A stretch of 46,186 nt of DNA. It comes from an uncultured Clostridia bacterium (GTDB lineage: Bacteria; Bacillota; Clostridia; Christensenellales; Borkfalkiaceae). Below are positions 1-46,186 of this stretch, piece after piece. A program made the translations under genes and the position numbers. Numbering within the stretch: position 1 is the stretch's first letter; every line of letters starts with the position of its first letter. The notes beneath the pieces were generated by a model. The model did not search any database. It worked only from the letters and a program-made list of their open reading frames with translations, and had not been told where the DNA came from. The stretch spans positions 1-46,186 of the forward strand of contig CANRIO010000004.1 of assembly GCA_947630605.1 (NCBI GenBank). The letters run 5' to 3'.

Positions 1-2
1 TA

Positions 3-815
3 TACCGTATCAATGATGAAGTCCTGACGAATATGTACCCGCAAATCGTAGACGAACATCTCTACAACCGCGTGAAAGCCCTCTTGAAACGCAATAAGCG
101 CGGAAGCCGCAGCATGGAAACCAACTATCTCTTAAAACACAAAGTGCGGTGCGGCTACTGCGGGAACAATATCAACGGCGAATATGCTATCTCCCACACG
201 GGCGCGAGTTTTTACTACTACAAATGCCGCGGGCGCAAGATGAAACTTACGGAGTGCCATAAGGAAACCATACAAAAGGACGTGCTTGAAAACCTTGTCA
301 TCAATGTGACCGTTCAGAAATTGAGTGAGCCGCAAGTCATGGAAACAATCGTAAACGGGATTCTTGCCATGCAACAGCGAAACCTGCAAGTCAATTCGAC
401 CTTGACGGCGTTGCAACGGGAACAGAGAGAAGTCCAAACGGCAATCGACAACATGATGAAAGCGATAGCACAGGGCGTTATCACGAAGTCCACCACGCAA
501 TATCTCAAAGGCTATGAGGAGCGGCAGGAAGAACTCGAAAAGATGATCGCCGTAGAGCAAGCCAAAGAATCGGTCGTTATTACCGAAAAGGAGATACGGA
601 AATATTATGCGGAAGCCTTGAAAGCAGAGCCGCAAATGCTTGTAAACTATCTGATAAAGGAAATCGTCTTATACGACGACCGCATAGAAATCTACTACAA
701 CAGCCCCATGAACAAATCAACGGACAGCCCTGACGAAAGTCGGGGCTTTTCCTTTTATATGAACTCATTCAAAGTAGGATTTACCACTATGAGCGTAACG
801 CTTTTTATAAGATAG
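3..815 (+). CDS. Large serine recombinase, C-terminal part (5' truncated)
   Basis: This is the C-terminal part of a large serine site-specific recombinase of the kind that integrates and excises prophages and conjugative elements. The frame is open back to the first bases of the window, so the gene begins outside it and the N-terminal catalytic serine domain is not visible. What remains is the end of the Recombinase domain (PQIVDEHLYNRV), a zinc beta-ribbon with the CGYC pair near residue 40 and further cysteines after YYYKC, then a long Glu/Lys/Gln-rich coiled coil, and a C-terminus with the motif ESRGFSFY often seen at the end of this family. A hairpin with a T-rich tail (about 726-760) lies inside the last codons. 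An element end and att site would be expected nearby. The family is clear; the target is unknown. Confidence 0.85.
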   Translation, partial: YRINDEVLTNMYPQIVDEHLYNRVKALLKRNKRGSRSMETNYLLKHKVRCGYCGNNINGEYAISHTGASFYYYKCRGRKMKLTECHKETIQKDVLENLVINVTVQKLSEPQVMETIVNGILAMQQRNLQVNSTLTALQREQREVQTAIDNMMKAIAQGVITKSTTQYLKGYEERQEELEKMIAVEQAKESVVITEKEIRKYYAEALKAEPQMLVNYLIKEIVLYDDRIEIYYNSPMNKSTDSPDESRGFSFYMNSFKVGFTTMSVTLFIR

Positions 816-839
816 GACGGCGGCTATTTATTCCACAGT

Positions 840-964
840 CCGCTTGACATGAGCCTCGCAGGCGTGCGGTATTCAGGCAAAGAGCCAAACACGAACGCCC
901 CTGCGGGGCTAATTGTTTGCCGTTGGCACGATAGCCTACCACACGCCATTCTCATGTCAAGCGG
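840..964. repeat. Nested inverted repeat downstream of the recombinase
   Basis: The outer arms CCGCTTGACATGAG (840-853) and CTCATGTCAAGCGG (951-964) are perfect 14-bp complements. Inside them are a second pair (GGCGTGCGGTA with TACCACACGCC, one wobble), a third (GGCAAA with TTTGCC) and a central hairpin GCCCC-tgc-GGGGC. The stretch could fold into one long nested hairpin. It contains no supported gene. It could be a small palindromic element, a remnant of the mobile element end, or a structured RNA. The rest of 816-1100 shows no gene. Confidence 0.55.
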
Positions 965-1099
965 CTTTTGCGGCATAAACCGCCGCCGAAAATGAGAGCG
1001 CCAAAAAGCGTTTATAAGCCTTGAAAAATCCCCGCCGAGAATGACACCGAAGTCCATAAAGAAAAGCCGTACAGGGCAATTCTGCACGGCTGGCGGCAT

Positions 1100-1147
1100 A
1101 AAAAAACAAAGCCGCTCCCTCAACTCAATGAGGGTTCGACTTTGTTT
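1100..1147 (-). terminator. Terminator after tRNA-Glu
   Basis: Read on the minus strand, AACAAAG pairs with CTTTGTT and CCCTC with GAGGG, and the stem runs into seven T residues. It begins a few bases after the CCA end of tRNA-Glu. Confidence 0.75.
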
Positions 1148-1152
1148 CAGAG

Positions 1153-1227
1153 TGGTGACCTTGCCGGGAATCGAACCCGGGATTGCGCCGTGAGAGGGCG
1201 CCGTCTTAACCGCTTGACCACAAGGCC
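1153..1227 (-). tRNA. tRNA-Glu(CTC)
   Basis: The minus strand folds as a standard cloverleaf. The acceptor GGCCTTG pairs with CAAGGTC (one G-T), discriminator A and CCA are encoded, the anticodon loop is CTCTCAC with anticodon CTC, and the T arm is CCGGG-TTCGATT-CCCGG. It decodes GAG. Confidence 0.95.
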
Positions 1228-1246
1228 TCTTTTCAATTGCTTATAG

Positions 1247-1275
1247 AGTATAGCATAGTTTCCGACTTCTTGCAA
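1247..1275 (-). promoter_or_regulatory. Promoter of tRNA-Glu
   Basis: On the minus strand TTGCAA (1270-1275) is followed after 17 bp by TATACT (1247-1252), about 20 nt upstream of the mature tRNA 5' end. Confidence 0.7.
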
Positions 1276-1337
1276 CCGATTTTGCCTTCATTCCTCAAAA
1301 AAATTTTTGCGGGATGGTTTCGAATGCAAAAAGCCAC

Positions 1338-1523
1338 AAAAAAAGACATCCGCCTGTGCCGCACTTCGAAAAAGGGGTAACCCGCTTCTCGCAGGTGGGT
1401 ACGCTGTGCGCAAGCATCAGACTTTCCGTATTCGCATACAGACCTCGCATAGTTTGCGCAACCTGCGTTCCCGTAAATACATTGTGGATCACATTTGATC
1501 GAACTCCGAACACTGCAGGTGTC
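1338..1523 (-). ncRNA. ssrS: Probable 6S RNA
   Basis: A strong minus-strand promoter is followed by about 186 nt that fold as one long imperfect hairpin. The ends pair (GACACC with GGATGTC), there is a large internal bubble holding small hairpins (ATCA-aatg-TGAT on one side, GGG-tta-CCC on the other), and the distal stem is CGCAGGT with ACCTGCG, then TTGCGCA pairs, capped by TCTGTAT-gcga-ATACGGA. A run of seven T residues follows the closing stem. Length, bubble and isolated transcription unit match 6S RNA, which mimics an open promoter and binds RNA polymerase. The identity rests on fold and length, not on a covariance search. ORFs drawn here are not supported. Confidence 0.55.
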
Positions 1524-1529
1524 ATTTAC

Positions 1530-1558
1530 AGTATAGCAAACTGCAAGAAAAAAGGCAA
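1530..1558 (-). promoter_or_regulatory. Promoter of the probable 6S RNA
   Basis: Minus-strand TTGCCT (1553-1558), a 17-bp spacer, then TATACT (1530-1535). The predicted start falls at the first base of the closing stem. Confidence 0.65.
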
Positions 1559-1628
1559 GGGTGCGAAGGCAATTTTTGCAAGGAAATTTCATACAAAAAT
1601 TTTTTCTGCGAAATGGGAGGAAAATCAC

Positions 1629-1656
1629 TTGACACTTTTGGAATTTTCTATATAAT
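1629..1656 (+). promoter_or_regulatory. Promoter of tRNA-Pro(AGG)
   Basis: TTGACA (1629-1634), a 16-bp spacer, then TATAAT (1651-1656). The tRNA begins 15 nt further on. Confidence 0.8.
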
Positions 1657-1671
1657 AAGAAATGCTTTCAT

Positions 1672-1748
1672 TGAGGTGTAGCGCAGTTTGGTAGCGCGCT
1701 TGGTTAGGGACCAAGAGGTCGCGTGTTCAAGTCACGTCACCTCAACCA
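1672..1748 (+). tRNA. tRNA-Pro(AGG)
   Basis: The cloverleaf is complete. Acceptor TGAGGTG pairs with CACCTCA, discriminator A and CCA are encoded, the anticodon stem is CTTGG/CCAAG and the loop TTAGGGA gives anticodon AGG. The T arm is GCGTG-TTCAAGT-CACGT with one G-T pair. The body is close to the tRNA-Pro(CGG) at 30208-30284, so proline identity is likely. Two points are odd: A at position 34, rare in bacterial tRNA-Pro, and a U1-A72 end pair where the other tRNA-Pro here has C1-G72. Confidence 0.9.
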
Positions 1749-1749
1749 C

Positions 1750-1795
1750 GAAGAGCCTAAATTGAACACGCAAGTGTTTGATTTAGGTTCTTTCG
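1750..1795 (+). terminator. Hairpin terminator after tRNA-Pro(AGG)
   Basis: GAAGAGCCTAAAT pairs with ATTTAGGTTCTTTC, and AACAC-gcaa-GTGTT sits at the tip. The stem starts two bases after the CCA end. The T tail is weak. Confidence 0.65.
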
Positions 1796-1884
1796 TTATG
1801 TTTAAGTCTTACACCGGTAAAATTTTAAGCATAAAAAATTGTGACAGATGATCTTTTTGGTTCAAACGGTATTATATTGAGGAC

Positions 1885-1913
1885 TTGAGAACTTCATATA
1901 GAAGTGATATAAT
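1885..1913 (+). promoter_or_regulatory. Promoter of the 1936-3458 operon
   Basis: TTGAGA (1885-1890), 17-bp spacer, TATAAT (1908-1913). The spacer contains the inverted repeat ACTTC-atata-GAAGT, a possible operator. The predicted start at about 1920 rules out the long ORF start at 1885 and supports the ATG at 1936. Confidence 0.65.
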
Positions 1914-1935
1914 GATGGCAATCAAGGAGATTTAC

Positions 1936-2721
1936 ATGGATAGCACATTGGAAAACATCATGAGACAGTACTGCGATGATTTTAATCAGGCGCTCGGCGA
2001 TAAGGATTTGGAAACATACATTGTCAAAAATTCCATTCCCGTTATTTGGTTCGGCGACCTTGAAAGATATCAAGCATCGCCCGTGAAAATCGTGACCGTG
2101 GGTCTGAATCCCTCATGGCATGAATTTTTGGAAAAGGACCAAACTCCGCTAAAAAATCCCCGCTTCAAACATGTTGATTTGTTGTCGTCGGACGAAAATA
2201 AGCTAAACAAATTATATTCTACGTTAAATGAGTATTTTCGGACAAACCCGTATCGTCAGTATTTTGATGGTTATGAGTTTGCTCTGCGGTATTTGGGAGC
2301 AAGTTACGGCGTAAAAGCGTTCGATATAAAAACGGATATAACTGCAGTTCATATTGATGTATATTCTGCTTTTGCCACCTCCTCCCTATATTCTTCCTGT
2401 CCCAAAGAACTGTTCCATACAAAGCTATTTTCGCAACTTTTTGACTATCTTTCTCCTGATGTCGTTCTTGCCTCAATCGGGAAAGATCATTGGGATGCTT
2501 GGCTTGCAATTGGTAAGAATTCATTTTTTCTCGATAAGAAAAGCGATTTGTTTGGAGGCAAATACAGAAACGAATTGGAAGCATACCGTAGCAAAAATCG
2601 TTTGATTGTTTATGGAAGAAACAGGCAACGCCCCTTTAATATAAAAAATAAGGAAACTGTTTTTGAACAGGTTGCGGATGCGCTCTTGGATGAAATGATA
2701 AACACGGTGAAAACAAAATGA
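1936..2721 (+). CDS. Uracil-DNA glycosylase-like fold protein
   Basis: A 261-residue cytoplasmic protein. The segment KIVTVGLNPSWHEF resembles the nucleotide-pocket strand and loop of the uracil-DNA glycosylase superfamily (compare the GINPG-type motif of mismatch-specific glycosylases). A later HIDVYSAFATS and a VVLASIGKDHW segment fit the same fold. The activity is not proven and the protein may not be a true glycosylase. The start is set by AAGGAGA five bases upstream of ATG 1936 and by a promoter at 1885-1913. The stop overlaps the next start by 4 bp (ATGA). The coding sequence is clearly AT-richer than the carbohydrate locus that follows, suggesting recent acquisition next to the tRNA-Pro gene. 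Confidence 0.6.
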   Translation: MDSTLENIMRQYCDDFNQALGDKDLETYIVKNSIPVIWFGDLERYQASPVKIVTVGLNPSWHEFLEKDQTPLKNPRFKHVDLLSSDENKLNKLYSTLNEYFRTNPYRQYFDGYEFALRYLGASYGVKAFDIKTDITAVHIDVYSAFATSSLYSSCPKELFHTKLFSQLFDYLSPDVVLASIGKDHWDAWLAIGKNSFFLDKKSDLFGGKYRNELEAYRSKNRLIVYGRNRQRPFNIKNKETVFEQVADALLDEMINTVKTK

Positions 2722-2999
2722 AACAGGGTGTGTTTTGGGTCATAAAAAAGGAAAGCGGATCTGAACTTGTTCACCGTTTTGATGATACAAGAGGTCATTG
2801 CGAGATTTGGGACGAGATCGTTGCCGAATATCCCGAGTTGATGAAATATGACTACGAGCATTTCCCGAGGGGAAGAGTTTGGGTGATAGACGGCAAGGCA
2901 ACGGTTTTTCTCGATGAGAAAATAAATTTACCGAACATTATCGATCGGATCGATCAAATATTCTGCTTAAACGGAAATTACGAGATACAGCCGAGCTGA
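2718..2999 (+). CDS. Small conserved hypothetical protein
   Basis: A 93-residue acidic soluble protein that I cannot assign to a named family. It has no signal peptide or membrane segment. A central EHFPRGRVWVIDGKATVFLD stretch looks like a compact beta-rich core. It overlaps the upstream gene by 4 bp and ends 12 bp before the HAD gene, so the three are very likely translated as one operon. It shares the low G+C of its neighbours. Confidence 0.7.
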   Translation: MKQGVFWVIKKESGSELVHRFDDTRGHCEIWDEIVAEYPELMKYDYEHFPRGRVWVIDGKATVFLDEKINLPNIIDRIDQIFCLNGNYEIQPS

Positions 3000-3011
3000 C
3001 GGAATCCTTAT

Positions 3012-3458
3012 ATGAAAGTATTGTTTTTGGATATCGACGGCGTTGTATGCCTACATGAGGAAGGCGTTGTGAATTGGGGCGACAATACCGCAGATGACGT
3101 ATTTGATGAACAATGTTGCCGACGGTTAAAGGAAATCATAGACAGAACGGGTTGCAAGTTGGTGATGTCCAGCTTTTGGCGGTTGGAGAAAAAGGACATA
3201 TTGAATATGTTGGAACAATTCCGCCCGTTCGGTATCACTTCCTGCGACTTCCACGGCAAAACACCGCTTATGGAAAATCGCGGCGATGAAATCATGGCGT
3301 ATCTTTCGGAGCATCCGGAAATCACAACATTTGTTGTCGTCGATGATGAAGATTTTGTGAACGATGATTTCCCCCATGACCGATTTGTGCTGACCCGGCT
3401 CGCGCATGGGATCACCGAGCCGATCAAAAATCTGATCATAGAAAAACTCGGAATATAA
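3012..3458 (+). CDS. HAD-superfamily phosphatase-like protein of the RNA-repair-associated type
   Basis: A 148-residue HAD-fold protein. Motif I is FLDIDGVV (nucleophile and acid/base aspartates at residues 7 and 9), motif II is the serine in KLVMSSFWR, and the acidic motif near the C-terminus is FVVVDDEDF. The short length and the VMSSFWR segment resemble the HAD domains described in Swiss Army Knife RNA repair proteins rather than sugar phosphatases. It would remove a phosphate from a nucleic acid end or small substrate; the substrate is unknown. It is the last gene of the 1936 operon and is followed by repeat-rich intergenic DNA. Confidence 0.65.
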   Translation: MKVLFLDIDGVVCLHEEGVVNWGDNTADDVFDEQCCRRLKEIIDRTGCKLVMSSFWRLEKKDILNMLEQFRPFGITSCDFHGKTPLMENRGDEIMAYLSEHPEITTFVVVDDEDFVNDDFPHDRFVLTRLAHGITEPIKNLIIEKLGI

Positions 3459-3757
3459 AGAGGGCTCCCGTAAAAGGCGGTATTTAATGCGGACTTGCGT
3501 TTTAGGGGATGCTTCGGGGAGGGGCTTGCGGTTTTCATCCCTCTTGGTCGGCTCAGCATGACGCGGTTCACCACGGACTTCGTATGGCCGTTACGGCTAC
3601 TTCGGGGCTTTGCCCCTCGTGCCGCGCTTAGTTGACAATAGTGCGCGCGGGCAGCATGACGCGGTGGACACATTGGAAGCCCAACCCTCATCAATCACGC
3701 GGAGCGTGACAGCTTCCCCCTTCAAAGGGGGAAGCCTTGTAATTAGCAGGATGAGTT
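3459..3757. repeat. Intergenic block of dispersed GC-rich repeats
   Basis: No gene is visible. The block holds phrases that recur in other gene-free gaps of this window: CGGCTCAGCATGACGCGG, CTACTTCGGGGC...GCCCCTCGTGCCG, and CGGAGCGTGACAGCTTCCCCC followed by the hairpin GCTTCCCCC-ttcaaa-GGGGGAAGC at about 3711-3735. Related blocks lie at 25830-26420, 32980-33445 and 45590-45835. The terminal hairpin may end pgmB transcripts. Confidence 0.7.
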
Positions 3758-4396
3758 TTATAGAATGGTGAGGAGGTCGGAGAGGAGTGTGAGAGGGTAG
3801 GTGGTGGCGGGAAAGTTTGCGGCGTCGCCGATGCCGGCCGCCTCGAATCCGCCCGCGCGGGCCGCGCGTATGCCCGCGGCCGCATCCTCGACGACGAGGC
3901 ATTCTTCGGGAGGAAGGTCCAAGAGCTCTGCAGCCTTCAAAAAGACCTCGGGGTCGGGCTTGCCGCGGGAGATCATGTTTCCGTCGACGACGGCGTCGAA
4001 AAAGCTGCCGAGGCCGATCCGCTCCAAAATATATTTCGTGTTCTTGCTCGAAGAGCCGATGGCAAGTTTTCTGCCACTCTTCCTCAAAGCAAAAAGGGTG
4101 GTGCGAACGTTTTCCGAGAGGTCGGTCTTGGACATGGTGCCCAGCATTTGCCTGTAAACGTTATTTTTCTGTTCCGCAAGCGCAAATTTTTCCTCGTCGG
4201 AAAACTGCCTTTTGCTCTTCCTTAAAAGGATCTCGAGGCTCTCCATGCGCGAGACACCGCGCTGGAGATCCCCGTCCGCCTGTGTGAAATTTGTGATGCC
4301 GATGCTCTCGGCGAGTTGTTTCCACGCCAAAAAATGAAACTTATCGGTGGAGCAGATGACCCCGTCCAAATCGAAGATGATCCCCTGAAATTTCAT
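3758..4396 (-). CDS. pgmB: Beta-phosphoglucomutase
   Basis: A HAD-superfamily enzyme of 212 residues, the usual size for beta-phosphoglucomutase, which turns beta-glucose 1-phosphate into glucose 6-phosphate. Motif I is FDLDGVI (nucleophile Asp9, acid/base Asp11), followed by a helical cap domain with DLQRGVSR, motif II GSSSKNTKYIL, and the acidic motif VVEDAAAGIRAARAGG. The start overlaps the stop of the GH65 gene upstream by 4 bp (ATGA), and it is last in a six-gene minus-strand operon. Its place directly after two GH65 phosphorylases fixes the role: these release the beta-anomer that only this mutase accepts. Confidence 0.93.
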   Translation of the reverse strand: MKFQGIIFDLDGVICSTDKFHFLAWKQLAESIGITNFTQADGDLQRGVSRMESLEILLRKSKRQFSDEEKFALAEQKNNVYRQMLGTMSKTDLSENVRTTLFALRKSGRKLAIGSSSKNTKYILERIGLGSFFDAVVDGNMISRGKPDPEVFLKAAELLDLPPEECLVVEDAAAGIRAARAGGFEAAGIGDAANFPATTYPLTLLSDLLTIL

Positions 4397-6384
4397 TTGA
4401 GGTCCCCCTTTCTTTCAAATCCGAGCCCGCGGGTGGCCGCGATCCACGCTCCGCCGCTCGCCGCGGGGTGGGTGCCGCCGATGTAGATCTCCCCCGCCCA
4501 CTGCTTGCCTCCGCCGCGGAGGTCGATCTCCGCGCTCTCCAAAAGGGCCGTGTAGGCCTCCTCCCGCCGCCCGATGCCGCATGCCGCAATTGCATAGCTG
4601 CAACGGGAAAGGGAGGACCCATGTTCGGTGTAGGGCAGGTAAAAATCGTAATTCGCCCGCCGCACTTCCTCCGAAAAGCGGTCGGGATAGAGGTTGAAAA
4701 GGGTGATGAGGTCGGCCTGTTTGATGACCCTCGTCGCAGTCGCCACGCCGCCGCTCCCGCCCCAATATTCGTTGGGATGGCGAAGGCGGGAGCGTACTTC
4801 CTCCACGCGCACGTCCTCGAGACGGAAATAGCCGTCGAACTGCTCGATGACCCCCTCCGCATTTGGCTTCAGAAGATACAGCTTCTCCGTCCACTCCTTG
4901 AGGTTTTGCAAAATTCCTTCGGGAAGATGGCAAAGCACCTCTTTGAAGCGGGCGGGGTATTTCTTTGCAAATTCCTCCGCGAGCGCGAGTCCCTCCTTCG
5001 CCGTGAAATAGAACATGTAATTGGTGTAGGCGTTGTTGTTCACGCGCTCATGATACTCGTCGGGGCCGATGACGTCCAAAAGCTCATAGCGGCCCTTGAT
5101 GTGGTTATAGTAGCTGTATGTGCGGGCAAATTCCGCACAGGAAAGAATGGTCTCGAGCCCGCCCTCGAGCATGAGGTCGTCATCCTTCGTCCTCTCAAAG
5201 TAACGCAGGATCGCATAGGCGACGTCCGCCGAGATGTGGATCTGCTTGTCCTTGAAATAGGTGCGGACGGGTCTGTGAGTGAAGACGTCGGTGACGTTGA
5301 AATCCGAACAGGCGTCAAAGCCGTTCTGGCTCTCCCACGCGTAGAATGCTCCCCCATATCCGTAGCTTTTTGCCTTCTCTCTCGCCGCGGGAAGGGTGTC
5401 GATGCGGTACTCGATGAGCCGCTTTGCACATGCGGGCAGAACCTCCATATAGAAGGGGAGGAGGAAGATCTCGGTGTCCCAGAAGACTGCCCCCTTGTAG
5501 GTCTGTCCCGAGAGGCCGCGGGCGGCGATGGAATACCTCCCCTTGGGGGCGAGGATGAGGAGATGATAGATGCTGTAATCGAGGGCAAACTGCGCACGGT
5601 CGTCCCCCTTGGCGTCCAGCCTCGCGAGCAAAAAGAGCCGCTCCCATTCTCGGACATGGGCCTCGTAGGCCCCTTCATAGTCCCGTCCGGAGAAGTGTTT
5701 TTTCCCGACGAGGACGCGGGCGACGCGGTCGAGGGTGAACGTCTCCCCCGCCTTCAGCCGAACGGAAAACTCCCCCAGCCCGCCCTGAAAATTCTGCAGA
5801 GGCTCGGAAAAGTCGCAGACGACGCGAACGGGGATATGAAGCTCCTGCGTCTCTCCCTTGACCTCGGCGCGGCCGCCATGACAGGCGCTCTCTACATGGG
5901 AAAAATGCGGCCCGTTGAGATCCCAAATTTCGGGGTCGATGCCCGCTTTGACGGAAAACGTGGCATCCATGTCCGAGGTAAGGCGTATGCGGGAACAGAG
6001 AAGGTCGGGCTCCGCCGCGCTCACAAAGCGCTCGGAGAAAAGGGTGATGTGCGCCTTCCCGACGAGAAATTTCGTTTCACGGCGAAAGACGCCCCTTTCG
6101 AGGTCGAGCTCCGCTTCGTGGGAAAAAGTCTCTTTTCGCCGCACATCGAGGGGCACGCCGCAAAGAGAAATGACGCAAAAGAAGGGGTTGAAGGCATTGA
6201 CGGTCTCCCGCCACTTGCCCTTCACCCCGTCATAGAGGCCCGCGATGTTCAGCCCGACGCACTCCTTTGCGGTAAATTCGTCGAGCGTCCCGCGGTAGCC
6301 GAGATAGCCGTTCCCGATGAGGAATTTGTTGCCGTTTTCCACGATCTTGTCTGCGGAAAAACCCTTCTCTTTCAAAGCTCTCAT
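4393..6384 (-). CDS. GH65 inverting disaccharide phosphorylase (second copy)
   Basis: A 663-residue cytoplasmic glycoside hydrolase family 65 protein that would cleave an alpha-glucoside with phosphate to give beta-glucose 1-phosphate. The order is an N-terminal beta-sandwich (about 1-240), a linker, and an (alpha/alpha)6 barrel with FWDTEIF (301-307), the catalytic motif GPDEYH (Glu443), KQADL, and the phosphate-binding EHGSSLS. It lacks most of the C-terminal jelly-roll seen in its 739-residue neighbour. The start is ATG 6384, overlapping the upstream stop by 4 bp; the longer ORF to 6621 runs into the neighbour and is spurious. The exact disaccharide (maltose, kojibiose, nigerose, trehalose or other) cannot be told from sequence alone. 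Confidence 0.9.
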   Translation of the reverse strand: MRALKEKGFSADKIVENGNKFLIGNGYLGYRGTLDEFTAKECVGLNIAGLYDGVKGKWRETVNAFNPFFCVISLCGVPLDVRRKETFSHEAELDLERGVFRRETKFLVGKAHITLFSERFVSAAEPDLLCSRIRLTSDMDATFSVKAGIDPEIWDLNGPHFSHVESACHGGRAEVKGETQELHIPVRVVCDFSEPLQNFQGGLGEFSVRLKAGETFTLDRVARVLVGKKHFSGRDYEGAYEAHVREWERLFLLARLDAKGDDRAQFALDYSIYHLLILAPKGRYSIAARGLSGQTYKGAVFWDTEIFLLPFYMEVLPACAKRLIEYRIDTLPAAREKAKSYGYGGAFYAWESQNGFDACSDFNVTDVFTHRPVRTYFKDKQIHISADVAYAILRYFERTKDDDLMLEGGLETILSCAEFARTYSYYNHIKGRYELLDVIGPDEYHERVNNNAYTNYMFYFTAKEGLALAEEFAKKYPARFKEVLCHLPEGILQNLKEWTEKLYLLKPNAEGVIEQFDGYFRLEDVRVEEVRSRLRHPNEYWGGSGGVATATRVIKQADLITLFNLYPDRFSEEVRRANYDFYLPYTEHGSSLSRCSYAIAACGIGRREEAYTALLESAEIDLRGGGKQWAGEIYIGGTHPAASGGAWIAATRGLGFERKGDLK

Positions 6385-8600
6385 AGCAAAAACTCCCGTG
6401 TTCCGGCAAGGGTCTCTTCCCTTCCGCAGACGATGGCGCGAAGCTCTTCCCCCTCGACGGTTACGGTCGCCTTCCCCCGTTGCACGTCCAAAAGGACCAT
6501 GCGCCCCTTGTACTTCAGGCGGAAGGTGTACCGCTTCCAAATGGAGGGAATGGTGGGCGAGATGACGAGAAGGTCCCCGTCGCTGCGAACACCGCCGAAG
6601 CCGTAGACGATGTTCAGCCATGCCGCGGCGATGGAGGTCGTGTGCAGTCCCTCGGAGGTGTTGCGGTTGTAGTCGTCGAGGTCGAGGCGGGCGGCAAAGC
6701 CGAAGAAACGGAGGGCGTCCTCCTCCTTTTTGAGCTCGCTCGCGAGAATGGAGTGCACGGAGGGCGAGAGGGAGGATTCGTGGATACAGCGGGGTTCATA
6801 GTATTCGTAATTCGCCCGTTTCTCTTCCATGCTGAAGTCCCCCGCATGGAGGAGCATGAGCATGAGCACATCGGGCTGTTTGATCATATCGTTGCGATAG
6901 ATCCTGTCGTAGCTCCAATGATGGTAGAGCGGGAAGTCTTCGACGGGGATGTCCTTGACCTCGATGTGCGGCAGACGGAAAAATCCATCGTGCTGTTCAA
7001 AGAGTTTCCTTTTCTGATCATAGGGGATATACATCCTCTTTGCGCAGGCGGAAAATTGGGCGAGCTCCCCCTCTTTCAAGTCGAGATGCACTGCTTTCCC
7101 ATATTTTTCAAAGCATGCGACGGTGTATTCGAAGGTCTTCTTCGCCATGTAGTTGGTGTAGCAGTTGTGGTTGACCATCATCTGGAACTCGTCGGGACCC
7201 ATGACGCAGAAGTACCCGAACCGCCCGTCCGCGCCGTATTCCCCGCGGGAGAGGAGGAAGCGGGAGATCTCGAGCAGCATCTCCATGCCGTAGCGGAGGA
7301 GGAAGTCCTCGTCCCCCGTCACATTCACATAGTGCGCTATGCCGTAGGCGACGCCCGTCGAGGGCTGGAATTGCAGACTTGCATGCTGCCAGAGGTCGCA
7401 TGCCTCGTGCCCGTTAAGGGTGGCGATGGGATAGCATGCCCCCTTGCAGTCGAGCATCTTTGCCCGCTCCTTGGCCTGCTGCAAGGTATGGTAGCGGAAG
7501 AGGAGCAGATCGCGGGCCGCGGCGGGGTCGTTGAAGAGATAGTAGGGAAGACAATAGGTCTCGGTGTCCCAAAAGGCGTGGCCGCTGTAGGCCTCCCCCG
7601 TGAGCCCCTTTGCGCCGATGTTGTCCGTCGGGAATGCCCCGTGGTAGGTCTGTCCGAGCTGGAAGATGCAGAAGCGGATGCCCTGCTGATTTTCCTCATC
7701 CCCCTCGATCGTGATGTCGCGCTCCGCCCAGAATTTTTTGTAGTAGCGTTCGTTCTCCGCAAGGGCCTCTTCGAAGCATTTTTGCGGGGCGACCTCGGGC
7801 ATGGTACCCTCCGATTCGCCCGTCTTGTCCGCATAGCAGGCGACGCGCTTGGTGGCGGTAAACTTTTTTTCGACGGTCGCAAAGATGCGGACGCCGACGG
7901 AGAGCGCGCCCTCTTCGGCCCTAAAGGAAAACTTTCCGCCGAGAAGTTCCACCTCCTGCCGTGCGGCGAGGTACTGCCCCGTGGACTGCGTCTTGCCGAC
8001 GATCTGCGCCCCCATCCCCTCCGCATGGGAGGAGACCTTCTGCCATCTTCCCGGCCTTCCCCAGTGCCTCGTGGCAAAGTCGATGCCGAGATACATCTCG
8101 AGGGAGACGGGAGCATCGCTCTCCACCTCGACGCGCTGATAGAGGCTGCGCGTGTCCGTCATGGAGAGGAAGCGGGAGAAGGTGAACTTCACCTCCCTCC
8201 CCTCTTTTTTTATGGCAAAGGTGCGGGTGAAGAGGCCCGACTTGAAGTCCAGCCTCCGCTCGAAGGAACAAAGGTCGCTCGTTCCCATGTCCACCCTCTC
8301 ACCGTCGAGGAGAATCTCGCAACGGATGAGGTCGGCGGCGTTGACCATGTAGTGTCCGCGGCGGATGATGCCCTTGTAGGCGGTCTCCGTCTCCTTTTCC
8401 GACCACTCGTAGACGCCATTGAAGTAGCAACCCTGCAAAGAGGGTGCCGTGGCACCCTCCTCCGCATAGCCGCGAAGCCCGCAATATTCGTTTCCGATGG
8501 AAAAGAGCGATTCGGAGGCGGCGTTCTTTTCCCTATGGAAGCCGCGCTCGACGATGCTCCACGCATGTGTTTCGATGTATTTATCCGCTTGCTTTCCCAT
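6381..8600 (-). CDS. GH65 inverting phosphorylase (first copy)
   Basis: A full-length 739-residue GH65 enzyme with N-terminal beta-sandwich, (alpha/alpha)6 barrel and C-terminal jelly-roll. Motifs visible are FWDTETY (344-350), the catalytic acid in GPDEFQ (Glu471), KQPDVL, and the phosphate-site HESSLSPS. The motif GPDEFQ instead of GPDEYH, and differences throughout the barrel, mean that it and the second GH65 probably act on different linkages or acceptors. The start at 8600 follows AAGGAG and lies 2 bp after the permease stop. Being placed in the ABC importer operon, it likely acts on the imported oligosaccharide. Substrate not assigned. Confidence 0.92.
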   Translation of the reverse strand: MGKQADKYIETHAWSIVERGFHREKNAASESLFSIGNEYCGLRGYAEEGATAPSLQGCYFNGVYEWSEKETETAYKGIIRRGHYMVNAADLIRCEILLDGERVDMGTSDLCSFERRLDFKSGLFTRTFAIKKEGREVKFTFSRFLSMTDTRSLYQRVEVESDAPVSLEMYLGIDFATRHWGRPGRWQKVSSHAEGMGAQIVGKTQSTGQYLAARQEVELLGGKFSFRAEEGALSVGVRIFATVEKKFTATKRVACYADKTGESEGTMPEVAPQKCFEEALAENERYYKKFWAERDITIEGDEENQQGIRFCIFQLGQTYHGAFPTDNIGAKGLTGEAYSGHAFWDTETYCLPYYLFNDPAAARDLLLFRYHTLQQAKERAKMLDCKGACYPIATLNGHEACDLWQHASLQFQPSTGVAYGIAHYVNVTGDEDFLLRYGMEMLLEISRFLLSRGEYGADGRFGYFCVMGPDEFQMMVNHNCYTNYMAKKTFEYTVACFEKYGKAVHLDLKEGELAQFSACAKRMYIPYDQKRKLFEQHDGFFRLPHIEVKDIPVEDFPLYHHWSYDRIYRNDMIKQPDVLMLMLLHAGDFSMEEKRANYEYYEPRCIHESSLSPSVHSILASELKKEEDALRFFGFAARLDLDDYNRNTSEGLHTTSIAAAWLNIVYGFGGVRSDGDLLVISPTIPSIWKRYTFRLKYKGRMVLLDVQRGKATVTVEGEELRAIVCGREETLAGTREFLL

Positions 8601-8602
8601 AC

Positions 8603-9496
8603 TTACTCCTTGACGGCACCCGCCGCCGCACTGCCCGTGATCTGCCTCTGGAAGAGGGCAAAGATGAAGATCTGCGGAATGATGGAGATGGTCAGAAGCA
8701 TCAGAAGTTTATCGGGGCCGAAGCCCTGCACCGTGCCCATCGTGGCCTGCAGATTGTAGATCTTCACCATGACGGTCATCATGCTGTCGTCGTTCAAAAC
8801 GAGGTAGGGAAGGAGGAAATCCGACCATGCCGCCGTCATCGTGAAGATGGCGACGACGCCGATGATGGGCCGCGACATCGGGATGACGATGCGGAAGAAG
8901 GTGCGGAGCTTCCCGCATCTGTCCATCTCGGCCGCCTCGAAGAGGGCCTTGGGGAGCGACTCGAAGTAGTTCTTGAACATGATGACATAGTAGGCGTTCG
9001 CGCCGAACATGAACCACAGCGGGACATAGGAATTGATGAGCCCGAAGTTGATGATCTCGCGATAGAGGGGCACGATGGAGAGGAGCGCGGGGATCATGTA
9101 GCTGGCCATGACGAGGCCGAACATGATCTTGTACCCCTTGGGCTTTACGATGGCGAACACATAGGCGAGCAGGCCGTTGAACACGACGGAGCAGAGCACC
9201 GCCCCCACGACCACGATGATGGTGTTGAGGAAGTACCGCCAGAAGTTGAGCATGTTCCACACCTCTACAAGTTTCCCGATGTCGAATACCTTCGGGAAGA
9301 GGTGGTAGGGCGTCGCCGTAAGTTCGCCCGCCTCCTTGAAGGAGGAGATGAACAGCCACAAAATGGGAATGAGCGCAGTCAGGACCGCGACAAAGAGAAC
9401 GAGGAGAATGATGGAATAGACGATGCGGAATCCCGGCTTTTTATAGTCTGCGGCGGTCAGGATGCCGCTCGTTTTACTGCGCAGTCTTCTTTGCAT
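8603..9496 (-). CDS. Carbohydrate ABC transporter permease, MalG type
   Basis: A 297-residue inner-membrane permease with six predicted transmembrane segments, the first at IVYSIILLVLFVAVLTALI. The cytoplasmic EAA loop EAAEMDRCGKLRTFFRIVIP, which docks on the ATPase, lies about 90 residues from the C-terminus. The start at 9496 is chosen because GGAGGAAAT precedes it; the longer ORF to 9634 has a non-permease head. It overlaps the partner permease by 23 bp, so the two are translationally coupled. With the MalF-type partner it would form the channel of an oligosaccharide importer. Confidence 0.92.
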   Translation of the reverse strand: MQRRLRSKTSGILTAADYKKPGFRIVYSIILLVLFVAVLTALIPILWLFISSFKEAGELTATPYHLFPKVFDIGKLVEVWNMLNFWRYFLNTIIVVVGAVLCSVVFNGLLAYVFAIVKPKGYKIMFGLVMASYMIPALLSIVPLYREIINFGLINSYVPLWFMFGANAYYVIMFKNYFESLPKALFEAAEMDRCGKLRTFFRIVIPMSRPIIGVVAIFTMTAAWSDFLLPYLVLNDDSMMTVMVKIYNLQATMGTVQGFGPDKLLMLLTISIIPQIFIFALFQRQITGSAAAGAVKE

Positions 9497-10442
9497 ATTT
9501 CCTCCATTTCCGCGAGACGGTATTCTTCTTCGGCCTCGAGAGGCGCAGATAGACGATCGTGAGCGAGATGATGATGACGGCAAGGATGACGCCCGTCGCC
9601 GCACTCGCACCCGCGTCAAAGGACTGGAAGGCATACTGATAGCTGAGAAGGAGCAGCGAAACGCTCGCCCCGTCCGGGCCGCCCGAGGTCATCACGAGGG
9701 GCTCGTAGAACACCTGAAAGACGGAGATGATCTGAAGGATGAAGAGCATGCGGATCGTCGATCTGATATGGGGAAGGGTGACGTGCCAGATGCGGGCAAG
9801 CGCCCCCGCGCCGTCCATTCTCGCCGCCTCGTATTGCGAATTGTCGATGTTCTGCAGGGCGGAGAGATAGACGAGCACCGTTCCCCCCGCTCCACGCCAC
9901 GTCATCGTGACGACGATGAGCGGGATGGTGAGATCGGGGTCGGACAAGAACTTCGAGACGGGAAGCCCGAGGGCGGTGAGGAGCTGGTTTAAGACCGCGC
10001 CGGGATTGGGGTCGAAGAGATAGGACCACATGATGACGACCGCCATGCCCGAGACGATGGACGGGAAGTAGATGCCGAGGCGGAAGAAGGACTTACAGTG
10101 CACCGCTTCGCTCAGCAAAAGTCCGAGCACGATCGGCACGAGAAAGCCGATGATGATGGACCAGAAGATGTATTTGAAGGTGTTGACGAGCGCCTTCGTG
10201 AACATGGGGTCATGAAAGACTTGCGCATAGTTCGCGAAGTGGTTGAACCCGACGGCCTCGAACCCCTTCGTCTCACTGAACGAGAGGAGCACGTTCTCCG
10301 CGAGCGGCGCCCATACGAAGAAGAGAAAGAGCAAGAGCCCGGGGAGCATCAGAAGCCAGCCGCTCCAATTCCGCTTGAAGAGCCGCTTTGCCTTATAGGT
10401 GAGGGAGGAGCGGTCCACGGGAAGCGCGTTCGCTTTTTTCAT
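9474..10442 (-). CDS. Carbohydrate ABC transporter permease, MalF type
   Basis: A 322-residue permease with a positively charged N-terminus, six hydrophobic segments starting at WLLMLPGLLLFLFFVWAPLA, and the EAA loop EAARMDGAGALARIWHVTLP. It pairs with the downstream MalG-type permease. It begins 12 bp after the solute-binding protein and has a good AAGGGGGA site. The family imports oligosaccharides; the operon context suggests alpha-glucosides. Confidence 0.92.
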   Translation of the reverse strand: MKKANALPVDRSSLTYKAKRLFKRNWSGWLLMLPGLLLFLFFVWAPLAENVLLSFSETKGFEAVGFNHFANYAQVFHDPMFTKALVNTFKYIFWSIIIGFLVPIVLGLLLSEAVHCKSFFRLGIYFPSIVSGMAVVIMWSYLFDPNPGAVLNQLLTALGLPVSKFLSDPDLTIPLIVVTMTWRGAGGTVLVYLSALQNIDNSQYEAARMDGAGALARIWHVTLPHIRSTIRMLFILQIISVFQVFYEPLVMTSGGPDGASVSLLLLSYQYAFQSFDAGASAATGVILAVIIISLTIVYLRLSRPKKNTVSRKWRKYAKKTAQ

Positions 10443-10454
10443 GAGAGATCCCCC

Positions 10455-11873
10455 TTATTTGACTTTATTGAGGAATGTGTTCTGGAATTGGCTGTTCGAC
10501 GTGTCGAGAAGGCTCTTGCAGTTTGCCATCCCCGGATTGGACAGGACGTTCTGGATGGCGTTGTCGAGCAGTTTATACATGTCCTGGCAGTAGTAGGGCT
10601 CCTCCGCACGCTTCATCTGGGGAAGCGTCCCGAAGAAGTCGTTATAATAGTCGAGGTTGACGTTGATATACTTCTCGTCGAGGGCGTTCGCGGCCTCGAG
10701 GTAATCGGCATTCGTCCACGGGCGGATGGTCGGGATGATGGGCATGTTCTTTGCCTGCGCCACCTGATGGCCCTTTTCGATGGCCGCCATCGAGATCGCG
10801 TCCGCCTCGGGGGAGCGGCCGATATATTTGAGGAAGAGAAGCGCGCCCTTTATCTGCTCCTTGGAGGCATAGCTCGGGAAGACAAACGGGGTGCCGCCGT
10901 AGAGCGAATAGCGGCTCGTGCCGTCGCCCGTGGGCATGGGGACGAGGGCGATGTCGTCCTTGTTGAAGTTGAAGTTCGTCACGGGGAGCATGACGCTGTC
11001 GCTCCCGCAAAACGCCATGGCGACGTTCTTCGATCCGAATTTGGCATACCAATCCTGATAGGTGAGCGAGGCGTCGGGATCGATGAGCTTGTCTTGCGCC
11101 ATGCCCTGTATCCATTCGAGGGCCTCGACTGCCGCGGGGTCGTTGAGATTGGCGGTGTACTTGCCGTCTGCGCCCTTCACCTGCATCGCCTCGCAGCCGA
11201 AGTTCCACGCCATGTTGCAGAACTGCCATCCGCCGTTGTTGTTTGCCGAGAGGATGACGAGCCCATAGGTATTGTCAAGACTTTCCGTGACGAGCTCGGA
11301 AACCTCCCTCACCTCTTCGAAGGTGGTTGGATAGAGAGGGTTTCCATCCTCGTCGTAGAGCTTGTAGCTGCCGTCATCGTTCTTGTCGATGACGCCCACA
11401 TAGTTGAGCATTTCGAGGTTCAGAAGCAGTCCCATGCCGTAGCCGTCGCGGGGAACGCCGTAGCATCTGCCGTCCTTGGAGACGGCGTCGCGCATGTCCG
11501 GGTCCATCTTGTCCAGCCAGCCGAGCTCGGTGAGTTCGTCCGTGATGTCGGCGATCCAGCCGTTGTCGATGAGCTTCTGGGGCTCGGTGAAATAGGTCTG
11601 GAAGACGGTGGGGAGCTGCTTCGAAGTCGCCTTTGCGGTGATCGTGTCCGCGCTGTAAACGTAACTGTCCCCCACGATGTCGTACTCGGGATAGTCCGCC
11701 TCGAAGGCCGCCTCCCACTGCCGATACATCTCGACGTCCTGCGTGAGCGTGGGGTCGGGCCACATGCCGATGCTTACCTTTATCTTCCCGTTCCCCTTCC
11801 CGCAGGCGGCAAAGGAGAGAAGCAGCGAGCTTCCCATCAGCACGGACATCGCCGTGCACAGCCATTTTTTCAT
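10455..11873 (-). CDS. Extracellular solute-binding lipoprotein (family 1 type)
   Basis: A 472-residue binding protein of the sugar ABC importer. The N-terminus MKKWLCTAMS is followed by a hydrophobic stretch ending LLLSFAAC, a lipobox with Cys24, so the protein is likely anchored to the outer face of the membrane. The body has the family hallmarks: a KVSIGMWPDP first strand, YSLYGGTPFVFPSYASKEQIKGALLFLKYI, and a C-terminal QFQNTFLNKVK end. The start at 11873 has GGAGGGA upstream; the ORF start at 11927 lacks a signal peptide at its N-terminus. It is first gene of the importer-GH65-pgmB operon. Confidence 0.92.
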   Translation of the reverse strand: MKKWLCTAMSVLMGSSLLLSFAACGKGNGKIKVSIGMWPDPTLTQDVEMYRQWEAAFEADYPEYDIVGDSYVYSADTITAKATSKQLPTVFQTYFTEPQKLIDNGWIADITDELTELGWLDKMDPDMRDAVSKDGRCYGVPRDGYGMGLLLNLEMLNYVGVIDKNDDGSYKLYDEDGNPLYPTTFEEVREVSELVTESLDNTYGLVILSANNNGGWQFCNMAWNFGCEAMQVKGADGKYTANLNDPAAVEALEWIQGMAQDKLIDPDASLTYQDWYAKFGSKNVAMAFCGSDSVMLPVTNFNFNKDDIALVPMPTGDGTSRYSLYGGTPFVFPSYASKEQIKGALLFLKYIGRSPEADAISMAAIEKGHQVAQAKNMPIIPTIRPWTNADYLEAANALDEKYINVNLDYYNDFFGTLPQMKRAEEPYYCQDMYKLLDNAIQNVLSNPGMANCKSLLDTSNSQFQNTFLNKVK

Positions 11874-11912
11874 AATAAGTTCCCTCCTTATCGGATACTT
11901 TTCCTCACTATC

Positions 11913-11952
11913 ATTATAAATTGACAACTAAGTAAGATAAATAGGGTAAAAC
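11913..11952 (-). promoter_or_regulatory. Promoter and putative activator box of the SBP operon
   Basis: Minus-strand -10 TATAAT at 11913-11918, with a poor -35 (TTTATC, 11936-11941). Immediately upstream is GTTTTACCCTAT (11941-11952). The same box occurs at the same distance from the -10 in front of the ATPase operon (25725-25736), so it is a candidate site for the YesN-type activator encoded between them. Confidence 0.55.
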
Positions 11953-11982
11953 AGCAAAAACGTTGAGAAAACTGCCCACCTC

Positions 11983-12011
11983 TTGCAAAACGGCGGGCTA
12001 TGTGGTATAAT
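11983..12011 (+). promoter_or_regulatory. Promoter placing the transcript start at ATG 12018
   Basis: TTGCAA (11983-11988), 17-bp spacer ending TGG, TATAAT (12006-12011), an extended -10. The start is expected at about 12018, which is the first base of the gene, implying a leaderless mRNA. Confidence 0.6.
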
Positions 12012-12017
12012 CGGAGC

Positions 12018-13013
12018 ATGTTCCGAAAGCTCTCCAGAAACATCTATCTGCCCGTCTTTCTGATCGCGCTTTTCCTCATCCTCTTCGTGGATATCTTTTC
12101 CGCCGTCATGATCACAAAGACGCTGCAAAGCACCTTCGTCAGCGTGGGGAAGAGCCGCGTCTCCCGCGCGCTCGATTCCTGCGAGCTCTACATCAATTCC
12201 GTCTCCGCCTCCACCTACAACCTCTCGCAGAGCGGCGTGCTCATCGAAGAGCTCACAAACAGCAGGGATGTTTCGCTTACAAGTCTGCTCGATAATACCT
12301 GCAATTATTCCCTCAACATGAACGGCGTGTGCGCCTATTCGGCGGGCGGGAAGGTCTACACCTCCTCGGGGATCTCCGCCGTCCCCTCCCTCGAAGAACT
12401 GCGCGGGTGCGAGGGCATCTCCGCCTTCCTCGCAGGGGATGCGGACAGCTTCATCTCCTTCCGCACGACCTGCATTGCGGACATCTACGGCAACGTCTCC
12501 TATCCCGATAAAATGGGCGTCATCACCTGCTGCCAAAGGGTGCGCGGCGAAAAGGGCGAGACGGTGGGCTATCTCTTTGCCGATGTCCTTCCCTCCAACC
12601 TCTACGACCTCTTCCTCGAGCGGGAACAGCTCGACGGGGCGTGGGCGTTCATCACCTTCGGGGAGGAATATTTCGACTATGGCGGAAATGCGGCGCATGA
12701 GGATCTTTTGCGGGGCGGGCACCGGGGCTATTTCAAATACGAGGCCGCCGCGGATGACGATCGCTTCGCCCTCACCGTCTTCGAGAGCACCGCGCCCTAT
12801 GGCCGCCGCCTCGCCGTACTCATCGGGGTGCTCCTCGCCGTCTCCGCCGTTCTCGCCGCCGCAGCGTACTTTGCGGCCATGGGTACCGCGAAGAGCGTCA
12901 CAAAACGTCTCGACCGCCTCGAGGAGAAGATGAGCGCACAGGAGCTTCCCTCCCTTCCTCCCGCGGACATGGGTGCTCCGCCCGCCGTAAAAGAAGAGCA
13001 AAAACACAAATAA
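12018..13013 (+). CDS. Membrane sensor-like protein without a kinase domain
   Basis: A 331-residue protein with an N-terminal membrane segment (VFLIALFLILFVDIFSAVMI), an extracellular domain of about 230 residues, a second membrane segment (LAVLIGVLLAVSAVLAAAAYFAA), and a short charged cytoplasmic tail with a coiled-coil-like KRLDRLEEKM. The topology matches the sensory half of YesM-type kinases, but the kinase is missing. It faces the YesM/YesN genes convergently and the SBP operon divergently, so a role in sensing the same sugar is likely. No ribosome-binding site is seen; the ATG coincides with the predicted transcript start. No named family recognised. Confidence 0.75.
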   Translation: MFRKLSRNIYLPVFLIALFLILFVDIFSAVMITKTLQSTFVSVGKSRVSRALDSCELYINSVSASTYNLSQSGVLIEELTNSRDVSLTSLLDNTCNYSLNMNGVCAYSAGGKVYTSSGISAVPSLEELRGCEGISAFLAGDADSFISFRTTCIADIYGNVSYPDKMGVITCCQRVRGEKGETVGYLFADVLPSNLYDLFLEREQLDGAWAFITFGEEYFDYGGNAAHEDLLRGGHRGYFKYEAAADDDRFALTVFESTAPYGRRLAVLIGVLLAVSAVLAAAAYFAAMGTAKSVTKRLDRLEEKMSAQELPSLPPADMGAPPAVKEEQKHK

Positions 13014-13025
13014 GCAGATAAGGCC

Positions 13026-13066
13026 CATGAAAAAACGGCACCCCGCGGGGGTGCCGTTTTTTCATG
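13026..13066. terminator. Bidirectional terminator
   Basis: A near-perfect palindrome with AAAAAACGGCACCCC on one side and GGGGTGCCGTTTTTT on the other, between convergent genes ending at 13013 and 13071. It would stop transcription from both sides. Confidence 0.9.
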
Positions 13067-13070
13067 GAGA

Positions 13071-14753
13071 TCATTGCTTTTTCAAACGTGCCCGTACCAA
13101 AGTCCCCTTCCCCTTTTCGGAGGAGACTTCGAGGCCGTAGCCGTCGCCGTATTGGAGATGGATGCGCTCGTTGACGTTCTTGAGGCCGTAGCCGCCCTCC
13201 ACGCCCGCGGGCCGCGCAAGGATGTCCCCGGGGACGTCGAAGCCGCTCCCGTCGTCCTCCACTTCGAAGAGGATGTCCTCCCCCTCGCTGAAGGCGCGGA
13301 TAAAGAGGTTCCCGCTCCCGCTGTCGAAGGCGTATTTGAGGCTGTTCTCGATGATGGGCTGCAGGATGAGCTTTAAGGTCATTTCGGAGGCGATCGCCTC
13401 CTCCATGTCGATGTGCACCGTGAACCTGCCCGGGTGGCGGATGGCGTCGATCTCGAGGTAGCTTTTGACCATCTCGATCTCATCGGACACCTTGACGAAC
13501 TTGTCGCCGCCGTGCAAAAATAGGCGGAAAAAGCGGGCGAGGTTCATCACGAGCCTGTCGATCTCGGACTGCTTCTTGATGCGTGCCATCCATGAGATGG
13601 CGTCGAGGGTGTTGTAGAGGAAGTGCGGGTTGATCTGCATCTGCAGGCTCTCGAGCTCCAACTTTCTCTGGAGCTGCATGTCCTCGCGGTTCTTCTCCAC
13701 GAGGTCGTAGATCCTGTCCATCATGTCGTCGTATGTGCGTTCGAGCTGGACGAGCTCATCGCCCGCAGGGAGGACGGAGGCGTGGCTCTTTGTCGGTTCC
13801 GCCGTCGCGCTGATGCTCTCGCTGAGCAGTTTCATGGGCCGTGAGAGCTTGTTCGCCCTGATTATGGCGAGGATGACGGAGACAACGAGCATCGCAAAGG
13901 AGACGCAGAGGACCACGGCGAGCGTCGTGTCCATTTCGCCGAAGTAGTAGTTATAATCGAGCACGCTGACGATGCAACTGTCGAAGCCGTAGCGGGAATT
14001 GAGGGTCTCCGCCTTCCCCGTAACGACGATGCTCTTCACGCCGTCGAGCGTCTTTGTCTTGTATGCGGGGGAGGCGGCGGGATCGTAGACGTCGCTGTAG
14101 ACGATGACCTTTCCGACGAGCGTCTCGTCGATGTGCGAGACGATGTAGCCGTCCGACCGCATGATGAAGGAATACCCCTCCCCGCCCGAGACGGGGTTGC
14201 ACATCTCGCGGATCTTCGCTTCGGACATATAGAAGAGCATGACGCCCTCGAAGCCGTTCACGATGCCGCTCGAATAGAGCCCGAGGATGAGGCTTTTTCC
14301 CGCATTCCCCACATAGAAGAGGTTGTTTTTGTGCGCTTCGAGGACTGCATAGCTCTCCGGGATGTAGGCGGCGCTCCCATGCAGGGAGAAGCGGTCCTCC
14401 CCGAGGAGAAATTCCACGTCGTCGAAGTATTCGGGATCGACGCCCACCCGCCGCATGAGGGCATTGAAGCTCTCCTCCCGCTCCCCTCTTTCCGCCCCCT
14501 CGTCCGCGACCGTGAGCAAAAGTTCGACATTCCCGCTCCCCGCGATGCGCCCATAGAGGTAGGCGCTCTCGTTGATGACGTCCGTGACGGCGAGATCGAG
14601 CTCCTCCTGCATGGAGAAGGAATTCCGGCGGATATAGCCGTTCATCGAGATGCGGAAGCCGACGTAAAACACCGCGATCAGCACGGAGAATACTGCGGTC
14701 AGGATGCTCACGAAGGAGAGGATGAACTTGGTGGAGATGTGCTTGAGCTTCAT
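13071..14753 (-). CDS. YesM-type sensor histidine kinase
   Basis: A 560-residue membrane kinase. After a membrane segment near residue 20 comes an extracellular Cache-like domain (about 35-275), a second membrane segment, a HAMP-like linker (RANKLSRPMKLLSESI), then a His_kinase domain of the LytS/YesM class. The phosphoacceptor lies in INPHFLYNTLDAISW (His about 377), the N box is LILQPIIENSLKYAF, and the G boxes are VEDDGSGF and GYGLKNVNERI. Start ATG 14753 overlaps the response regulator stop by 4 bp. YesM/YesN pairs usually sense extracellular saccharides and control nearby polysaccharide genes, which fits here. Confidence 0.92.
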   Translation of the reverse strand: MKLKHISTKFILSFVSILTAVFSVLIAVFYVGFRISMNGYIRRNSFSMQEELDLAVTDVINESAYLYGRIAGSGNVELLLTVADEGAERGEREESFNALMRRVGVDPEYFDDVEFLLGEDRFSLHGSAAYIPESYAVLEAHKNNLFYVGNAGKSLILGLYSSGIVNGFEGVMLFYMSEAKIREMCNPVSGGEGYSFIMRSDGYIVSHIDETLVGKVIVYSDVYDPAASPAYKTKTLDGVKSIVVTGKAETLNSRYGFDSCIVSVLDYNYYFGEMDTTLAVVLCVSFAMLVVSVILAIIRANKLSRPMKLLSESISATAEPTKSHASVLPAGDELVQLERTYDDMMDRIYDLVEKNREDMQLQRKLELESLQMQINPHFLYNTLDAISWMARIKKQSEIDRLVMNLARFFRLFLHGGDKFVKVSDEIEMVKSYLEIDAIRHPGRFTVHIDMEEAIASEMTLKLILQPIIENSLKYAFDSGSGNLFIRAFSEGEDILFEVEDDGSGFDVPGDILARPAGVEGGYGLKNVNERIHLQYGDGYGLEVSSEKGKGTLVRARLKKQ

Positions 14754-15925
14754 TGCATTTTCTTTTCGAGCCATTCGCTCGCCGTACAGCCGAGAAAGTC
14801 TTTGAATACTTGACCAAAGTATTTGACGTCGTTATACCCGACGGCATAGGCGATCTCGCCGATGCGCAGATCCCCGAGAAGGAGGAGCTCCTGCGCCTTC
14901 ATCATCCTGTATTCGGTGAGGCACTCGTTGAAGGTCTTGCCGAGCTCTGCCTTGAACTCGTGCATGAGGTGGCTCTCGGAGGTGAAGAGCATTTCGGCGA
15001 CCGACTTCACCGAGAGCTTTTTCGCATAGTCGCGTTCGATGACGGTGAGGGCGTCGCGGACCACCTTTTTGAGGCGCCCGTTCCCGCTCTCCGTCACCAC
15101 ACAGTTGATGGCCGTATAGAGGGTGTTCTTGCTCAGCTCCTTTGCGGCACGGTATGCCCCGCGGATGTCTCCCCCGATGGAGACGGCGGCGACGGGGAAG
15201 CGTGCATCGGTGCGCCTGAGCGTCTTTTCGAGCAATTTTTCGATTTCCCGCTGTGCGATGCCGAGGGGTGCGGAGGTGAGCATCACCGCCCTGTCGGGGA
15301 ACACTTCGAAGGCATTCGTAAAGCCTGCGAGCGCCCTTTCCGCGTCTGCGAGGAAGGTGGAGATATAGGGGTCGCCCGTGTAGATATAGAGGAGGGTGCC
15401 CTCTTCGGGAAGTTCGACGCCGAGGAGGGAGAGCTGTTCCATGGAGGCCGAGAGGCTCTCCTCCCCCGAGAGGAGCTTTTCGAACTGCTGTCTTCTCACA
15501 ATGGGGAGATTGCTGATGAACTGTCCGAGCATGCGGCTATCCCTGCGCTTTTCGTGCAGTTTTGCCATGACTTCGCTCACGCGGTGCAGAAGTTCTTCGC
15601 TCTCGATGGGCTTCAGAAGAAAGCCCGCGACTCCGCTGTCGAGTGCGCGCCTTGCGTTTTCAAAGTCCTTATACCCGCTGTAGACGATGACGGCGAGGTC
15701 CGCCCCTTCGTCGAAGAGCGTCTTTGCCATCTGCAATCCGTCCATGACGGGCATGCGGACGTCGGCGATGATGAGGTCGGGACGAAGGCTCCTTGCGAGC
15801 CTCAACCCCTCCTCGCCGTTTTCCGCCACGGCGGCGACTTCGATGCCGATCGACTGCCAATCGATGGCGACCCGAAGGCCCTCCCTCACGAGATAGTCAT
15901 CGTCCACGATCAACAATTTATCCAT
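14750..15925 (-). CDS. YesN-type response regulator with AraC-family DNA-binding domain
   Basis: A 391-residue regulator: receiver domain (1-125) with acidic pocket VDDD, phosphoacceptor Asp55 in LIIADVRMPVMDG and the conserved Lys in FLLKPIE; a middle linker region; and a C-terminal pair of AraC helix-turn-helix motifs ending AYAVGYNDVKYFGQVFKDFLG. Such proteins usually bind direct half-sites near -35 and recruit RNA polymerase. It is the best candidate to act at the shared GTTTTACCCYAT boxes of the two sugar operons. A good promoter lies at 15943-15971. Confidence 0.92.
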   Translation of the reverse strand: MDKLLIVDDDYLVREGLRVAIDWQSIGIEVAAVAENGEEGLRLARSLRPDLIIADVRMPVMDGLQMAKTLFDEGADLAVIVYSGYKDFENARRALDSGVAGFLLKPIESEELLHRVSEVMAKLHEKRRDSRMLGQFISNLPIVRRQQFEKLLSGEESLSASMEQLSLLGVELPEEGTLLYIYTGDPYISTFLADAERALAGFTNAFEVFPDRAVMLTSAPLGIAQREIEKLLEKTLRRTDARFPVAAVSIGGDIRGAYRAAKELSKNTLYTAINCVVTESGNGRLKKVVRDALTVIERDYAKKLSVKSVAEMLFTSESHLMHEFKAELGKTFNECLTEYRMMKAQELLLLGDLRIGEIAYAVGYNDVKYFGQVFKDFLGCTASEWLEKKMQ

Positions 15926-15942
15926 TGTGTCCCCTTTTCTTC

Positions 15943-15971
15943 ATTATACTATAAATAATCGCTCTTTTCAA
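15943..15971 (-). promoter_or_regulatory. Promoter of the two-component operon
   Basis: Minus-strand TTGAAA (15966-15971), 17-bp spacer, TATAAT (15943-15948), about 18 nt before the response regulator start. Unlike the sugar operons it has a near-consensus -35. Confidence 0.75.
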
Positions 15972-15982
15972 GAGAAAACGGG

Positions 15983-16014
15983 AAAACAGGCCGCCGCATT
16001 TTGCGGACGGCCTG
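15983..16014 (-). terminator. Terminator of the ATPase-surface protein operon
   Basis: On the minus strand CAGGCCGTCCGCA pairs with TGCGGCGGCCTG (one mismatch) and runs into TTTTCCCGTTTT, downstream of the 16055 stop. Confidence 0.75.
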
Positions 16015-16054
16015 CCCATTTACCTACTTATTCGCAATGATCTTTGCGAAAGTG

Positions 16055-19000
16055 TCAGTGTCTCTTCTTCCTGACGACGACAATGATGACGGCGATGAGG
16101 ACAACGCCCGCGAGCACACCGATGACGATGCCGACGATCGCGCCCGTCGAAAGGCCGCCGTTGCCGCCCTCTGTGGTGCCGGGGGTGGTGCCGCCGCCCT
16201 GGGTGCCGCCGCCTTGGGTTCCGCCGCCTTGGGTGCCGCCGCCCTGCTGTGCGGAGACGGTGATCTGGATGGTATCCGACGCCTCGTTGCCCTTCACGTC
16301 GCGCGCGGTGACGGTGACGGTGTAGACGCCCTCCGCCGCCGTAAACTTGCCCTCGGTGAGGGTGACCGCTTCGCCGTCCTTGGTGACAGAGACGGTCACT
16401 TCCAGCTCTTCCGCCGAGGCAACGTCGTCCGTTGCGGTGTAGGCGACGGTGATCTCGTCGCCCGCCGTTGCGGTCGTCGGAGTGGTGATGTGCACTTCGG
16501 GTTTCACGGTGTCGAGATAGGTCGGAAGCGTTTCCACTGCTTGGGCATAGCCCTCTGCAACGGCGGGGGAAGCAGTGTACTTCATGAGCTTCATGCTGTT
16601 GATCTTGAAGGGACCCGTACCCGTGCCGCCGGTGTGGATGTGGAAGTTGCTCATTTCGATGTCGCTTTTTTCAAGGTCGATATACACCGTCCTGGCCTCG
16701 TCTGCGACAAATCCCGTGTCGGCAAGAAGGGTGCCGTCCGTGAGGTAGAGATAACCCTCCGTATCGTGAATGCCGAGGCCGCCCGCATAACGGGTCCCGT
16801 TCGTGAATTGGAATCTCAAGTCCGCAAGGCTGGTCCCTGTGGGAACGACGAACTCGATGGCGAGCACATCGTAGGTCTCGGTGAGCTCATCGATCCCCTT
16901 CATTTCGCAGACATATTGATATCCGTCCGACGTCGGCTGGAAGTCGAGGGTATAGTCGGCGTCGCCTGTCTCGGTCTTCAGAGTGTAGGCATTCTCTGCG
17001 TCGGGAACTACTTGTGCGGAAGCGCGCACAAGATCGACGAGCTTCATGCTGTTGATCTTGAAGGAACCCGTGCCCGTGCCGTTCGTGTGGATGTGGAAGT
17101 TGCCGAGCTCAATGTCGCTCTTTTCAAGGTCGATATACACCGTCTTTGCCTGTCCTGCGACAAAGCCCGCATCGGCAAGAAGGGTGCCGTCCGTGAGGTA
17201 GAGGTAGCCGTCTGCGTCATGGTCACCGAGGCCGCCCGCCCAACGCATTCCGTTTTTGCATTCGAAGCGAATACCCGAAAGATCTGTCCCTTCGGCGATC
17301 TCGAACTCCACGGCAAGGGCGTTATAGAAGTCGGGCGTACCGTCGAGGCCCATGACCTGACATGCATATTGATATCCGTCATCGGTCGCTTGGAAGTCGA
17401 AGGTGAAGGGCTCATCGCCCGCCTCGCTCATGACCGTCTTCACGCAATCGGTGAGCACCATGTCCGCTTCGTCCACGAAGAAGATGGTGTCGATATAGAG
17501 CTTGCCCGTGCCGCCGAGGCGAATGTTCATGCCGCAGTAGCCCGCCTCGGAGACCGCAAAGCCGCTCTCCTCGATGTCGACGACGATATAGTACCAATCG
17601 CCGTCACGGTAGGGGTTGCTCTCGTCAAGGAGCGGGGTCGCAAGGCCGTAGGCGACCTTGAGATCGTGCGACCAAATGTCGTCCGTATACGCATCATCGG
17701 GATCGCCAAGCCCAAAACGGAAGCCGGTAAGATCTGCGCCGTCCTCTGCTCTCATCTTGAACACGACGTATTTGCCGTTCACGACGCTCTTGGACTTGAA
17801 CTTGAAGTTGATATTACCGTCCGCTACGAGAGTGGTCGCGTCGAAGACGAGGCAGCCGTCCTTCACTTCGACGAGATTTCCGTTGTCGTAGGAGAGCCTG
17901 TAGTCGAGGCCCGCATCCGCAAGTCCTTCCACTGCGATCATATCATCATAGACGCCCGTAAAGCCCTTCTGCGCGAAGGAGAAGTCGTCGAGGACTTCGG
18001 CGCTTTCCGCATCGATGACAGGGACGACCGTCTCGGGGGCACGCTGGACGGCGTTCGTGAGGTAGATGCGCGTTACGGTGACGCCGTTTGCATCGCTTCC
18101 GTCATAGGAGAACTTGAAGCCCTTCTCGGTGCCATTGAGTGCGACGGAATATCCGTCGTAGGCTTCGGGGGTGCCCCAAGTCGTGCCGTCCGTCGTCGTG
18201 GCGACTTTGAGGTGCGCGGTGTCGCCCTCCGTTTCGATGATGGCATAGTCGTAATTGCCGACGGCCGTCGTTTTCACCACAGAGAAGCTGCCGCCTTCGG
18301 TGAGTTTGACGGCGCGCTTGACGATATGGCCCCCGGCGGATTCCGCCCACCATGTACCCGCATCTGCGAGTTTGGCGGTCGCAGCCACATCGTCTCCGCC
18401 CCGGAAATCGTTGATGACCGTCTGATTGTAGGTGACGGAGGCGATATCGATGACGCCCGCGGCACCTTCCGCCGCAAAGAGATGAATCCCCTGGATGATC
18501 CCGTCCTTGAACTGCGTTTGCGTCGTCGGATATACTTCGTCGTCCTCATAGCTCGTCGCAAAGCCGATCTCGAAGTTTTGCCACTCGGCGGTGATCTGTG
18601 CGGGAAGAGATTCGTTGTCCGCCGTCTTGAGCTCGCTCATCGACTTGATAAGGACGGCCGCCTCCTGATTCGTCGAGTCGCGCACGCCGAATTTCAGGTC
18701 AGAGAGGTTGACGTTCCCGTTGGGCGCACGCATTTTGAATGTGAGCTTCCCGCTCTTATTCATCTCCGTAAAACTGCCCGAGCCTTGCTTATAGATGGCA
18801 CTTACGGTCGATGCGGCACTCCCCGCGGTGTACTCGACGTGCAGATAGGGCTTTTCGCCGAGATCTACATGATCCCCTTCGGCCTTCACCGTGTCGCTGA
18901 TGATGTCTCTGTCGAAGTCCTCAAACACGACGTCCAATTTGCCGTCGAATTCGTGGCCTTCCGTCGCTTGATCCGCGAGCGCCGTCAGCGTGAGACCGGA

Positions 19001-19063
19001 GGTCAACGTCGCTATGAGCGCGGCGGAAAGAGCAGTCAGCAAGATTTTTTGTCTTGTCTTCAT
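16055..19063 (-). CDS. Large surface protein with repeated beta-sandwich domains
   Basis: A 1002-residue secreted protein. It has an N-terminal signal peptide, several beta-rich regions, two clearly duplicated domains of about 150 residues near the middle (both containing YLYLTDGTLLAD, VYIDLEKSDIE, NFHIHT and FKINSMKL), an Ig-like or HYR-like domain (VHITTPTTATAGDEITVAY), a spacer of four QGGGT repeats, and a C-terminal membrane anchor ending VVVRKKRH. There is no LPXTG motif. The duplicated domains resemble carbohydrate-binding modules in size and composition, but no named family is certain. As last gene of the ATPase-hydrolase operon it likely holds the polysaccharide at the cell surface. 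Start 19063 has AAGGGGAG upstream. Confidence 0.8.
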   Translation of the reverse strand: MKTRQKILLTALSAALIATLTSGLTLTALADQATEGHEFDGKLDVVFEDFDRDIISDTVKAEGDHVDLGEKPYLHVEYTAGSAASTVSAIYKQGSGSFTEMNKSGKLTFKMRAPNGNVNLSDLKFGVRDSTNQEAAVLIKSMSELKTADNESLPAQITAEWQNFEIGFATSYEDDEVYPTTQTQFKDGIIQGIHLFAAEGAAGVIDIASVTYNQTVINDFRGGDDVAATAKLADAGTWWAESAGGHIVKRAVKLTEGGSFSVVKTTAVGNYDYAIIETEGDTAHLKVATTTDGTTWGTPEAYDGYSVALNGTEKGFKFSYDGSDANGVTVTRIYLTNAVQRAPETVVPVIDAESAEVLDDFSFAQKGFTGVYDDMIAVEGLADAGLDYRLSYDNGNLVEVKDGCLVFDATTLVADGNINFKFKSKSVVNGKYVVFKMRAEDGADLTGFRFGLGDPDDAYTDDIWSHDLKVAYGLATPLLDESNPYRDGDWYYIVVDIEESGFAVSEAGYCGMNIRLGGTGKLYIDTIFFVDEADMVLTDCVKTVMSEAGDEPFTFDFQATDDGYQYACQVMGLDGTPDFYNALAVEFEIAEGTDLSGIRFECKNGMRWAGGLGDHDADGYLYLTDGTLLADAGFVAGQAKTVYIDLEKSDIELGNFHIHTNGTGTGSFKINSMKLVDLVRASAQVVPDAENAYTLKTETGDADYTLDFQPTSDGYQYVCEMKGIDELTETYDVLAIEFVVPTGTSLADLRFQFTNGTRYAGGLGIHDTEGYLYLTDGTLLADTGFVADEARTVYIDLEKSDIEMSNFHIHTGGTGTGPFKINSMKLMKYTASPAVAEGYAQAVETLPTYLDTVKPEVHITTPTTATAGDEITVAYTATDDVASAEELEVTVSVTKDGEAVTLTEGKFTAAEGVYTVTVTARDVKGNEASDTIQITVSAQQGGGTQGGGTQGGGTQGGGTTPGTTEGGNGGLSTGAIVGIVIGVLAGVVLIAVIIVVVRKKRH

Positions 19064-19094
19064 ACCAAATACTCCCCTTTATAAATTTTTTATC

Positions 19095-21707
19095 TTATTC
19101 GCCATAGACGTACAGTTCGGAGAGCTGTGCGCCGTAGCGAGAAGAACTGTTGGATGCCCATACGAGCTTGACATAACGCGCCTCGGTGGGAGAGGAAAGT
19201 TTGATCGCGTTCACGTTGCCCGTCATGGGGTCGAAGGTGTAGTCCTTGGCGGCAACGAGCGTCGTGAAGTTTCCCCCGTCTGTACTCACGAGAATGGCAA
19301 TGTTCTGGACGCGCGCCTCCCAGGTGAGGAGGGGCGGCAAGTGCATGACGATGTCCGTTATCTGATAGACGCCGCCGAGATCGACCGTGAAGGTCGCCCC
19401 GTTGCAGTCCTTTGCCGAGGTCTCCCAATAGGTATTCTCGTTCCCGTCGACGAGGTTGTTGGCGCCGTAGACGTCGAAATGCGTCGTCGAATCGAGGACG
19501 GGCTTTGTCGTGGAGAGAGAGCACGGGAAGATCTTGATGTCTGCCAATTCGAGCGTCTTCTGCCCCGTCATGCCGTCCACGCGGAAGAGGCGGAGCTGGA
19601 GAGCGCTGCTCTCGAGGGTGGCGGAAAGTTTGACGTCGAAGTAGTTCCCCGTCGCGGGGCTCGCCGCATAGCGCACGGAACTTTGCGTGCGTGCGAAGTT
19701 GCCGCCCATCTCCTTGCGGTTGAAGATGCTCACGTCGAAGTCATACACATACGCGCTGTCCTCGGGGAGATACACCCTTATGACGCTCACACTGCCCGCG
19801 GGGAGCTTTTCGCCGAATTCGAGGGTGAGGGCGACGAACTCGTCCTTCTCCCCCGTCCAGCTCTTCGCCTTGAAGAGGGTGTTCCTTTCCCCGTCGAAAA
19901 GATTGGAGGCGGGAGAGGCCGCGTCCACAAATTCGCCGCTGCCGTCGTCGTACGCGGCATCCTTCGTCGTGCCCGCACCGTGGGTGACCAAGGCGCTGAC
20001 CTCCGCCATGTCCTTTCCCCTGCCCATGTAAGTCTCGGGCACGTTGAGAATGGCGAATTCGGGCACTTCCAGCCCCTTCTGTTCGGGGGAAGGTTTCAAC
20101 GACTTCTGCGCGGCGTCGCCCTCTTTGAGCGCAAGCTTATAGGGAAGTTTCACGCTCGCGCCCGACACTTCGTAGTCGGCGCCCTGCACCTTGATATTGC
20201 TCACATAGGAGTTCGTTTTGACCTTGAGCTTATCGGCATTGTCCGCCGCCTGCCCCTCGATCTCCACGCCCCTCACGGTGACGTTCTTCACGCTGCTCTT
20301 CGCGCTCTCGCCGCTGATGCGGCAGACGATGCTGTCCGCCATCTCCAAAACTTTGATATTCTCGAAGCGGACGCCGTCGATGGAGCCGCGCTCCTCCGCC
20401 TTCGTCCAATTGGCATTGTAGGCGATGGTGATATCGATGAGGTAGTCCTCGAGGCCGTCCAGCTGGTTGTCGCCGAGCATGCGCGCGTCCTCGATGGTGA
20501 TGTTGTCATAGGCGACGTTCCTGATCTCGGCGTCGTCGCAGTTGTGGATGGACATGGCCGCCTTGTGATAGTTGTGAAGGACGGTGATGTTCTTGAAGGT
20601 GATGCCCTCCATCTTCGCGCCGTTGGTCTCATAGCCGACCTCCATGCTCTGTGCGAGGTCCGTCCAGACGACGACGTTGTCGAAGGTGACATTCTCGGTA
20701 TCTCCGCGGTCGGTGTTCTTGACGACGAGGGAATCGTCGAAGGTGCGCACGAATCCGCCCGTCACGGTCACATCCTTACAGGACTGCACGGAGATGCCGT
20801 CGCCGTTGCCGCGCGCGGTGATGATCTTGAGGTTGTCGATTTTCACCCCTTCGCTGTGATAGAGGGTGACCGCCCAGCCCGCGGGGTCTAAAAGAGCGAT
20901 GCCTTCGATCTTGACATTCTTGCAGAAGCGCAGCTCGATGGGCAGGGTGTATTCGGATTCCGAACGGCGGTCGTAGATCTCCCCGCTCATGATCCCCCTT
21001 CCCCGGATGGTGAGGTTCTCGAGGCCCTCCGCACGCACCTGTCCGTAGACATAGGCCCCGCCCGCGAGGTAGAGCGTCTCGTTGCTCTTCAAGGGGATCG
21101 CGCCCGCAGAGTACACCCCCGGTCCGATGTAGACGGTGTTTTCGGGGACGTTATCCGCGGTGATGGGGTCCTCTTCAATGGGATTTGCGAAGATGTGCAG
21201 GGCGTTGTCCGCCGCATCCTTCGCGCTCCCGTCGTTGTATTCCAATGTGTAATTTGCGCAATATTTGAGATCGAATTCCACGGTGTTTCCGTCGACCTTC
21301 GTCTCCACACCATAGGAGAGCGGGCGGACGACGACGTCCGAAAGCGCCGTTGCCCCTTGGACCTCCACGCGCATGTGCACCTTCCCCTCGAAGTCGAAGA
21401 GGACGACCTGCCCCTCGTCCTGCGAATAGGAGAAGGAGAACTGCCTATTATGGTTGACACGGGTATCGTAGACGAAGAGTTCCTCGTCCTCGACGAAGGC
21501 CTTGAGACGGGAAGAACTTTCGAGAAGATTGGGGCCCTCATAGACGTTGAGCTTGGTCTCCGTCACCGTCCTGTCGGGGGTATCCCCGCCGGGCTTTTCC
21601 CCGCCGCCCGTGGAGGGACCCTTCCCCCCGCCGCATGCGGCAACAAGGGCCGCCGTGCCCATCAGAAGTGCGGTCAAAATGCAAAAGATGGTTGCTTTCC
21701 TTTTCAT
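19095..21707 (-). CDS. Lipoprotein beta-helix glycosidase (GH28-like) with discoidin domain
   Basis: An 870-residue exported lipoprotein: lipobox ALVAAC (Cys25), a low-complexity linker, an N-terminal beta domain (about 50-190), a right-handed parallel beta-helix (about 190-560), and a C-terminal F5/8 type C (discoidin) domain around 720-870, preceded by another beta region. The helix holds NGDGIS (Asp303) and FDDS (Asp324, Asp325). The spacing of 21 and 22 residues matches the three catalytic aspartates of GH28 polygalacturonases. The usual downstream GHG motif is absent; WTDLAQSMEVGYE stands there instead. The glycan is unknown: uronan and alpha-glucan are both possible, and GH28, GH49 and GH87 are all beta-helix families. 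Start 21707 follows AGGAGG. Confidence 0.82.
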   Translation of the reverse strand: MKRKATIFCILTALLMGTAALVAACGGGKGPSTGGGEKPGGDTPDRTVTETKLNVYEGPNLLESSSRLKAFVEDEELFVYDTRVNHNRQFSFSYSQDEGQVVLFDFEGKVHMRVEVQGATALSDVVVRPLSYGVETKVDGNTVEFDLKYCANYTLEYNDGSAKDAADNALHIFANPIEEDPITADNVPENTVYIGPGVYSAGAIPLKSNETLYLAGGAYVYGQVRAEGLENLTIRGRGIMSGEIYDRRSESEYTLPIELRFCKNVKIEGIALLDPAGWAVTLYHSEGVKIDNLKIITARGNGDGISVQSCKDVTVTGGFVRTFDDSLVVKNTDRGDTENVTFDNVVVWTDLAQSMEVGYETNGAKMEGITFKNITVLHNYHKAAMSIHNCDDAEIRNVAYDNITIEDARMLGDNQLDGLEDYLIDITIAYNANWTKAEERGSIDGVRFENIKVLEMADSIVCRISGESAKSSVKNVTVRGVEIEGQAADNADKLKVKTNSYVSNIKVQGADYEVSGASVKLPYKLALKEGDAAQKSLKPSPEQKGLEVPEFAILNVPETYMGRGKDMAEVSALVTHGAGTTKDAAYDDGSGEFVDAASPASNLFDGERNTLFKAKSWTGEKDEFVALTLEFGEKLPAGSVSVIRVYLPEDSAYVYDFDVSIFNRKEMGGNFARTQSSVRYAASPATGNYFDVKLSATLESSALQLRLFRVDGMTGQKTLELADIKIFPCSLSTTKPVLDSTTHFDVYGANNLVDGNENTYWETSAKDCNGATFTVDLGGVYQITDIVMHLPPLLTWEARVQNIAILVSTDGGNFTTLVAAKDYTFDPMTGNVNAIKLSSPTEARYVKLVWASNSSSRYGAQLSELYVYGE

Positions 21708-21719
21708 ACTTCCTCCTTC

Positions 21720-23360
21720 TCAAACGATCTCGACGATGCATGCGTCCCCGAAGGTTGCAAGGTATTCGTCGGTCTGTGCAAAGATGAATTTCGCCCCCGT
21801 CACCTCTTTTGCCTCCTGCAAAAAGGAAAATCCGCGGAGGTAGCTTCGGATGAGGGAGAACTTGCATTCCGCCTCCGTGGGGCGCATCCCCGCGAGCGAA
21901 ACGTTCTTGATCGTCACGTTTGAAACGAAATGGTCGCTCTCAAAGCCCGGCCGCGTATCGCGGCAGCCGCCGACGGTCGCCGAAAAACGGCGGGCGGAGA
22001 GCACTTTGATATTCTCGATGAGGACGCCGTCCACCGTGCCGAGGGCCGTGGGGGAGGTGTGCTGGTCCGACCAGGTCGCGCTATACAGGATGCGCACATC
22101 GATAAGGCCCGTCCCGTCGGCGGGAGCCTTCCCGTCCTCGACGGTGATATCCTTGAAGGTCACGTCCTCGATGGCCGCGTTGTTCGCGTTGTGGATGCTC
22201 ATCACGGCATTGTGCATGGCGTGGAGCACGGTGATGTTTTCGAATGTGATGTGGGAGAAGGGAACGCCCACCGTCTCGTAGCCCAGCTCCATGCTCTGTG
22301 CGAGGTCCGTCCAGATCGTGCAATTTGTGACGGTGATGTCCTCCGTCTCGCCGTGCGTAGAGCGGTTCTCCCAGCGGGGATAGTTCTTGACGACGATGGA
22401 GTCGTCCCAGCTCCGCACAAAGCAGCCGTCCACCCCGATATGCTTGCAGGACTGCAGGGAGATGCCGTCCCCGTTGGAGCGGGAGGTGATGATCTTGATG
22501 TCCTCGATGCGGGAGTTTTCGACAAAGTAGAAGTTCACGCACCAGCCCGCGGGGTCGAGGACGGAAAATTCGCTAAGAAAGATGTCCTTACAGTAGTTGA
22601 ACTCGAGGGGCACCGTGACCGTGCCGTGGTCCGCATCCCGCTCGAAGGTGCTGCCGTCGATGATCCCCCTGCCCGCAATGGCGATGTGGCTGGCGTTGTT
22701 TGCGAGGAATTTCCCCCGCACGACGGCGCCGTCCTCGAGATAGACGAGGGTGTTGCCCGAAAGGTTTATCACATTCCCCGCGCCGATACGGCTGTCGCTT
22801 TGGGCGGTATGAATGCCCGCGGAGAAGATCTCTACATTGGAATAGCCCGAATATTTGGCCGCGCCCTCCTTGTCGTATGCGCTCACGAAGAAGTGGATGG
22901 CGTCGTAGGGGTCGCCGTTGATCTCGAGGACGTATTCCCCCGCACTGCGGAAGGTGAAGGTGAGGGTGTTCTCCTCGATGTCTGCGATGGGCGTGATCTT
23001 TGCGGAGAGGGGGCGCAGAACGGAGGCGTAGTTGATCTTCGTCTCGGGCCTTACAACGATCTGTGCCGTCCCGTCGAGCTCGAAGAGGCAGACGCCGCTC
23101 TCCTTCCTTTTATAATTGTTGGGCGTCCAGCTCTGCGAGGTGTTCACGAGCACCGAATAGGCGGGAAGGGAAGTCTCTCCGACCGAGATCTCCGCTCCCT
23201 CATAGCGGGCGGCTCCCTCGGGGAGCTCCGCGATCCGCACCCTGCTCTCCCCCTCCTCCGTCTTGGGAGGATCCTCGTCGGGTGCGTTGGAGGTGCCGCA
23301 CCCGACAAGGACCAAAAGACAGGATAGGATGAGCGATAAAGCTAACAATAACTTCTTCAT
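21720..23360 (-). CDS. Lipoprotein beta-helix glycosidase (GH28-like), shorter paralogue
   Basis: A 546-residue lipoprotein (lipobox VLVGC, Cys21) related over its length to the 870-residue neighbour but without the discoidin domain. The beta-helix carries NGDGIS (Asp298) and WDDS (Asp319, Asp320) with the same 21/22 spacing, followed by WTDLAQSMELGYE. The two genes are 12 bp apart and are probably ancient tandem duplicates with different fine specificity. The start lies 2 bp after the ATPase stop, and no strong ribosome-binding site is visible, so translation is likely coupled. Confidence 0.82.
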   Translation of the reverse strand: MKKLLLALSLILSCLLVLVGCGTSNAPDEDPPKTEEGESRVRIAELPEGAARYEGAEISVGETSLPAYSVLVNTSQSWTPNNYKRKESGVCLFELDGTAQIVVRPETKINYASVLRPLSAKITPIADIEENTLTFTFRSAGEYVLEINGDPYDAIHFFVSAYDKEGAAKYSGYSNVEIFSAGIHTAQSDSRIGAGNVINLSGNTLVYLEDGAVVRGKFLANNASHIAIAGRGIIDGSTFERDADHGTVTVPLEFNYCKDIFLSEFSVLDPAGWCVNFYFVENSRIEDIKIITSRSNGDGISLQSCKHIGVDGCFVRSWDDSIVVKNYPRWENRSTHGETEDITVTNCTIWTDLAQSMELGYETVGVPFSHITFENITVLHAMHNAVMSIHNANNAAIEDVTFKDITVEDGKAPADGTGLIDVRILYSATWSDQHTSPTALGTVDGVLIENIKVLSARRFSATVGGCRDTRPGFESDHFVSNVTIKNVSLAGMRPTEAECKFSLIRSYLRGFSFLQEAKEVTGAKFIFAQTDEYLATFGDACIVEIV

Positions 23361-23361
23361 A

Positions 23362-25671
23362 TCAGGCGAATTTTATCCCGTGCGCCGCGTCGTAGACGCC
23401 CGCCGTATTCAGGTCTATATCGAAGGAGACGGTCTCCCCCTCCCCCTCATAGGGAAGGACGATCTTCGCGCCGAGGCATTCCGCACGCGCATATTTCTTT
23501 TCCCCGAAATCGTAGCGTTCGAGAATGTTTGCCTTGAAGGTGTCCCCGGGGAGAAGGGCGTCCTCGCCGAAGTGGAGCTCGAGGTCCACGCCGAACAGCT
23601 TCCGATCGCTCGCGCCGAGAAGACGTTTCAGAACATTGAAGGGGCAGCGCATGGAGACATCGCCGCATTCGACGAAGATGTCCATGTCCCGTCTCTCCTC
23701 GGGGGGAAGCGCCTTTCTTTCCTCCTTGGAGAGCTTGCGCTTTCTGAGCTTGACGGCAAGAGCATTTTGCGTCTCGAGGGCGGGCCGCACCACTTCGCCG
23801 TCGCGGGAGATGGAGAGGGTGTGCCAATCCAATTTGATCCCCCCTTCGATGCCGCCCTCTCCCAAGGCGTACAGCCTCTGTGAGCCGACTTCGATGCGGG
23901 TGAGCGTTCCCTCTTTGAGCTGTTCGCTCTCCAAAACTCTTGCGGGATAGGCGTCCCCGCTCTGCACTGCGGTGGCGGGGAAGAGGGCGTCGAATGCGCC
24001 CTCGAGCCCTTGAAGTGCGGGCGGAAGGTCTGCCCCCACGCCGCCGAGGAAGAGTTTGCCCCCTTCGATGGTCACGGGGAGGTCGTTGTAGCGCACAAGG
24101 CGGTCCATGACGCTCACTTCCGTCTCCGCGTCAAAGTAGTGCGCATTCGCAAAATCGATGTTTACCCTGATGATGTCGCCGCTGCGGTGCGGACATACCC
24201 CCGCCGTCTTGAGGATGAATGGATAGGTCCCGCTCTCGTAATTGGCCTTGTTCTGTGTGTCGAAGTCGCAATAGAGGAGGGTCTCGCTCCCGAGCATCTC
24301 GACGCCGAGGACGACGCATTCGATCCCCCCTTCCGTGAGGAACACATCCTCCGGCCGAACGCCGAAGGTCACCTTTTTCCCCAAATATTTGCGCTCGAAT
24401 TTCTTGAGATATTCCGCGGAGAAGTTCAGCCTCTTCCCGCCCGCAAAGGTGACGCTCGCCTCTTTGCCGTCAAGCTCCACGACGGCGTCGAAGAAGTTCA
24501 TGGACGGGGTGCCGATAAAGCCTGCGACGAAGAGATTCTTCGGATAGGTGTAGAGGTCGATGGGCGTGTCGATCTGCTGGACGGTGCCCTTCTTCATGAC
24601 GACGATCCGGTCCCCCATCGTCATCGCCTCCACCTGGTCGTGCGTGACGTAGATGAAGGTCGTCTGCAGGCGGTTGTGCAATTTGGTGATCTCACTGCGC
24701 ATCTGGGTGCGGAGTTTCGCGTCGAGGTTGGAGAGCGGTTCGTCGAGGAGGAAGACCTTGGGGTCCCGCACCATGGCGCGGCCGAGGGCGACCCTCTGCC
24801 GCTGGCCGCCGCTCATGTCCCCCGGCTTGACGCCGAGGTATTCCTTGAGGCCGAGGATGTCCGCGATCTCGACGACGCGCATATACATCTCCTCCCGCTT
24901 GACGCGCGCGGCGTAAATGGGACGGAAGAGATTGTGGAGGAGGGAGATGGGACGCTGCAGATGCTTCTCCTCCCGAAGGCCGACGATGTATTCATGCCGA
25001 AGGGTGAGAAGGTGCAGGGGCTTCAATATAAAATTCTTAAAGGAACGCGGGAAGACTTCCTTGAGGTCCTTGGAGATCTCCGCCTTGTCCTCCTTTGTGA
25101 GCACGATCTTTTTATTCACACGGTAAAGTTTCCGCGTCTCGGCGTTCTTTGCCTTCGCCTCGCTGTATTGGGAATAGAGTTCCTCCCCGCGAAGGGCGAT
25201 CGCATCCAGCTCCGCCTGTGAGAGGGCGTCGGCCTTTTTGTGCATCTTGAGGAGGTACTCTTTTTTCGCGATCTTCCGGAAGCTCTTTGCGGAGCGGATG
25301 GGCGGAAATCTTCCATCGATCCGACTCTTTAGGGCCGCCTTCTGCTCCTTGGTGAGCTTCGCCATCTTGAGTGGGAAAGCCATGTTGTCGGCGACTGTCA
25401 TGTGCGGATAGAGGGCATAGTTCTGGAAGACCATTGCCGTATCGCGGTCCTTGCAATCCACATCGTTGACGACGGCCTCGTCGATCTTGAGTTCCCCCGC
25501 CGTGATCTCCTCGAGCCCCGCGATCATGCGCAGGACGGTGGATTTTCCGCAGCCGGAAGGGCCGACAAAGACGACAAATTCCTTGTCCTCGATGTCCATC
25601 GAAAAATCGTTGACCGCTTTCGTGCCGTTGGGATAGACTTTGTAGATGTTTTTCAGATGAAGACTTGCCAT
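23362..25671 (-). CDS. Oversized MalK-type sugar ABC transporter ATPase
   Basis: A 769-residue ATPase; MalK/MsmK proteins usually have about 370. Walker A GPSGCGKST (37-45), Q-loop MVFQNYALYPHM (about 80), signature MSGGQRQRVALGRA (about 286), Walker B VFLLDEPLSNLD, and H-loop VTHDQ are intact. Between Q-loop and signature lies a Lys/Arg-rich insert of about 150 residues (about 106-261), and after the TOBE-like regulatory region (FGVRPEDVFL) there is an extra tail of about 230 residues. It should energise the 9474/8603 permeases although it is in the other operon. Start: the first codon of the ORF at 25683 is TTG; ATG 25671 has GGGGA at good distance and gives the canonical MASLHLKNIYKVYPNG. 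Confidence 0.9.
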   Translation of the reverse strand: MASLHLKNIYKVYPNGTKAVNDFSMDIEDKEFVVFVGPSGCGKSTVLRMIAGLEEITAGELKIDEAVVNDVDCKDRDTAMVFQNYALYPHMTVADNMAFPLKMAKLTKEQKAALKSRIDGRFPPIRSAKSFRKIAKKEYLLKMHKKADALSQAELDAIALRGEELYSQYSEAKAKNAETRKLYRVNKKIVLTKEDKAEISKDLKEVFPRSFKNFILKPLHLLTLRHEYIVGLREEKHLQRPISLLHNLFRPIYAARVKREEMYMRVVEIADILGLKEYLGVKPGDMSGGQRQRVALGRAMVRDPKVFLLDEPLSNLDAKLRTQMRSEITKLHNRLQTTFIYVTHDQVEAMTMGDRIVVMKKGTVQQIDTPIDLYTYPKNLFVAGFIGTPSMNFFDAVVELDGKEASVTFAGGKRLNFSAEYLKKFERKYLGKKVTFGVRPEDVFLTEGGIECVVLGVEMLGSETLLYCDFDTQNKANYESGTYPFILKTAGVCPHRSGDIIRVNIDFANAHYFDAETEVSVMDRLVRYNDLPVTIEGGKLFLGGVGADLPPALQGLEGAFDALFPATAVQSGDAYPARVLESEQLKEGTLTRIEVGSQRLYALGEGGIEGGIKLDWHTLSISRDGEVVRPALETQNALAVKLRKRKLSKEERKALPPEERRDMDIFVECGDVSMRCPFNVLKRLLGASDRKLFGVDLELHFGEDALLPGDTFKANILERYDFGEKKYARAECLGAKIVLPYEGEGETVSFDIDLNTAGVYDAAHGIKFA

Positions 25672-25696
25672 AGATTTCCCCAATTTTGATAGTTAC

Positions 25697-25736
25697 ATTT
25701 TAACAATTTATGAAAAAATTTTCCATGGGGTAAAAC
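25697..25736 (-). promoter_or_regulatory. Promoter and putative activator box of the ATPase operon
   Basis: Minus-strand -10 TAAAAT at 25697-25702, no good -35 (TGGAAA), and GTTTTACCCCAT at 25725-25736. Box and -10 are exactly as far apart as in the SBP promoter (28 bp between matching positions). Confidence 0.5.
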
Positions 25737-25829
25737 TGTCAAACAGTCGAATAATCTGCAGACTTGCCCCGCGCATATTGTCTGCAATTTCCGTTGTTCT
25801 ATGTCGCGACGAAGCCTTTCTTTCGGGGA

Positions 25830-26420
25830 AAAAGGGGTGAACCGCGTCATTCTGAGCCGATGGGGTTTTTACGACTGTCCGCAAAGGCAACTCTCCGAAG
25901 AATCCCCATATACGAAGTCCGAAAAAAAGCTCCTCCCTTGGGGGGAGCTGTCACGCCCTGCGTGACTGAGGTGGGGCGTGTTCTGAATTCGTACCCACCC
26001 CTCAGCCCCTCCTCGGGAGGGGGCATTGGACTTCGTAGTTCGGGATGCTTCGAGGATGGGCTCTTCGGATATGGTATAGGCAATTCGGCTACTTCGGGGC
26101 TTTGCCCCTCGTGCCGCCCTTCGTTGGCGATCAGAACGTGCGGGCGGGGCAGCATGACGCGGTTTACCCCTGGACTTCGTATGGGGGGATGCTTCGAGAA
26201 TGAGCTCACGGTTTCATCCCTCTTGGTCGGCTCAGCATGACGCGGATGGCGACAGCGCATAGAGAGGTTCGGCTTCGGACATGGTATGGCTGTTTTGTGT
26301 CTTGAAGGGCAATTGGAAGCACAACCCTCATCCGTCACGCGAGCGTGACACCTTCCCCCATGGATGGGGGAAGGCATGAGAGCCCATTGCGGACATGGTA
26401 TGGACGTTTATGCTGGCAGG
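25830..26420. repeat. Intergenic block of dispersed GC-rich repeats
   Basis: No gene is supported in this gap. It holds copies of the phrases CTACTTCGGGGC...CCCTCGTGCCG, GCGATCAGAACGTGCGGGCG, CTCTTGGTCGGCTCAGCATGACGCGG and CGCGAGCGTGACACCTTCCCCC with hairpin CTTCCCCC-atggat-GGGGGAAG (about 26350-26375). Two copies of CGGACATGGTATGG occur at 26276 and 26390. Related blocks are at 3459, 32980 and 45590. Confidence 0.75.
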
Positions 26421-26429
26421 CCCTCTTTT

Positions 26430-27566
26430 TTAATTGCAGCTCTTTGTGCGATTATGTTCTTTGCAGAGCATCTGTAAATTCTCGACGGTAGTCTTGCCGC
26501 CCTCGCGCCAAGGGGTGATGTGGTCCCCTTCCATTTCACTAAGTTCATAATGCGTCTTTGCGCGATGCTCCCTTTCGCAGTAAGGGCAGATGCCGCCCTG
26601 CCGCTCGTAGGCTTGCCGCTTCTGGCTCTCGGTGAAGGCGCGGATGTTCAGGAATTTCTCCTTGCCCGTCAAAACATAGGGGTAGATGCCCTTCTTGTTC
26701 GTCACGTCGTCGTCCGCCATGAGCGCGGATATCCTTTGCTCCAACGCCGCCGTGTCGAAGGTCTTTTCATGGAACTCATCGTAGAGTGCGCCCCAGCCTA
26801 TCCCCTTCATCTCCCTGCGGTACTTTGGGAAAGTGAGCTGCACCCATTCGATGACGTTCCGGAAATACGTCCAAAGTTCGTTCGCATTGGGAGCATGTTG
26901 ATGCGTCCCCATGTAGGCGCGGATATGCGCGTCCGGCTCCCTTCTCCCCTCCCCGAGGTGAAGGCTCTTTCCCATCCAATCGAGTGCGGTCTCCAAGATC
27001 TCCTGCCGAATGGGAGAGCCGCCTACATAGTCCTTTGCGAGAAGGTAGGCAGCGCAGTTCGACTTGCTGAAGATGCTCTTCGCGTGCGTGAGCCACGGCC
27101 CCGTATAGGTCGCGTTGCGCAGTTCCTGCTCGGTGAGTTTTTCCCCCGCGATATTGATGATGCGGAACCATGCGAGCTTCTCGTCCTCGTCCCCTTCGCA
27201 AAAGTAGACGAGGACTTTATAGTTTAGGATCCGCCGCTGTTCGGGCTCGGTCAGATTGTGGAAGGCACGATCGGCGATCGAAAACTCCCCCTTCACATAT
27301 TGGCAGAAGCTGATCGTGCGCTGTTGGCCGTCCAGGACTTCGAAACTGCCGTCCTCGTTTTTCACCCAATACATGACATTGAGCGGGAACCTCTTCACGA
27401 TGGTGTCGATGACGGCGTCACGCTTTTCGTTGTCATAGACGAATTCACGCTGATATTTTGGGCGGATATTGAGCTTGCCGTCGTAGCCGACGACCCCCTC
27501 CTCGGCGTTGTCGATGTAATTTTTTGCGATCTCGCCGACCGAAATTTCATGCAGTTCGATCTTCAT
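26430..27566 (-). CDS. DUF262-HNH nuclease (GmrSD-like restriction enzyme)
   Basis: A 378-residue protein with an N-terminal DUF262 (GmrS-like) domain, whose hallmark DGQQR lies at 79-83 and would bind and hydrolyse a nucleotide. The C-terminal HNH domain has a zinc pair CPYC (327/330), catalytic GDH (His349), Asn363, and a second pair C368-H371. It looks like a DNA-cleaving effector gated by NTP hydrolysis. It starts directly at the methyltransferase stop (TAAATG) with AAGGAG upstream, so the two are translated together. The pairing with a methyltransferase suggests a restriction-modification role rather than the classic modification-dependent action of GmrSD. Cleavage specificity unknown. 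Confidence 0.88.
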   Translation of the reverse strand: MKIELHEISVGEIAKNYIDNAEEGVVGYDGKLNIRPKYQREFVYDNEKRDAVIDTIVKRFPLNVMYWVKNEDGSFEVLDGQQRTISFCQYVKGEFSIADRAFHNLTEPEQRRILNYKVLVYFCEGDEDEKLAWFRIINIAGEKLTEQELRNATYTGPWLTHAKSIFSKSNCAAYLLAKDYVGGSPIRQEILETALDWMGKSLHLGEGRREPDAHIRAYMGTHQHAPNANELWTYFRNVIEWVQLTFPKYRREMKGIGWGALYDEFHEKTFDTAALEQRISALMADDDVTNKKGIYPYVLTGKEKFLNIRAFTESQKRQAYERQGGICPYCEREHRAKTHYELSEMEGDHITPWREGGKTTVENLQMLCKEHNRTKSCN

Positions 27567-28622
27567 TTATTTTCTCCTTATAAGAATGCGGTTGTAGGGG
27601 CATTGTGATTTTCCGTTTACCGTGTATGCCAAATCTGTTCTTCCACGGTAATTCTTTTTTACGCCGATCATTTTTGCGGTGTCCCCCGTACCCATGCCGA
27701 TGATCTCAAATTGTTCGGGGTTATATTTATCGAGGAAGGTAATGGGTACGCCCATCACGCCATCGTAGTCGTAAGGGATATCAGTAGTTGATGAAACATT
27801 TATAGCTTCAAAATTATCATATTTTGGATATTCCATGGGATTATATCTTTTATAAAGAGTTAGAGATTCATGACGTTTCTGCGTATCTAAATTTGTATAC
27901 CATGTTACGCCTGACACACGGATCATGCCCTCCTTGTGCTGGCTGGATTTCGCATAATCAGTGTATTGGGTATTGATAAAAAACCCTACATTTCCTTTGA
28001 AGCCAAACCCAAGCCATATTTTGTTCTCTTTAATGAGGGGAAATATTTCTTTGTATGCTATAGCATTCTGATTCCCTATGATGAGAAATTTTTTCTCATA
28101 CTCCATGAGTTGCGCCACATACTCGCGGAAGAGGGAAAAGGGCGGGTTGGTCACGACGATGTCCGCCTCCCTCAAGAGCTCCACGCACTCCTCGGAGCGG
28201 AAGTCGCCGTTCCCCTTCAGAAGGGAGAGGGAATTTTTCTTGTTTTTCAGAAGCCATGCGATGTCGCAGAGGTCCACCGCACCGTCGCCGTTGTAATCTT
28301 CGACCTCGGTGATCTCTATCTTGTATGCACGGCGGTTCTTGTTCGGAACGGCCCTTTCGTCGTCGAAAAAGGACATCTGCGTATAGGCGATGGGCGAGGA
28401 GTCGTAGCAGGTCGCGATGAGCTTTTTGAGCCCCAAATGGTTGAAGTTCATCGCAAAATATTTGAAAAAGTTGCTCTCGAACGGGTCGTCGCAGTTGCAA
28501 AGGATGATTTTCCCGTAGAGCTGCTCCTTGTAATGTTTGAGCTCTGCCTCGATATCGGCGAGCTGCGTGTAAAATTCGTCCGCCTTGTTTTTCTTTGCGT
28601 TTCTCAATGTCTCGGCCGGCAT
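27567..28622 (-). CDS. EcoRI-family adenine-specific DNA methyltransferase
   Basis: A 351-residue N6-adenine methyltransferase of the EcoRI type. The N-terminus KADEFYTQLADIEAELKHY and the segment ILCNCDDPFESNFFKYF are characteristic of the family, and the catalytic motif is TNPPFS (158-163). A loop DYNGDGAVDLCD (109-120) has the ligand spacing of an EF-hand. The coding sequence changes from GC-rich (N-terminal half) to clearly AT-rich (from about residue 180 to the C-terminus), suggesting that the target-recognition half was exchanged. The start 28622 follows GAGGGGAAAA. It would protect host DNA from the co-transcribed nuclease. Confidence 0.9.
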   Translation of the reverse strand: MPAETLRNAKKNKADEFYTQLADIEAELKHYKEQLYGKIILCNCDDPFESNFFKYFAMNFNHLGLKKLIATCYDSSPIAYTQMSFFDDERAVPNKNRRAYKIEITEVEDYNGDGAVDLCDIAWLLKNKKNSLSLLKGNGDFRSEECVELLREADIVVTNPPFSLFREYVAQLMEYEKKFLIIGNQNAIAYKEIFPLIKENKIWLGFGFKGNVGFFINTQYTDYAKSSQHKEGMIRVSGVTWYTNLDTQKRHESLTLYKRYNPMEYPKYDNFEAINVSSTTDIPYDYDGVMGVPITFLDKYNPEQFEIIGMGTGDTAKMIGVKKNYRGRTDLAYTVNGKSQCPYNRILIRRK

Positions 28623-28677
28623 TTTTCCCCTCGCATGATTGAATTACGGCGTCAAAAATACTTGGCGCATCGCTATA

Positions 28678-28706
28678 ATTATATGTGCAATGCACATATT
28701 TGTCAA
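28678..28706 (-). promoter_or_regulatory. Consensus promoter of the methyltransferase-nuclease operon
   Basis: Minus-strand TTGACA (28701-28706), exactly 17 bp, TATAAT (28678-28683): full consensus. The spacer is occupied by a palindromic operator, so strong expression must be controlled. Confidence 0.85.
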
Positions 28707-28720
28707 TGTGCAATACACAT
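28681..28720. promoter_or_regulatory. Two palindromic operators for the XRE controller
   Basis: Operator 1, ATATGTGCAATGCACATAT (28681-28699), is a perfect palindrome around one central base and fills the promoter spacer. Operator 2, ATGTGCAATACACAT (28706-28720), has one mismatch pair and lies next to the -35 and in front of the XRE gene. Centres are 23 bp apart, about two helical turns. This resembles tandem C-boxes of restriction-modification systems. Confidence 0.75.
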
Positions 28721-28738
28721 TTTTCCTAAAATATTCTT

Positions 28739-28951
28739 ATGGATTTTGGAAAAAATTTCAGAAAAATTCGCAAGGAATGCGGCTATACGCAAAAGGATGT
28801 TGCCGAGAAACTCGAGATCTGCCAATCGAATATCAGCGATTGGGAGAATGACCGTTCACGGCCAGAGTATGAGAATCTCATCAAACTTTCCCTTCTCTAC
28901 AAGGTCTCTCTCTATGAACTTTTGGGGATCGACCCTCCCCCTTTTTATTGA
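28739..28951 (+). CDS. XRE-family regulator (controller-type)
   Basis: A 70-residue helix-turn-helix protein: FRKIRKECGYTQKDVAEKLEICQSNISDWE is a complete Cro/C1-type HTH. It is the size of controller proteins of restriction-modification systems and is divergent from the methyltransferase-nuclease operon, with two palindromic operators between. No ribosome-binding site is present. A TAAAAT at 28727-28732 lies 6 nt upstream of the ATG, so the transcript may be leaderless. It probably represses the divergent operon and its own gene. Confidence 0.85.
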   Translation: MDFGKNFRKIRKECGYTQKDVAEKLEICQSNISDWENDRSRPEYENLIKLSLLYKVSLYELLGIDPPPFY

Positions 28952-29020
28952 GACGTCCGCAAGTGCGGAAAAGGCATTTTCGCCTAAACAGATAAAAAAG
29001 ATTTCTCAAAAAATTACAGC

Positions 29021-29061
29021 AAAAACCCCACCCCGCAGGTAAAAGTATGCGGGGTGGGGTT
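29021..29061 (-). terminator. Terminator of the Cys-rich gene
   Basis: AACCCCACCCCGC pairs with GCGGGGTGGGGTT around a 12-base loop. On the minus strand the stem runs into TTTTT, so it ends leftward transcripts from 29133; it may also stop rightward XRE transcripts. Confidence 0.75.
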
Positions 29062-29132
29062 ATGTATTATCGCCGTTTGATTTTTCTGTTTCCGCTGAAA
29101 AGGGCCTTTCTCTGCTTTGGCCCGTAGCGGAG

Positions 29133-29327
29133 TTATTTCAGGAACCCTTTATCTCTTGCAAGATTTTCGATGCTCCTGTCGTAGGTCGCCTCCGCCTCCT
29201 TTGAAAAGAAGCATCCCGGGACGCCCTCGTTGTGGTCACGGTGGTGCGCCACGCATGCACAGCATTTCCCGTGGCGCGGACAGTCATAGGTGCACGGACA
29301 GGGTCTTGCATTATCGCAGACGTTCAT
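29133..29327 (-). CDS. Small cysteine-rich protein (DUF6485-like)
   Basis: A 64-residue protein with a cysteine cluster, CDNARPCPCTYDCPRHGKCCACV, then HHRDHNEGVPGCFF. It resembles the DUF6485 family of small clostridial proteins of unknown function; metal binding is likely from the Cys/His spacing. The start is ATG 29327 with GGAGG eight bases upstream; the ORF-track start at 29342 is a TTG that overlaps this site. It has its own promoter (29401-29429) and terminator. Confidence 0.75.
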   Translation of the reverse strand: MNVCDNARPCPCTYDCPRHGKCCACVAHHRDHNEGVPGCFFSKEAEATYDRSIENLARDKGFLK

Positions 29328-29400
29328 AAATTTTTCCTCCAAAGTTTCGACGGCAAGAACGAAGCCTTATCTTTTGAGGCCGCTTGCCGAAGTTTCTTCT

Positions 29401-29429
29401 ATCTTATCACAAAATGAGCGATCTATCAA
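29401..29429 (-). promoter_or_regulatory. Promoter of the Cys-rich gene
   Basis: Minus-strand TTGATA (29424-29429), 17-bp spacer, TAAGAT (29401-29406). The rest of 29343-29524 shows no gene. Confidence 0.55.
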
Positions 29430-29524
29430 TTGTTTTGAAAATTTTCTTCTCTGTGAAGGGGCAACCTCGGACATGGTGTGCCCGTCATGTGTCATAAATC
29501 GCTCCGAGAGCGTGATGAGATCCT

Positions 29525-29803
29525 TCAGAACAGGTCCGAATGCGTTCCGGTTCGGGTGAGATATAAAATCAGCTCATCCTCCCAAGTTTCGTAGATCAAC
29601 AGCCAATCGGGTTTGATATGGCATTCGCGGCATCCCCCGAAATTCCCCGTAAGTTCGTGGTCCCGATATTTTTCGGGAAGAGGCTGTCCGCTCGCGAGAA
29701 TATCGACGACCTCCTCAAGAAGCGCGGTATTATATCCTCGGCGGAGAATGAGTTTATAGTCTCTGCGGAAAGAGTTCGTGAGAATGACGTTATACTTCGC
29801 CAT
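29525..29803 (-). CDS. yafQ: YafQ-family toxin
   Basis: A 92-residue RelE-superfamily mRNA interferase of the YafQ type. Visible features are FRRDYKLILRRG, the catalytic-site segment RDHELTGN and GCRECHIKPDWLLIY, and the C-terminal GTHSDLF, whose histidine matches the YafQ catalytic His. It would cleave mRNA on the ribosome when its antitoxin is degraded. It overlaps the antitoxin gene by 14 bp, the usual arrangement. Confidence 0.93.
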   Translation of the reverse strand: MAKYNVILTNSFRRDYKLILRRGYNTALLEEVVDILASGQPLPEKYRDHELTGNFGGCRECHIKPDWLLIYETWEDELILYLTRTGTHSDLF

Positions 29804-30068
29804 CGCCGTTCAACTCCTCAAACATTTTATGGACGTCGGTATACACCCTTGCGGATTGCTCCCCCGCCCGAATGCGGCGAACCTCCTCCATTGCCGCCAA
29901 CGTCTCCGCATTGGGACGTCTCTTCACTTCAAAGGGCAGACCCTCCCTTGCGATCGCCTGATATAAAAACAAATTGATCGCCGTACTCATGTCGAGGCCA
30001 AGCTCCGCAAAGAGCGCACTTGCTTCGTTTTTGATGTTTTCTTCAACGCGCACATTGATCGTGGTCAT
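29790..30068 (-). CDS. dinJ: DinJ/RelB-family antitoxin
   Basis: A 92-residue antitoxin with an N-terminal ribbon-helix-helix (TTINVRVEENIKNEASALFAELGLDMSTAINLFLYQAI) that binds DNA, and a C-terminal tail that wraps the YafQ toxin. The start is ATG 30068 with AAGGAGG upstream; the ATG at 30086 would place the ribosome-binding site inside the gene. The promoter contains a perfect 16-bp palindrome, the likely autorepression site. Confidence 0.92.
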   Translation of the reverse strand: MTTINVRVEENIKNEASALFAELGLDMSTAINLFLYQAIAREGLPFEVKRRPNAETLAAMEEVRRIRAGEQSARVYTDVHKMFEELNGDGEV

Positions 30069-30094
30069 ATGATACCTCCTTGACATATTATGCT

Positions 30095-30135
30095 CAATGT
30101 ATATACATTGTACTCATATTGTGCGCAAAAGTCAA
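30095..30135 (-). promoter_or_regulatory. Toxin-antitoxin promoter with palindromic operator
   Basis: Minus-strand TTGACT (30130-30135), 17 bp, TACAAT (30107-30112). The perfect palindrome CAATGTATATACATTG (30095-30110) covers the -10 and start region, as expected for DinJ/YafQ autorepression. Confidence 0.8.
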
Positions 30136-30175
30136 GTGTTCTTTAAGAATAATTTATGGGAAAAATGTTCTAAGC

Positions 30176-30204
30176 AAAAAGGGCAGTCCTGAGACTGCCC
30201 TTTT
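30176..30204 (-). terminator. Terminator after tRNA-Pro(CGG)
   Basis: AAAAGGGCAGTC-tcag-GACTGCCC followed by T residues on the minus strand, directly after the tRNA CCA end. Confidence 0.85.
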
Positions 30205-30207
30205 GCT

Positions 30208-30284
30208 TGGTCGAGGAGACGGGATTTGAACCCACGACCTCTTGGTCCCGAACCAAGCGCGCTACCAAACTGCGCTACTCCTCG
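30208..30284 (-). tRNA. tRNA-Pro(CGG)
   Basis: Acceptor CGAGGAG/CTCCTCG with C1-G72, discriminator A and encoded CCA; anticodon stem CTTGG/CCAAG and loop TTCGGGA give anticodon CGG. This is a canonical bacterial tRNA-Pro. Confidence 0.95.
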
Positions 30285-30295
30285 ACGCGACCTTT

Positions 30296-30324
30296 ATTAT
30301 AGCAGATACTCCCCCCTTTTGCAA
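30296..30324 (-). promoter_or_regulatory. Promoter of tRNA-Pro(CGG)
   Basis: Minus-strand TTGCAA (30319-30324), 17-bp spacer, TATAAT (30296-30301). Confidence 0.75.
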
Positions 30325-30368
30325 GCGTTTTCCGCCTCATTTCAAAAAAACTAAAGGCCCGGAGCATC

Positions 30369-32579
30369 TCACTTCTTCATAAAACGCATGAGGCGCAAAG
30401 CGTTTGTGACGACGAAGAGGGAGGAAAGGCTCATGGCGGCCGCGGCGATCATGGGGTTCAATGCGACGCCGAAGACGGCGAATGCGCCCGCGGCGAGGGG
30501 GATGCCGATGCAGTTGTAGAAGAACGCCCAGAAGAGATTCTGCCTGATGATCCGCATCGTCTTTTTTGCGAGGCGGACGGCCTTCGGAAGGGCCCCAAGG
30601 TCCCCTTTGACGAGGACGACGTCTGCGCTCTCGATGGCGACGTCGGTACCGTTCCCCATCGCGACGCCGATGTCCGCCTCCTTCAGGGCGGGAGCGTCGT
30701 TGATGCCGTCGCCCACCATGGCGACATGGGAATTTGCCCGCCGTGCCGTGCGGCTCTCCTTCTTTGCCCGCTCGTTTTGCTCCCGCGCATCGCGCACGAT
30801 GCGCAGTTTATCCTCGGGGAGAAGTTCGGCGCGCACACAGCCCTCCTGCGGGGGGATGCCCGCCTCCGCGGCGATGTGCCTTGCAACGGCCGCATTGTCC
30901 CCCGTGAGCATGACGGGAAGGCAGCCGAGTGCGGTGAGCTCTTCGACGGCCTTTCCGCTCCCCTCCTTCAGGGTGTCGGCGAGGGCGAAGAGCGCGAGGA
31001 CGCGGGTCTCATCCGAAAGGAAGAGGACCGTCTTGCCCTCCTCGGAGAGGGCCGAATAGGTGGGAAGATGTTCTTCGAACTTGATATTTTTCTCCTGCAT
31101 CATGCGGGCGTTTCCAAGGAAGTAATTCTTCCCGTTGACGACGCCCGTGGCACCCATGCCCGCGATGAAGGTGACATTTTCGCCCTCTTCCCCCCTCTCG
31201 CAGTACGCCGCGATACAGCGGGCAAGCGGGTGGGAGAGCTTGCTCTCGAGGGCGTAGGCGATGCCCTTTGCCCCTTCTTCGTACTCCTCGAAAAAGACGA
31301 CTTTGGGTGTGCCCTCGGTGAGGGTCGCCGTCTTGTCGAGGAAGATCTCTTTGACCGTTGCGAGCTTTTGGAGGGCCTCCGCATTCTTGAACAGCACCCC
31401 GAGCCCTGCGCCCCTTCCCGTTGCGGCCATGACGGCGACGGGGGTCGCAAGCCCCAATGCGCACGGGCAGGAGATGACGATGACGCTCACGCTGAAATTG
31501 AATGCCTTTTGGACATCGTGCGTGACGAGCATCCATATCATAAATGTGAGGAGGGCAAGGCCCACGACGACGGGGACGAAGACGGCGGAGATCTTGTCGG
31601 CGAGCTTCTGGATGGGGGCCTTGGAAGTGCCCGCTTCCCGCACCATGCGGATGATGCCCGAGAGCATGGTGTCCTCCCCCACCTTCTCCGCTTCGATGGT
31701 CAGGTACCCGCCCGTGACGATGGACGCGCTGACCGCACCATCCCCCTCGCAAAGCTCCACGGGAAGGCTCTCGCCCGTCACGGCGGAGGTATCGACAAAG
31801 GCGTGGCCGAACACGACTTTCCCGTCCACGGCGATGCTCTCTCCCTGCCGCACAATGACGCGATCTCCCACCTCGACCTCGGACATGGGTATCGCCTTTT
31901 GCGTCCCGTCCCGTTCGACGGTGACCGTGTCGGGGGCGAGGGCACGAAGCTTTTCGAGTTCCTTCCCCGTGCGCTTTTTGCTTTTATCTTCCAGAAATTT
32001 TCCGAGGGTGACGAGGGTGACGATCATCGCCGCAGATTCAAAAAAGACGGTGTGCGTCATGGGGTCGAGCGAGACCGTGACGACGCTGTAGACAAAGGAG
32101 ACCGCAGCCCCGAGCGTGACGAGCGTATCCATGTTGGGGACGAGTTTCACGGCCGCACGCACGCCGCTTACGAAGAAGGCGTAGTTCACACAGAGGATGG
32201 CGAGGGTGAGCGCGAGCTGGAAGCCGTAGTTCCACCATCCATGCGGGACGATGGCGGGGCTTATCATGTGCCCCATCGCAAGATACATCTCGGGGATGAG
32301 GAGGGAAAGGGAGATGATAAAGCGCGTGAGAAGACTAAGGCCCCGTCCCTTCTTCTCGGGGACCTTCCCGAAGTCATAGATGCCGTAGCCGAGACCCTTG
32401 ACCGCTGCACGGATACCTTCGTCCGAGGCGACACTCTCGTCGAACTCCGCCTCCATGCTCTCCCCCATGAGGGAGACCGTGCAGGAGGTGACGCCCGATA
32501 ACTTTTTGACGGTGCGCTCGATGCCCGCGGCACACGCCGCGCACATCATCCCCGTCACCGAGTATTTTCTCTTCGTCAT
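30369..32579 (-). CDS. copA: Copper-exporting P1B-type ATPase
   Basis: A 736-residue membrane pump that exports Cu(I). It has one N-terminal heavy-metal domain (GMMCAACAAGIE), eight predicted membrane segments, the metal-site motif CPCALGLATP (CPC about 371-373), TGES, SHPLA, TGDN and GDGINDAPAL. The phosphorylation motif reads DKTATLTEG rather than the near-invariant DKTGTLT, an unusual Gly-to-Ala change (Asp about 415). The start is either ATG 32579 or GTG 32588; neither has a clear ribosome-binding site and the GTG follows the csoR stop directly, so coupling is likely. It forms an operon with csoR. No copper chaperone gene is adjacent. Confidence 0.93.
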   Translation of the reverse strand: MTKRKYSVTGMMCAACAAGIERTVKKLSGVTSCTVSLMGESMEAEFDESVASDEGIRAAVKGLGYGIYDFGKVPEKKGRGLSLLTRFIISLSLLIPEMYLAMGHMISPAIVPHGWWNYGFQLALTLAILCVNYAFFVSGVRAAVKLVPNMDTLVTLGAAVSFVYSVVTVSLDPMTHTVFFESAAMIVTLVTLGKFLEDKSKKRTGKELEKLRALAPDTVTVERDGTQKAIPMSEVEVGDRVIVRQGESIAVDGKVVFGHAFVDTSAVTGESLPVELCEGDGAVSASIVTGGYLTIEAEKVGEDTMLSGIIRMVREAGTSKAPIQKLADKISAVFVPVVVGLALLTFMIWMLVTHDVQKAFNFSVSVIVISCPCALGLATPVAVMAATGRGAGLGVLFKNAEALQKLATVKEIFLDKTATLTEGTPKVVFFEEYEEGAKGIAYALESKLSHPLARCIAAYCERGEEGENVTFIAGMGATGVVNGKNYFLGNARMMQEKNIKFEEHLPTYSALSEEGKTVLFLSDETRVLALFALADTLKEGSGKAVEELTALGCLPVMLTGDNAAVARHIAAEAGIPPQEGCVRAELLPEDKLRIVRDAREQNERAKKESRTARRANSHVAMVGDGINDAPALKEADIGVAMGNGTDVAIESADVVLVKGDLGALPKAVRLAKKTMRIIRQNLFWAFFYNCIGIPLAAGAFAVFGVALNPMIAAAAMSLSSLFVVTNALRLMRFMKK

Positions 32580-32588
32580 ATCAAACAC

Positions 32589-32879
32589 TCATTGGAATTT
32601 GCGGAAGAGGTGTGCGATCTCCTCCACGCAGTCCGTATTTCCGTTTTGGATATTCTCGATGAGGCAGGTGTGGATGTGGCTGTCAAGCATGAGCGCGGCA
32701 AGGCTCTTTACCGCCTTGTCGATGGCCGCGAGTTGAATGAGGATGTCCGCGCAATAGCGGTCCTCCTCCACCATGCGCCCGACGCCGTTCATCTGCCCCG
32801 CAATGCGGTTGATGCGCGCCCTGAGCGTCCTCTTCTCTTCGTCGCTCCGGACCTTCTTCATCTCACAGTGGTTTTCCAT
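32589..32879 (-). CDS. csoR: CsoR-type copper-sensing repressor
   Basis: A 96-residue all-helical repressor. Cys43, His68 and Cys72 have the same spacing (25 and 4) as the Cu(I) ligands of CsoR. The basic N-terminal helix RARINRIAGQMNGV binds DNA. It is first in the csoR-copA operon, starts after GGAGGTACTACAG, and its promoter carries two GC-rich pseudo-palindromes. Copper binding would release the repressor and induce copA. Confidence 0.93.
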   Translation of the reverse strand: MENHCEMKKVRSDEEKRTLRARINRIAGQMNGVGRMVEEDRYCADILIQLAAIDKAVKSLAALMLDSHIHTCLIENIQNGNTDCVEEIAHLFRKFQ

Positions 32880-32893
32880 CTGTAGTACCTCCG

Positions 32894-32943
32894 ATACCCC
32901 TTTGGGGCATGATTATTTTATACCCCTTATGGGCATTTGTCAA
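32894..32943 (-). promoter_or_regulatory. csoR promoter with two CsoR-type operators
   Basis: Minus-strand TTGACA (32938-32943), 17 bp, TAAAAT (32915-32920). Plus-strand ATACCCCTTTGGGGCAT (32894-32910) and ATACCCCTTATGGGCAT (32920-32936) are near-identical pseudo-palindromes 26 bp apart; the second fills the spacer. Both look like CsoR sites. Confidence 0.8.
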
Positions 32944-32979
32944 GCGGTTTTAGAAAAAAAGTTGAATGAGGACTGCGTA

Positions 32980-33445
32980 TTGGGGGATCCTTCGCTTCGC
33001 TACTTCGGAACGATGCCCCTCGTGTCGCCCTTCGATAGCGATCAGAACGTGCGGGCGGGGCAGGATGACGCGGAGCGCCCCACCCCCCTACCCCCTCCCA
33101 CAAAGGGGGCAAGCCCTCATTCCAAGCCGAAGGCGTATCCCCTCTCGATATAGCAAAGCGCGTTTGTAGGGGTCTCCTCCGCCGCGCCGCCCGATGGGCG
33201 GCGCGGCGTCGAGATGAGGAGAAAGTGCGCGGCGTCGAAATGAGGAGAAAGGTGGATGACGCGGGAATCATCGAACTTCGTATGAGGGGATCCTTCGAAG
33301 ATGGGCTCGCGGTTTTCATTTCGCTTTATCGGCTCAGGATGACGCGGATGGCCTACGGCTACTTCGGAGCGATGCCCCTCGTGCCGCCCTTCGATAGCGA
33401 TCAGAACGTGCGGGCGGGGCAGCATGACGCGGGCAGATGCGCATA
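32980..33445. repeat. Intergenic block of dispersed GC-rich repeats
   Basis: No gene is supported. It contains two copies (about 32998-33073 and 33356-33431) of a roughly 75-bp unit, CTACTTCGG..CGATGCCCCTCGTG...CGATCAGAACGTGCGGGCG...GATGACGCGG, also present at about 26086-26162 and in diverged form at 3594-3673. Confidence 0.75.
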
Positions 33446-33485
33446 TGGGTATTTAGACAATTATCGAAATATATTAAAAAGCAAG

Positions 33486-33507
33486 AAAAAAGCCCGCAAA
33501 AGCGGGC
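33486..33507 (-). terminator. Terminator of the flavin reductase-rubredoxin gene
   Basis: GCCCGC-tttt-GCGGGC followed by TTTTTT on the minus strand, 17 bp after the stop. Confidence 0.85.
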
Positions 33508-33523
33508 GATTTCGTGCTGATTT

Positions 33524-34162
33524 TTATTTTCGGTGGAAGTTCTCCTTCCCGACGCCGCAGAGCGGACAGACCCAGTCGTCGGGGAGTTCTTCGAAGGGGA
33601 TCTCGCCGTCGTAGGTGTAGCCGCACACATCGCACACCCAGACTTCCCTCTCCGCCTTGCCGCCGTCCTCTATGAAGGTCGGGGCGTTCACGCTCGTCTT
33701 CCCCTTCAGCACCTCGTGGTAGTAGGCGTAGGTCATGGGCTTATCTTTCTTCAGATTGCCGCAGTCGAGAACTTCGCCCAAAAAGACGGTGTGCGTCGGC
33801 GTCTCCAGCTTTCCTATTACCTTGCAGGAGATGAAGGCGATGGCGTCGTCGATGACGGGGAGCTTCCCGCGGACGGTGTAGCGAACGTTCTGGAATTTAT
33901 CCGTATCCCTCGAAGAGCGGAAGCCGAAGAGGCCGATGAGCTTGGGGTCCGACTTCTCGCCGAGGACGGTGAGGGCGAAGTGGCCCGTCTCCTCGATGCA
34001 CTTGTGCGTATGGTTGACGCGGTTGATGCTCACGGCAACCGTCGCGGGGGAGGAAGTTATCTGCATGGAACTGTTCGCAATGCAGCCGACGGGGCGGCCT
34101 TCGTCCCAGCTCGTGCAGATGTAGACGCCGTAGGAAAGTTTGAAAAGTGCGGTTTGATCCAT
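33524..34162 (-). CDS. Flavin reductase-rubredoxin fusion (high-molecular-weight rubredoxin type)
   Basis: A 212-residue fusion. Residues 1-155 form an FMN-binding flavin reductase-like domain (start [17 protein letters not shown], core [18 protein letters not shown]). Residues 160-212 form a rubredoxin with two CxxCG knuckles ([10 protein letters not shown] and CPLCGVGK). Such fusions pass electrons from NADH-linked reductases to oxygen- or NO-reducing flavodiiron proteins in anaerobes. The start ATG 34162 has GGAGAAG upstream; the ORF-track start is a TTG. It points to an anaerobe coping with oxygen. Confidence 0.9.
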
Positions 34163-34196
34163 TTTCTTCTCCAAATGATAAGATGGAATGAAAATA

Positions 34197-34219
34197 GGCG
34201 GACTTCATTTCCGTCCGCC
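34197..34219 (-). terminator. Terminator after rpmF
   Basis: GGCGGAC pairs with GTCCGCC around a 9-base loop, 18 bp after the rpmF stop; the tail is only weakly T-rich. Confidence 0.55.
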
Positions 34220-34236
34220 TCTTCCTTTGCAGATGC

Positions 34237-34428
34237 TTACTTCTTCTTTTCCGTCTCCTGCGGGACGACTTCCGTGCCGTCGTAATAGCCGCAGTGGCCG
34301 CAGACCTTGTGCGCGACCTTGAGCTCGTGGCAATGCGGGCACTCGACGAGCGTAGGTGCCGTTGCCTTGTAATTTGCGAAGCGTTTGTTGGTTCTGCTCT
34401 TCGATTGTTTACCCTTGGGGACTGCCAT
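34237..34428 (-). CDS. rpmF: 50S ribosomal protein L32
   Basis: A 63-residue ribosomal protein with the typical start MAVPKGKQSKSRTNKRFANYK and a zinc ribbon CPHC...CGHC. This is the cysteine-containing, zinc-binding form. It follows yceD by 26 bp in the usual yceD-rpmF order. Confidence 0.97.
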   Translation of the reverse strand: MAVPKGKQSKSRTNKRFANYKATAPTLVECPHCHELKVAHKVCGHCGYYDGTEVVPQETEKKK

Positions 34429-34454
34429 ATTACACCTCTTTTTCTTTTTGCATT

Positions 34455-34853
34455 TTATTCTTCGCCGCAGTGCCCGCAGAGCACCCGCGAAGGAAGGGCG
34501 AACAGCACCGCGTCGCGGAGGAGTTCGTCAAACTTTACGATGTGATTCCCATAGCCGTATGTCTCGCCGTCGCCCTCGCCCCGGACAAAGACGCCCGAGA
34601 AGCTATCGGATATGGCACATTCGGCATGCCCGAGGCAACGTGAACAGTCGCCCTCGAGCGTGAAGGAGAGCTCTCCTTCCGCCTCCACCGTGTCGTCTTC
34701 GGCGATCGCATATTTGAGATGCACGCGCACAGGCCCTTTGAAGGAGACGAAGGGGATGTCTAAAAGTTCGCTCTCGGGGAGGTATTCGAAGTCGAACGCC
34801 CCTTTGAGCGACCCCCGCGCCCTGCACTGCGCGACATTGATGGTAGGAATCAT
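34455..34853 (-). CDS. yceD: YceD family (DUF177) protein
   Basis: A 132-residue protein of the YceD/DUF177 family, linked in other bacteria and plants to 23S rRNA accumulation. Typical features are the central EGDCSRCLGHAE and the C-terminal CGHC pair. It is encoded directly upstream of rpmF, a conserved pairing. Its own promoter is at 34865-34893. Confidence 0.92.
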   Translation of the reverse strand: MIPTINVAQCRARGSLKGAFDFEYLPESELLDIPFVSFKGPVRVHLKYAIAEDDTVEAEGELSFTLEGDCSRCLGHAECAISDSFSGVFVRGEGDGETYGYGNHIVKFDELLRDAVLFALPSRVLCGHCGEE

Positions 34854-34864
34854 CGACTTAAAAA

Positions 34865-34893
34865 AGTATAGGGTATTTCAGGGGGTTTGTCAA
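34865..34893 (-). promoter_or_regulatory. Promoter of yceD-rpmF
   Basis: Minus-strand TTGACA (34888-34893), 17 bp, TATACT (34865-34870), 12 nt before the yceD start. Confidence 0.8.
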
Positions 34894-34930
34894 GCTGTTT
34901 TCGCGCCCTTTTATAAGATTTTACGAAAAA

Positions 34931-36124
34931 TCAGCAAAGCGCGGCCGTCTCGCGGGCGATGACGAGCTCTTCGTTCGTGGGAATGACGAGGATCTTCACC
35001 TTGGAACCCTTCGCCGAGAGGTCATGGATGGTGCCGTCGTTCTTTTGCGCATTCTTCTCTTCGTCGAGTTTGACGCCGAGATATTCCAGCCCGTCCGTCA
35101 CGCCCTTCCTGACCGCGGGGGTGTTTTCACCGATGCCCGCCGTAAAGACGATGACGTCCAGCCCGCCCATGGCCGCGGAGTACGCTCCGACATACTTTTT
35201 GCAGGAATAGTTGAACATGTCAAGCGCGAGCTTTGCGCGCACATTCCCCTGCGCCTTGGCGGCCTCGAGGTCGCGGAAGTCGGAGGAGACGCCCGAGATG
35301 CCGAAGACGCCGCACTTCTTGTTGAGATAGGCAAGGCCCTCCTGCATCGTCATGCCCTTCTTCTCGCACAGATAGTCGATGGCGGCAACGTCGATATCGC
35401 CGCTGCGCGTGCCCATGGGGACGCCAGCGAGGGGGGTGAAGCCCATCGAGGTATCGATGCAGACGCCGCCCTTCACCGCCGAGATGGAGGAACCGTTCCC
35501 GAGGTGGCAGGTGACGATTTTGAGGTCCTTCAGGTCCTTTTTGAGATACTTTGCCGCCTCGCCCGCAACAAATTTATGGGAGGTGCCGTGTGCGCCGTAG
35601 CGGCGGACCTTGTACTTCTCGTAGTCCTCGTAGTCGATGGCGTAGAGCTTGGCATGGTCTGGCATGGTCTGGTGGAAGGAGGTGTCGAACACGAGCGCCA
35701 TCTTCTTCCCCGGCATGACCGCACGGCAGGCGTTGACGCCCAAAATGGCCGCGGGATTGTGGAGGGGAGCGAGGTCCTTGATCTCCTCCATGAGCTCCAT
35801 TGCCCGCTCGTCCACGAGCGTCGTCTCCTTGAAGGCCTCGCCCGAGGCGACCACACGGTGCCCGACGGCGTCGATCTCGTCCATGGAGGAGATGACCCCC
35901 GCCCTTTCATCCACGAGCATCTTGAGCACAAGGGAGATGGCGTCGGTGTGGGTGGGAAGTTCCTGTTCGACGACGAAGGTCTCGCCGTGGGCCTTGTGGG
36001 TGAGCTTGCCGCCCGGAATGCCGATGCGCTCGCAGCCGCCCTTGGCAATGGCCTCCTCCGTCTCCATATTGATGAGTTGGTATTTGAGCGAGGAACTCCC
36101 CGCATTGATGACAAGAATTTTCAT
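34931..36124 (-). CDS. ackA: Acetate kinase
   Basis: A 397-residue cytoplasmic enzyme that makes ATP and acetate from acetyl phosphate. The N-terminal phosphate loop NAGSSSLKYQL, the central HGTSHKFV and HLGNGSSISAVKGG, and the C-terminal FTAGIGENTPAVR are all intact. Length is normal. It lies downstream of pta in the same direction but with 220 bp between them, so it may have its own start of transcription. Confidence 0.97.
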   Translation of the reverse strand: MKILVINAGSSSLKYQLINMETEEAIAKGGCERIGIPGGKLTHKAHGETFVVEQELPTHTDAISLVLKMLVDERAGVISSMDEIDAVGHRVVASGEAFKETTLVDERAMELMEEIKDLAPLHNPAAILGVNACRAVMPGKKMALVFDTSFHQTMPDHAKLYAIDYEDYEKYKVRRYGAHGTSHKFVAGEAAKYLKKDLKDLKIVTCHLGNGSSISAVKGGVCIDTSMGFTPLAGVPMGTRSGDIDVAAIDYLCEKKGMTMQEGLAYLNKKCGVFGISGVSSDFRDLEAAKAQGNVRAKLALDMFNYSCKKYVGAYSAAMGGLDVIVFTAGIGENTPAVRKGVTDGLEYLGVKLDEEKNAQKNDGTIHDLSAKGSKVKILVIPTNEELVIARETAALC

Positions 36125-36344
36125 GATATAACTACCTTTTTGAAGTTTAATAGACTGCTATTACAAGGGCACCGAATATCCATGATGGCGCAAGCAAAAC
36201 CACGATTTTGCGCCGCGCGCCCCAATTTGCAAGCCCCGCTTGCTTTTTGTTTTTATGAAACTGCTTTCAGAGCCGCATTCTGCGAAGCAAAACTGCCTAT
36301 CTGCTCGTGGGATTTGTTTTCACAAAACAAATCCCACGAAACAT
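36125..36344 (-). other. Hairpin-rich ackA-pta intergenic region
   Basis: No gene is seen. At 36306-36338, directly after the pta stop, is a perfect 15-bp stem CGTGGGATTTGTTTT with a 3-base loop; it may end or protect the pta transcript, but has no T tail. Further hairpins are GCAAGC-gggg-CTTGC and CGCAA...TTGCG around 36185-36245. Confidence 0.5.
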
Positions 36345-37382
36345 TTATTCTGCCTGAAGCGCTGTGATGGCCACCGCGCAGACGATGTCCGAAGGCTTGC
36401 AGCCGCGGGAGAGGTCGTTGAGGGGCTTTGCAAAGCCCTGGCAGATGGGGCCGATGGCCTGGAAGCCGCCGAGGCGTTCCGCGATCTTATACCCGATGTT
36501 GCCCGACTGCAGATCGGGGAAGATGAGAACGTTTGCGTGACCCGCGACCTCGGACATGGGTGCCTTCAATTTCGCCACCTCGGGGACGATCGCCGCGTCG
36601 AACTGCAGTTCGCCGTCGAGTTTCAACTCGGGTGCCTGCTCCTTTGCGATGCGCGTTGCCTCCTGCACCAAGGTCACGTTGTCGTGCTTCGCACTGCCCA
36701 TCGTGGAGAAGGAGAGCATGGCGATGCGGGGCTCCACGCCCGCAATTTCTTTGGCGCTCTTCGCCGTCGCGATGGCGCACTCCGCGAGCCCTTCGGCGGT
36801 GTAGGTGGGGTTGAGGCCGCAGTCGGCAAAGACGAGGAGATCGTCCTCGCAATATTGGTTGCGGCCCACCATGAGGTTGAAGCTGGAGACCGCCTTCACG
36901 CCGGGAGCGGTCTTGATGATCTGAAGGCCGGGACGGAGGGTATTCGCCGTCGAATGGCATGCGCCCGAGACGAGCCCGTCCACGTCGCCGCTTTTTAGCA
37001 TGAGCGCGCCGAAGAAGGTGCTATCCTTTGCAAGCTCCAAAGCCTGTTCCTCGGTCATGCCCTTCGCCTTGCGCAGTTCATAGAGAAGATGTGCATATTC
37101 CTCAAGTTTGGGGGAAGTTGCGGGCTCGACGATCTCCACCTTGCTGAGGTCGACGTCGGGGTTCCGTGCCGCAATCTCTTCGGCATTGCCGAGAAGCACG
37201 ATGCGGGCGATGCCCTCTTCCACGCAGTCCGCCGCCGCCTCGACGACACGGCTGTCTTCGCCCTCACAGAGGACGATCTTCTTGTTCTTTTCGGCCGCCT
37301 TCTTCTTGATGGCCTGCACGACGGTGCCCGATTCCGAGATCTTCTGCATGGTCTTTTTCAAGGTCTTTACAAAACCTGCCAT
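36345..37382 (-). CDS. pta: Phosphate acetyltransferase
   Basis: A 345-residue short-form Pta converting acetyl-CoA and phosphate to acetyl phosphate. Core motifs visible are KKIVLCEGEDSRVVEAA, SGDVDGLVSGACHSTANTLRPGLQIIKT, SFNLMVG and the C-terminal NVLIFPDLQSGNIGYKI. AGGAGT precedes the start. With ackA it forms the acetate-producing ATP pathway of fermentation. Confidence 0.97.
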   Translation of the reverse strand: MAGFVKTLKKTMQKISESGTVVQAIKKKAAEKNKKIVLCEGEDSRVVEAAADCVEEGIARIVLLGNAEEIAARNPDVDLSKVEIVEPATSPKLEEYAHLLYELRKAKGMTEEQALELAKDSTFFGALMLKSGDVDGLVSGACHSTANTLRPGLQIIKTAPGVKAVSSFNLMVGRNQYCEDDLLVFADCGLNPTYTAEGLAECAIATAKSAKEIAGVEPRIAMLSFSTMGSAKHDNVTLVQEATRIAKEQAPELKLDGELQFDAAIVPEVAKLKAPMSEVAGHANVLIFPDLQSGNIGYKIAERLGGFQAIGPICQGFAKPLNDLSRGCKPSDIVCAVAITALQAE

Positions 37383-37504
37383 AAAAATTACTCCTGAAAT
37401 TCTTTATTTTTTCTTCCCAATCGTGTATAATGGTTGCGAAAGAAAGATATTTGCCATTATTATACACCTTCGGAAAAAAATTGTAAAGGAATCGCATGGA
37501 AAAG

Positions 37505-37528
37505 ATGAAAATTTGTGCCGTTGTTTGC
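37505..37528 (+). repeat. Left copy of 24-bp direct repeat (tmcAL 5' end)
   Basis: ATGAAAATTTGTGCCGTTGTTTGC is identical to the first eight codons of tmcAL at 38479-38502. An in-frame ATGGAAAAG precedes it with AAAGGA upstream, as if this were the original start region of tmcAL before an insertion. Downstream of the repeat the frame continues into unrelated sequence. Confidence 0.9.
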
Positions 37529-37566
37529 ACAATAAAAAGGAGGGTCAAACCCTCTTTTTTCTCTGC

Positions 37567-38055
37567 TCAACGATACATAGTAGCTTTTTCTTCGAGCAAT
37601 TTGAAATCGCAGGTCACCCTGTCATAGTTCTCATAGAGCTTTCCCGTGAGCTTCAGGTTATATAACTTTTTCGCCTTGAGGATGATATACTTCTCGTGTT
37701 TTCTCAAAAAGATGACTTGCTTTTGCAAAAGGATCTTCTTTTTGGGGTTGGGTTCGTTTGCGATATCGAATGGCTCATAGACCCTTTTGATGACGGGGAT
37801 CATATTATTCAGATTGATCCCGCCCAACTTACATCCATCGATGGGGAAGAAAGTCGTACTCTCTTCCTTGGGTGCATCCTTGAGCTTTTTCCCTTTCCCG
37901 GAAGATGTCAGCGGTGCAAAATATTCTTTGTCCTGAACCTTCAAAAGAACACCTATGTAGGGCCGGACATATGTCCTGTCGATGTTGACGGAAACGCGTC
38001 CGTCGAACTGCCTCAGATAATCGGTGTATTTCTGCTCTATCCTGACGATCAGCAT
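37567..38055 (-). CDS. toxN: ToxN/AbiQ-like endoribonuclease toxin (type III toxin-antitoxin)
   Basis: A 162-residue toxin of the ToxN/AbiQ family: it starts IVRIEQKYTDYLRQFDGRVSVN and contains RPYIGVLLKV followed by YFAPLTSSGKGKK, the signature region of this family. The fold is a compact endoribonuclease held inactive by a repeat RNA. Directly upstream on the same strand are three RNA repeats and a leaky hairpin terminator, exactly the type III layout. Start ATG 38055 follows AGGAGG; the longer ORF runs into the terminator. Coding DNA is AT-richer than the flanks. These systems abort phage infection and stabilise replicons. Confidence 0.9.
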   Translation of the reverse strand: MLIVRIEQKYTDYLRQFDGRVSVNIDRTYVRPYIGVLLKVQDKEYFAPLTSSGKGKKLKDAPKEESTTFFPIDGCKLGGINLNNMIPVIKRVYEPFDIANEPNPKKKILLQKQVIFLRKHEKYIILKAKKLYNLKLTGKLYENYDRVTCDFKLLEEKATMYR

Positions 38056-38076
38056 ACCTCCTCCTCTTCCAAAAGG

Positions 38077-38231
38077 AAAGGGCCGCAAGCGCGGCCCTTT
38101 TTTGGCTTCCACTACGGCAGGAACTCTCCGCTTGTTTTTTCGTTTCCACTATGGCAGGAACTCTCCATTTTTTTCCACTACGGCAGGAACTCTCCGCTTG
38201 TTTTCATGTTGCAGGGTCTTTCCTCCTCTGC
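38077..38231 (-). ncRNA. toxI: ToxI-like antitoxin RNA
   Basis: Transcribed leftward from a TTGACG/TATAAT promoter. After a short leader come three tandem repeats with the shared core GGAGAGTTCCTGCC(G/A)TAGTGGAA, then a hairpin terminator AAAGGGCCGC-gctt-GCGGCCCTTT with weak tail TTTCCTTTT, then the toxin ribosome-binding site. In ToxIN systems the toxin cuts this precursor into repeat-length RNAs that bind and inhibit it; the weak terminator sets the toxin level. The middle repeat is about 8 nt shorter than the others. Confidence 0.85.
38107..38206 (-). repeat. Three tandem ToxI repeats
   Basis: Plus-strand repeat starts TTCCACTAYGGCAGGAACTC lie at 38107, 38144 and 38173, giving spacings of 37 and 29 nt. 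Copies one and three share CCGCTTGTTTT at their end; the middle copy lacks it. Confidence 0.9.
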
Positions 38232-38237
38232 ATCATC

Positions 38238-38266
38238 ATTATAGCATACCTTATCATACCCGTCAA
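38238..38266 (-). promoter_or_regulatory. Promoter of toxI-toxN
   Basis: Minus-strand TTGACG (38261-38266), 17 bp, TATAAT (38238-38243); start expected near 38231. Confidence 0.8.
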
Positions 38267-38363
38267 GCTTTTGCGCCAAAATCATCAAACTTTTCTATTC
38301 TATAGTATGCGCTGCGTTTTCCCTTCGATACCCGAACGTTGACTTTTTTCGTTGCCGTTTGAG

Positions 38364-38391
38364 TTGACTTTTCGCGAGGATATGGTACAAT
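38364..38391 (+). promoter_or_regulatory. Promoter of tmcAL
   Basis: TTGACT (38364-38369), 16 bp, TACAAT (38386-38391). It lies inside the segment bracketed by the 24-bp repeats, so the insert would supply the present promoter of tmcAL. Confidence 0.6.
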
Positions 38392-38478
38392 AAATGGCGG
38401 AATGCGAAAAAATCAATGTGAAAGGTTTGACCGGACAAACAGGACTGTTCGTGAGGAAAGCCTTTTTGTGGAGAACAT

Positions 38479-38502
38479 ATGAAAATTTGTGCCGTTGTTT
38501 GC
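38479..38502 (+). repeat. Right copy of 24-bp direct repeat (start of tmcAL)
   Basis: Identical to 37505-37528. Flanking bases differ on both sides, so the match is exactly 24 bp; the two copies are 974 bp apart. Confidence 0.9.
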
Positions 38503-39663
38503 GAATACAATCCCTTCCACAACGGGCATCTCTACCAGCTCCGGGAGATGAAGGAGCGGAGCGGGTGCCAAAAGCTCCTCTGTCTCATGAGCGGGAACTT
38601 CACCCAGCGGGGCGACATGGCGGTGTTCGACAAATACACGCGCGCAAGGCATGCCGTAGAAAACGGGGCGGACGCCGTTCTGGAGCTTCCCGTCTCCTTT
38701 GCCGTTTCCCCCGCCGAACTCTTTGCCAAGGGTGCTGTAAAACTTCTTGCCGCCATTCCCGCCGTAAAGGTGCTCGCTTTCGGCTGTGAGAGCGGAAACA
38801 GGGAGGACTTCATGAAGACCGCCTCCGCCACCCTTCGCGAGGACAGGGCGTTCCGCGCCGCGCTCAAGGAAAACTTAAAGGACGGGACCTCCTACATCCG
38901 TGCGCGGACACAGACCCTTCTCTCCCTCAACGCCGACCTCGACGAGAAGCTCCTCTCCTCCCCGAATAATATCTTGGGCGTGGAATATTGCCGCGCGATC
39001 CTTGCCGAAAAGGCGGACATTGACCCCCTGCCCATTTTGAGGATCGGAGCCTCATTCGCGGACATGGTACCCAGAAAAGAGTTCTCCTCGGCAACTTCGC
39101 TGCGCGCAGCCATGGCAGACGGGAGTTTTTCCGCCCGCCGCGCCCTGAAGCGAAATATGCCCAAAAACGTCTATGAGGACGCCCTCGCCTTTCAGCCTAC
39201 CGCCTTCGAGGAAGCTCTCCTTTGCGCCCTGTATGCGGCAGAGGACGATGAGATCGCAAAGACTGCCGACTGCTCGGAGGGACTGGAAAACCGCCTGAAG
39301 GCGATGGTGCGCACAAATCCCGGGTATGAGGCCGCCCTCTCGAAGGTGGTGACAAAGCGCTACACCCGCGCCCGCATCAAGCGCGTCCTTTTGCAGAACT
39401 TTTTGAAGATCGGGCTGGACGAGGTGAAGGACTTCCTCGAAAGTCCCCTTTACCTGCGCACGCTCGCGCTCAGAAAGGAGGGTTCGGAGGAGATGCTCTC
39501 CGCCCTCTCGGAGGCGAAGTTCCCCCTCATCGTGCGCAAGAGCGACGCCGCCCTTCTCAAAAAGGACGCCCTCGCCTGCTTCGAAAAGGACAGGTTCGCA
39601 AACTCCCTCTATAGCCTTCTCACGCACAGCGCCCTCGGCGACTACGAGACGCTGTTTGTATAA
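38479..39663 (+). CDS. tmcAL: tRNA(Met) cytidine acetate ligase
   Basis: A 394-residue enzyme (formerly YlbM/DUF795) that joins acetate to C34 of elongator tRNA-Met using ATP. The nucleotidyltransferase motif EYNPFHNGH lies at the N-terminus, followed by SGNFTQRGD and AFGCESG, then a C-terminal helical RNA-binding region. The length is normal. GGAG six bases upstream supports the start. It sits beside pta-ackA, which produce acetate. The first eight codons are duplicated 974 bp upstream on the far side of the toxIN module. Confidence 0.95.
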   Translation: MKICAVVCEYNPFHNGHLYQLREMKERSGCQKLLCLMSGNFTQRGDMAVFDKYTRARHAVENGADAVLELPVSFAVSPAELFAKGAVKLLAAIPAVKVLAFGCESGNREDFMKTASATLREDRAFRAALKENLKDGTSYIRARTQTLLSLNADLDEKLLSSPNNILGVEYCRAILAEKADIDPLPILRIGASFADMVPRKEFSSATSLRAAMADGSFSARRALKRNMPKNVYEDALAFQPTAFEEALLCALYAAEDDEIAKTADCSEGLENRLKAMVRTNPGYEAALSKVVTKRYTRARIKRVLLQNFLKIGLDEVKDFLESPLYLRTLALRKEGSEEMLSALSEAKFPLIVRKSDAALLKKDALACFEKDRFANSLYSLLTHSALGDYETLFV

Positions 39664-39685
39664 AAGCGATCCGGAAACTTTGTTC

Positions 39686-39720
39686 GCCCCCCGAAGACCG
39701 ACGCCGCGGGGGGATTTTTT
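39686..39720 (+). terminator. Terminator of tmcAL
   Basis: GCCCCCCG pairs with GCGGGGGG, followed by ATTTTTT, 23 bp after the stop. Confidence 0.8.
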
Positions 39721-39730
39721 GGCAGTAGAA

Positions 39731-39758
39731 AAGTGCCGTCCCTTCCGGGGCGGCACTT
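39731..39758 (-). terminator. Hairpin downstream of the FAD genes
   Basis: AAGTGCCG-tcccttccgggg-CGGCACTT, stem of eight with possible extension; could stop leftward transcripts from 39888. The gap 39663-39888 holds no gene. Confidence 0.45.
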
Positions 39759-39887
39759 TCCTGAGAGAATATGAAAAAAATAAGGAGAGTAAGCTGATTG
39801 GTTATCTTTATTATAGCAGAACTTTTGCGAAAAAGAAAGTGCTTCGCATGAAATTTTCGTGATTTTTCGGAAAAATTTTTATGCAAG

Positions 39888-41405
39888 TCAAAAATGTTTC
39901 CTTGCGATGGCATATGCCGCGCGGATGCCGTCGGCCGCGGCGGAAGTGATGCCGCCCGCATAGCCGCACCCCTCGCCGCAGGGATAGACCCCCTCGACGC
40001 CCACGGCCTGCATGTCCTCGCCACGCAAAATGCGGACGGGCGAGCTGGTGCGCGATTCCACCCCCGTGAGAAGGGCGTCTGGGACCTTGAAGGCGGAAAG
40101 CAGCCTACCCATGTCCGGGATCGCGGCGCGCAAACTGCCTGCAAGGACGGACGGAAGATAGCTCTCCAATGGGGCAAAGGAGGTCCCGCGCGCATAGCTC
40201 GGAAGAACGCCTTTGAAATGCGAGCTCTCCCTTCCCTCCAAAAAATCGCCGACGAGCTGGACGGGGGCGCGAAAGCCTCCTCCCGCCGCGCGGAAGGCCG
40301 CCCGCTCCATTTCCCGCTGAAGCGCAACGCCCGCCAAGGGGTGGTCGCTCCCGAAATCTTCCCGCTTCACCTGCACGACAAGGGCGGAATTGGCATTTTT
40401 CCCGTCGCGGGCAAAGTTGCTCATGCCGTTCGTGACGACGCCCATCTCTTCGGACGCGGAGGGGATGACGACGCCGCCCGGGCACATGCAGAAGGAAAAG
40501 ACCGCCCGCTCCGCCGCATGCGAGACGAGTTTATAGTCCGCGGGAGGGAGGAGGCGGTAGGCCTCGCCGTACTGCGCTCGCCCGATCTCCTCCTGCAAAT
40601 GCTCGATGCGGACGCCCGCCGCGAACTCCTTCTGCTCCATTTGAAAGCCGTTTGCAAGGAGTATTTCGAAGGTGTCCCGCGCGCTGTGCCCGATCGCGAG
40701 GACGAGGTCGTCCGCCTCCGCCCGCGTGCCGTTGATATACACGGCGGTAAGCTTCCCGCCCTTGATCTCAACGCCTGTGAGCTTGCTCTCATAGAAAATG
40801 CGGCCACCATGTCCGAGGATGAACCCTCGGATATTGGCTACGACCCTCTTCAGATTGTCGCTTCCGATGTGCGGCTTTGCAAGGTAGGCGATCTCCTTCG
40901 GCGCGCCGAACTCCACGAAGGTCTCGAGCACTTCGCGGTTCAAAGGAGAATTTGTCTGCGTATTAAGTTTCCCGTCCGAAAACGTCCCCGCGCCGCCCTC
41001 GCCGAACTGCACGTTGCTCTCGGTATTCAAAACGCCCGTTCTTTGAAAAGTGAGGATGTCCTGCTCGCGCGCTTCGACGGGCTTGCCGCGTTCAATGAGG
41101 GTGGGGCGGATGCCGTGCCGTAGCAGCCTCACCGCGCAAAAGAGGCCCGCGGGACCCGCGCCGACGATGATGACGCGGGGCGCTTCCCCCCTGATCTTTT
41201 CGTACGTCCTTGTGGGGAGGGGCTCCTTTTTCTTCGAACACTCCACGGTATAGACCCACTTGATCGCCCCCTTGTCGCGGGCGTCGAGCGATTTTTTCAA
41301 GATACGGAAGTGTGCCGCGGGTGCGTGCAGTTTTCTCTCGCAGAGGGCAAGGAGCTTGTCCTCGCTCTCCCCAAGATGCAGGGTGAGCCCTGTCAGGGTC
41401 AGCAT
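39888..41405 (-). CDS. FAD-dependent oxidoreductase (COG2509-like)
   Basis: A 505-residue flavoprotein with an N-terminal domain of about 75 residues (HLGESEDKLLALCERKL), then the dinucleotide-binding motif VIIVGAGPAGLFCAVRLLRHG, GEGGAGTFSDGKLNT, and a C-terminal GEGCGYAGGITSAAADGIRAA that closes the FAD site. This matches the COG2509 family of uncharacterised FAD-dependent dehydrogenases. Its start overlaps the preceding gene stop by 7 bp, so the two are coupled. Substrate unknown. Confidence 0.9.
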   Translation of the reverse strand: MLTLTGLTLHLGESEDKLLALCERKLHAPAAHFRILKKSLDARDKGAIKWVYTVECSKKKEPLPTRTYEKIRGEAPRVIIVGAGPAGLFCAVRLLRHGIRPTLIERGKPVEAREQDILTFQRTGVLNTESNVQFGEGGAGTFSDGKLNTQTNSPLNREVLETFVEFGAPKEIAYLAKPHIGSDNLKRVVANIRGFILGHGGRIFYESKLTGVEIKGGKLTAVYINGTRAEADDLVLAIGHSARDTFEILLANGFQMEQKEFAAGVRIEHLQEEIGRAQYGEAYRLLPPADYKLVSHAAERAVFSFCMCPGGVVIPSASEEMGVVTNGMSNFARDGKNANSALVVQVKREDFGSDHPLAGVALQREMERAAFRAAGGGFRAPVQLVGDFLEGRESSHFKGVLPSYARGTSFAPLESYLPSVLAGSLRAAIPDMGRLLSAFKVPDALLTGVESRTSSPVRILRGEDMQAVGVEGVYPCGEGCGYAGGITSAAADGIRAAYAIARKHF

Positions 41406-42535
41406 TGCAAGACCCCCTCCGCGGCGGCATGCGCCGAAGAAAACGCCCACTGCAGGTTATAGCCGCCGCACTCGCCGTCCACGTTCAGGATCTCCCCCGC
41501 GAAGAAGAGGCCGGGCCGCTTCAGGCTCTGCAAGTTTTCGTCCGTCTCGAGAAGGGGGATGCCGCCCTTGGTGACCTGAGCGTTGGCAAACCCGCAGTCG
41601 CCGAGAACGGGCAATTGAAAGGCTTTCAGAAGTGAAATGAGGGTACCATGTCCGCCGTCTGCCCTCTTGGAAAGCGCTCTTCCGAGGCCGTTGGGGACGA
41701 TGCAGAGAAGGGATCCGCCGCTTGCCTTTAAGGCCTCCGAAAGCCTCTCCCTTCCGACGTCGGGCAAGAAATCTATCTCGAGCACGTCGCCCTTTTTTGC
41801 ATAGGAGGAGGCGCGGAAAACGGCGTCGCCCGAGACGCCGTCCTCGGTGAAGAGGACATCTCCGCGGCACGTAAAGCATATACTATCATTGTGAAGAACT
41901 TTTAAGCCCGCGTCCATGCGGATGCCCTTGAGCCCGCGAACGAGCGCTGCGTCGCTTTTGAGCCTTGTCAGTGCGGGAAAAAGGGGCGTCACGGTGTGGC
42001 CGAAACTCTTCGCAAGCGCGTAGGCGGAACCGTCCGTCCCGAAGTGCGGCGCGGCCTTTCCTCCCGCTGCCAAAACGACTGCGTCTGCCCGCACATGTCC
42101 GCCCGCCCATAAAAGGTCGAATGCGCCGTCATATGCGATCTCCTGCACCTGCGTCTTGAGACATATGTCCGCATGCAGCTTTTCGAGTTCGGCGCGGAAG
42201 AGGTCGCAGACGGCCGAGGCCTGCCTGCCCGCGGGGTAGACTCTTCCCCGCGCATCGGGCAAAAAGAGGCCACCCATGTCCTCGAGGAAGCGCACGGTTT
42301 CGGGATATCCGAAGCGGGCGAGGATGCGGCCGACCTTGTTTGGATCGTCCGAAAAATAGTGTTCCTGTGAACAGTTCACGTTGGTCACGTTCCCCTGCCC
42401 GTTGCCCGTTGCGGAGAGCTTGCGGCCGAGGCGTTCCCCACGCTCGAGGAGAATTACTTCCCTTCCCGCCCTCAAAAGTTGTACGGCGCACGCCATGCCC
42501 GACGCACCGCCGCCGATGACAGCAATTTTCTTCAT
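41399..42535 (-). CDS. NAD(P)/FAD-dependent oxidoreductase, BaiN/HI0933 family
   Basis: A 378-residue flavoprotein: N-terminal Rossmann motif KKIAVIGGGASGMACAVQLLRAG, then LLERGERLGRKLSATGNGQGNVTN, and a C-terminal GEILNVDGECGGYNLQWAFSSA. These are hallmarks of the HI0933/BaiN family. BaiN acts on bile acid intermediates in gut clostridia, but most members are uncharacterised and no such role can be claimed. Start ATG 42535 lies six bases after a TATGAT -10, so the mRNA may be leaderless. First gene of a two-gene operon. Confidence 0.92.
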   Translation of the reverse strand: MKKIAVIGGGASGMACAVQLLRAGREVILLERGERLGRKLSATGNGQGNVTNVNCSQEHYFSDDPNKVGRILARFGYPETVRFLEDMGGLFLPDARGRVYPAGRQASAVCDLFRAELEKLHADICLKTQVQEIAYDGAFDLLWAGGHVRADAVVLAAGGKAAPHFGTDGSAYALAKSFGHTVTPLFPALTRLKSDAALVRGLKGIRMDAGLKVLHNDSICFTCRGDVLFTEDGVSGDAVFRASSYAKKGDVLEIDFLPDVGRERLSEALKASGGSLLCIVPNGLGRALSKRADGGHGTLISLLKAFQLPVLGDCGFANAQVTKGGIPLLETDENLQSLKRPGLFFAGEILNVDGECGGYNLQWAFSSAHAAAEGVLQC

Positions 42536-42541
42536 ATTCCT

Positions 42542-42570
42542 ATCATAACGCAATCAAAAAAATTTGTCAA
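42542..42570 (-). promoter_or_regulatory. Promoter of the FAD operon
   Basis: Minus-strand TTGACA (42565-42570), 17 bp, TATGAT (42542-42547). The predicted start coincides with ATG 42535. Confidence 0.75.
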
Positions 42571-42574
42571 TGGA

Positions 42575-42603
42575 TTGACAGCCGCGCGAAATCGTGTTAC
42601 AAT
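42575..42603 (+). promoter_or_regulatory. Promoter of the DUF1508 gene
   Basis: TTGACA (42575-42580), 17 bp, TACAAT (42598-42603). Its -35 lies four bases from the -35 of the divergent FAD promoter, forming TGTCAA-tgga-TTGACA. Confidence 0.8.
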
Positions 42604-42622
42604 ATTGCAAAGGAGAAAAAAG

Positions 42623-43810
42623 ATGCTCTACAATCTTCAATCTGTCGTTGATTTTTTTAAGAATAATCCCGTCCTCGTCGGCGTTCTTGCGGCCATCCTC
42701 GCGGTCATCATCGCCCTCATCATCGCGATCATCGTCCTGCAGGTGAAGGGGAAAAAGCGCCGCGCCGAGGAGGAAGCGCAAAGAGCGGCAGCGGCCGAGG
42801 CCCCCGATGAGGAGCCGGAGCCCTACTCGCCCGAAGAGACACCCGTCGCCTCGGAGGAAGTTCCCGAGAAGGAACCTTTGCCCGAACCTGTCGTCGTGGA
42901 ACAAGCCCCCGAGAAGGAACCTTTGCCCGAACCTGTGGAGGAAGTCCCCGAAGAGGAGCCTCTGCCCGAGCCCGTGGAAGAAGCCCCCGAAGAGGAGCCT
43001 CTGCCCGAGCCCGTGGAAGAAGCCCCCGTCGAGAGGCCTCTGCCCGAACCCGTGGAGGAAGTTCCCGAAGAGGAACCCCTGCCCGAGCCCGTGGAGGAAG
43101 TTCCCGAGGAGGAACCTTTGCCCGAGCCTGTGGAGGAAGTTCCCGAGAAGAAACCTTTGCCCGAGCCTGTAGAAGAGATCAAGGAAAAGCCCGCGCCCTA
43201 CGCGGATGTTCATAGGAAGGAGGAATTACCCATGAAGAAAGCACAAAAAACCGCGCCCAAGCCCGCGCCCGCGAAGAAGGGATCGCTCGTCTTTAAGCCC
43301 ACTCCCAAGAATGCTCCCGCGAAGCCGGACGCAAAGCCCGTGCCCGTGAAGAAAGAGGTCCCCGCAAAGCCTACGCCCGTGAAGAAGGAGGCGCCTGCAA
43401 AGCCCGCTCCCGTAAAGGCACCCGCGAAGGCCGCGAAACCCGCTCCCGCACCCGCGCCCGCGAAGAAGGAAGTTTCCGCCGTCAACGGCAAGTGGACCAT
43501 CGAGAACGTGAAGGGCAAGTTCTGGTTCAGCCTCATCGCCCCCAACGGGCAGGTCATGTTAGAGAGCTCCGCCCCCTACGCGACGCTTTCGAGCGCGAAG
43601 ACGGGTATCAAGACCTATCAGGACAACATCGCCGCCGACCACCTCGAGATCGTCGAGCACAAGAACGGCGACAGCCAGGTGCAGATCCTGAACGGCAGCG
43701 GCAGACTTCTTGCCACGAGCTCCACCTATTCGACGAGGAGCCAGGCGGAGAGCGCACGCGACTCCATCAAGCGTTGGGCTCCCACCGATGCGGTCGAAGA
43801 TCCCGACTAA
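42623..43810 (+). CDS. Membrane-anchored repeat protein with two DUF1508 domains
   Basis: A 395-residue protein: N-terminal membrane anchor (about 16-40), a cytoplasmic-side basic stretch KGKKRRAEEE, eight tandem acidic repeats of consensus PEEEPLPEPVEEV (81-186), a Lys/Pro/Ala-rich basic segment (about 200-285), and two C-terminal DUF1508 (YegP-type) domains (WTIENVKGKFWFSLIAPNGQV and a second unit ending TRSQAESARDSIKRWA). The acidic and basic low-complexity arms may interact or extend the domain from the membrane. Function of DUF1508 is not established. Start ATG 42623 has AAGGAG. Confidence 0.85.
   Translation: MLYNLQSVVDFFKNNPVLVGVLAAILAVIIALIIAIIVLQVKGKKRRAEEEAQRAAAAEAPDEEPEPYSPEETPVASEEVPEKEPLPEPVVVEQAPEKEPLPEPVEEVPEEEPLPEPVEEAPEEEPLPEPVEEAPVERPLPEPVEEVPEEEPLPEPVEEVPEEEPLPEPVEEVPEKKPLPEPVEEIKEKPAPYADVHRKEELPMKKAQKTAPKPAPAKKGSLVFKPTPKNAPAKPDAKPVPVKKEVPAKPTPVKKEAPAKPAPVKAPAKAAKPAPAPAPAKKEVSAVNGKWTIENVKGKFWFSLIAPNGQVMLESSAPYATLSSAKTGIKTYQDNIAADHLEIVEHKNGDSQVQILNGSGRLLATSSTYSTRSQAESARDSIKRWAPTDAVEDPD
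42863..43180 (+). repeat. 39-bp tandem repeats within the DUF1508 gene
   Basis: Eight units encode 13-residue PExEPLPEPVEEx repeats; the first unit is 15 residues (PVVVEQA). Neighbouring units are nearly identical in DNA, so copy number is likely to vary between strains. Confidence 0.9.
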
Positions 43811-43830
43811 AACTTTTTATAGTACGGCAA

Positions 43831-43860
43831 GGCCCGCAGCTTTTGCAAAAGCTGCGGGCC
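43831..43860. terminator. Bidirectional terminator
   Basis: A perfect 30-nt palindrome GGCCCGCAGCTTTTGC and its complement, followed by TTAAATTTTT, between convergent genes ending at 43810 and 43875. Confidence 0.85.
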
Positions 43861-43874
43861 TTAAATTTTTGCAA

Positions 43875-44720
43875 TTATTTGAGGTGGTCTTTGATCTCGC
43901 GGGAGTGCAGAATTTGGGCAAAGACATCGGCGAGGAAATCCGTCTCGGCCTCTTCCAGCCTACCCATGTCCGCAAGCCGGCTGAGCGTAGGGTCGATGGG
44001 AATGCGGGCGACGGCGGGGAAAGAATAGAGTTTCGCAAGCTCCTCTGCCTTGCTTTCGCCGAAGATCTCATGCCGTTTGCCGCAGTCGGGGCAGGTGAAA
44101 AAGCTCATGTTCTCGACGAGCCCCAAGAGGGGCACATGGAGCATGCCCGCCATGTTCACGTTCTTTTTGACGATCATCTCCACGAGCTGCTGCGGGGTGG
44201 TCACCACGACGACGCCCGAGAGCGGGATGCTCTGAAAGACGGAGAGCGGAACATCCCCCGTTCCCGGCGGCATGTCGATGAAGAGGATGTCGACGTCCCC
44301 CCAGACGACGTCCGTCCAGAATTGGAGCGCCGCGCCCGCGATGAGCGTTCCCCTCCAGACGACGGGGTCGTCCTCGTGCTCCAAAAGGGTGTTCATCGAG
44401 ATCATCTTGATGCCGCTTCTCGATACGACGGGCTCGATGTTGCCGTCGGTGCCCGTAGCGAGGTCATGTACGCCGAAGGCCTTCGGAATGGAAGGGCCCG
44501 TGACGTCGGCGTCGAGAATGGCCGTTTTATACCCCATCGCCCGGGCGCGGACGGCGAGAAGGGCGGTGACGAGCGACTTCCCCACGCCCCCCTTGCCGCT
44601 TGCGACGGCGACGACGCGGGTGATGTGGGCGCTTTTATGCGGCGGTTTGATGAATGAAGTCTTGCTCCGCGAGCTGCAATTTGAAGCGCAGGTCGAGCAA
44701 TCATGCGTGCAGTCTGCCAT
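43875..44720 (-). CDS. mrp: Mrp/NBP35-type ATP-binding protein
   Basis: A 281-residue P-loop protein of the Mrp/ApbC family, thought to carry or insert iron-sulfur clusters. It has a Cys-rich N-terminus (CTHDCSTCASNC), a deviant Walker A ASGKGGVGKS, switch motifs LDADVTGPSIP and IDMPPGTGD, and a C-terminal CPDCG pair, where a cluster would bind between two subunits. Start ATG 44720 has AAGGAG upstream; the ORF-track start at 44804 would include promoter sequence. Confidence 0.93.
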   Translation of the reverse strand: MADCTHDCSTCASNCSSRSKTSFIKPPHKSAHITRVVAVASGKGGVGKSLVTALLAVRARAMGYKTAILDADVTGPSIPKAFGVHDLATGTDGNIEPVVSRSGIKMISMNTLLEHEDDPVVWRGTLIAGAALQFWTDVVWGDVDILFIDMPPGTGDVPLSVFQSIPLSGVVVVTTPQQLVEMIVKKNVNMAGMLHVPLLGLVENMSFFTCPDCGKRHEIFGESKAEELAKLYSFPAVARIPIDPTLSRLADMGRLEEAETDFLADVFAQILHSREIKDHLK

Positions 44721-44744
44721 AGATCTCTCCTTGTATCTTTCTAT

Positions 44745-44773
44745 ATTGTAGCAGACATCGCGGAAAAATTCAA
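44745..44773 (-). promoter_or_regulatory. Promoter of mrp
   Basis: Minus-strand TTGAAT (44768-44773), 17 bp, TACAAT (44745-44750). Confidence 0.7.
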
Positions 44774-44798
44774 CCAAAATAATTGCATGGAAAAACGC

Positions 44799-44827
44799 TT
44801 GCAAAATTTTCTCATTTGCACTATACT
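44799..44827 (+). promoter_or_regulatory. Promoter of SRP RNA
   Basis: TTGCAA (44799-44804), 17 bp, TATACT (44822-44827); start near 44834. Confidence 0.75.
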
Positions 44828-44833
44828 AAAAGT

Positions 44834-45104
44834 GCTGTGATAGGTGGGGAGTTAGCGGTGCCCTGTATCTGCAATCCGCTATAGCAGAGCCGAACGCTTT
44901 TCTCGGTGCAGTCTATGGAAGGCCGCACGCGGTAAGTGGTGTTGATCACAAGGTCTTATGCAACGTACGCCCGCGAACCGTGTCAGGGTAGGGATACAGC
45001 AGCACTAAACGGTGCCGTGCGTGTGCCATGAGGTAGCTTTGTGGGAGCTGTCTGCCGCGTTCCCGCTTCGGTAGATTGCAACAAAAAAAGCCCTCACAGT
45101 TTTT
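44834..45104 (+). ncRNA. ffs: Large bacterial signal recognition particle RNA
   Basis: The 5' part reads AGGTGGGGAGTTAGCGGTGCCCTGTA...CAATCCGCTATAGCAG, the Alu-domain signature of large bacterial SRP RNAs. Domain IV is GTGTCAGG-GTAGGGATACA-GCAGCACTAA: the symmetric loop halves TCAGG and AGCAGCA are conserved, and the tip GTA-GGGA-TAC is a GNRA hairpin replacing the usual TCC-GGAA-GGA with compensating changes. The 5' CTGTGA can pair with TCACAG just before TTTTTT. About 270 nt, as expected for Bacillota. The 3' end is approximate. Confidence 0.9.
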
Positions 45105-45120
45105 TATTTCTGGGAAAATA

Positions 45121-45157
45121 AACGCCGATGCGAAAAACTCGCAACGGCGTTTTTTTA
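45121..45157. terminator. Bidirectional terminator
   Basis: AACGCCG-a-TGCGA pairs with TCGCA-a-CGGCGTT, with TTTTTTT on the plus side and TTTATTTT on the minus side. It separates SRP RNA from the convergent 45155 gene, whose stop codon lies in the T tract. Confidence 0.8.
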
Positions 45158-45289
45158 CTCAACCGTGATTTTTCTGACCGTCCCGTCCCCGAACCGTACG
45201 ACGATCGTGTTTTCATCTTTCTCGAGCATTCCCACAATATCGTCTTTAAGTTCCGCCAATAAAAGTGCCAAAAGTTCTGAAACATTCAT
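45155..45289 (-). CDS. 44-residue hypothetical protein (too short for the ORF track)
   Basis: Starts ATG 45289 after GGAGGAGAATAAC, codes for MNVSELLALLLAELKDDIVG continuing to GDGTVRKITVE, and ends in the terminator at 45155. A consensus promoter lies upstream at 45319-45347. The sequence is an amphipathic helix plus a small beta hairpin (TIVVRFGDGTVRKITV). No signal peptide. No family recognised; the complete set of expression signals makes it a credible gene. The ORF at 45094-45285 in another frame is its shadow. Confidence 0.7.
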   Translation of the reverse strand: MNVSELLALLLAELKDDIVGMLEKDENTIVVRFGDGTVRKITVE

Positions 45290-45318
45290 GTTATTCTCCT
45301 CCTCATAAGTTTAGTAGT

Positions 45319-45347
45319 ATTTTATCCGACTTTATAAGATTTGTCAA
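45319..45347 (-). promoter_or_regulatory. Promoter of the 44-residue gene
   Basis: Minus-strand TTGACA (45342-45347), 17 bp, TAAAAT (45319-45324). Confidence 0.75.
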
Positions 45348-45389
45348 GCAAAAGTATGATTTATTTTATAATAATTTCGGAGGAAAGCC

Positions 45390-45539
45390 ATGAAGCCGTT
45401 AAAAGAAAAGGTAAGTATTACGATCGATTCCGACCTTTTGAAGGAACTGAAAATTCAAGCGGAAAGGGATGACCGTTCCCTTTCGCAATTCATCAATCTT
45501 GTTTTACGAAAATATATCGAGGCAGAAAAGGAAGATTGA
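45390..45539 (+). CDS. 49-residue ribbon-helix-helix protein (too short for the ORF track)
   Basis: ATG 45390 follows CGGAGGAAAGCC. The product starts MKPLKEKVSITIDSDLLKEL and continues IQAERDDRSLSQFINLVLRKYIEAEKED. The beta strand KVSITID and two helices are those of a CopG/Arc-type ribbon-helix-helix DNA-binding protein, often an antitoxin or small repressor. A TATAAT lies at 45367-45372, with TTGTCA 20 bp upstream, a poor spacing. It is divergent from the 44-residue gene. No toxin gene follows directly. Confidence 0.75.
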   Translation: MKPLKEKVSITIDSDLLKELKIQAERDDRSLSQFINLVLRKYIEAEKED

Positions 45540-45589
45540 AAGGCTATCGGTCATGCCGCGGCGAATGCTGCGGTTTTTTGCTACTCTCC

Positions 45590-45835
45590 CCTTTGAATGC
45601 GCCCCACCCCCTTTGATCCCCCTCCCACGGAGGGGGCATTTTTACGTCATGCTGAGCCGCGCGGTATGCGCGTGTCGAAGCATCACTTTATTTTATAATA
45701 CGGTGACCCTTCGACTGCGCTCAGGGTGACGCATGGAGTAGAAATGCGCATGACCCCCTCCTTGGGGGTGATGCTTCGACAAGCTCAGCATGACGATTGA
45801 GAAAGAATGAGCGCGTTGGGCCATACCATGTCCGA
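45590..45835. repeat. Intergenic block of dispersed repeats
   Basis: No gene is supported. Phrases include CTTCGACAAGCTCAGCATGACG, CTTCGACTGCGCTCAGGGTGACG and hairpins such as CCCCCTCC-ttg-GGGGG, related to the other repeat blocks of this window, plus one CCATGTCCG at 45826. Confidence 0.7.
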
Positions 45836-45844
45836 GGGAAACAC

Positions 45845-45873
45845 AAAAAATCGGCTCTTCAGCCGATTTTTTT
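45845..45873. terminator. Bidirectional terminator
   Basis: AAAAAATCGGCT-cttc-AGCCGATTTTTTT. The stop codon of the leftward 45859 ORF lies inside the stem. Confidence 0.8.
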
Positions 45874-46140
45874 CGAGGCATTTACTTCCCACGCTCTGGC
45901 TCGAAGCAATTTCTCAGGCGTCCTTTTTGAAATGAGCATATATATAAGTGTAAATACCCCATCTAATAGAACAAAGATAAAGCAAGGGAGGAATATCGCC
46001 ATGTCGAAATTAAACGTTAGACTTCCCCCTCCAACGACTTTTTTTATATGGTCGCATAAAGATACGGCTAAAACAATATCAAGCCAAGTAAACACAACAA
46101 AATCGAATACCTTCCTATTTGCTCCATAGGGATAGGACAA
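45859..46140 (-). CDS. Small membrane protein, start uncertain, possibly a remnant
   Basis: The frame codes for up to 93 residues with two hydrophobic segments (FDFVVFTWLDIVLAVSL and MAIFLPCFIFVLLDGVFTLIYMLI). The stop lies in a terminator hairpin, which supports a real gene end. The only upstream start is a TTG inside the T tract of another terminator (46139-46176), without a ribosome-binding site, and the frame is closed by TAG beyond that. An internal ATG at 46002 would keep only the second segment. It may be a truncated gene. Function unknown. Confidence 0.4.
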   Translation of the reverse strand: MSYPYGANRKVFDFVVFTWLDIVLAVSLCDHIKKVVGGGSLTFNFDMAIFLPCFIFVLLDGVFTLIYMLISKRTPEKLLRARAWEVNASKKIG

Positions 46141-46176
46141 AAAGAAAAACGACGTAACCGTTTCAGTTACGCCGTT
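46139..46176 (-). terminator. Terminator at the window edge
   Basis: On the minus strand CGGCGTAAC-tgaaacg-GTTACGTCG (one mismatch) runs into TTTTTCTTTTT. It would end a leftward gene lying beyond the window. Confidence 0.7.
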
Positions 46177-46186
46177 CGGCTATGTT

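Follow-up and report, generated by a model that had tools for sequence, protein, structure and literature searches.

The ATPases of sugar importers differ in how many permeases they serve. MsmX of Bacillus subtilis (PDB 6yir) is a multitask CUT1 ATPase with one regulatory unit that energizes many importers, including those for pectin-derived oligosaccharides (PMC5730181), whereas MalK of Escherichia coli (PDB 2r6g, 9bcr), a protein of about 370 aa with one regulatory unit, is dedicated to one permease pair. In the MalK family, the EAA coupling helix of the permease docks in a cleft of the helical subdomain of the ATPase (PMC3150292). MsmX carries R104 in the α3-α4 loop and E110 in α4 of this subdomain, and alanine variants of either residue have reduced function, the R104A/E110A double exchange being cumulative on AraNPQ energization, although neither R104 nor E110 itself lies at the interface with the transmembrane domains (TMD) (PMC7658222). 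A charged signature consisting of D77, R104, E110, and K154 has been associated with multitask ATPases, yet it is not strict, E. coli MalK has Ala at the R104 position, and structures of complexes are needed to settle what determines the choice of one or many permeases (PMC7658222).

Here we describe malK-B, a MalK/UgpC/MsmX ATPase gene of about twice the usual size, located in a stretch of 46,186 nucleotides from an uncultured Clostridia bacterium (contig CANRIO010000004.1 of assembly GCA_947630605.1; hereafter the window). Its product combines a conventional nucleotide-binding domain (NBD) with a helical insert in the α3-α4 loop and a long C-terminal tail (Table 1).

The malK-B Gene and Its Cluster

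Profile searches place MalK-B firmly within the MalK/UgpC family of CUT1 sugar importer ATPases. The protein passed the UgpC model NF008653 (440.5 bits against a cut-off of 432) and matched ABC_tran and OB_MalK (E 7e-12, above cut-off); TOBE_2 at 20.9 bits was marginally below its 21-bit cut-off, and the MalK equivalog PRK11000 was not reached (385 against 568). As the initial annotation had stated, the nucleotide-binding motifs are intact, namely Walker A (GPSGCGKST), the Q-loop (Q83), Walker B (VFLLDE), the D-loop, the H-loop (H344), and a signature reading MSGGQ, in which Met replaces the Leu of LSGGQ. The closest solved relatives are Clo1313_2554 of Clostridium thermocellum (PDB 7x0q), MsmX, and AlgS. 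Clo1313_2554, a protein of canonical length, comes nearest by sequence as well as by structure, with a TM-score of 0.92 when normalised to its chain. MsmX has the ATPase and the first regulatory domain in common with MalK-B, at a TM-score of 0.87 (normalised to the solved chain), and E. coli MalK the fold and motifs; neither MsmX nor E. coli MalK has an insert. Alignments to the solved relatives break at residues ~110 and ~256 and stop at ~522, and in the alignment of MalK relatives canonical members have 0 residues between query positions 109 and 256 and at most 1 after 522. The predicted model of full-length MalK-B has a mean pLDDT of 88.

The same architecture of insert and long tail is found at five further loci (L009-L013) and, by genome search, at three more (L054-L056); L009 and L054 look like one, and some loci may be the same species from two collections, while several are clearly distinct. 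An assembly artefact, which had been named as a possible source of the extra length, is therefore excluded, because the architecture recurs in separate, independent assemblies.

Table 1. Features of malK-B and its gene cluster in the window (positions in nucleotides; residues are those of MalK-B).
Feature	Position	Strand	Basis
malK-B, MalK/UgpC/MsmX-type ABC ATPase, 769 aa, with insert and long tail	23362..25671	-	ORF, ATG at 25671
NBD N-terminal half (residues 1-108): Walker A, Q-loop, α3	25348..25671	-	
Insert (residues 109-256), orphan Lys/Arg-rich domain, predicted all-helical, α3-α4 loop of helical subdomain	24904..25347	-	
NBD C-terminal half (residues 257-386): α4, signature MSGGQ, Walker B, D-/H-loops	24514..24903	-	
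R1 (residues 387-522), canonical MalK OB/TOBE regulatory unit	24106..24513	-	OB_MalK 7e-12
R2 (residues 523-629), putative degenerate regulatory copy 2	23785..24105	-	hhalign and strand order
R3 (residues 630-769), putative degenerate regulatory copy 3	23365..23784	-	hhalign and strand order
Candidate sigma-70 promoter TGGAAA-17-TAAAAT, TG ahead of second hexamer, upstream of malK-B	25697..25725	-	consensus match only
GH28 lipoprotein, next gene after malK-B, 1-nt gap	21720..23360	-	
GH28 with F5/8 type C domain	19095..21707	-	
Putative surface protein, 1002 aa, C-terminal anchor, no Pfam match	16055..19063	-	
Response regulator, AraC-type	14750..15925	-	
Histidine kinase	13071..14774	-	
337-aa membrane protein, weak Cache-domain match, divergent from SBP operon	12000..13013	+	
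Solute-binding protein (SBP)	10455..11927	-	
PermF, MalF-type permease, ordinary EAA motif EAARMDGAG	9474..10442	-	
PermG, MalG-type permease, EAA motif EAAEMDRCGK (Arg for Gly), tail GAVKE	8603..9496	-	
GH65 family enzyme	6381..8600	-	
Second GH65 family enzyme	4393..6621	-	
HAD-family hydrolase	3758..4396	-	

malK-B heads an operon that continues with the GH28 lipoprotein, the GH28-F5/8 protein, the 1002-aa protein, the response regulator, and the kinase. This order is kept at L011, L012, and L009 (there as far as the 1002-aa gene, at which the contig stops), and it begins at L010 and L013, on contigs that both end just after malK-B. The statement that the ATPase is encoded with hydrolases rather than permeases is true of this immediate operon and only partly right, because the cluster also includes, 13 kb downstream and on the same strand, the SBP and the two permeases (8603-11927), in a separate transcription unit set off by the plus-strand gene at 12000-13013. 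A minus-strand ORF overlying the latter gene (11928-13028) looks spurious. Promoter-like sites, called by sigma-70 consensus match only, occur in a number near the shuffled expectation. The GH65 family enzyme at 6381..8600 is probably a disaccharide phosphorylase, and from context the HAD-family hydrolase is probably a β-phosphoglucomutase; the importer would take up a pectin- or GH65-related substrate. The 1002-aa protein shows internal repeats, a Gly/Thr/Gln-rich linker, and a C-terminal membrane anchor. Elsewhere in the window, an EcoRI-type adenine methylase (26430-28622, minus strand; PF13651, E 3e-145) adjoins a GmrSD_N/HNH nuclease gene, the two forming a candidate restriction-modification pair.

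A Tail Resembling the Regulatory Unit

The residues following the regulatory domain had been put at about 230; the addition is real, and its length is 247 aa (residues 523-769). Profile comparison indicates that the OB/TOBE regulatory unit of MalK is repeated here in two further, degenerate copies, which would bring the number of units to three. With a canonical regulatory profile built from MalKs that have no tail, hhalign gave a probability of 93% (E 4.7e-7) for R2 and 89% (E 2.6e-6) for R3, and R2 against R3 gave 94% (E 1.1e-7). These comparisons scored 42-49. The highest scores among 100 column-shuffled controls per comparison were 16-24, and neither the ATPase halves nor the insert gave a score above 17. 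A similar strand order is seen three times across R1-R3 in the predicted model. When the tail profile was searched against PDB sequences with E up to 1, the only four matches were all MalK-family regulatory domains, each weak singly (E 0.13-0.79), and in the genome search the profile also matched canonical MalKs at E 4e-4 and 7e-4. The dN/dS values of R2/R3 are 0.18-0.38.

Homologous tails are present in more than 25 insert-free relatives from gut Clostridia and from metagenome-assembled genomes (MAGs) labelled Acholeplasmatales, Anaeroplasmataceae, or Erysipelotrichales, and the tail profile had matches in 24 of 151 family genomes and 8 of 391 class genomes, a few of them being weak hits on MalK-like proteins that have no tail. 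Where neighbours were read, the insert-free, tail-bearing MalKs adjoin MalF/MalG-type permeases and GH13 enzymes or pullulanase-like proteins, and by this context they often appear to be maltodextrin-type MalKs. In four relatives (L034, L036, L037, L038; malK from position 10001 onward) the MalK is 847-1088 aa long, and its tail contains a long charged stretch that is probably a coiled coil, in L036 together with DUF6693/DUF898 segments. A common, lineage-wide occurrence had been named as a finding that would speak against the initial annotation; it applies to the tail and not to the insert, which a single clade carries. No evidence was found for a new sensing function, which the initial annotation had also put forward.

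An Orphan Helical Domain in the α3-α4 Loop

The initial annotation was correct that about 150 Lys/Arg-rich residues are inserted in the helical subdomain. The insert measures 148-150 aa in MalK-B (112-157 aa across the aligned loci), contains 22 Lys and 13 Arg in 150 residues, with a net charge of +17, and is strongly basic in all seven MalK-B proteins (+15 to +21). Residues 103-109 of MalK-B align with MsmX 103-109, and since the insert follows residue 109 of the equivalent loop, it splits the R104/E110 pair. The R104 position itself is occupied by Ala, Thr, or Ser in 7/7 MalK-B proteins, and 13 of the 36 other proteins lack R104 as well. MalK-B departs from the multitask signature by the absence of R104, whereas D77 and K154 are kept and the residue in place of E110 is acidic. 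The insert had further been assigned to the face that touches the permease; its place in the α3-α4 loop of the helical subdomain agrees with this approximately, R104 and E110 being reported to lie off the TMD interface (PMC7658222), and the insert may contact the permease.

Modelled alone with short flanks, the insert is predicted as a domain of about seven helices (pLDDT 86), and in the full-length model, too, it is a confidently predicted helical domain. A search of other MalKs found it at L009-L014 and L054-L056, always in one fixed place. Among 103 genomes of the genus, four carry it; beyond the bacterium's own genome it was found in none of the samples of the family (201 genomes), order (396), and phylum (399), and no second copy was found in the own genome. 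A known domain was rejected as its source, given that Pfam yielded nothing at E values up to 10, with no convincing match among PDB sequences (the best, at E 0.12, is a designed protein) and no fold match in the PDB below E 4. Nor did the profile of the insert match those of the regulatory units, which rejects an origin as a further copy of these. Judged by these searches, the insert is a rare orphan helical domain restricted to one clade.

Other MalKs carry unrelated insertions in the same α3-α4 loop (L015 one of 110 aa, L028 one of 26 aa, L016/L017 one of 10 aa, and L065 a DKNG-rich one), and the middle of the insert (about residues 141-175) is absent in L012 and L013, as would be expected if the loop simply accepts insertions and the expansion is tolerated with no role of its own. 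However, four pairwise comparisons gave dN/dS values of 0.20-0.27 for the insert (0-0.08 for the ATPase halves), and therefore the insert is constrained by purifying selection; together with the conservation of its C-terminal half across the clade and its confident fold, this makes neutral expansion very improbable. The insertions of L015 (665-2884) and L065 share D/K-N-G-type motifs, and L015, L065, and L028 stand outside the insert clade.

Another reading is that the Lys/Arg-rich helices bind acidic phospholipids, anchoring the ATPase at the membrane surface as a general aid to assembly with no part in partner choice. The high positive charge of all seven inserts speaks for such an anchor, as do two short hydrophobic helices (211-215 and 244-248) close to basic stretches. 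Nevertheless, no long, strongly amphipathic helix was found in the insert, the hydrophobic moments of its long helices being low, 18-residue windows that are almost as basic are present in MalK-B outside the insert, and an anchor would leave the restriction to one permease system unexplained. We regard this reading as unlikely.

Large inserts in the helical subdomain of other ABC ATPases, such as the UvrA insertion domains and the ABCF arm, are functional domains between Q-loop and signature that bind partners, in proteins that are not transporter ATPases, and the regulatory domain of E. coli MalK binds MalT and EIIAGlc. By analogy, the insert might recruit the histidine kinase, the response regulator, or a metabolic enzyme of the cluster, coupling the importer to regulation, in keeping with the retention of response regulator and kinase in the operon of L011 and L012 and with the role of MalK regulatory domains as interaction hubs (PMC11466899). 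However, no direct link to such a partner was found, the database searches with the insert offer none, and no relation in sequence or fold to the ABCF arm or UvrA insertion domains was detected; recruitment seems to us about as improbable as the anchor.

Proposed Pairing with PermF and PermG

PermG departs from the motif EAA-X3-G-X9-I-X-LP in that E-A-A and the downstream Pro are kept and the Gly is replaced. This Gly is Arg or Lys in 6/6 PermG orthologs, as opposed to being kept in all 63 other permeases whose motif could be read (3 more rows have a gap at the position). PermG is still a permease of the BPD_transp_1 family, because it matches that model at E 1.9e-13, and it retains the GAVK(E/G) tail of MsmX-type systems; an unusual C-terminal tail was considered and rejected, as the ending KE is also found in ordinary permeases. 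Across the 103 genus genomes, orthologs 92-95% identical to PermG occur in exactly the four that bear the insert, the other permeases listed in that search having at most 33% identity. Two more divergent orthologs (84-86%) are encoded in the genomes of L011 and L012, and no close PermG was found in those of L010, L013, and L014. Were the two traits independent, their joint occurrence in the same 4 of 103 genomes would have a probability of about 2e-7, but the inheritance of one cassette is enough to explain it. Co-occurrence and EAA change thus count as one evolutionary event, because all MalK-B and PermG descend from one cassette, and therefore they do not prove that EAA change and insert compensate each other. 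Nor is simple charge pairing likely, because both changes add positive charge.

In the bacterium's own genome, which is 74% complete, nine BPD_transp_1 matches include two pairs that look like sugar permeases (assigned by similarity to PermF/PermG), on contigs C9 and C4, one of them being the pair of the MalK-B cluster. The C9 pair lies near an insert-free MalK-A, cut by the contig end, and a gene that resembles the L016 GH13 gene; a contig-end piece on C26 with regulatory units and tail may be the rest of the MalK-A gene. Other genomes with MalK-B encode several further sugar permeases.

When a tree was built from the shared core, all seven proteins with the insert grouped together on one long branch with 100/100 support, nested in the tail-bearing MalK group (96/90), and the MAG of L012 also encodes an insert-free, tail-bearing MalK (L025). 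This fits an origin of MalK-B by duplication followed by gain of the insert, and transfer of the cassette as a whole between close relatives is possible. A single event giving rise to insert and tail is rejected by distribution, the tail being widespread where the insert is absent; the two are separate events with different histories. One insert-bearing MalK, L014 (10001-11410), is cut off after query residue ~435, has no GH28 genes nearby, and is probably a decaying remnant.

It can be proposed from these observations that the ancestor of MalK-B was probably the ATPase of a maltodextrin importer in which the regulatory OB/TOBE unit was already triplicated. One copy would have joined a pectin-related cluster of two GH28s, a two-component system, an SBP, two permeases, and two GH65s, and would there have gained a helical domain in the α3-α4 loop of the subdomain whose groove takes the EAA coupling helices. 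The insert may add contact surface beside the coupling helix of PermF/PermG and may hinder pairing with the cell's other sugar importer, presumably served by MalK-A, with the altered EAA motif of PermG as the matching change on the permease side. The initial annotation had suggested altered permease partners, and the co-occurring PermG and its EAA change lend this some support, the contact itself being conjectural. That MalK-B is a dedicated ATPase, as E. coli MalK is, and that its insert contributes to pairing with PermF/PermG, is in our view the most likely reading, and we put it at even chances. The stronger version, in which the orphan loop domain and the non-glycine coupling helix of PermG constitute a private lock that turned a shareable ATPase into an exclusive one, is more tentative and would seem somewhat doubtful at present.

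The triplicated regulatory domain is a second unexplained elaboration, common to many gut Clostridia and their relatives. The MalK-B system speaks to the question of how a sugar-importer ATPase comes to serve one permease or many, and it offers a natural comparison within one cell, in which ordinary permeases go with a MalK that has no insert, and a permease with a replaced EAA glycine goes with a MalK that has one.
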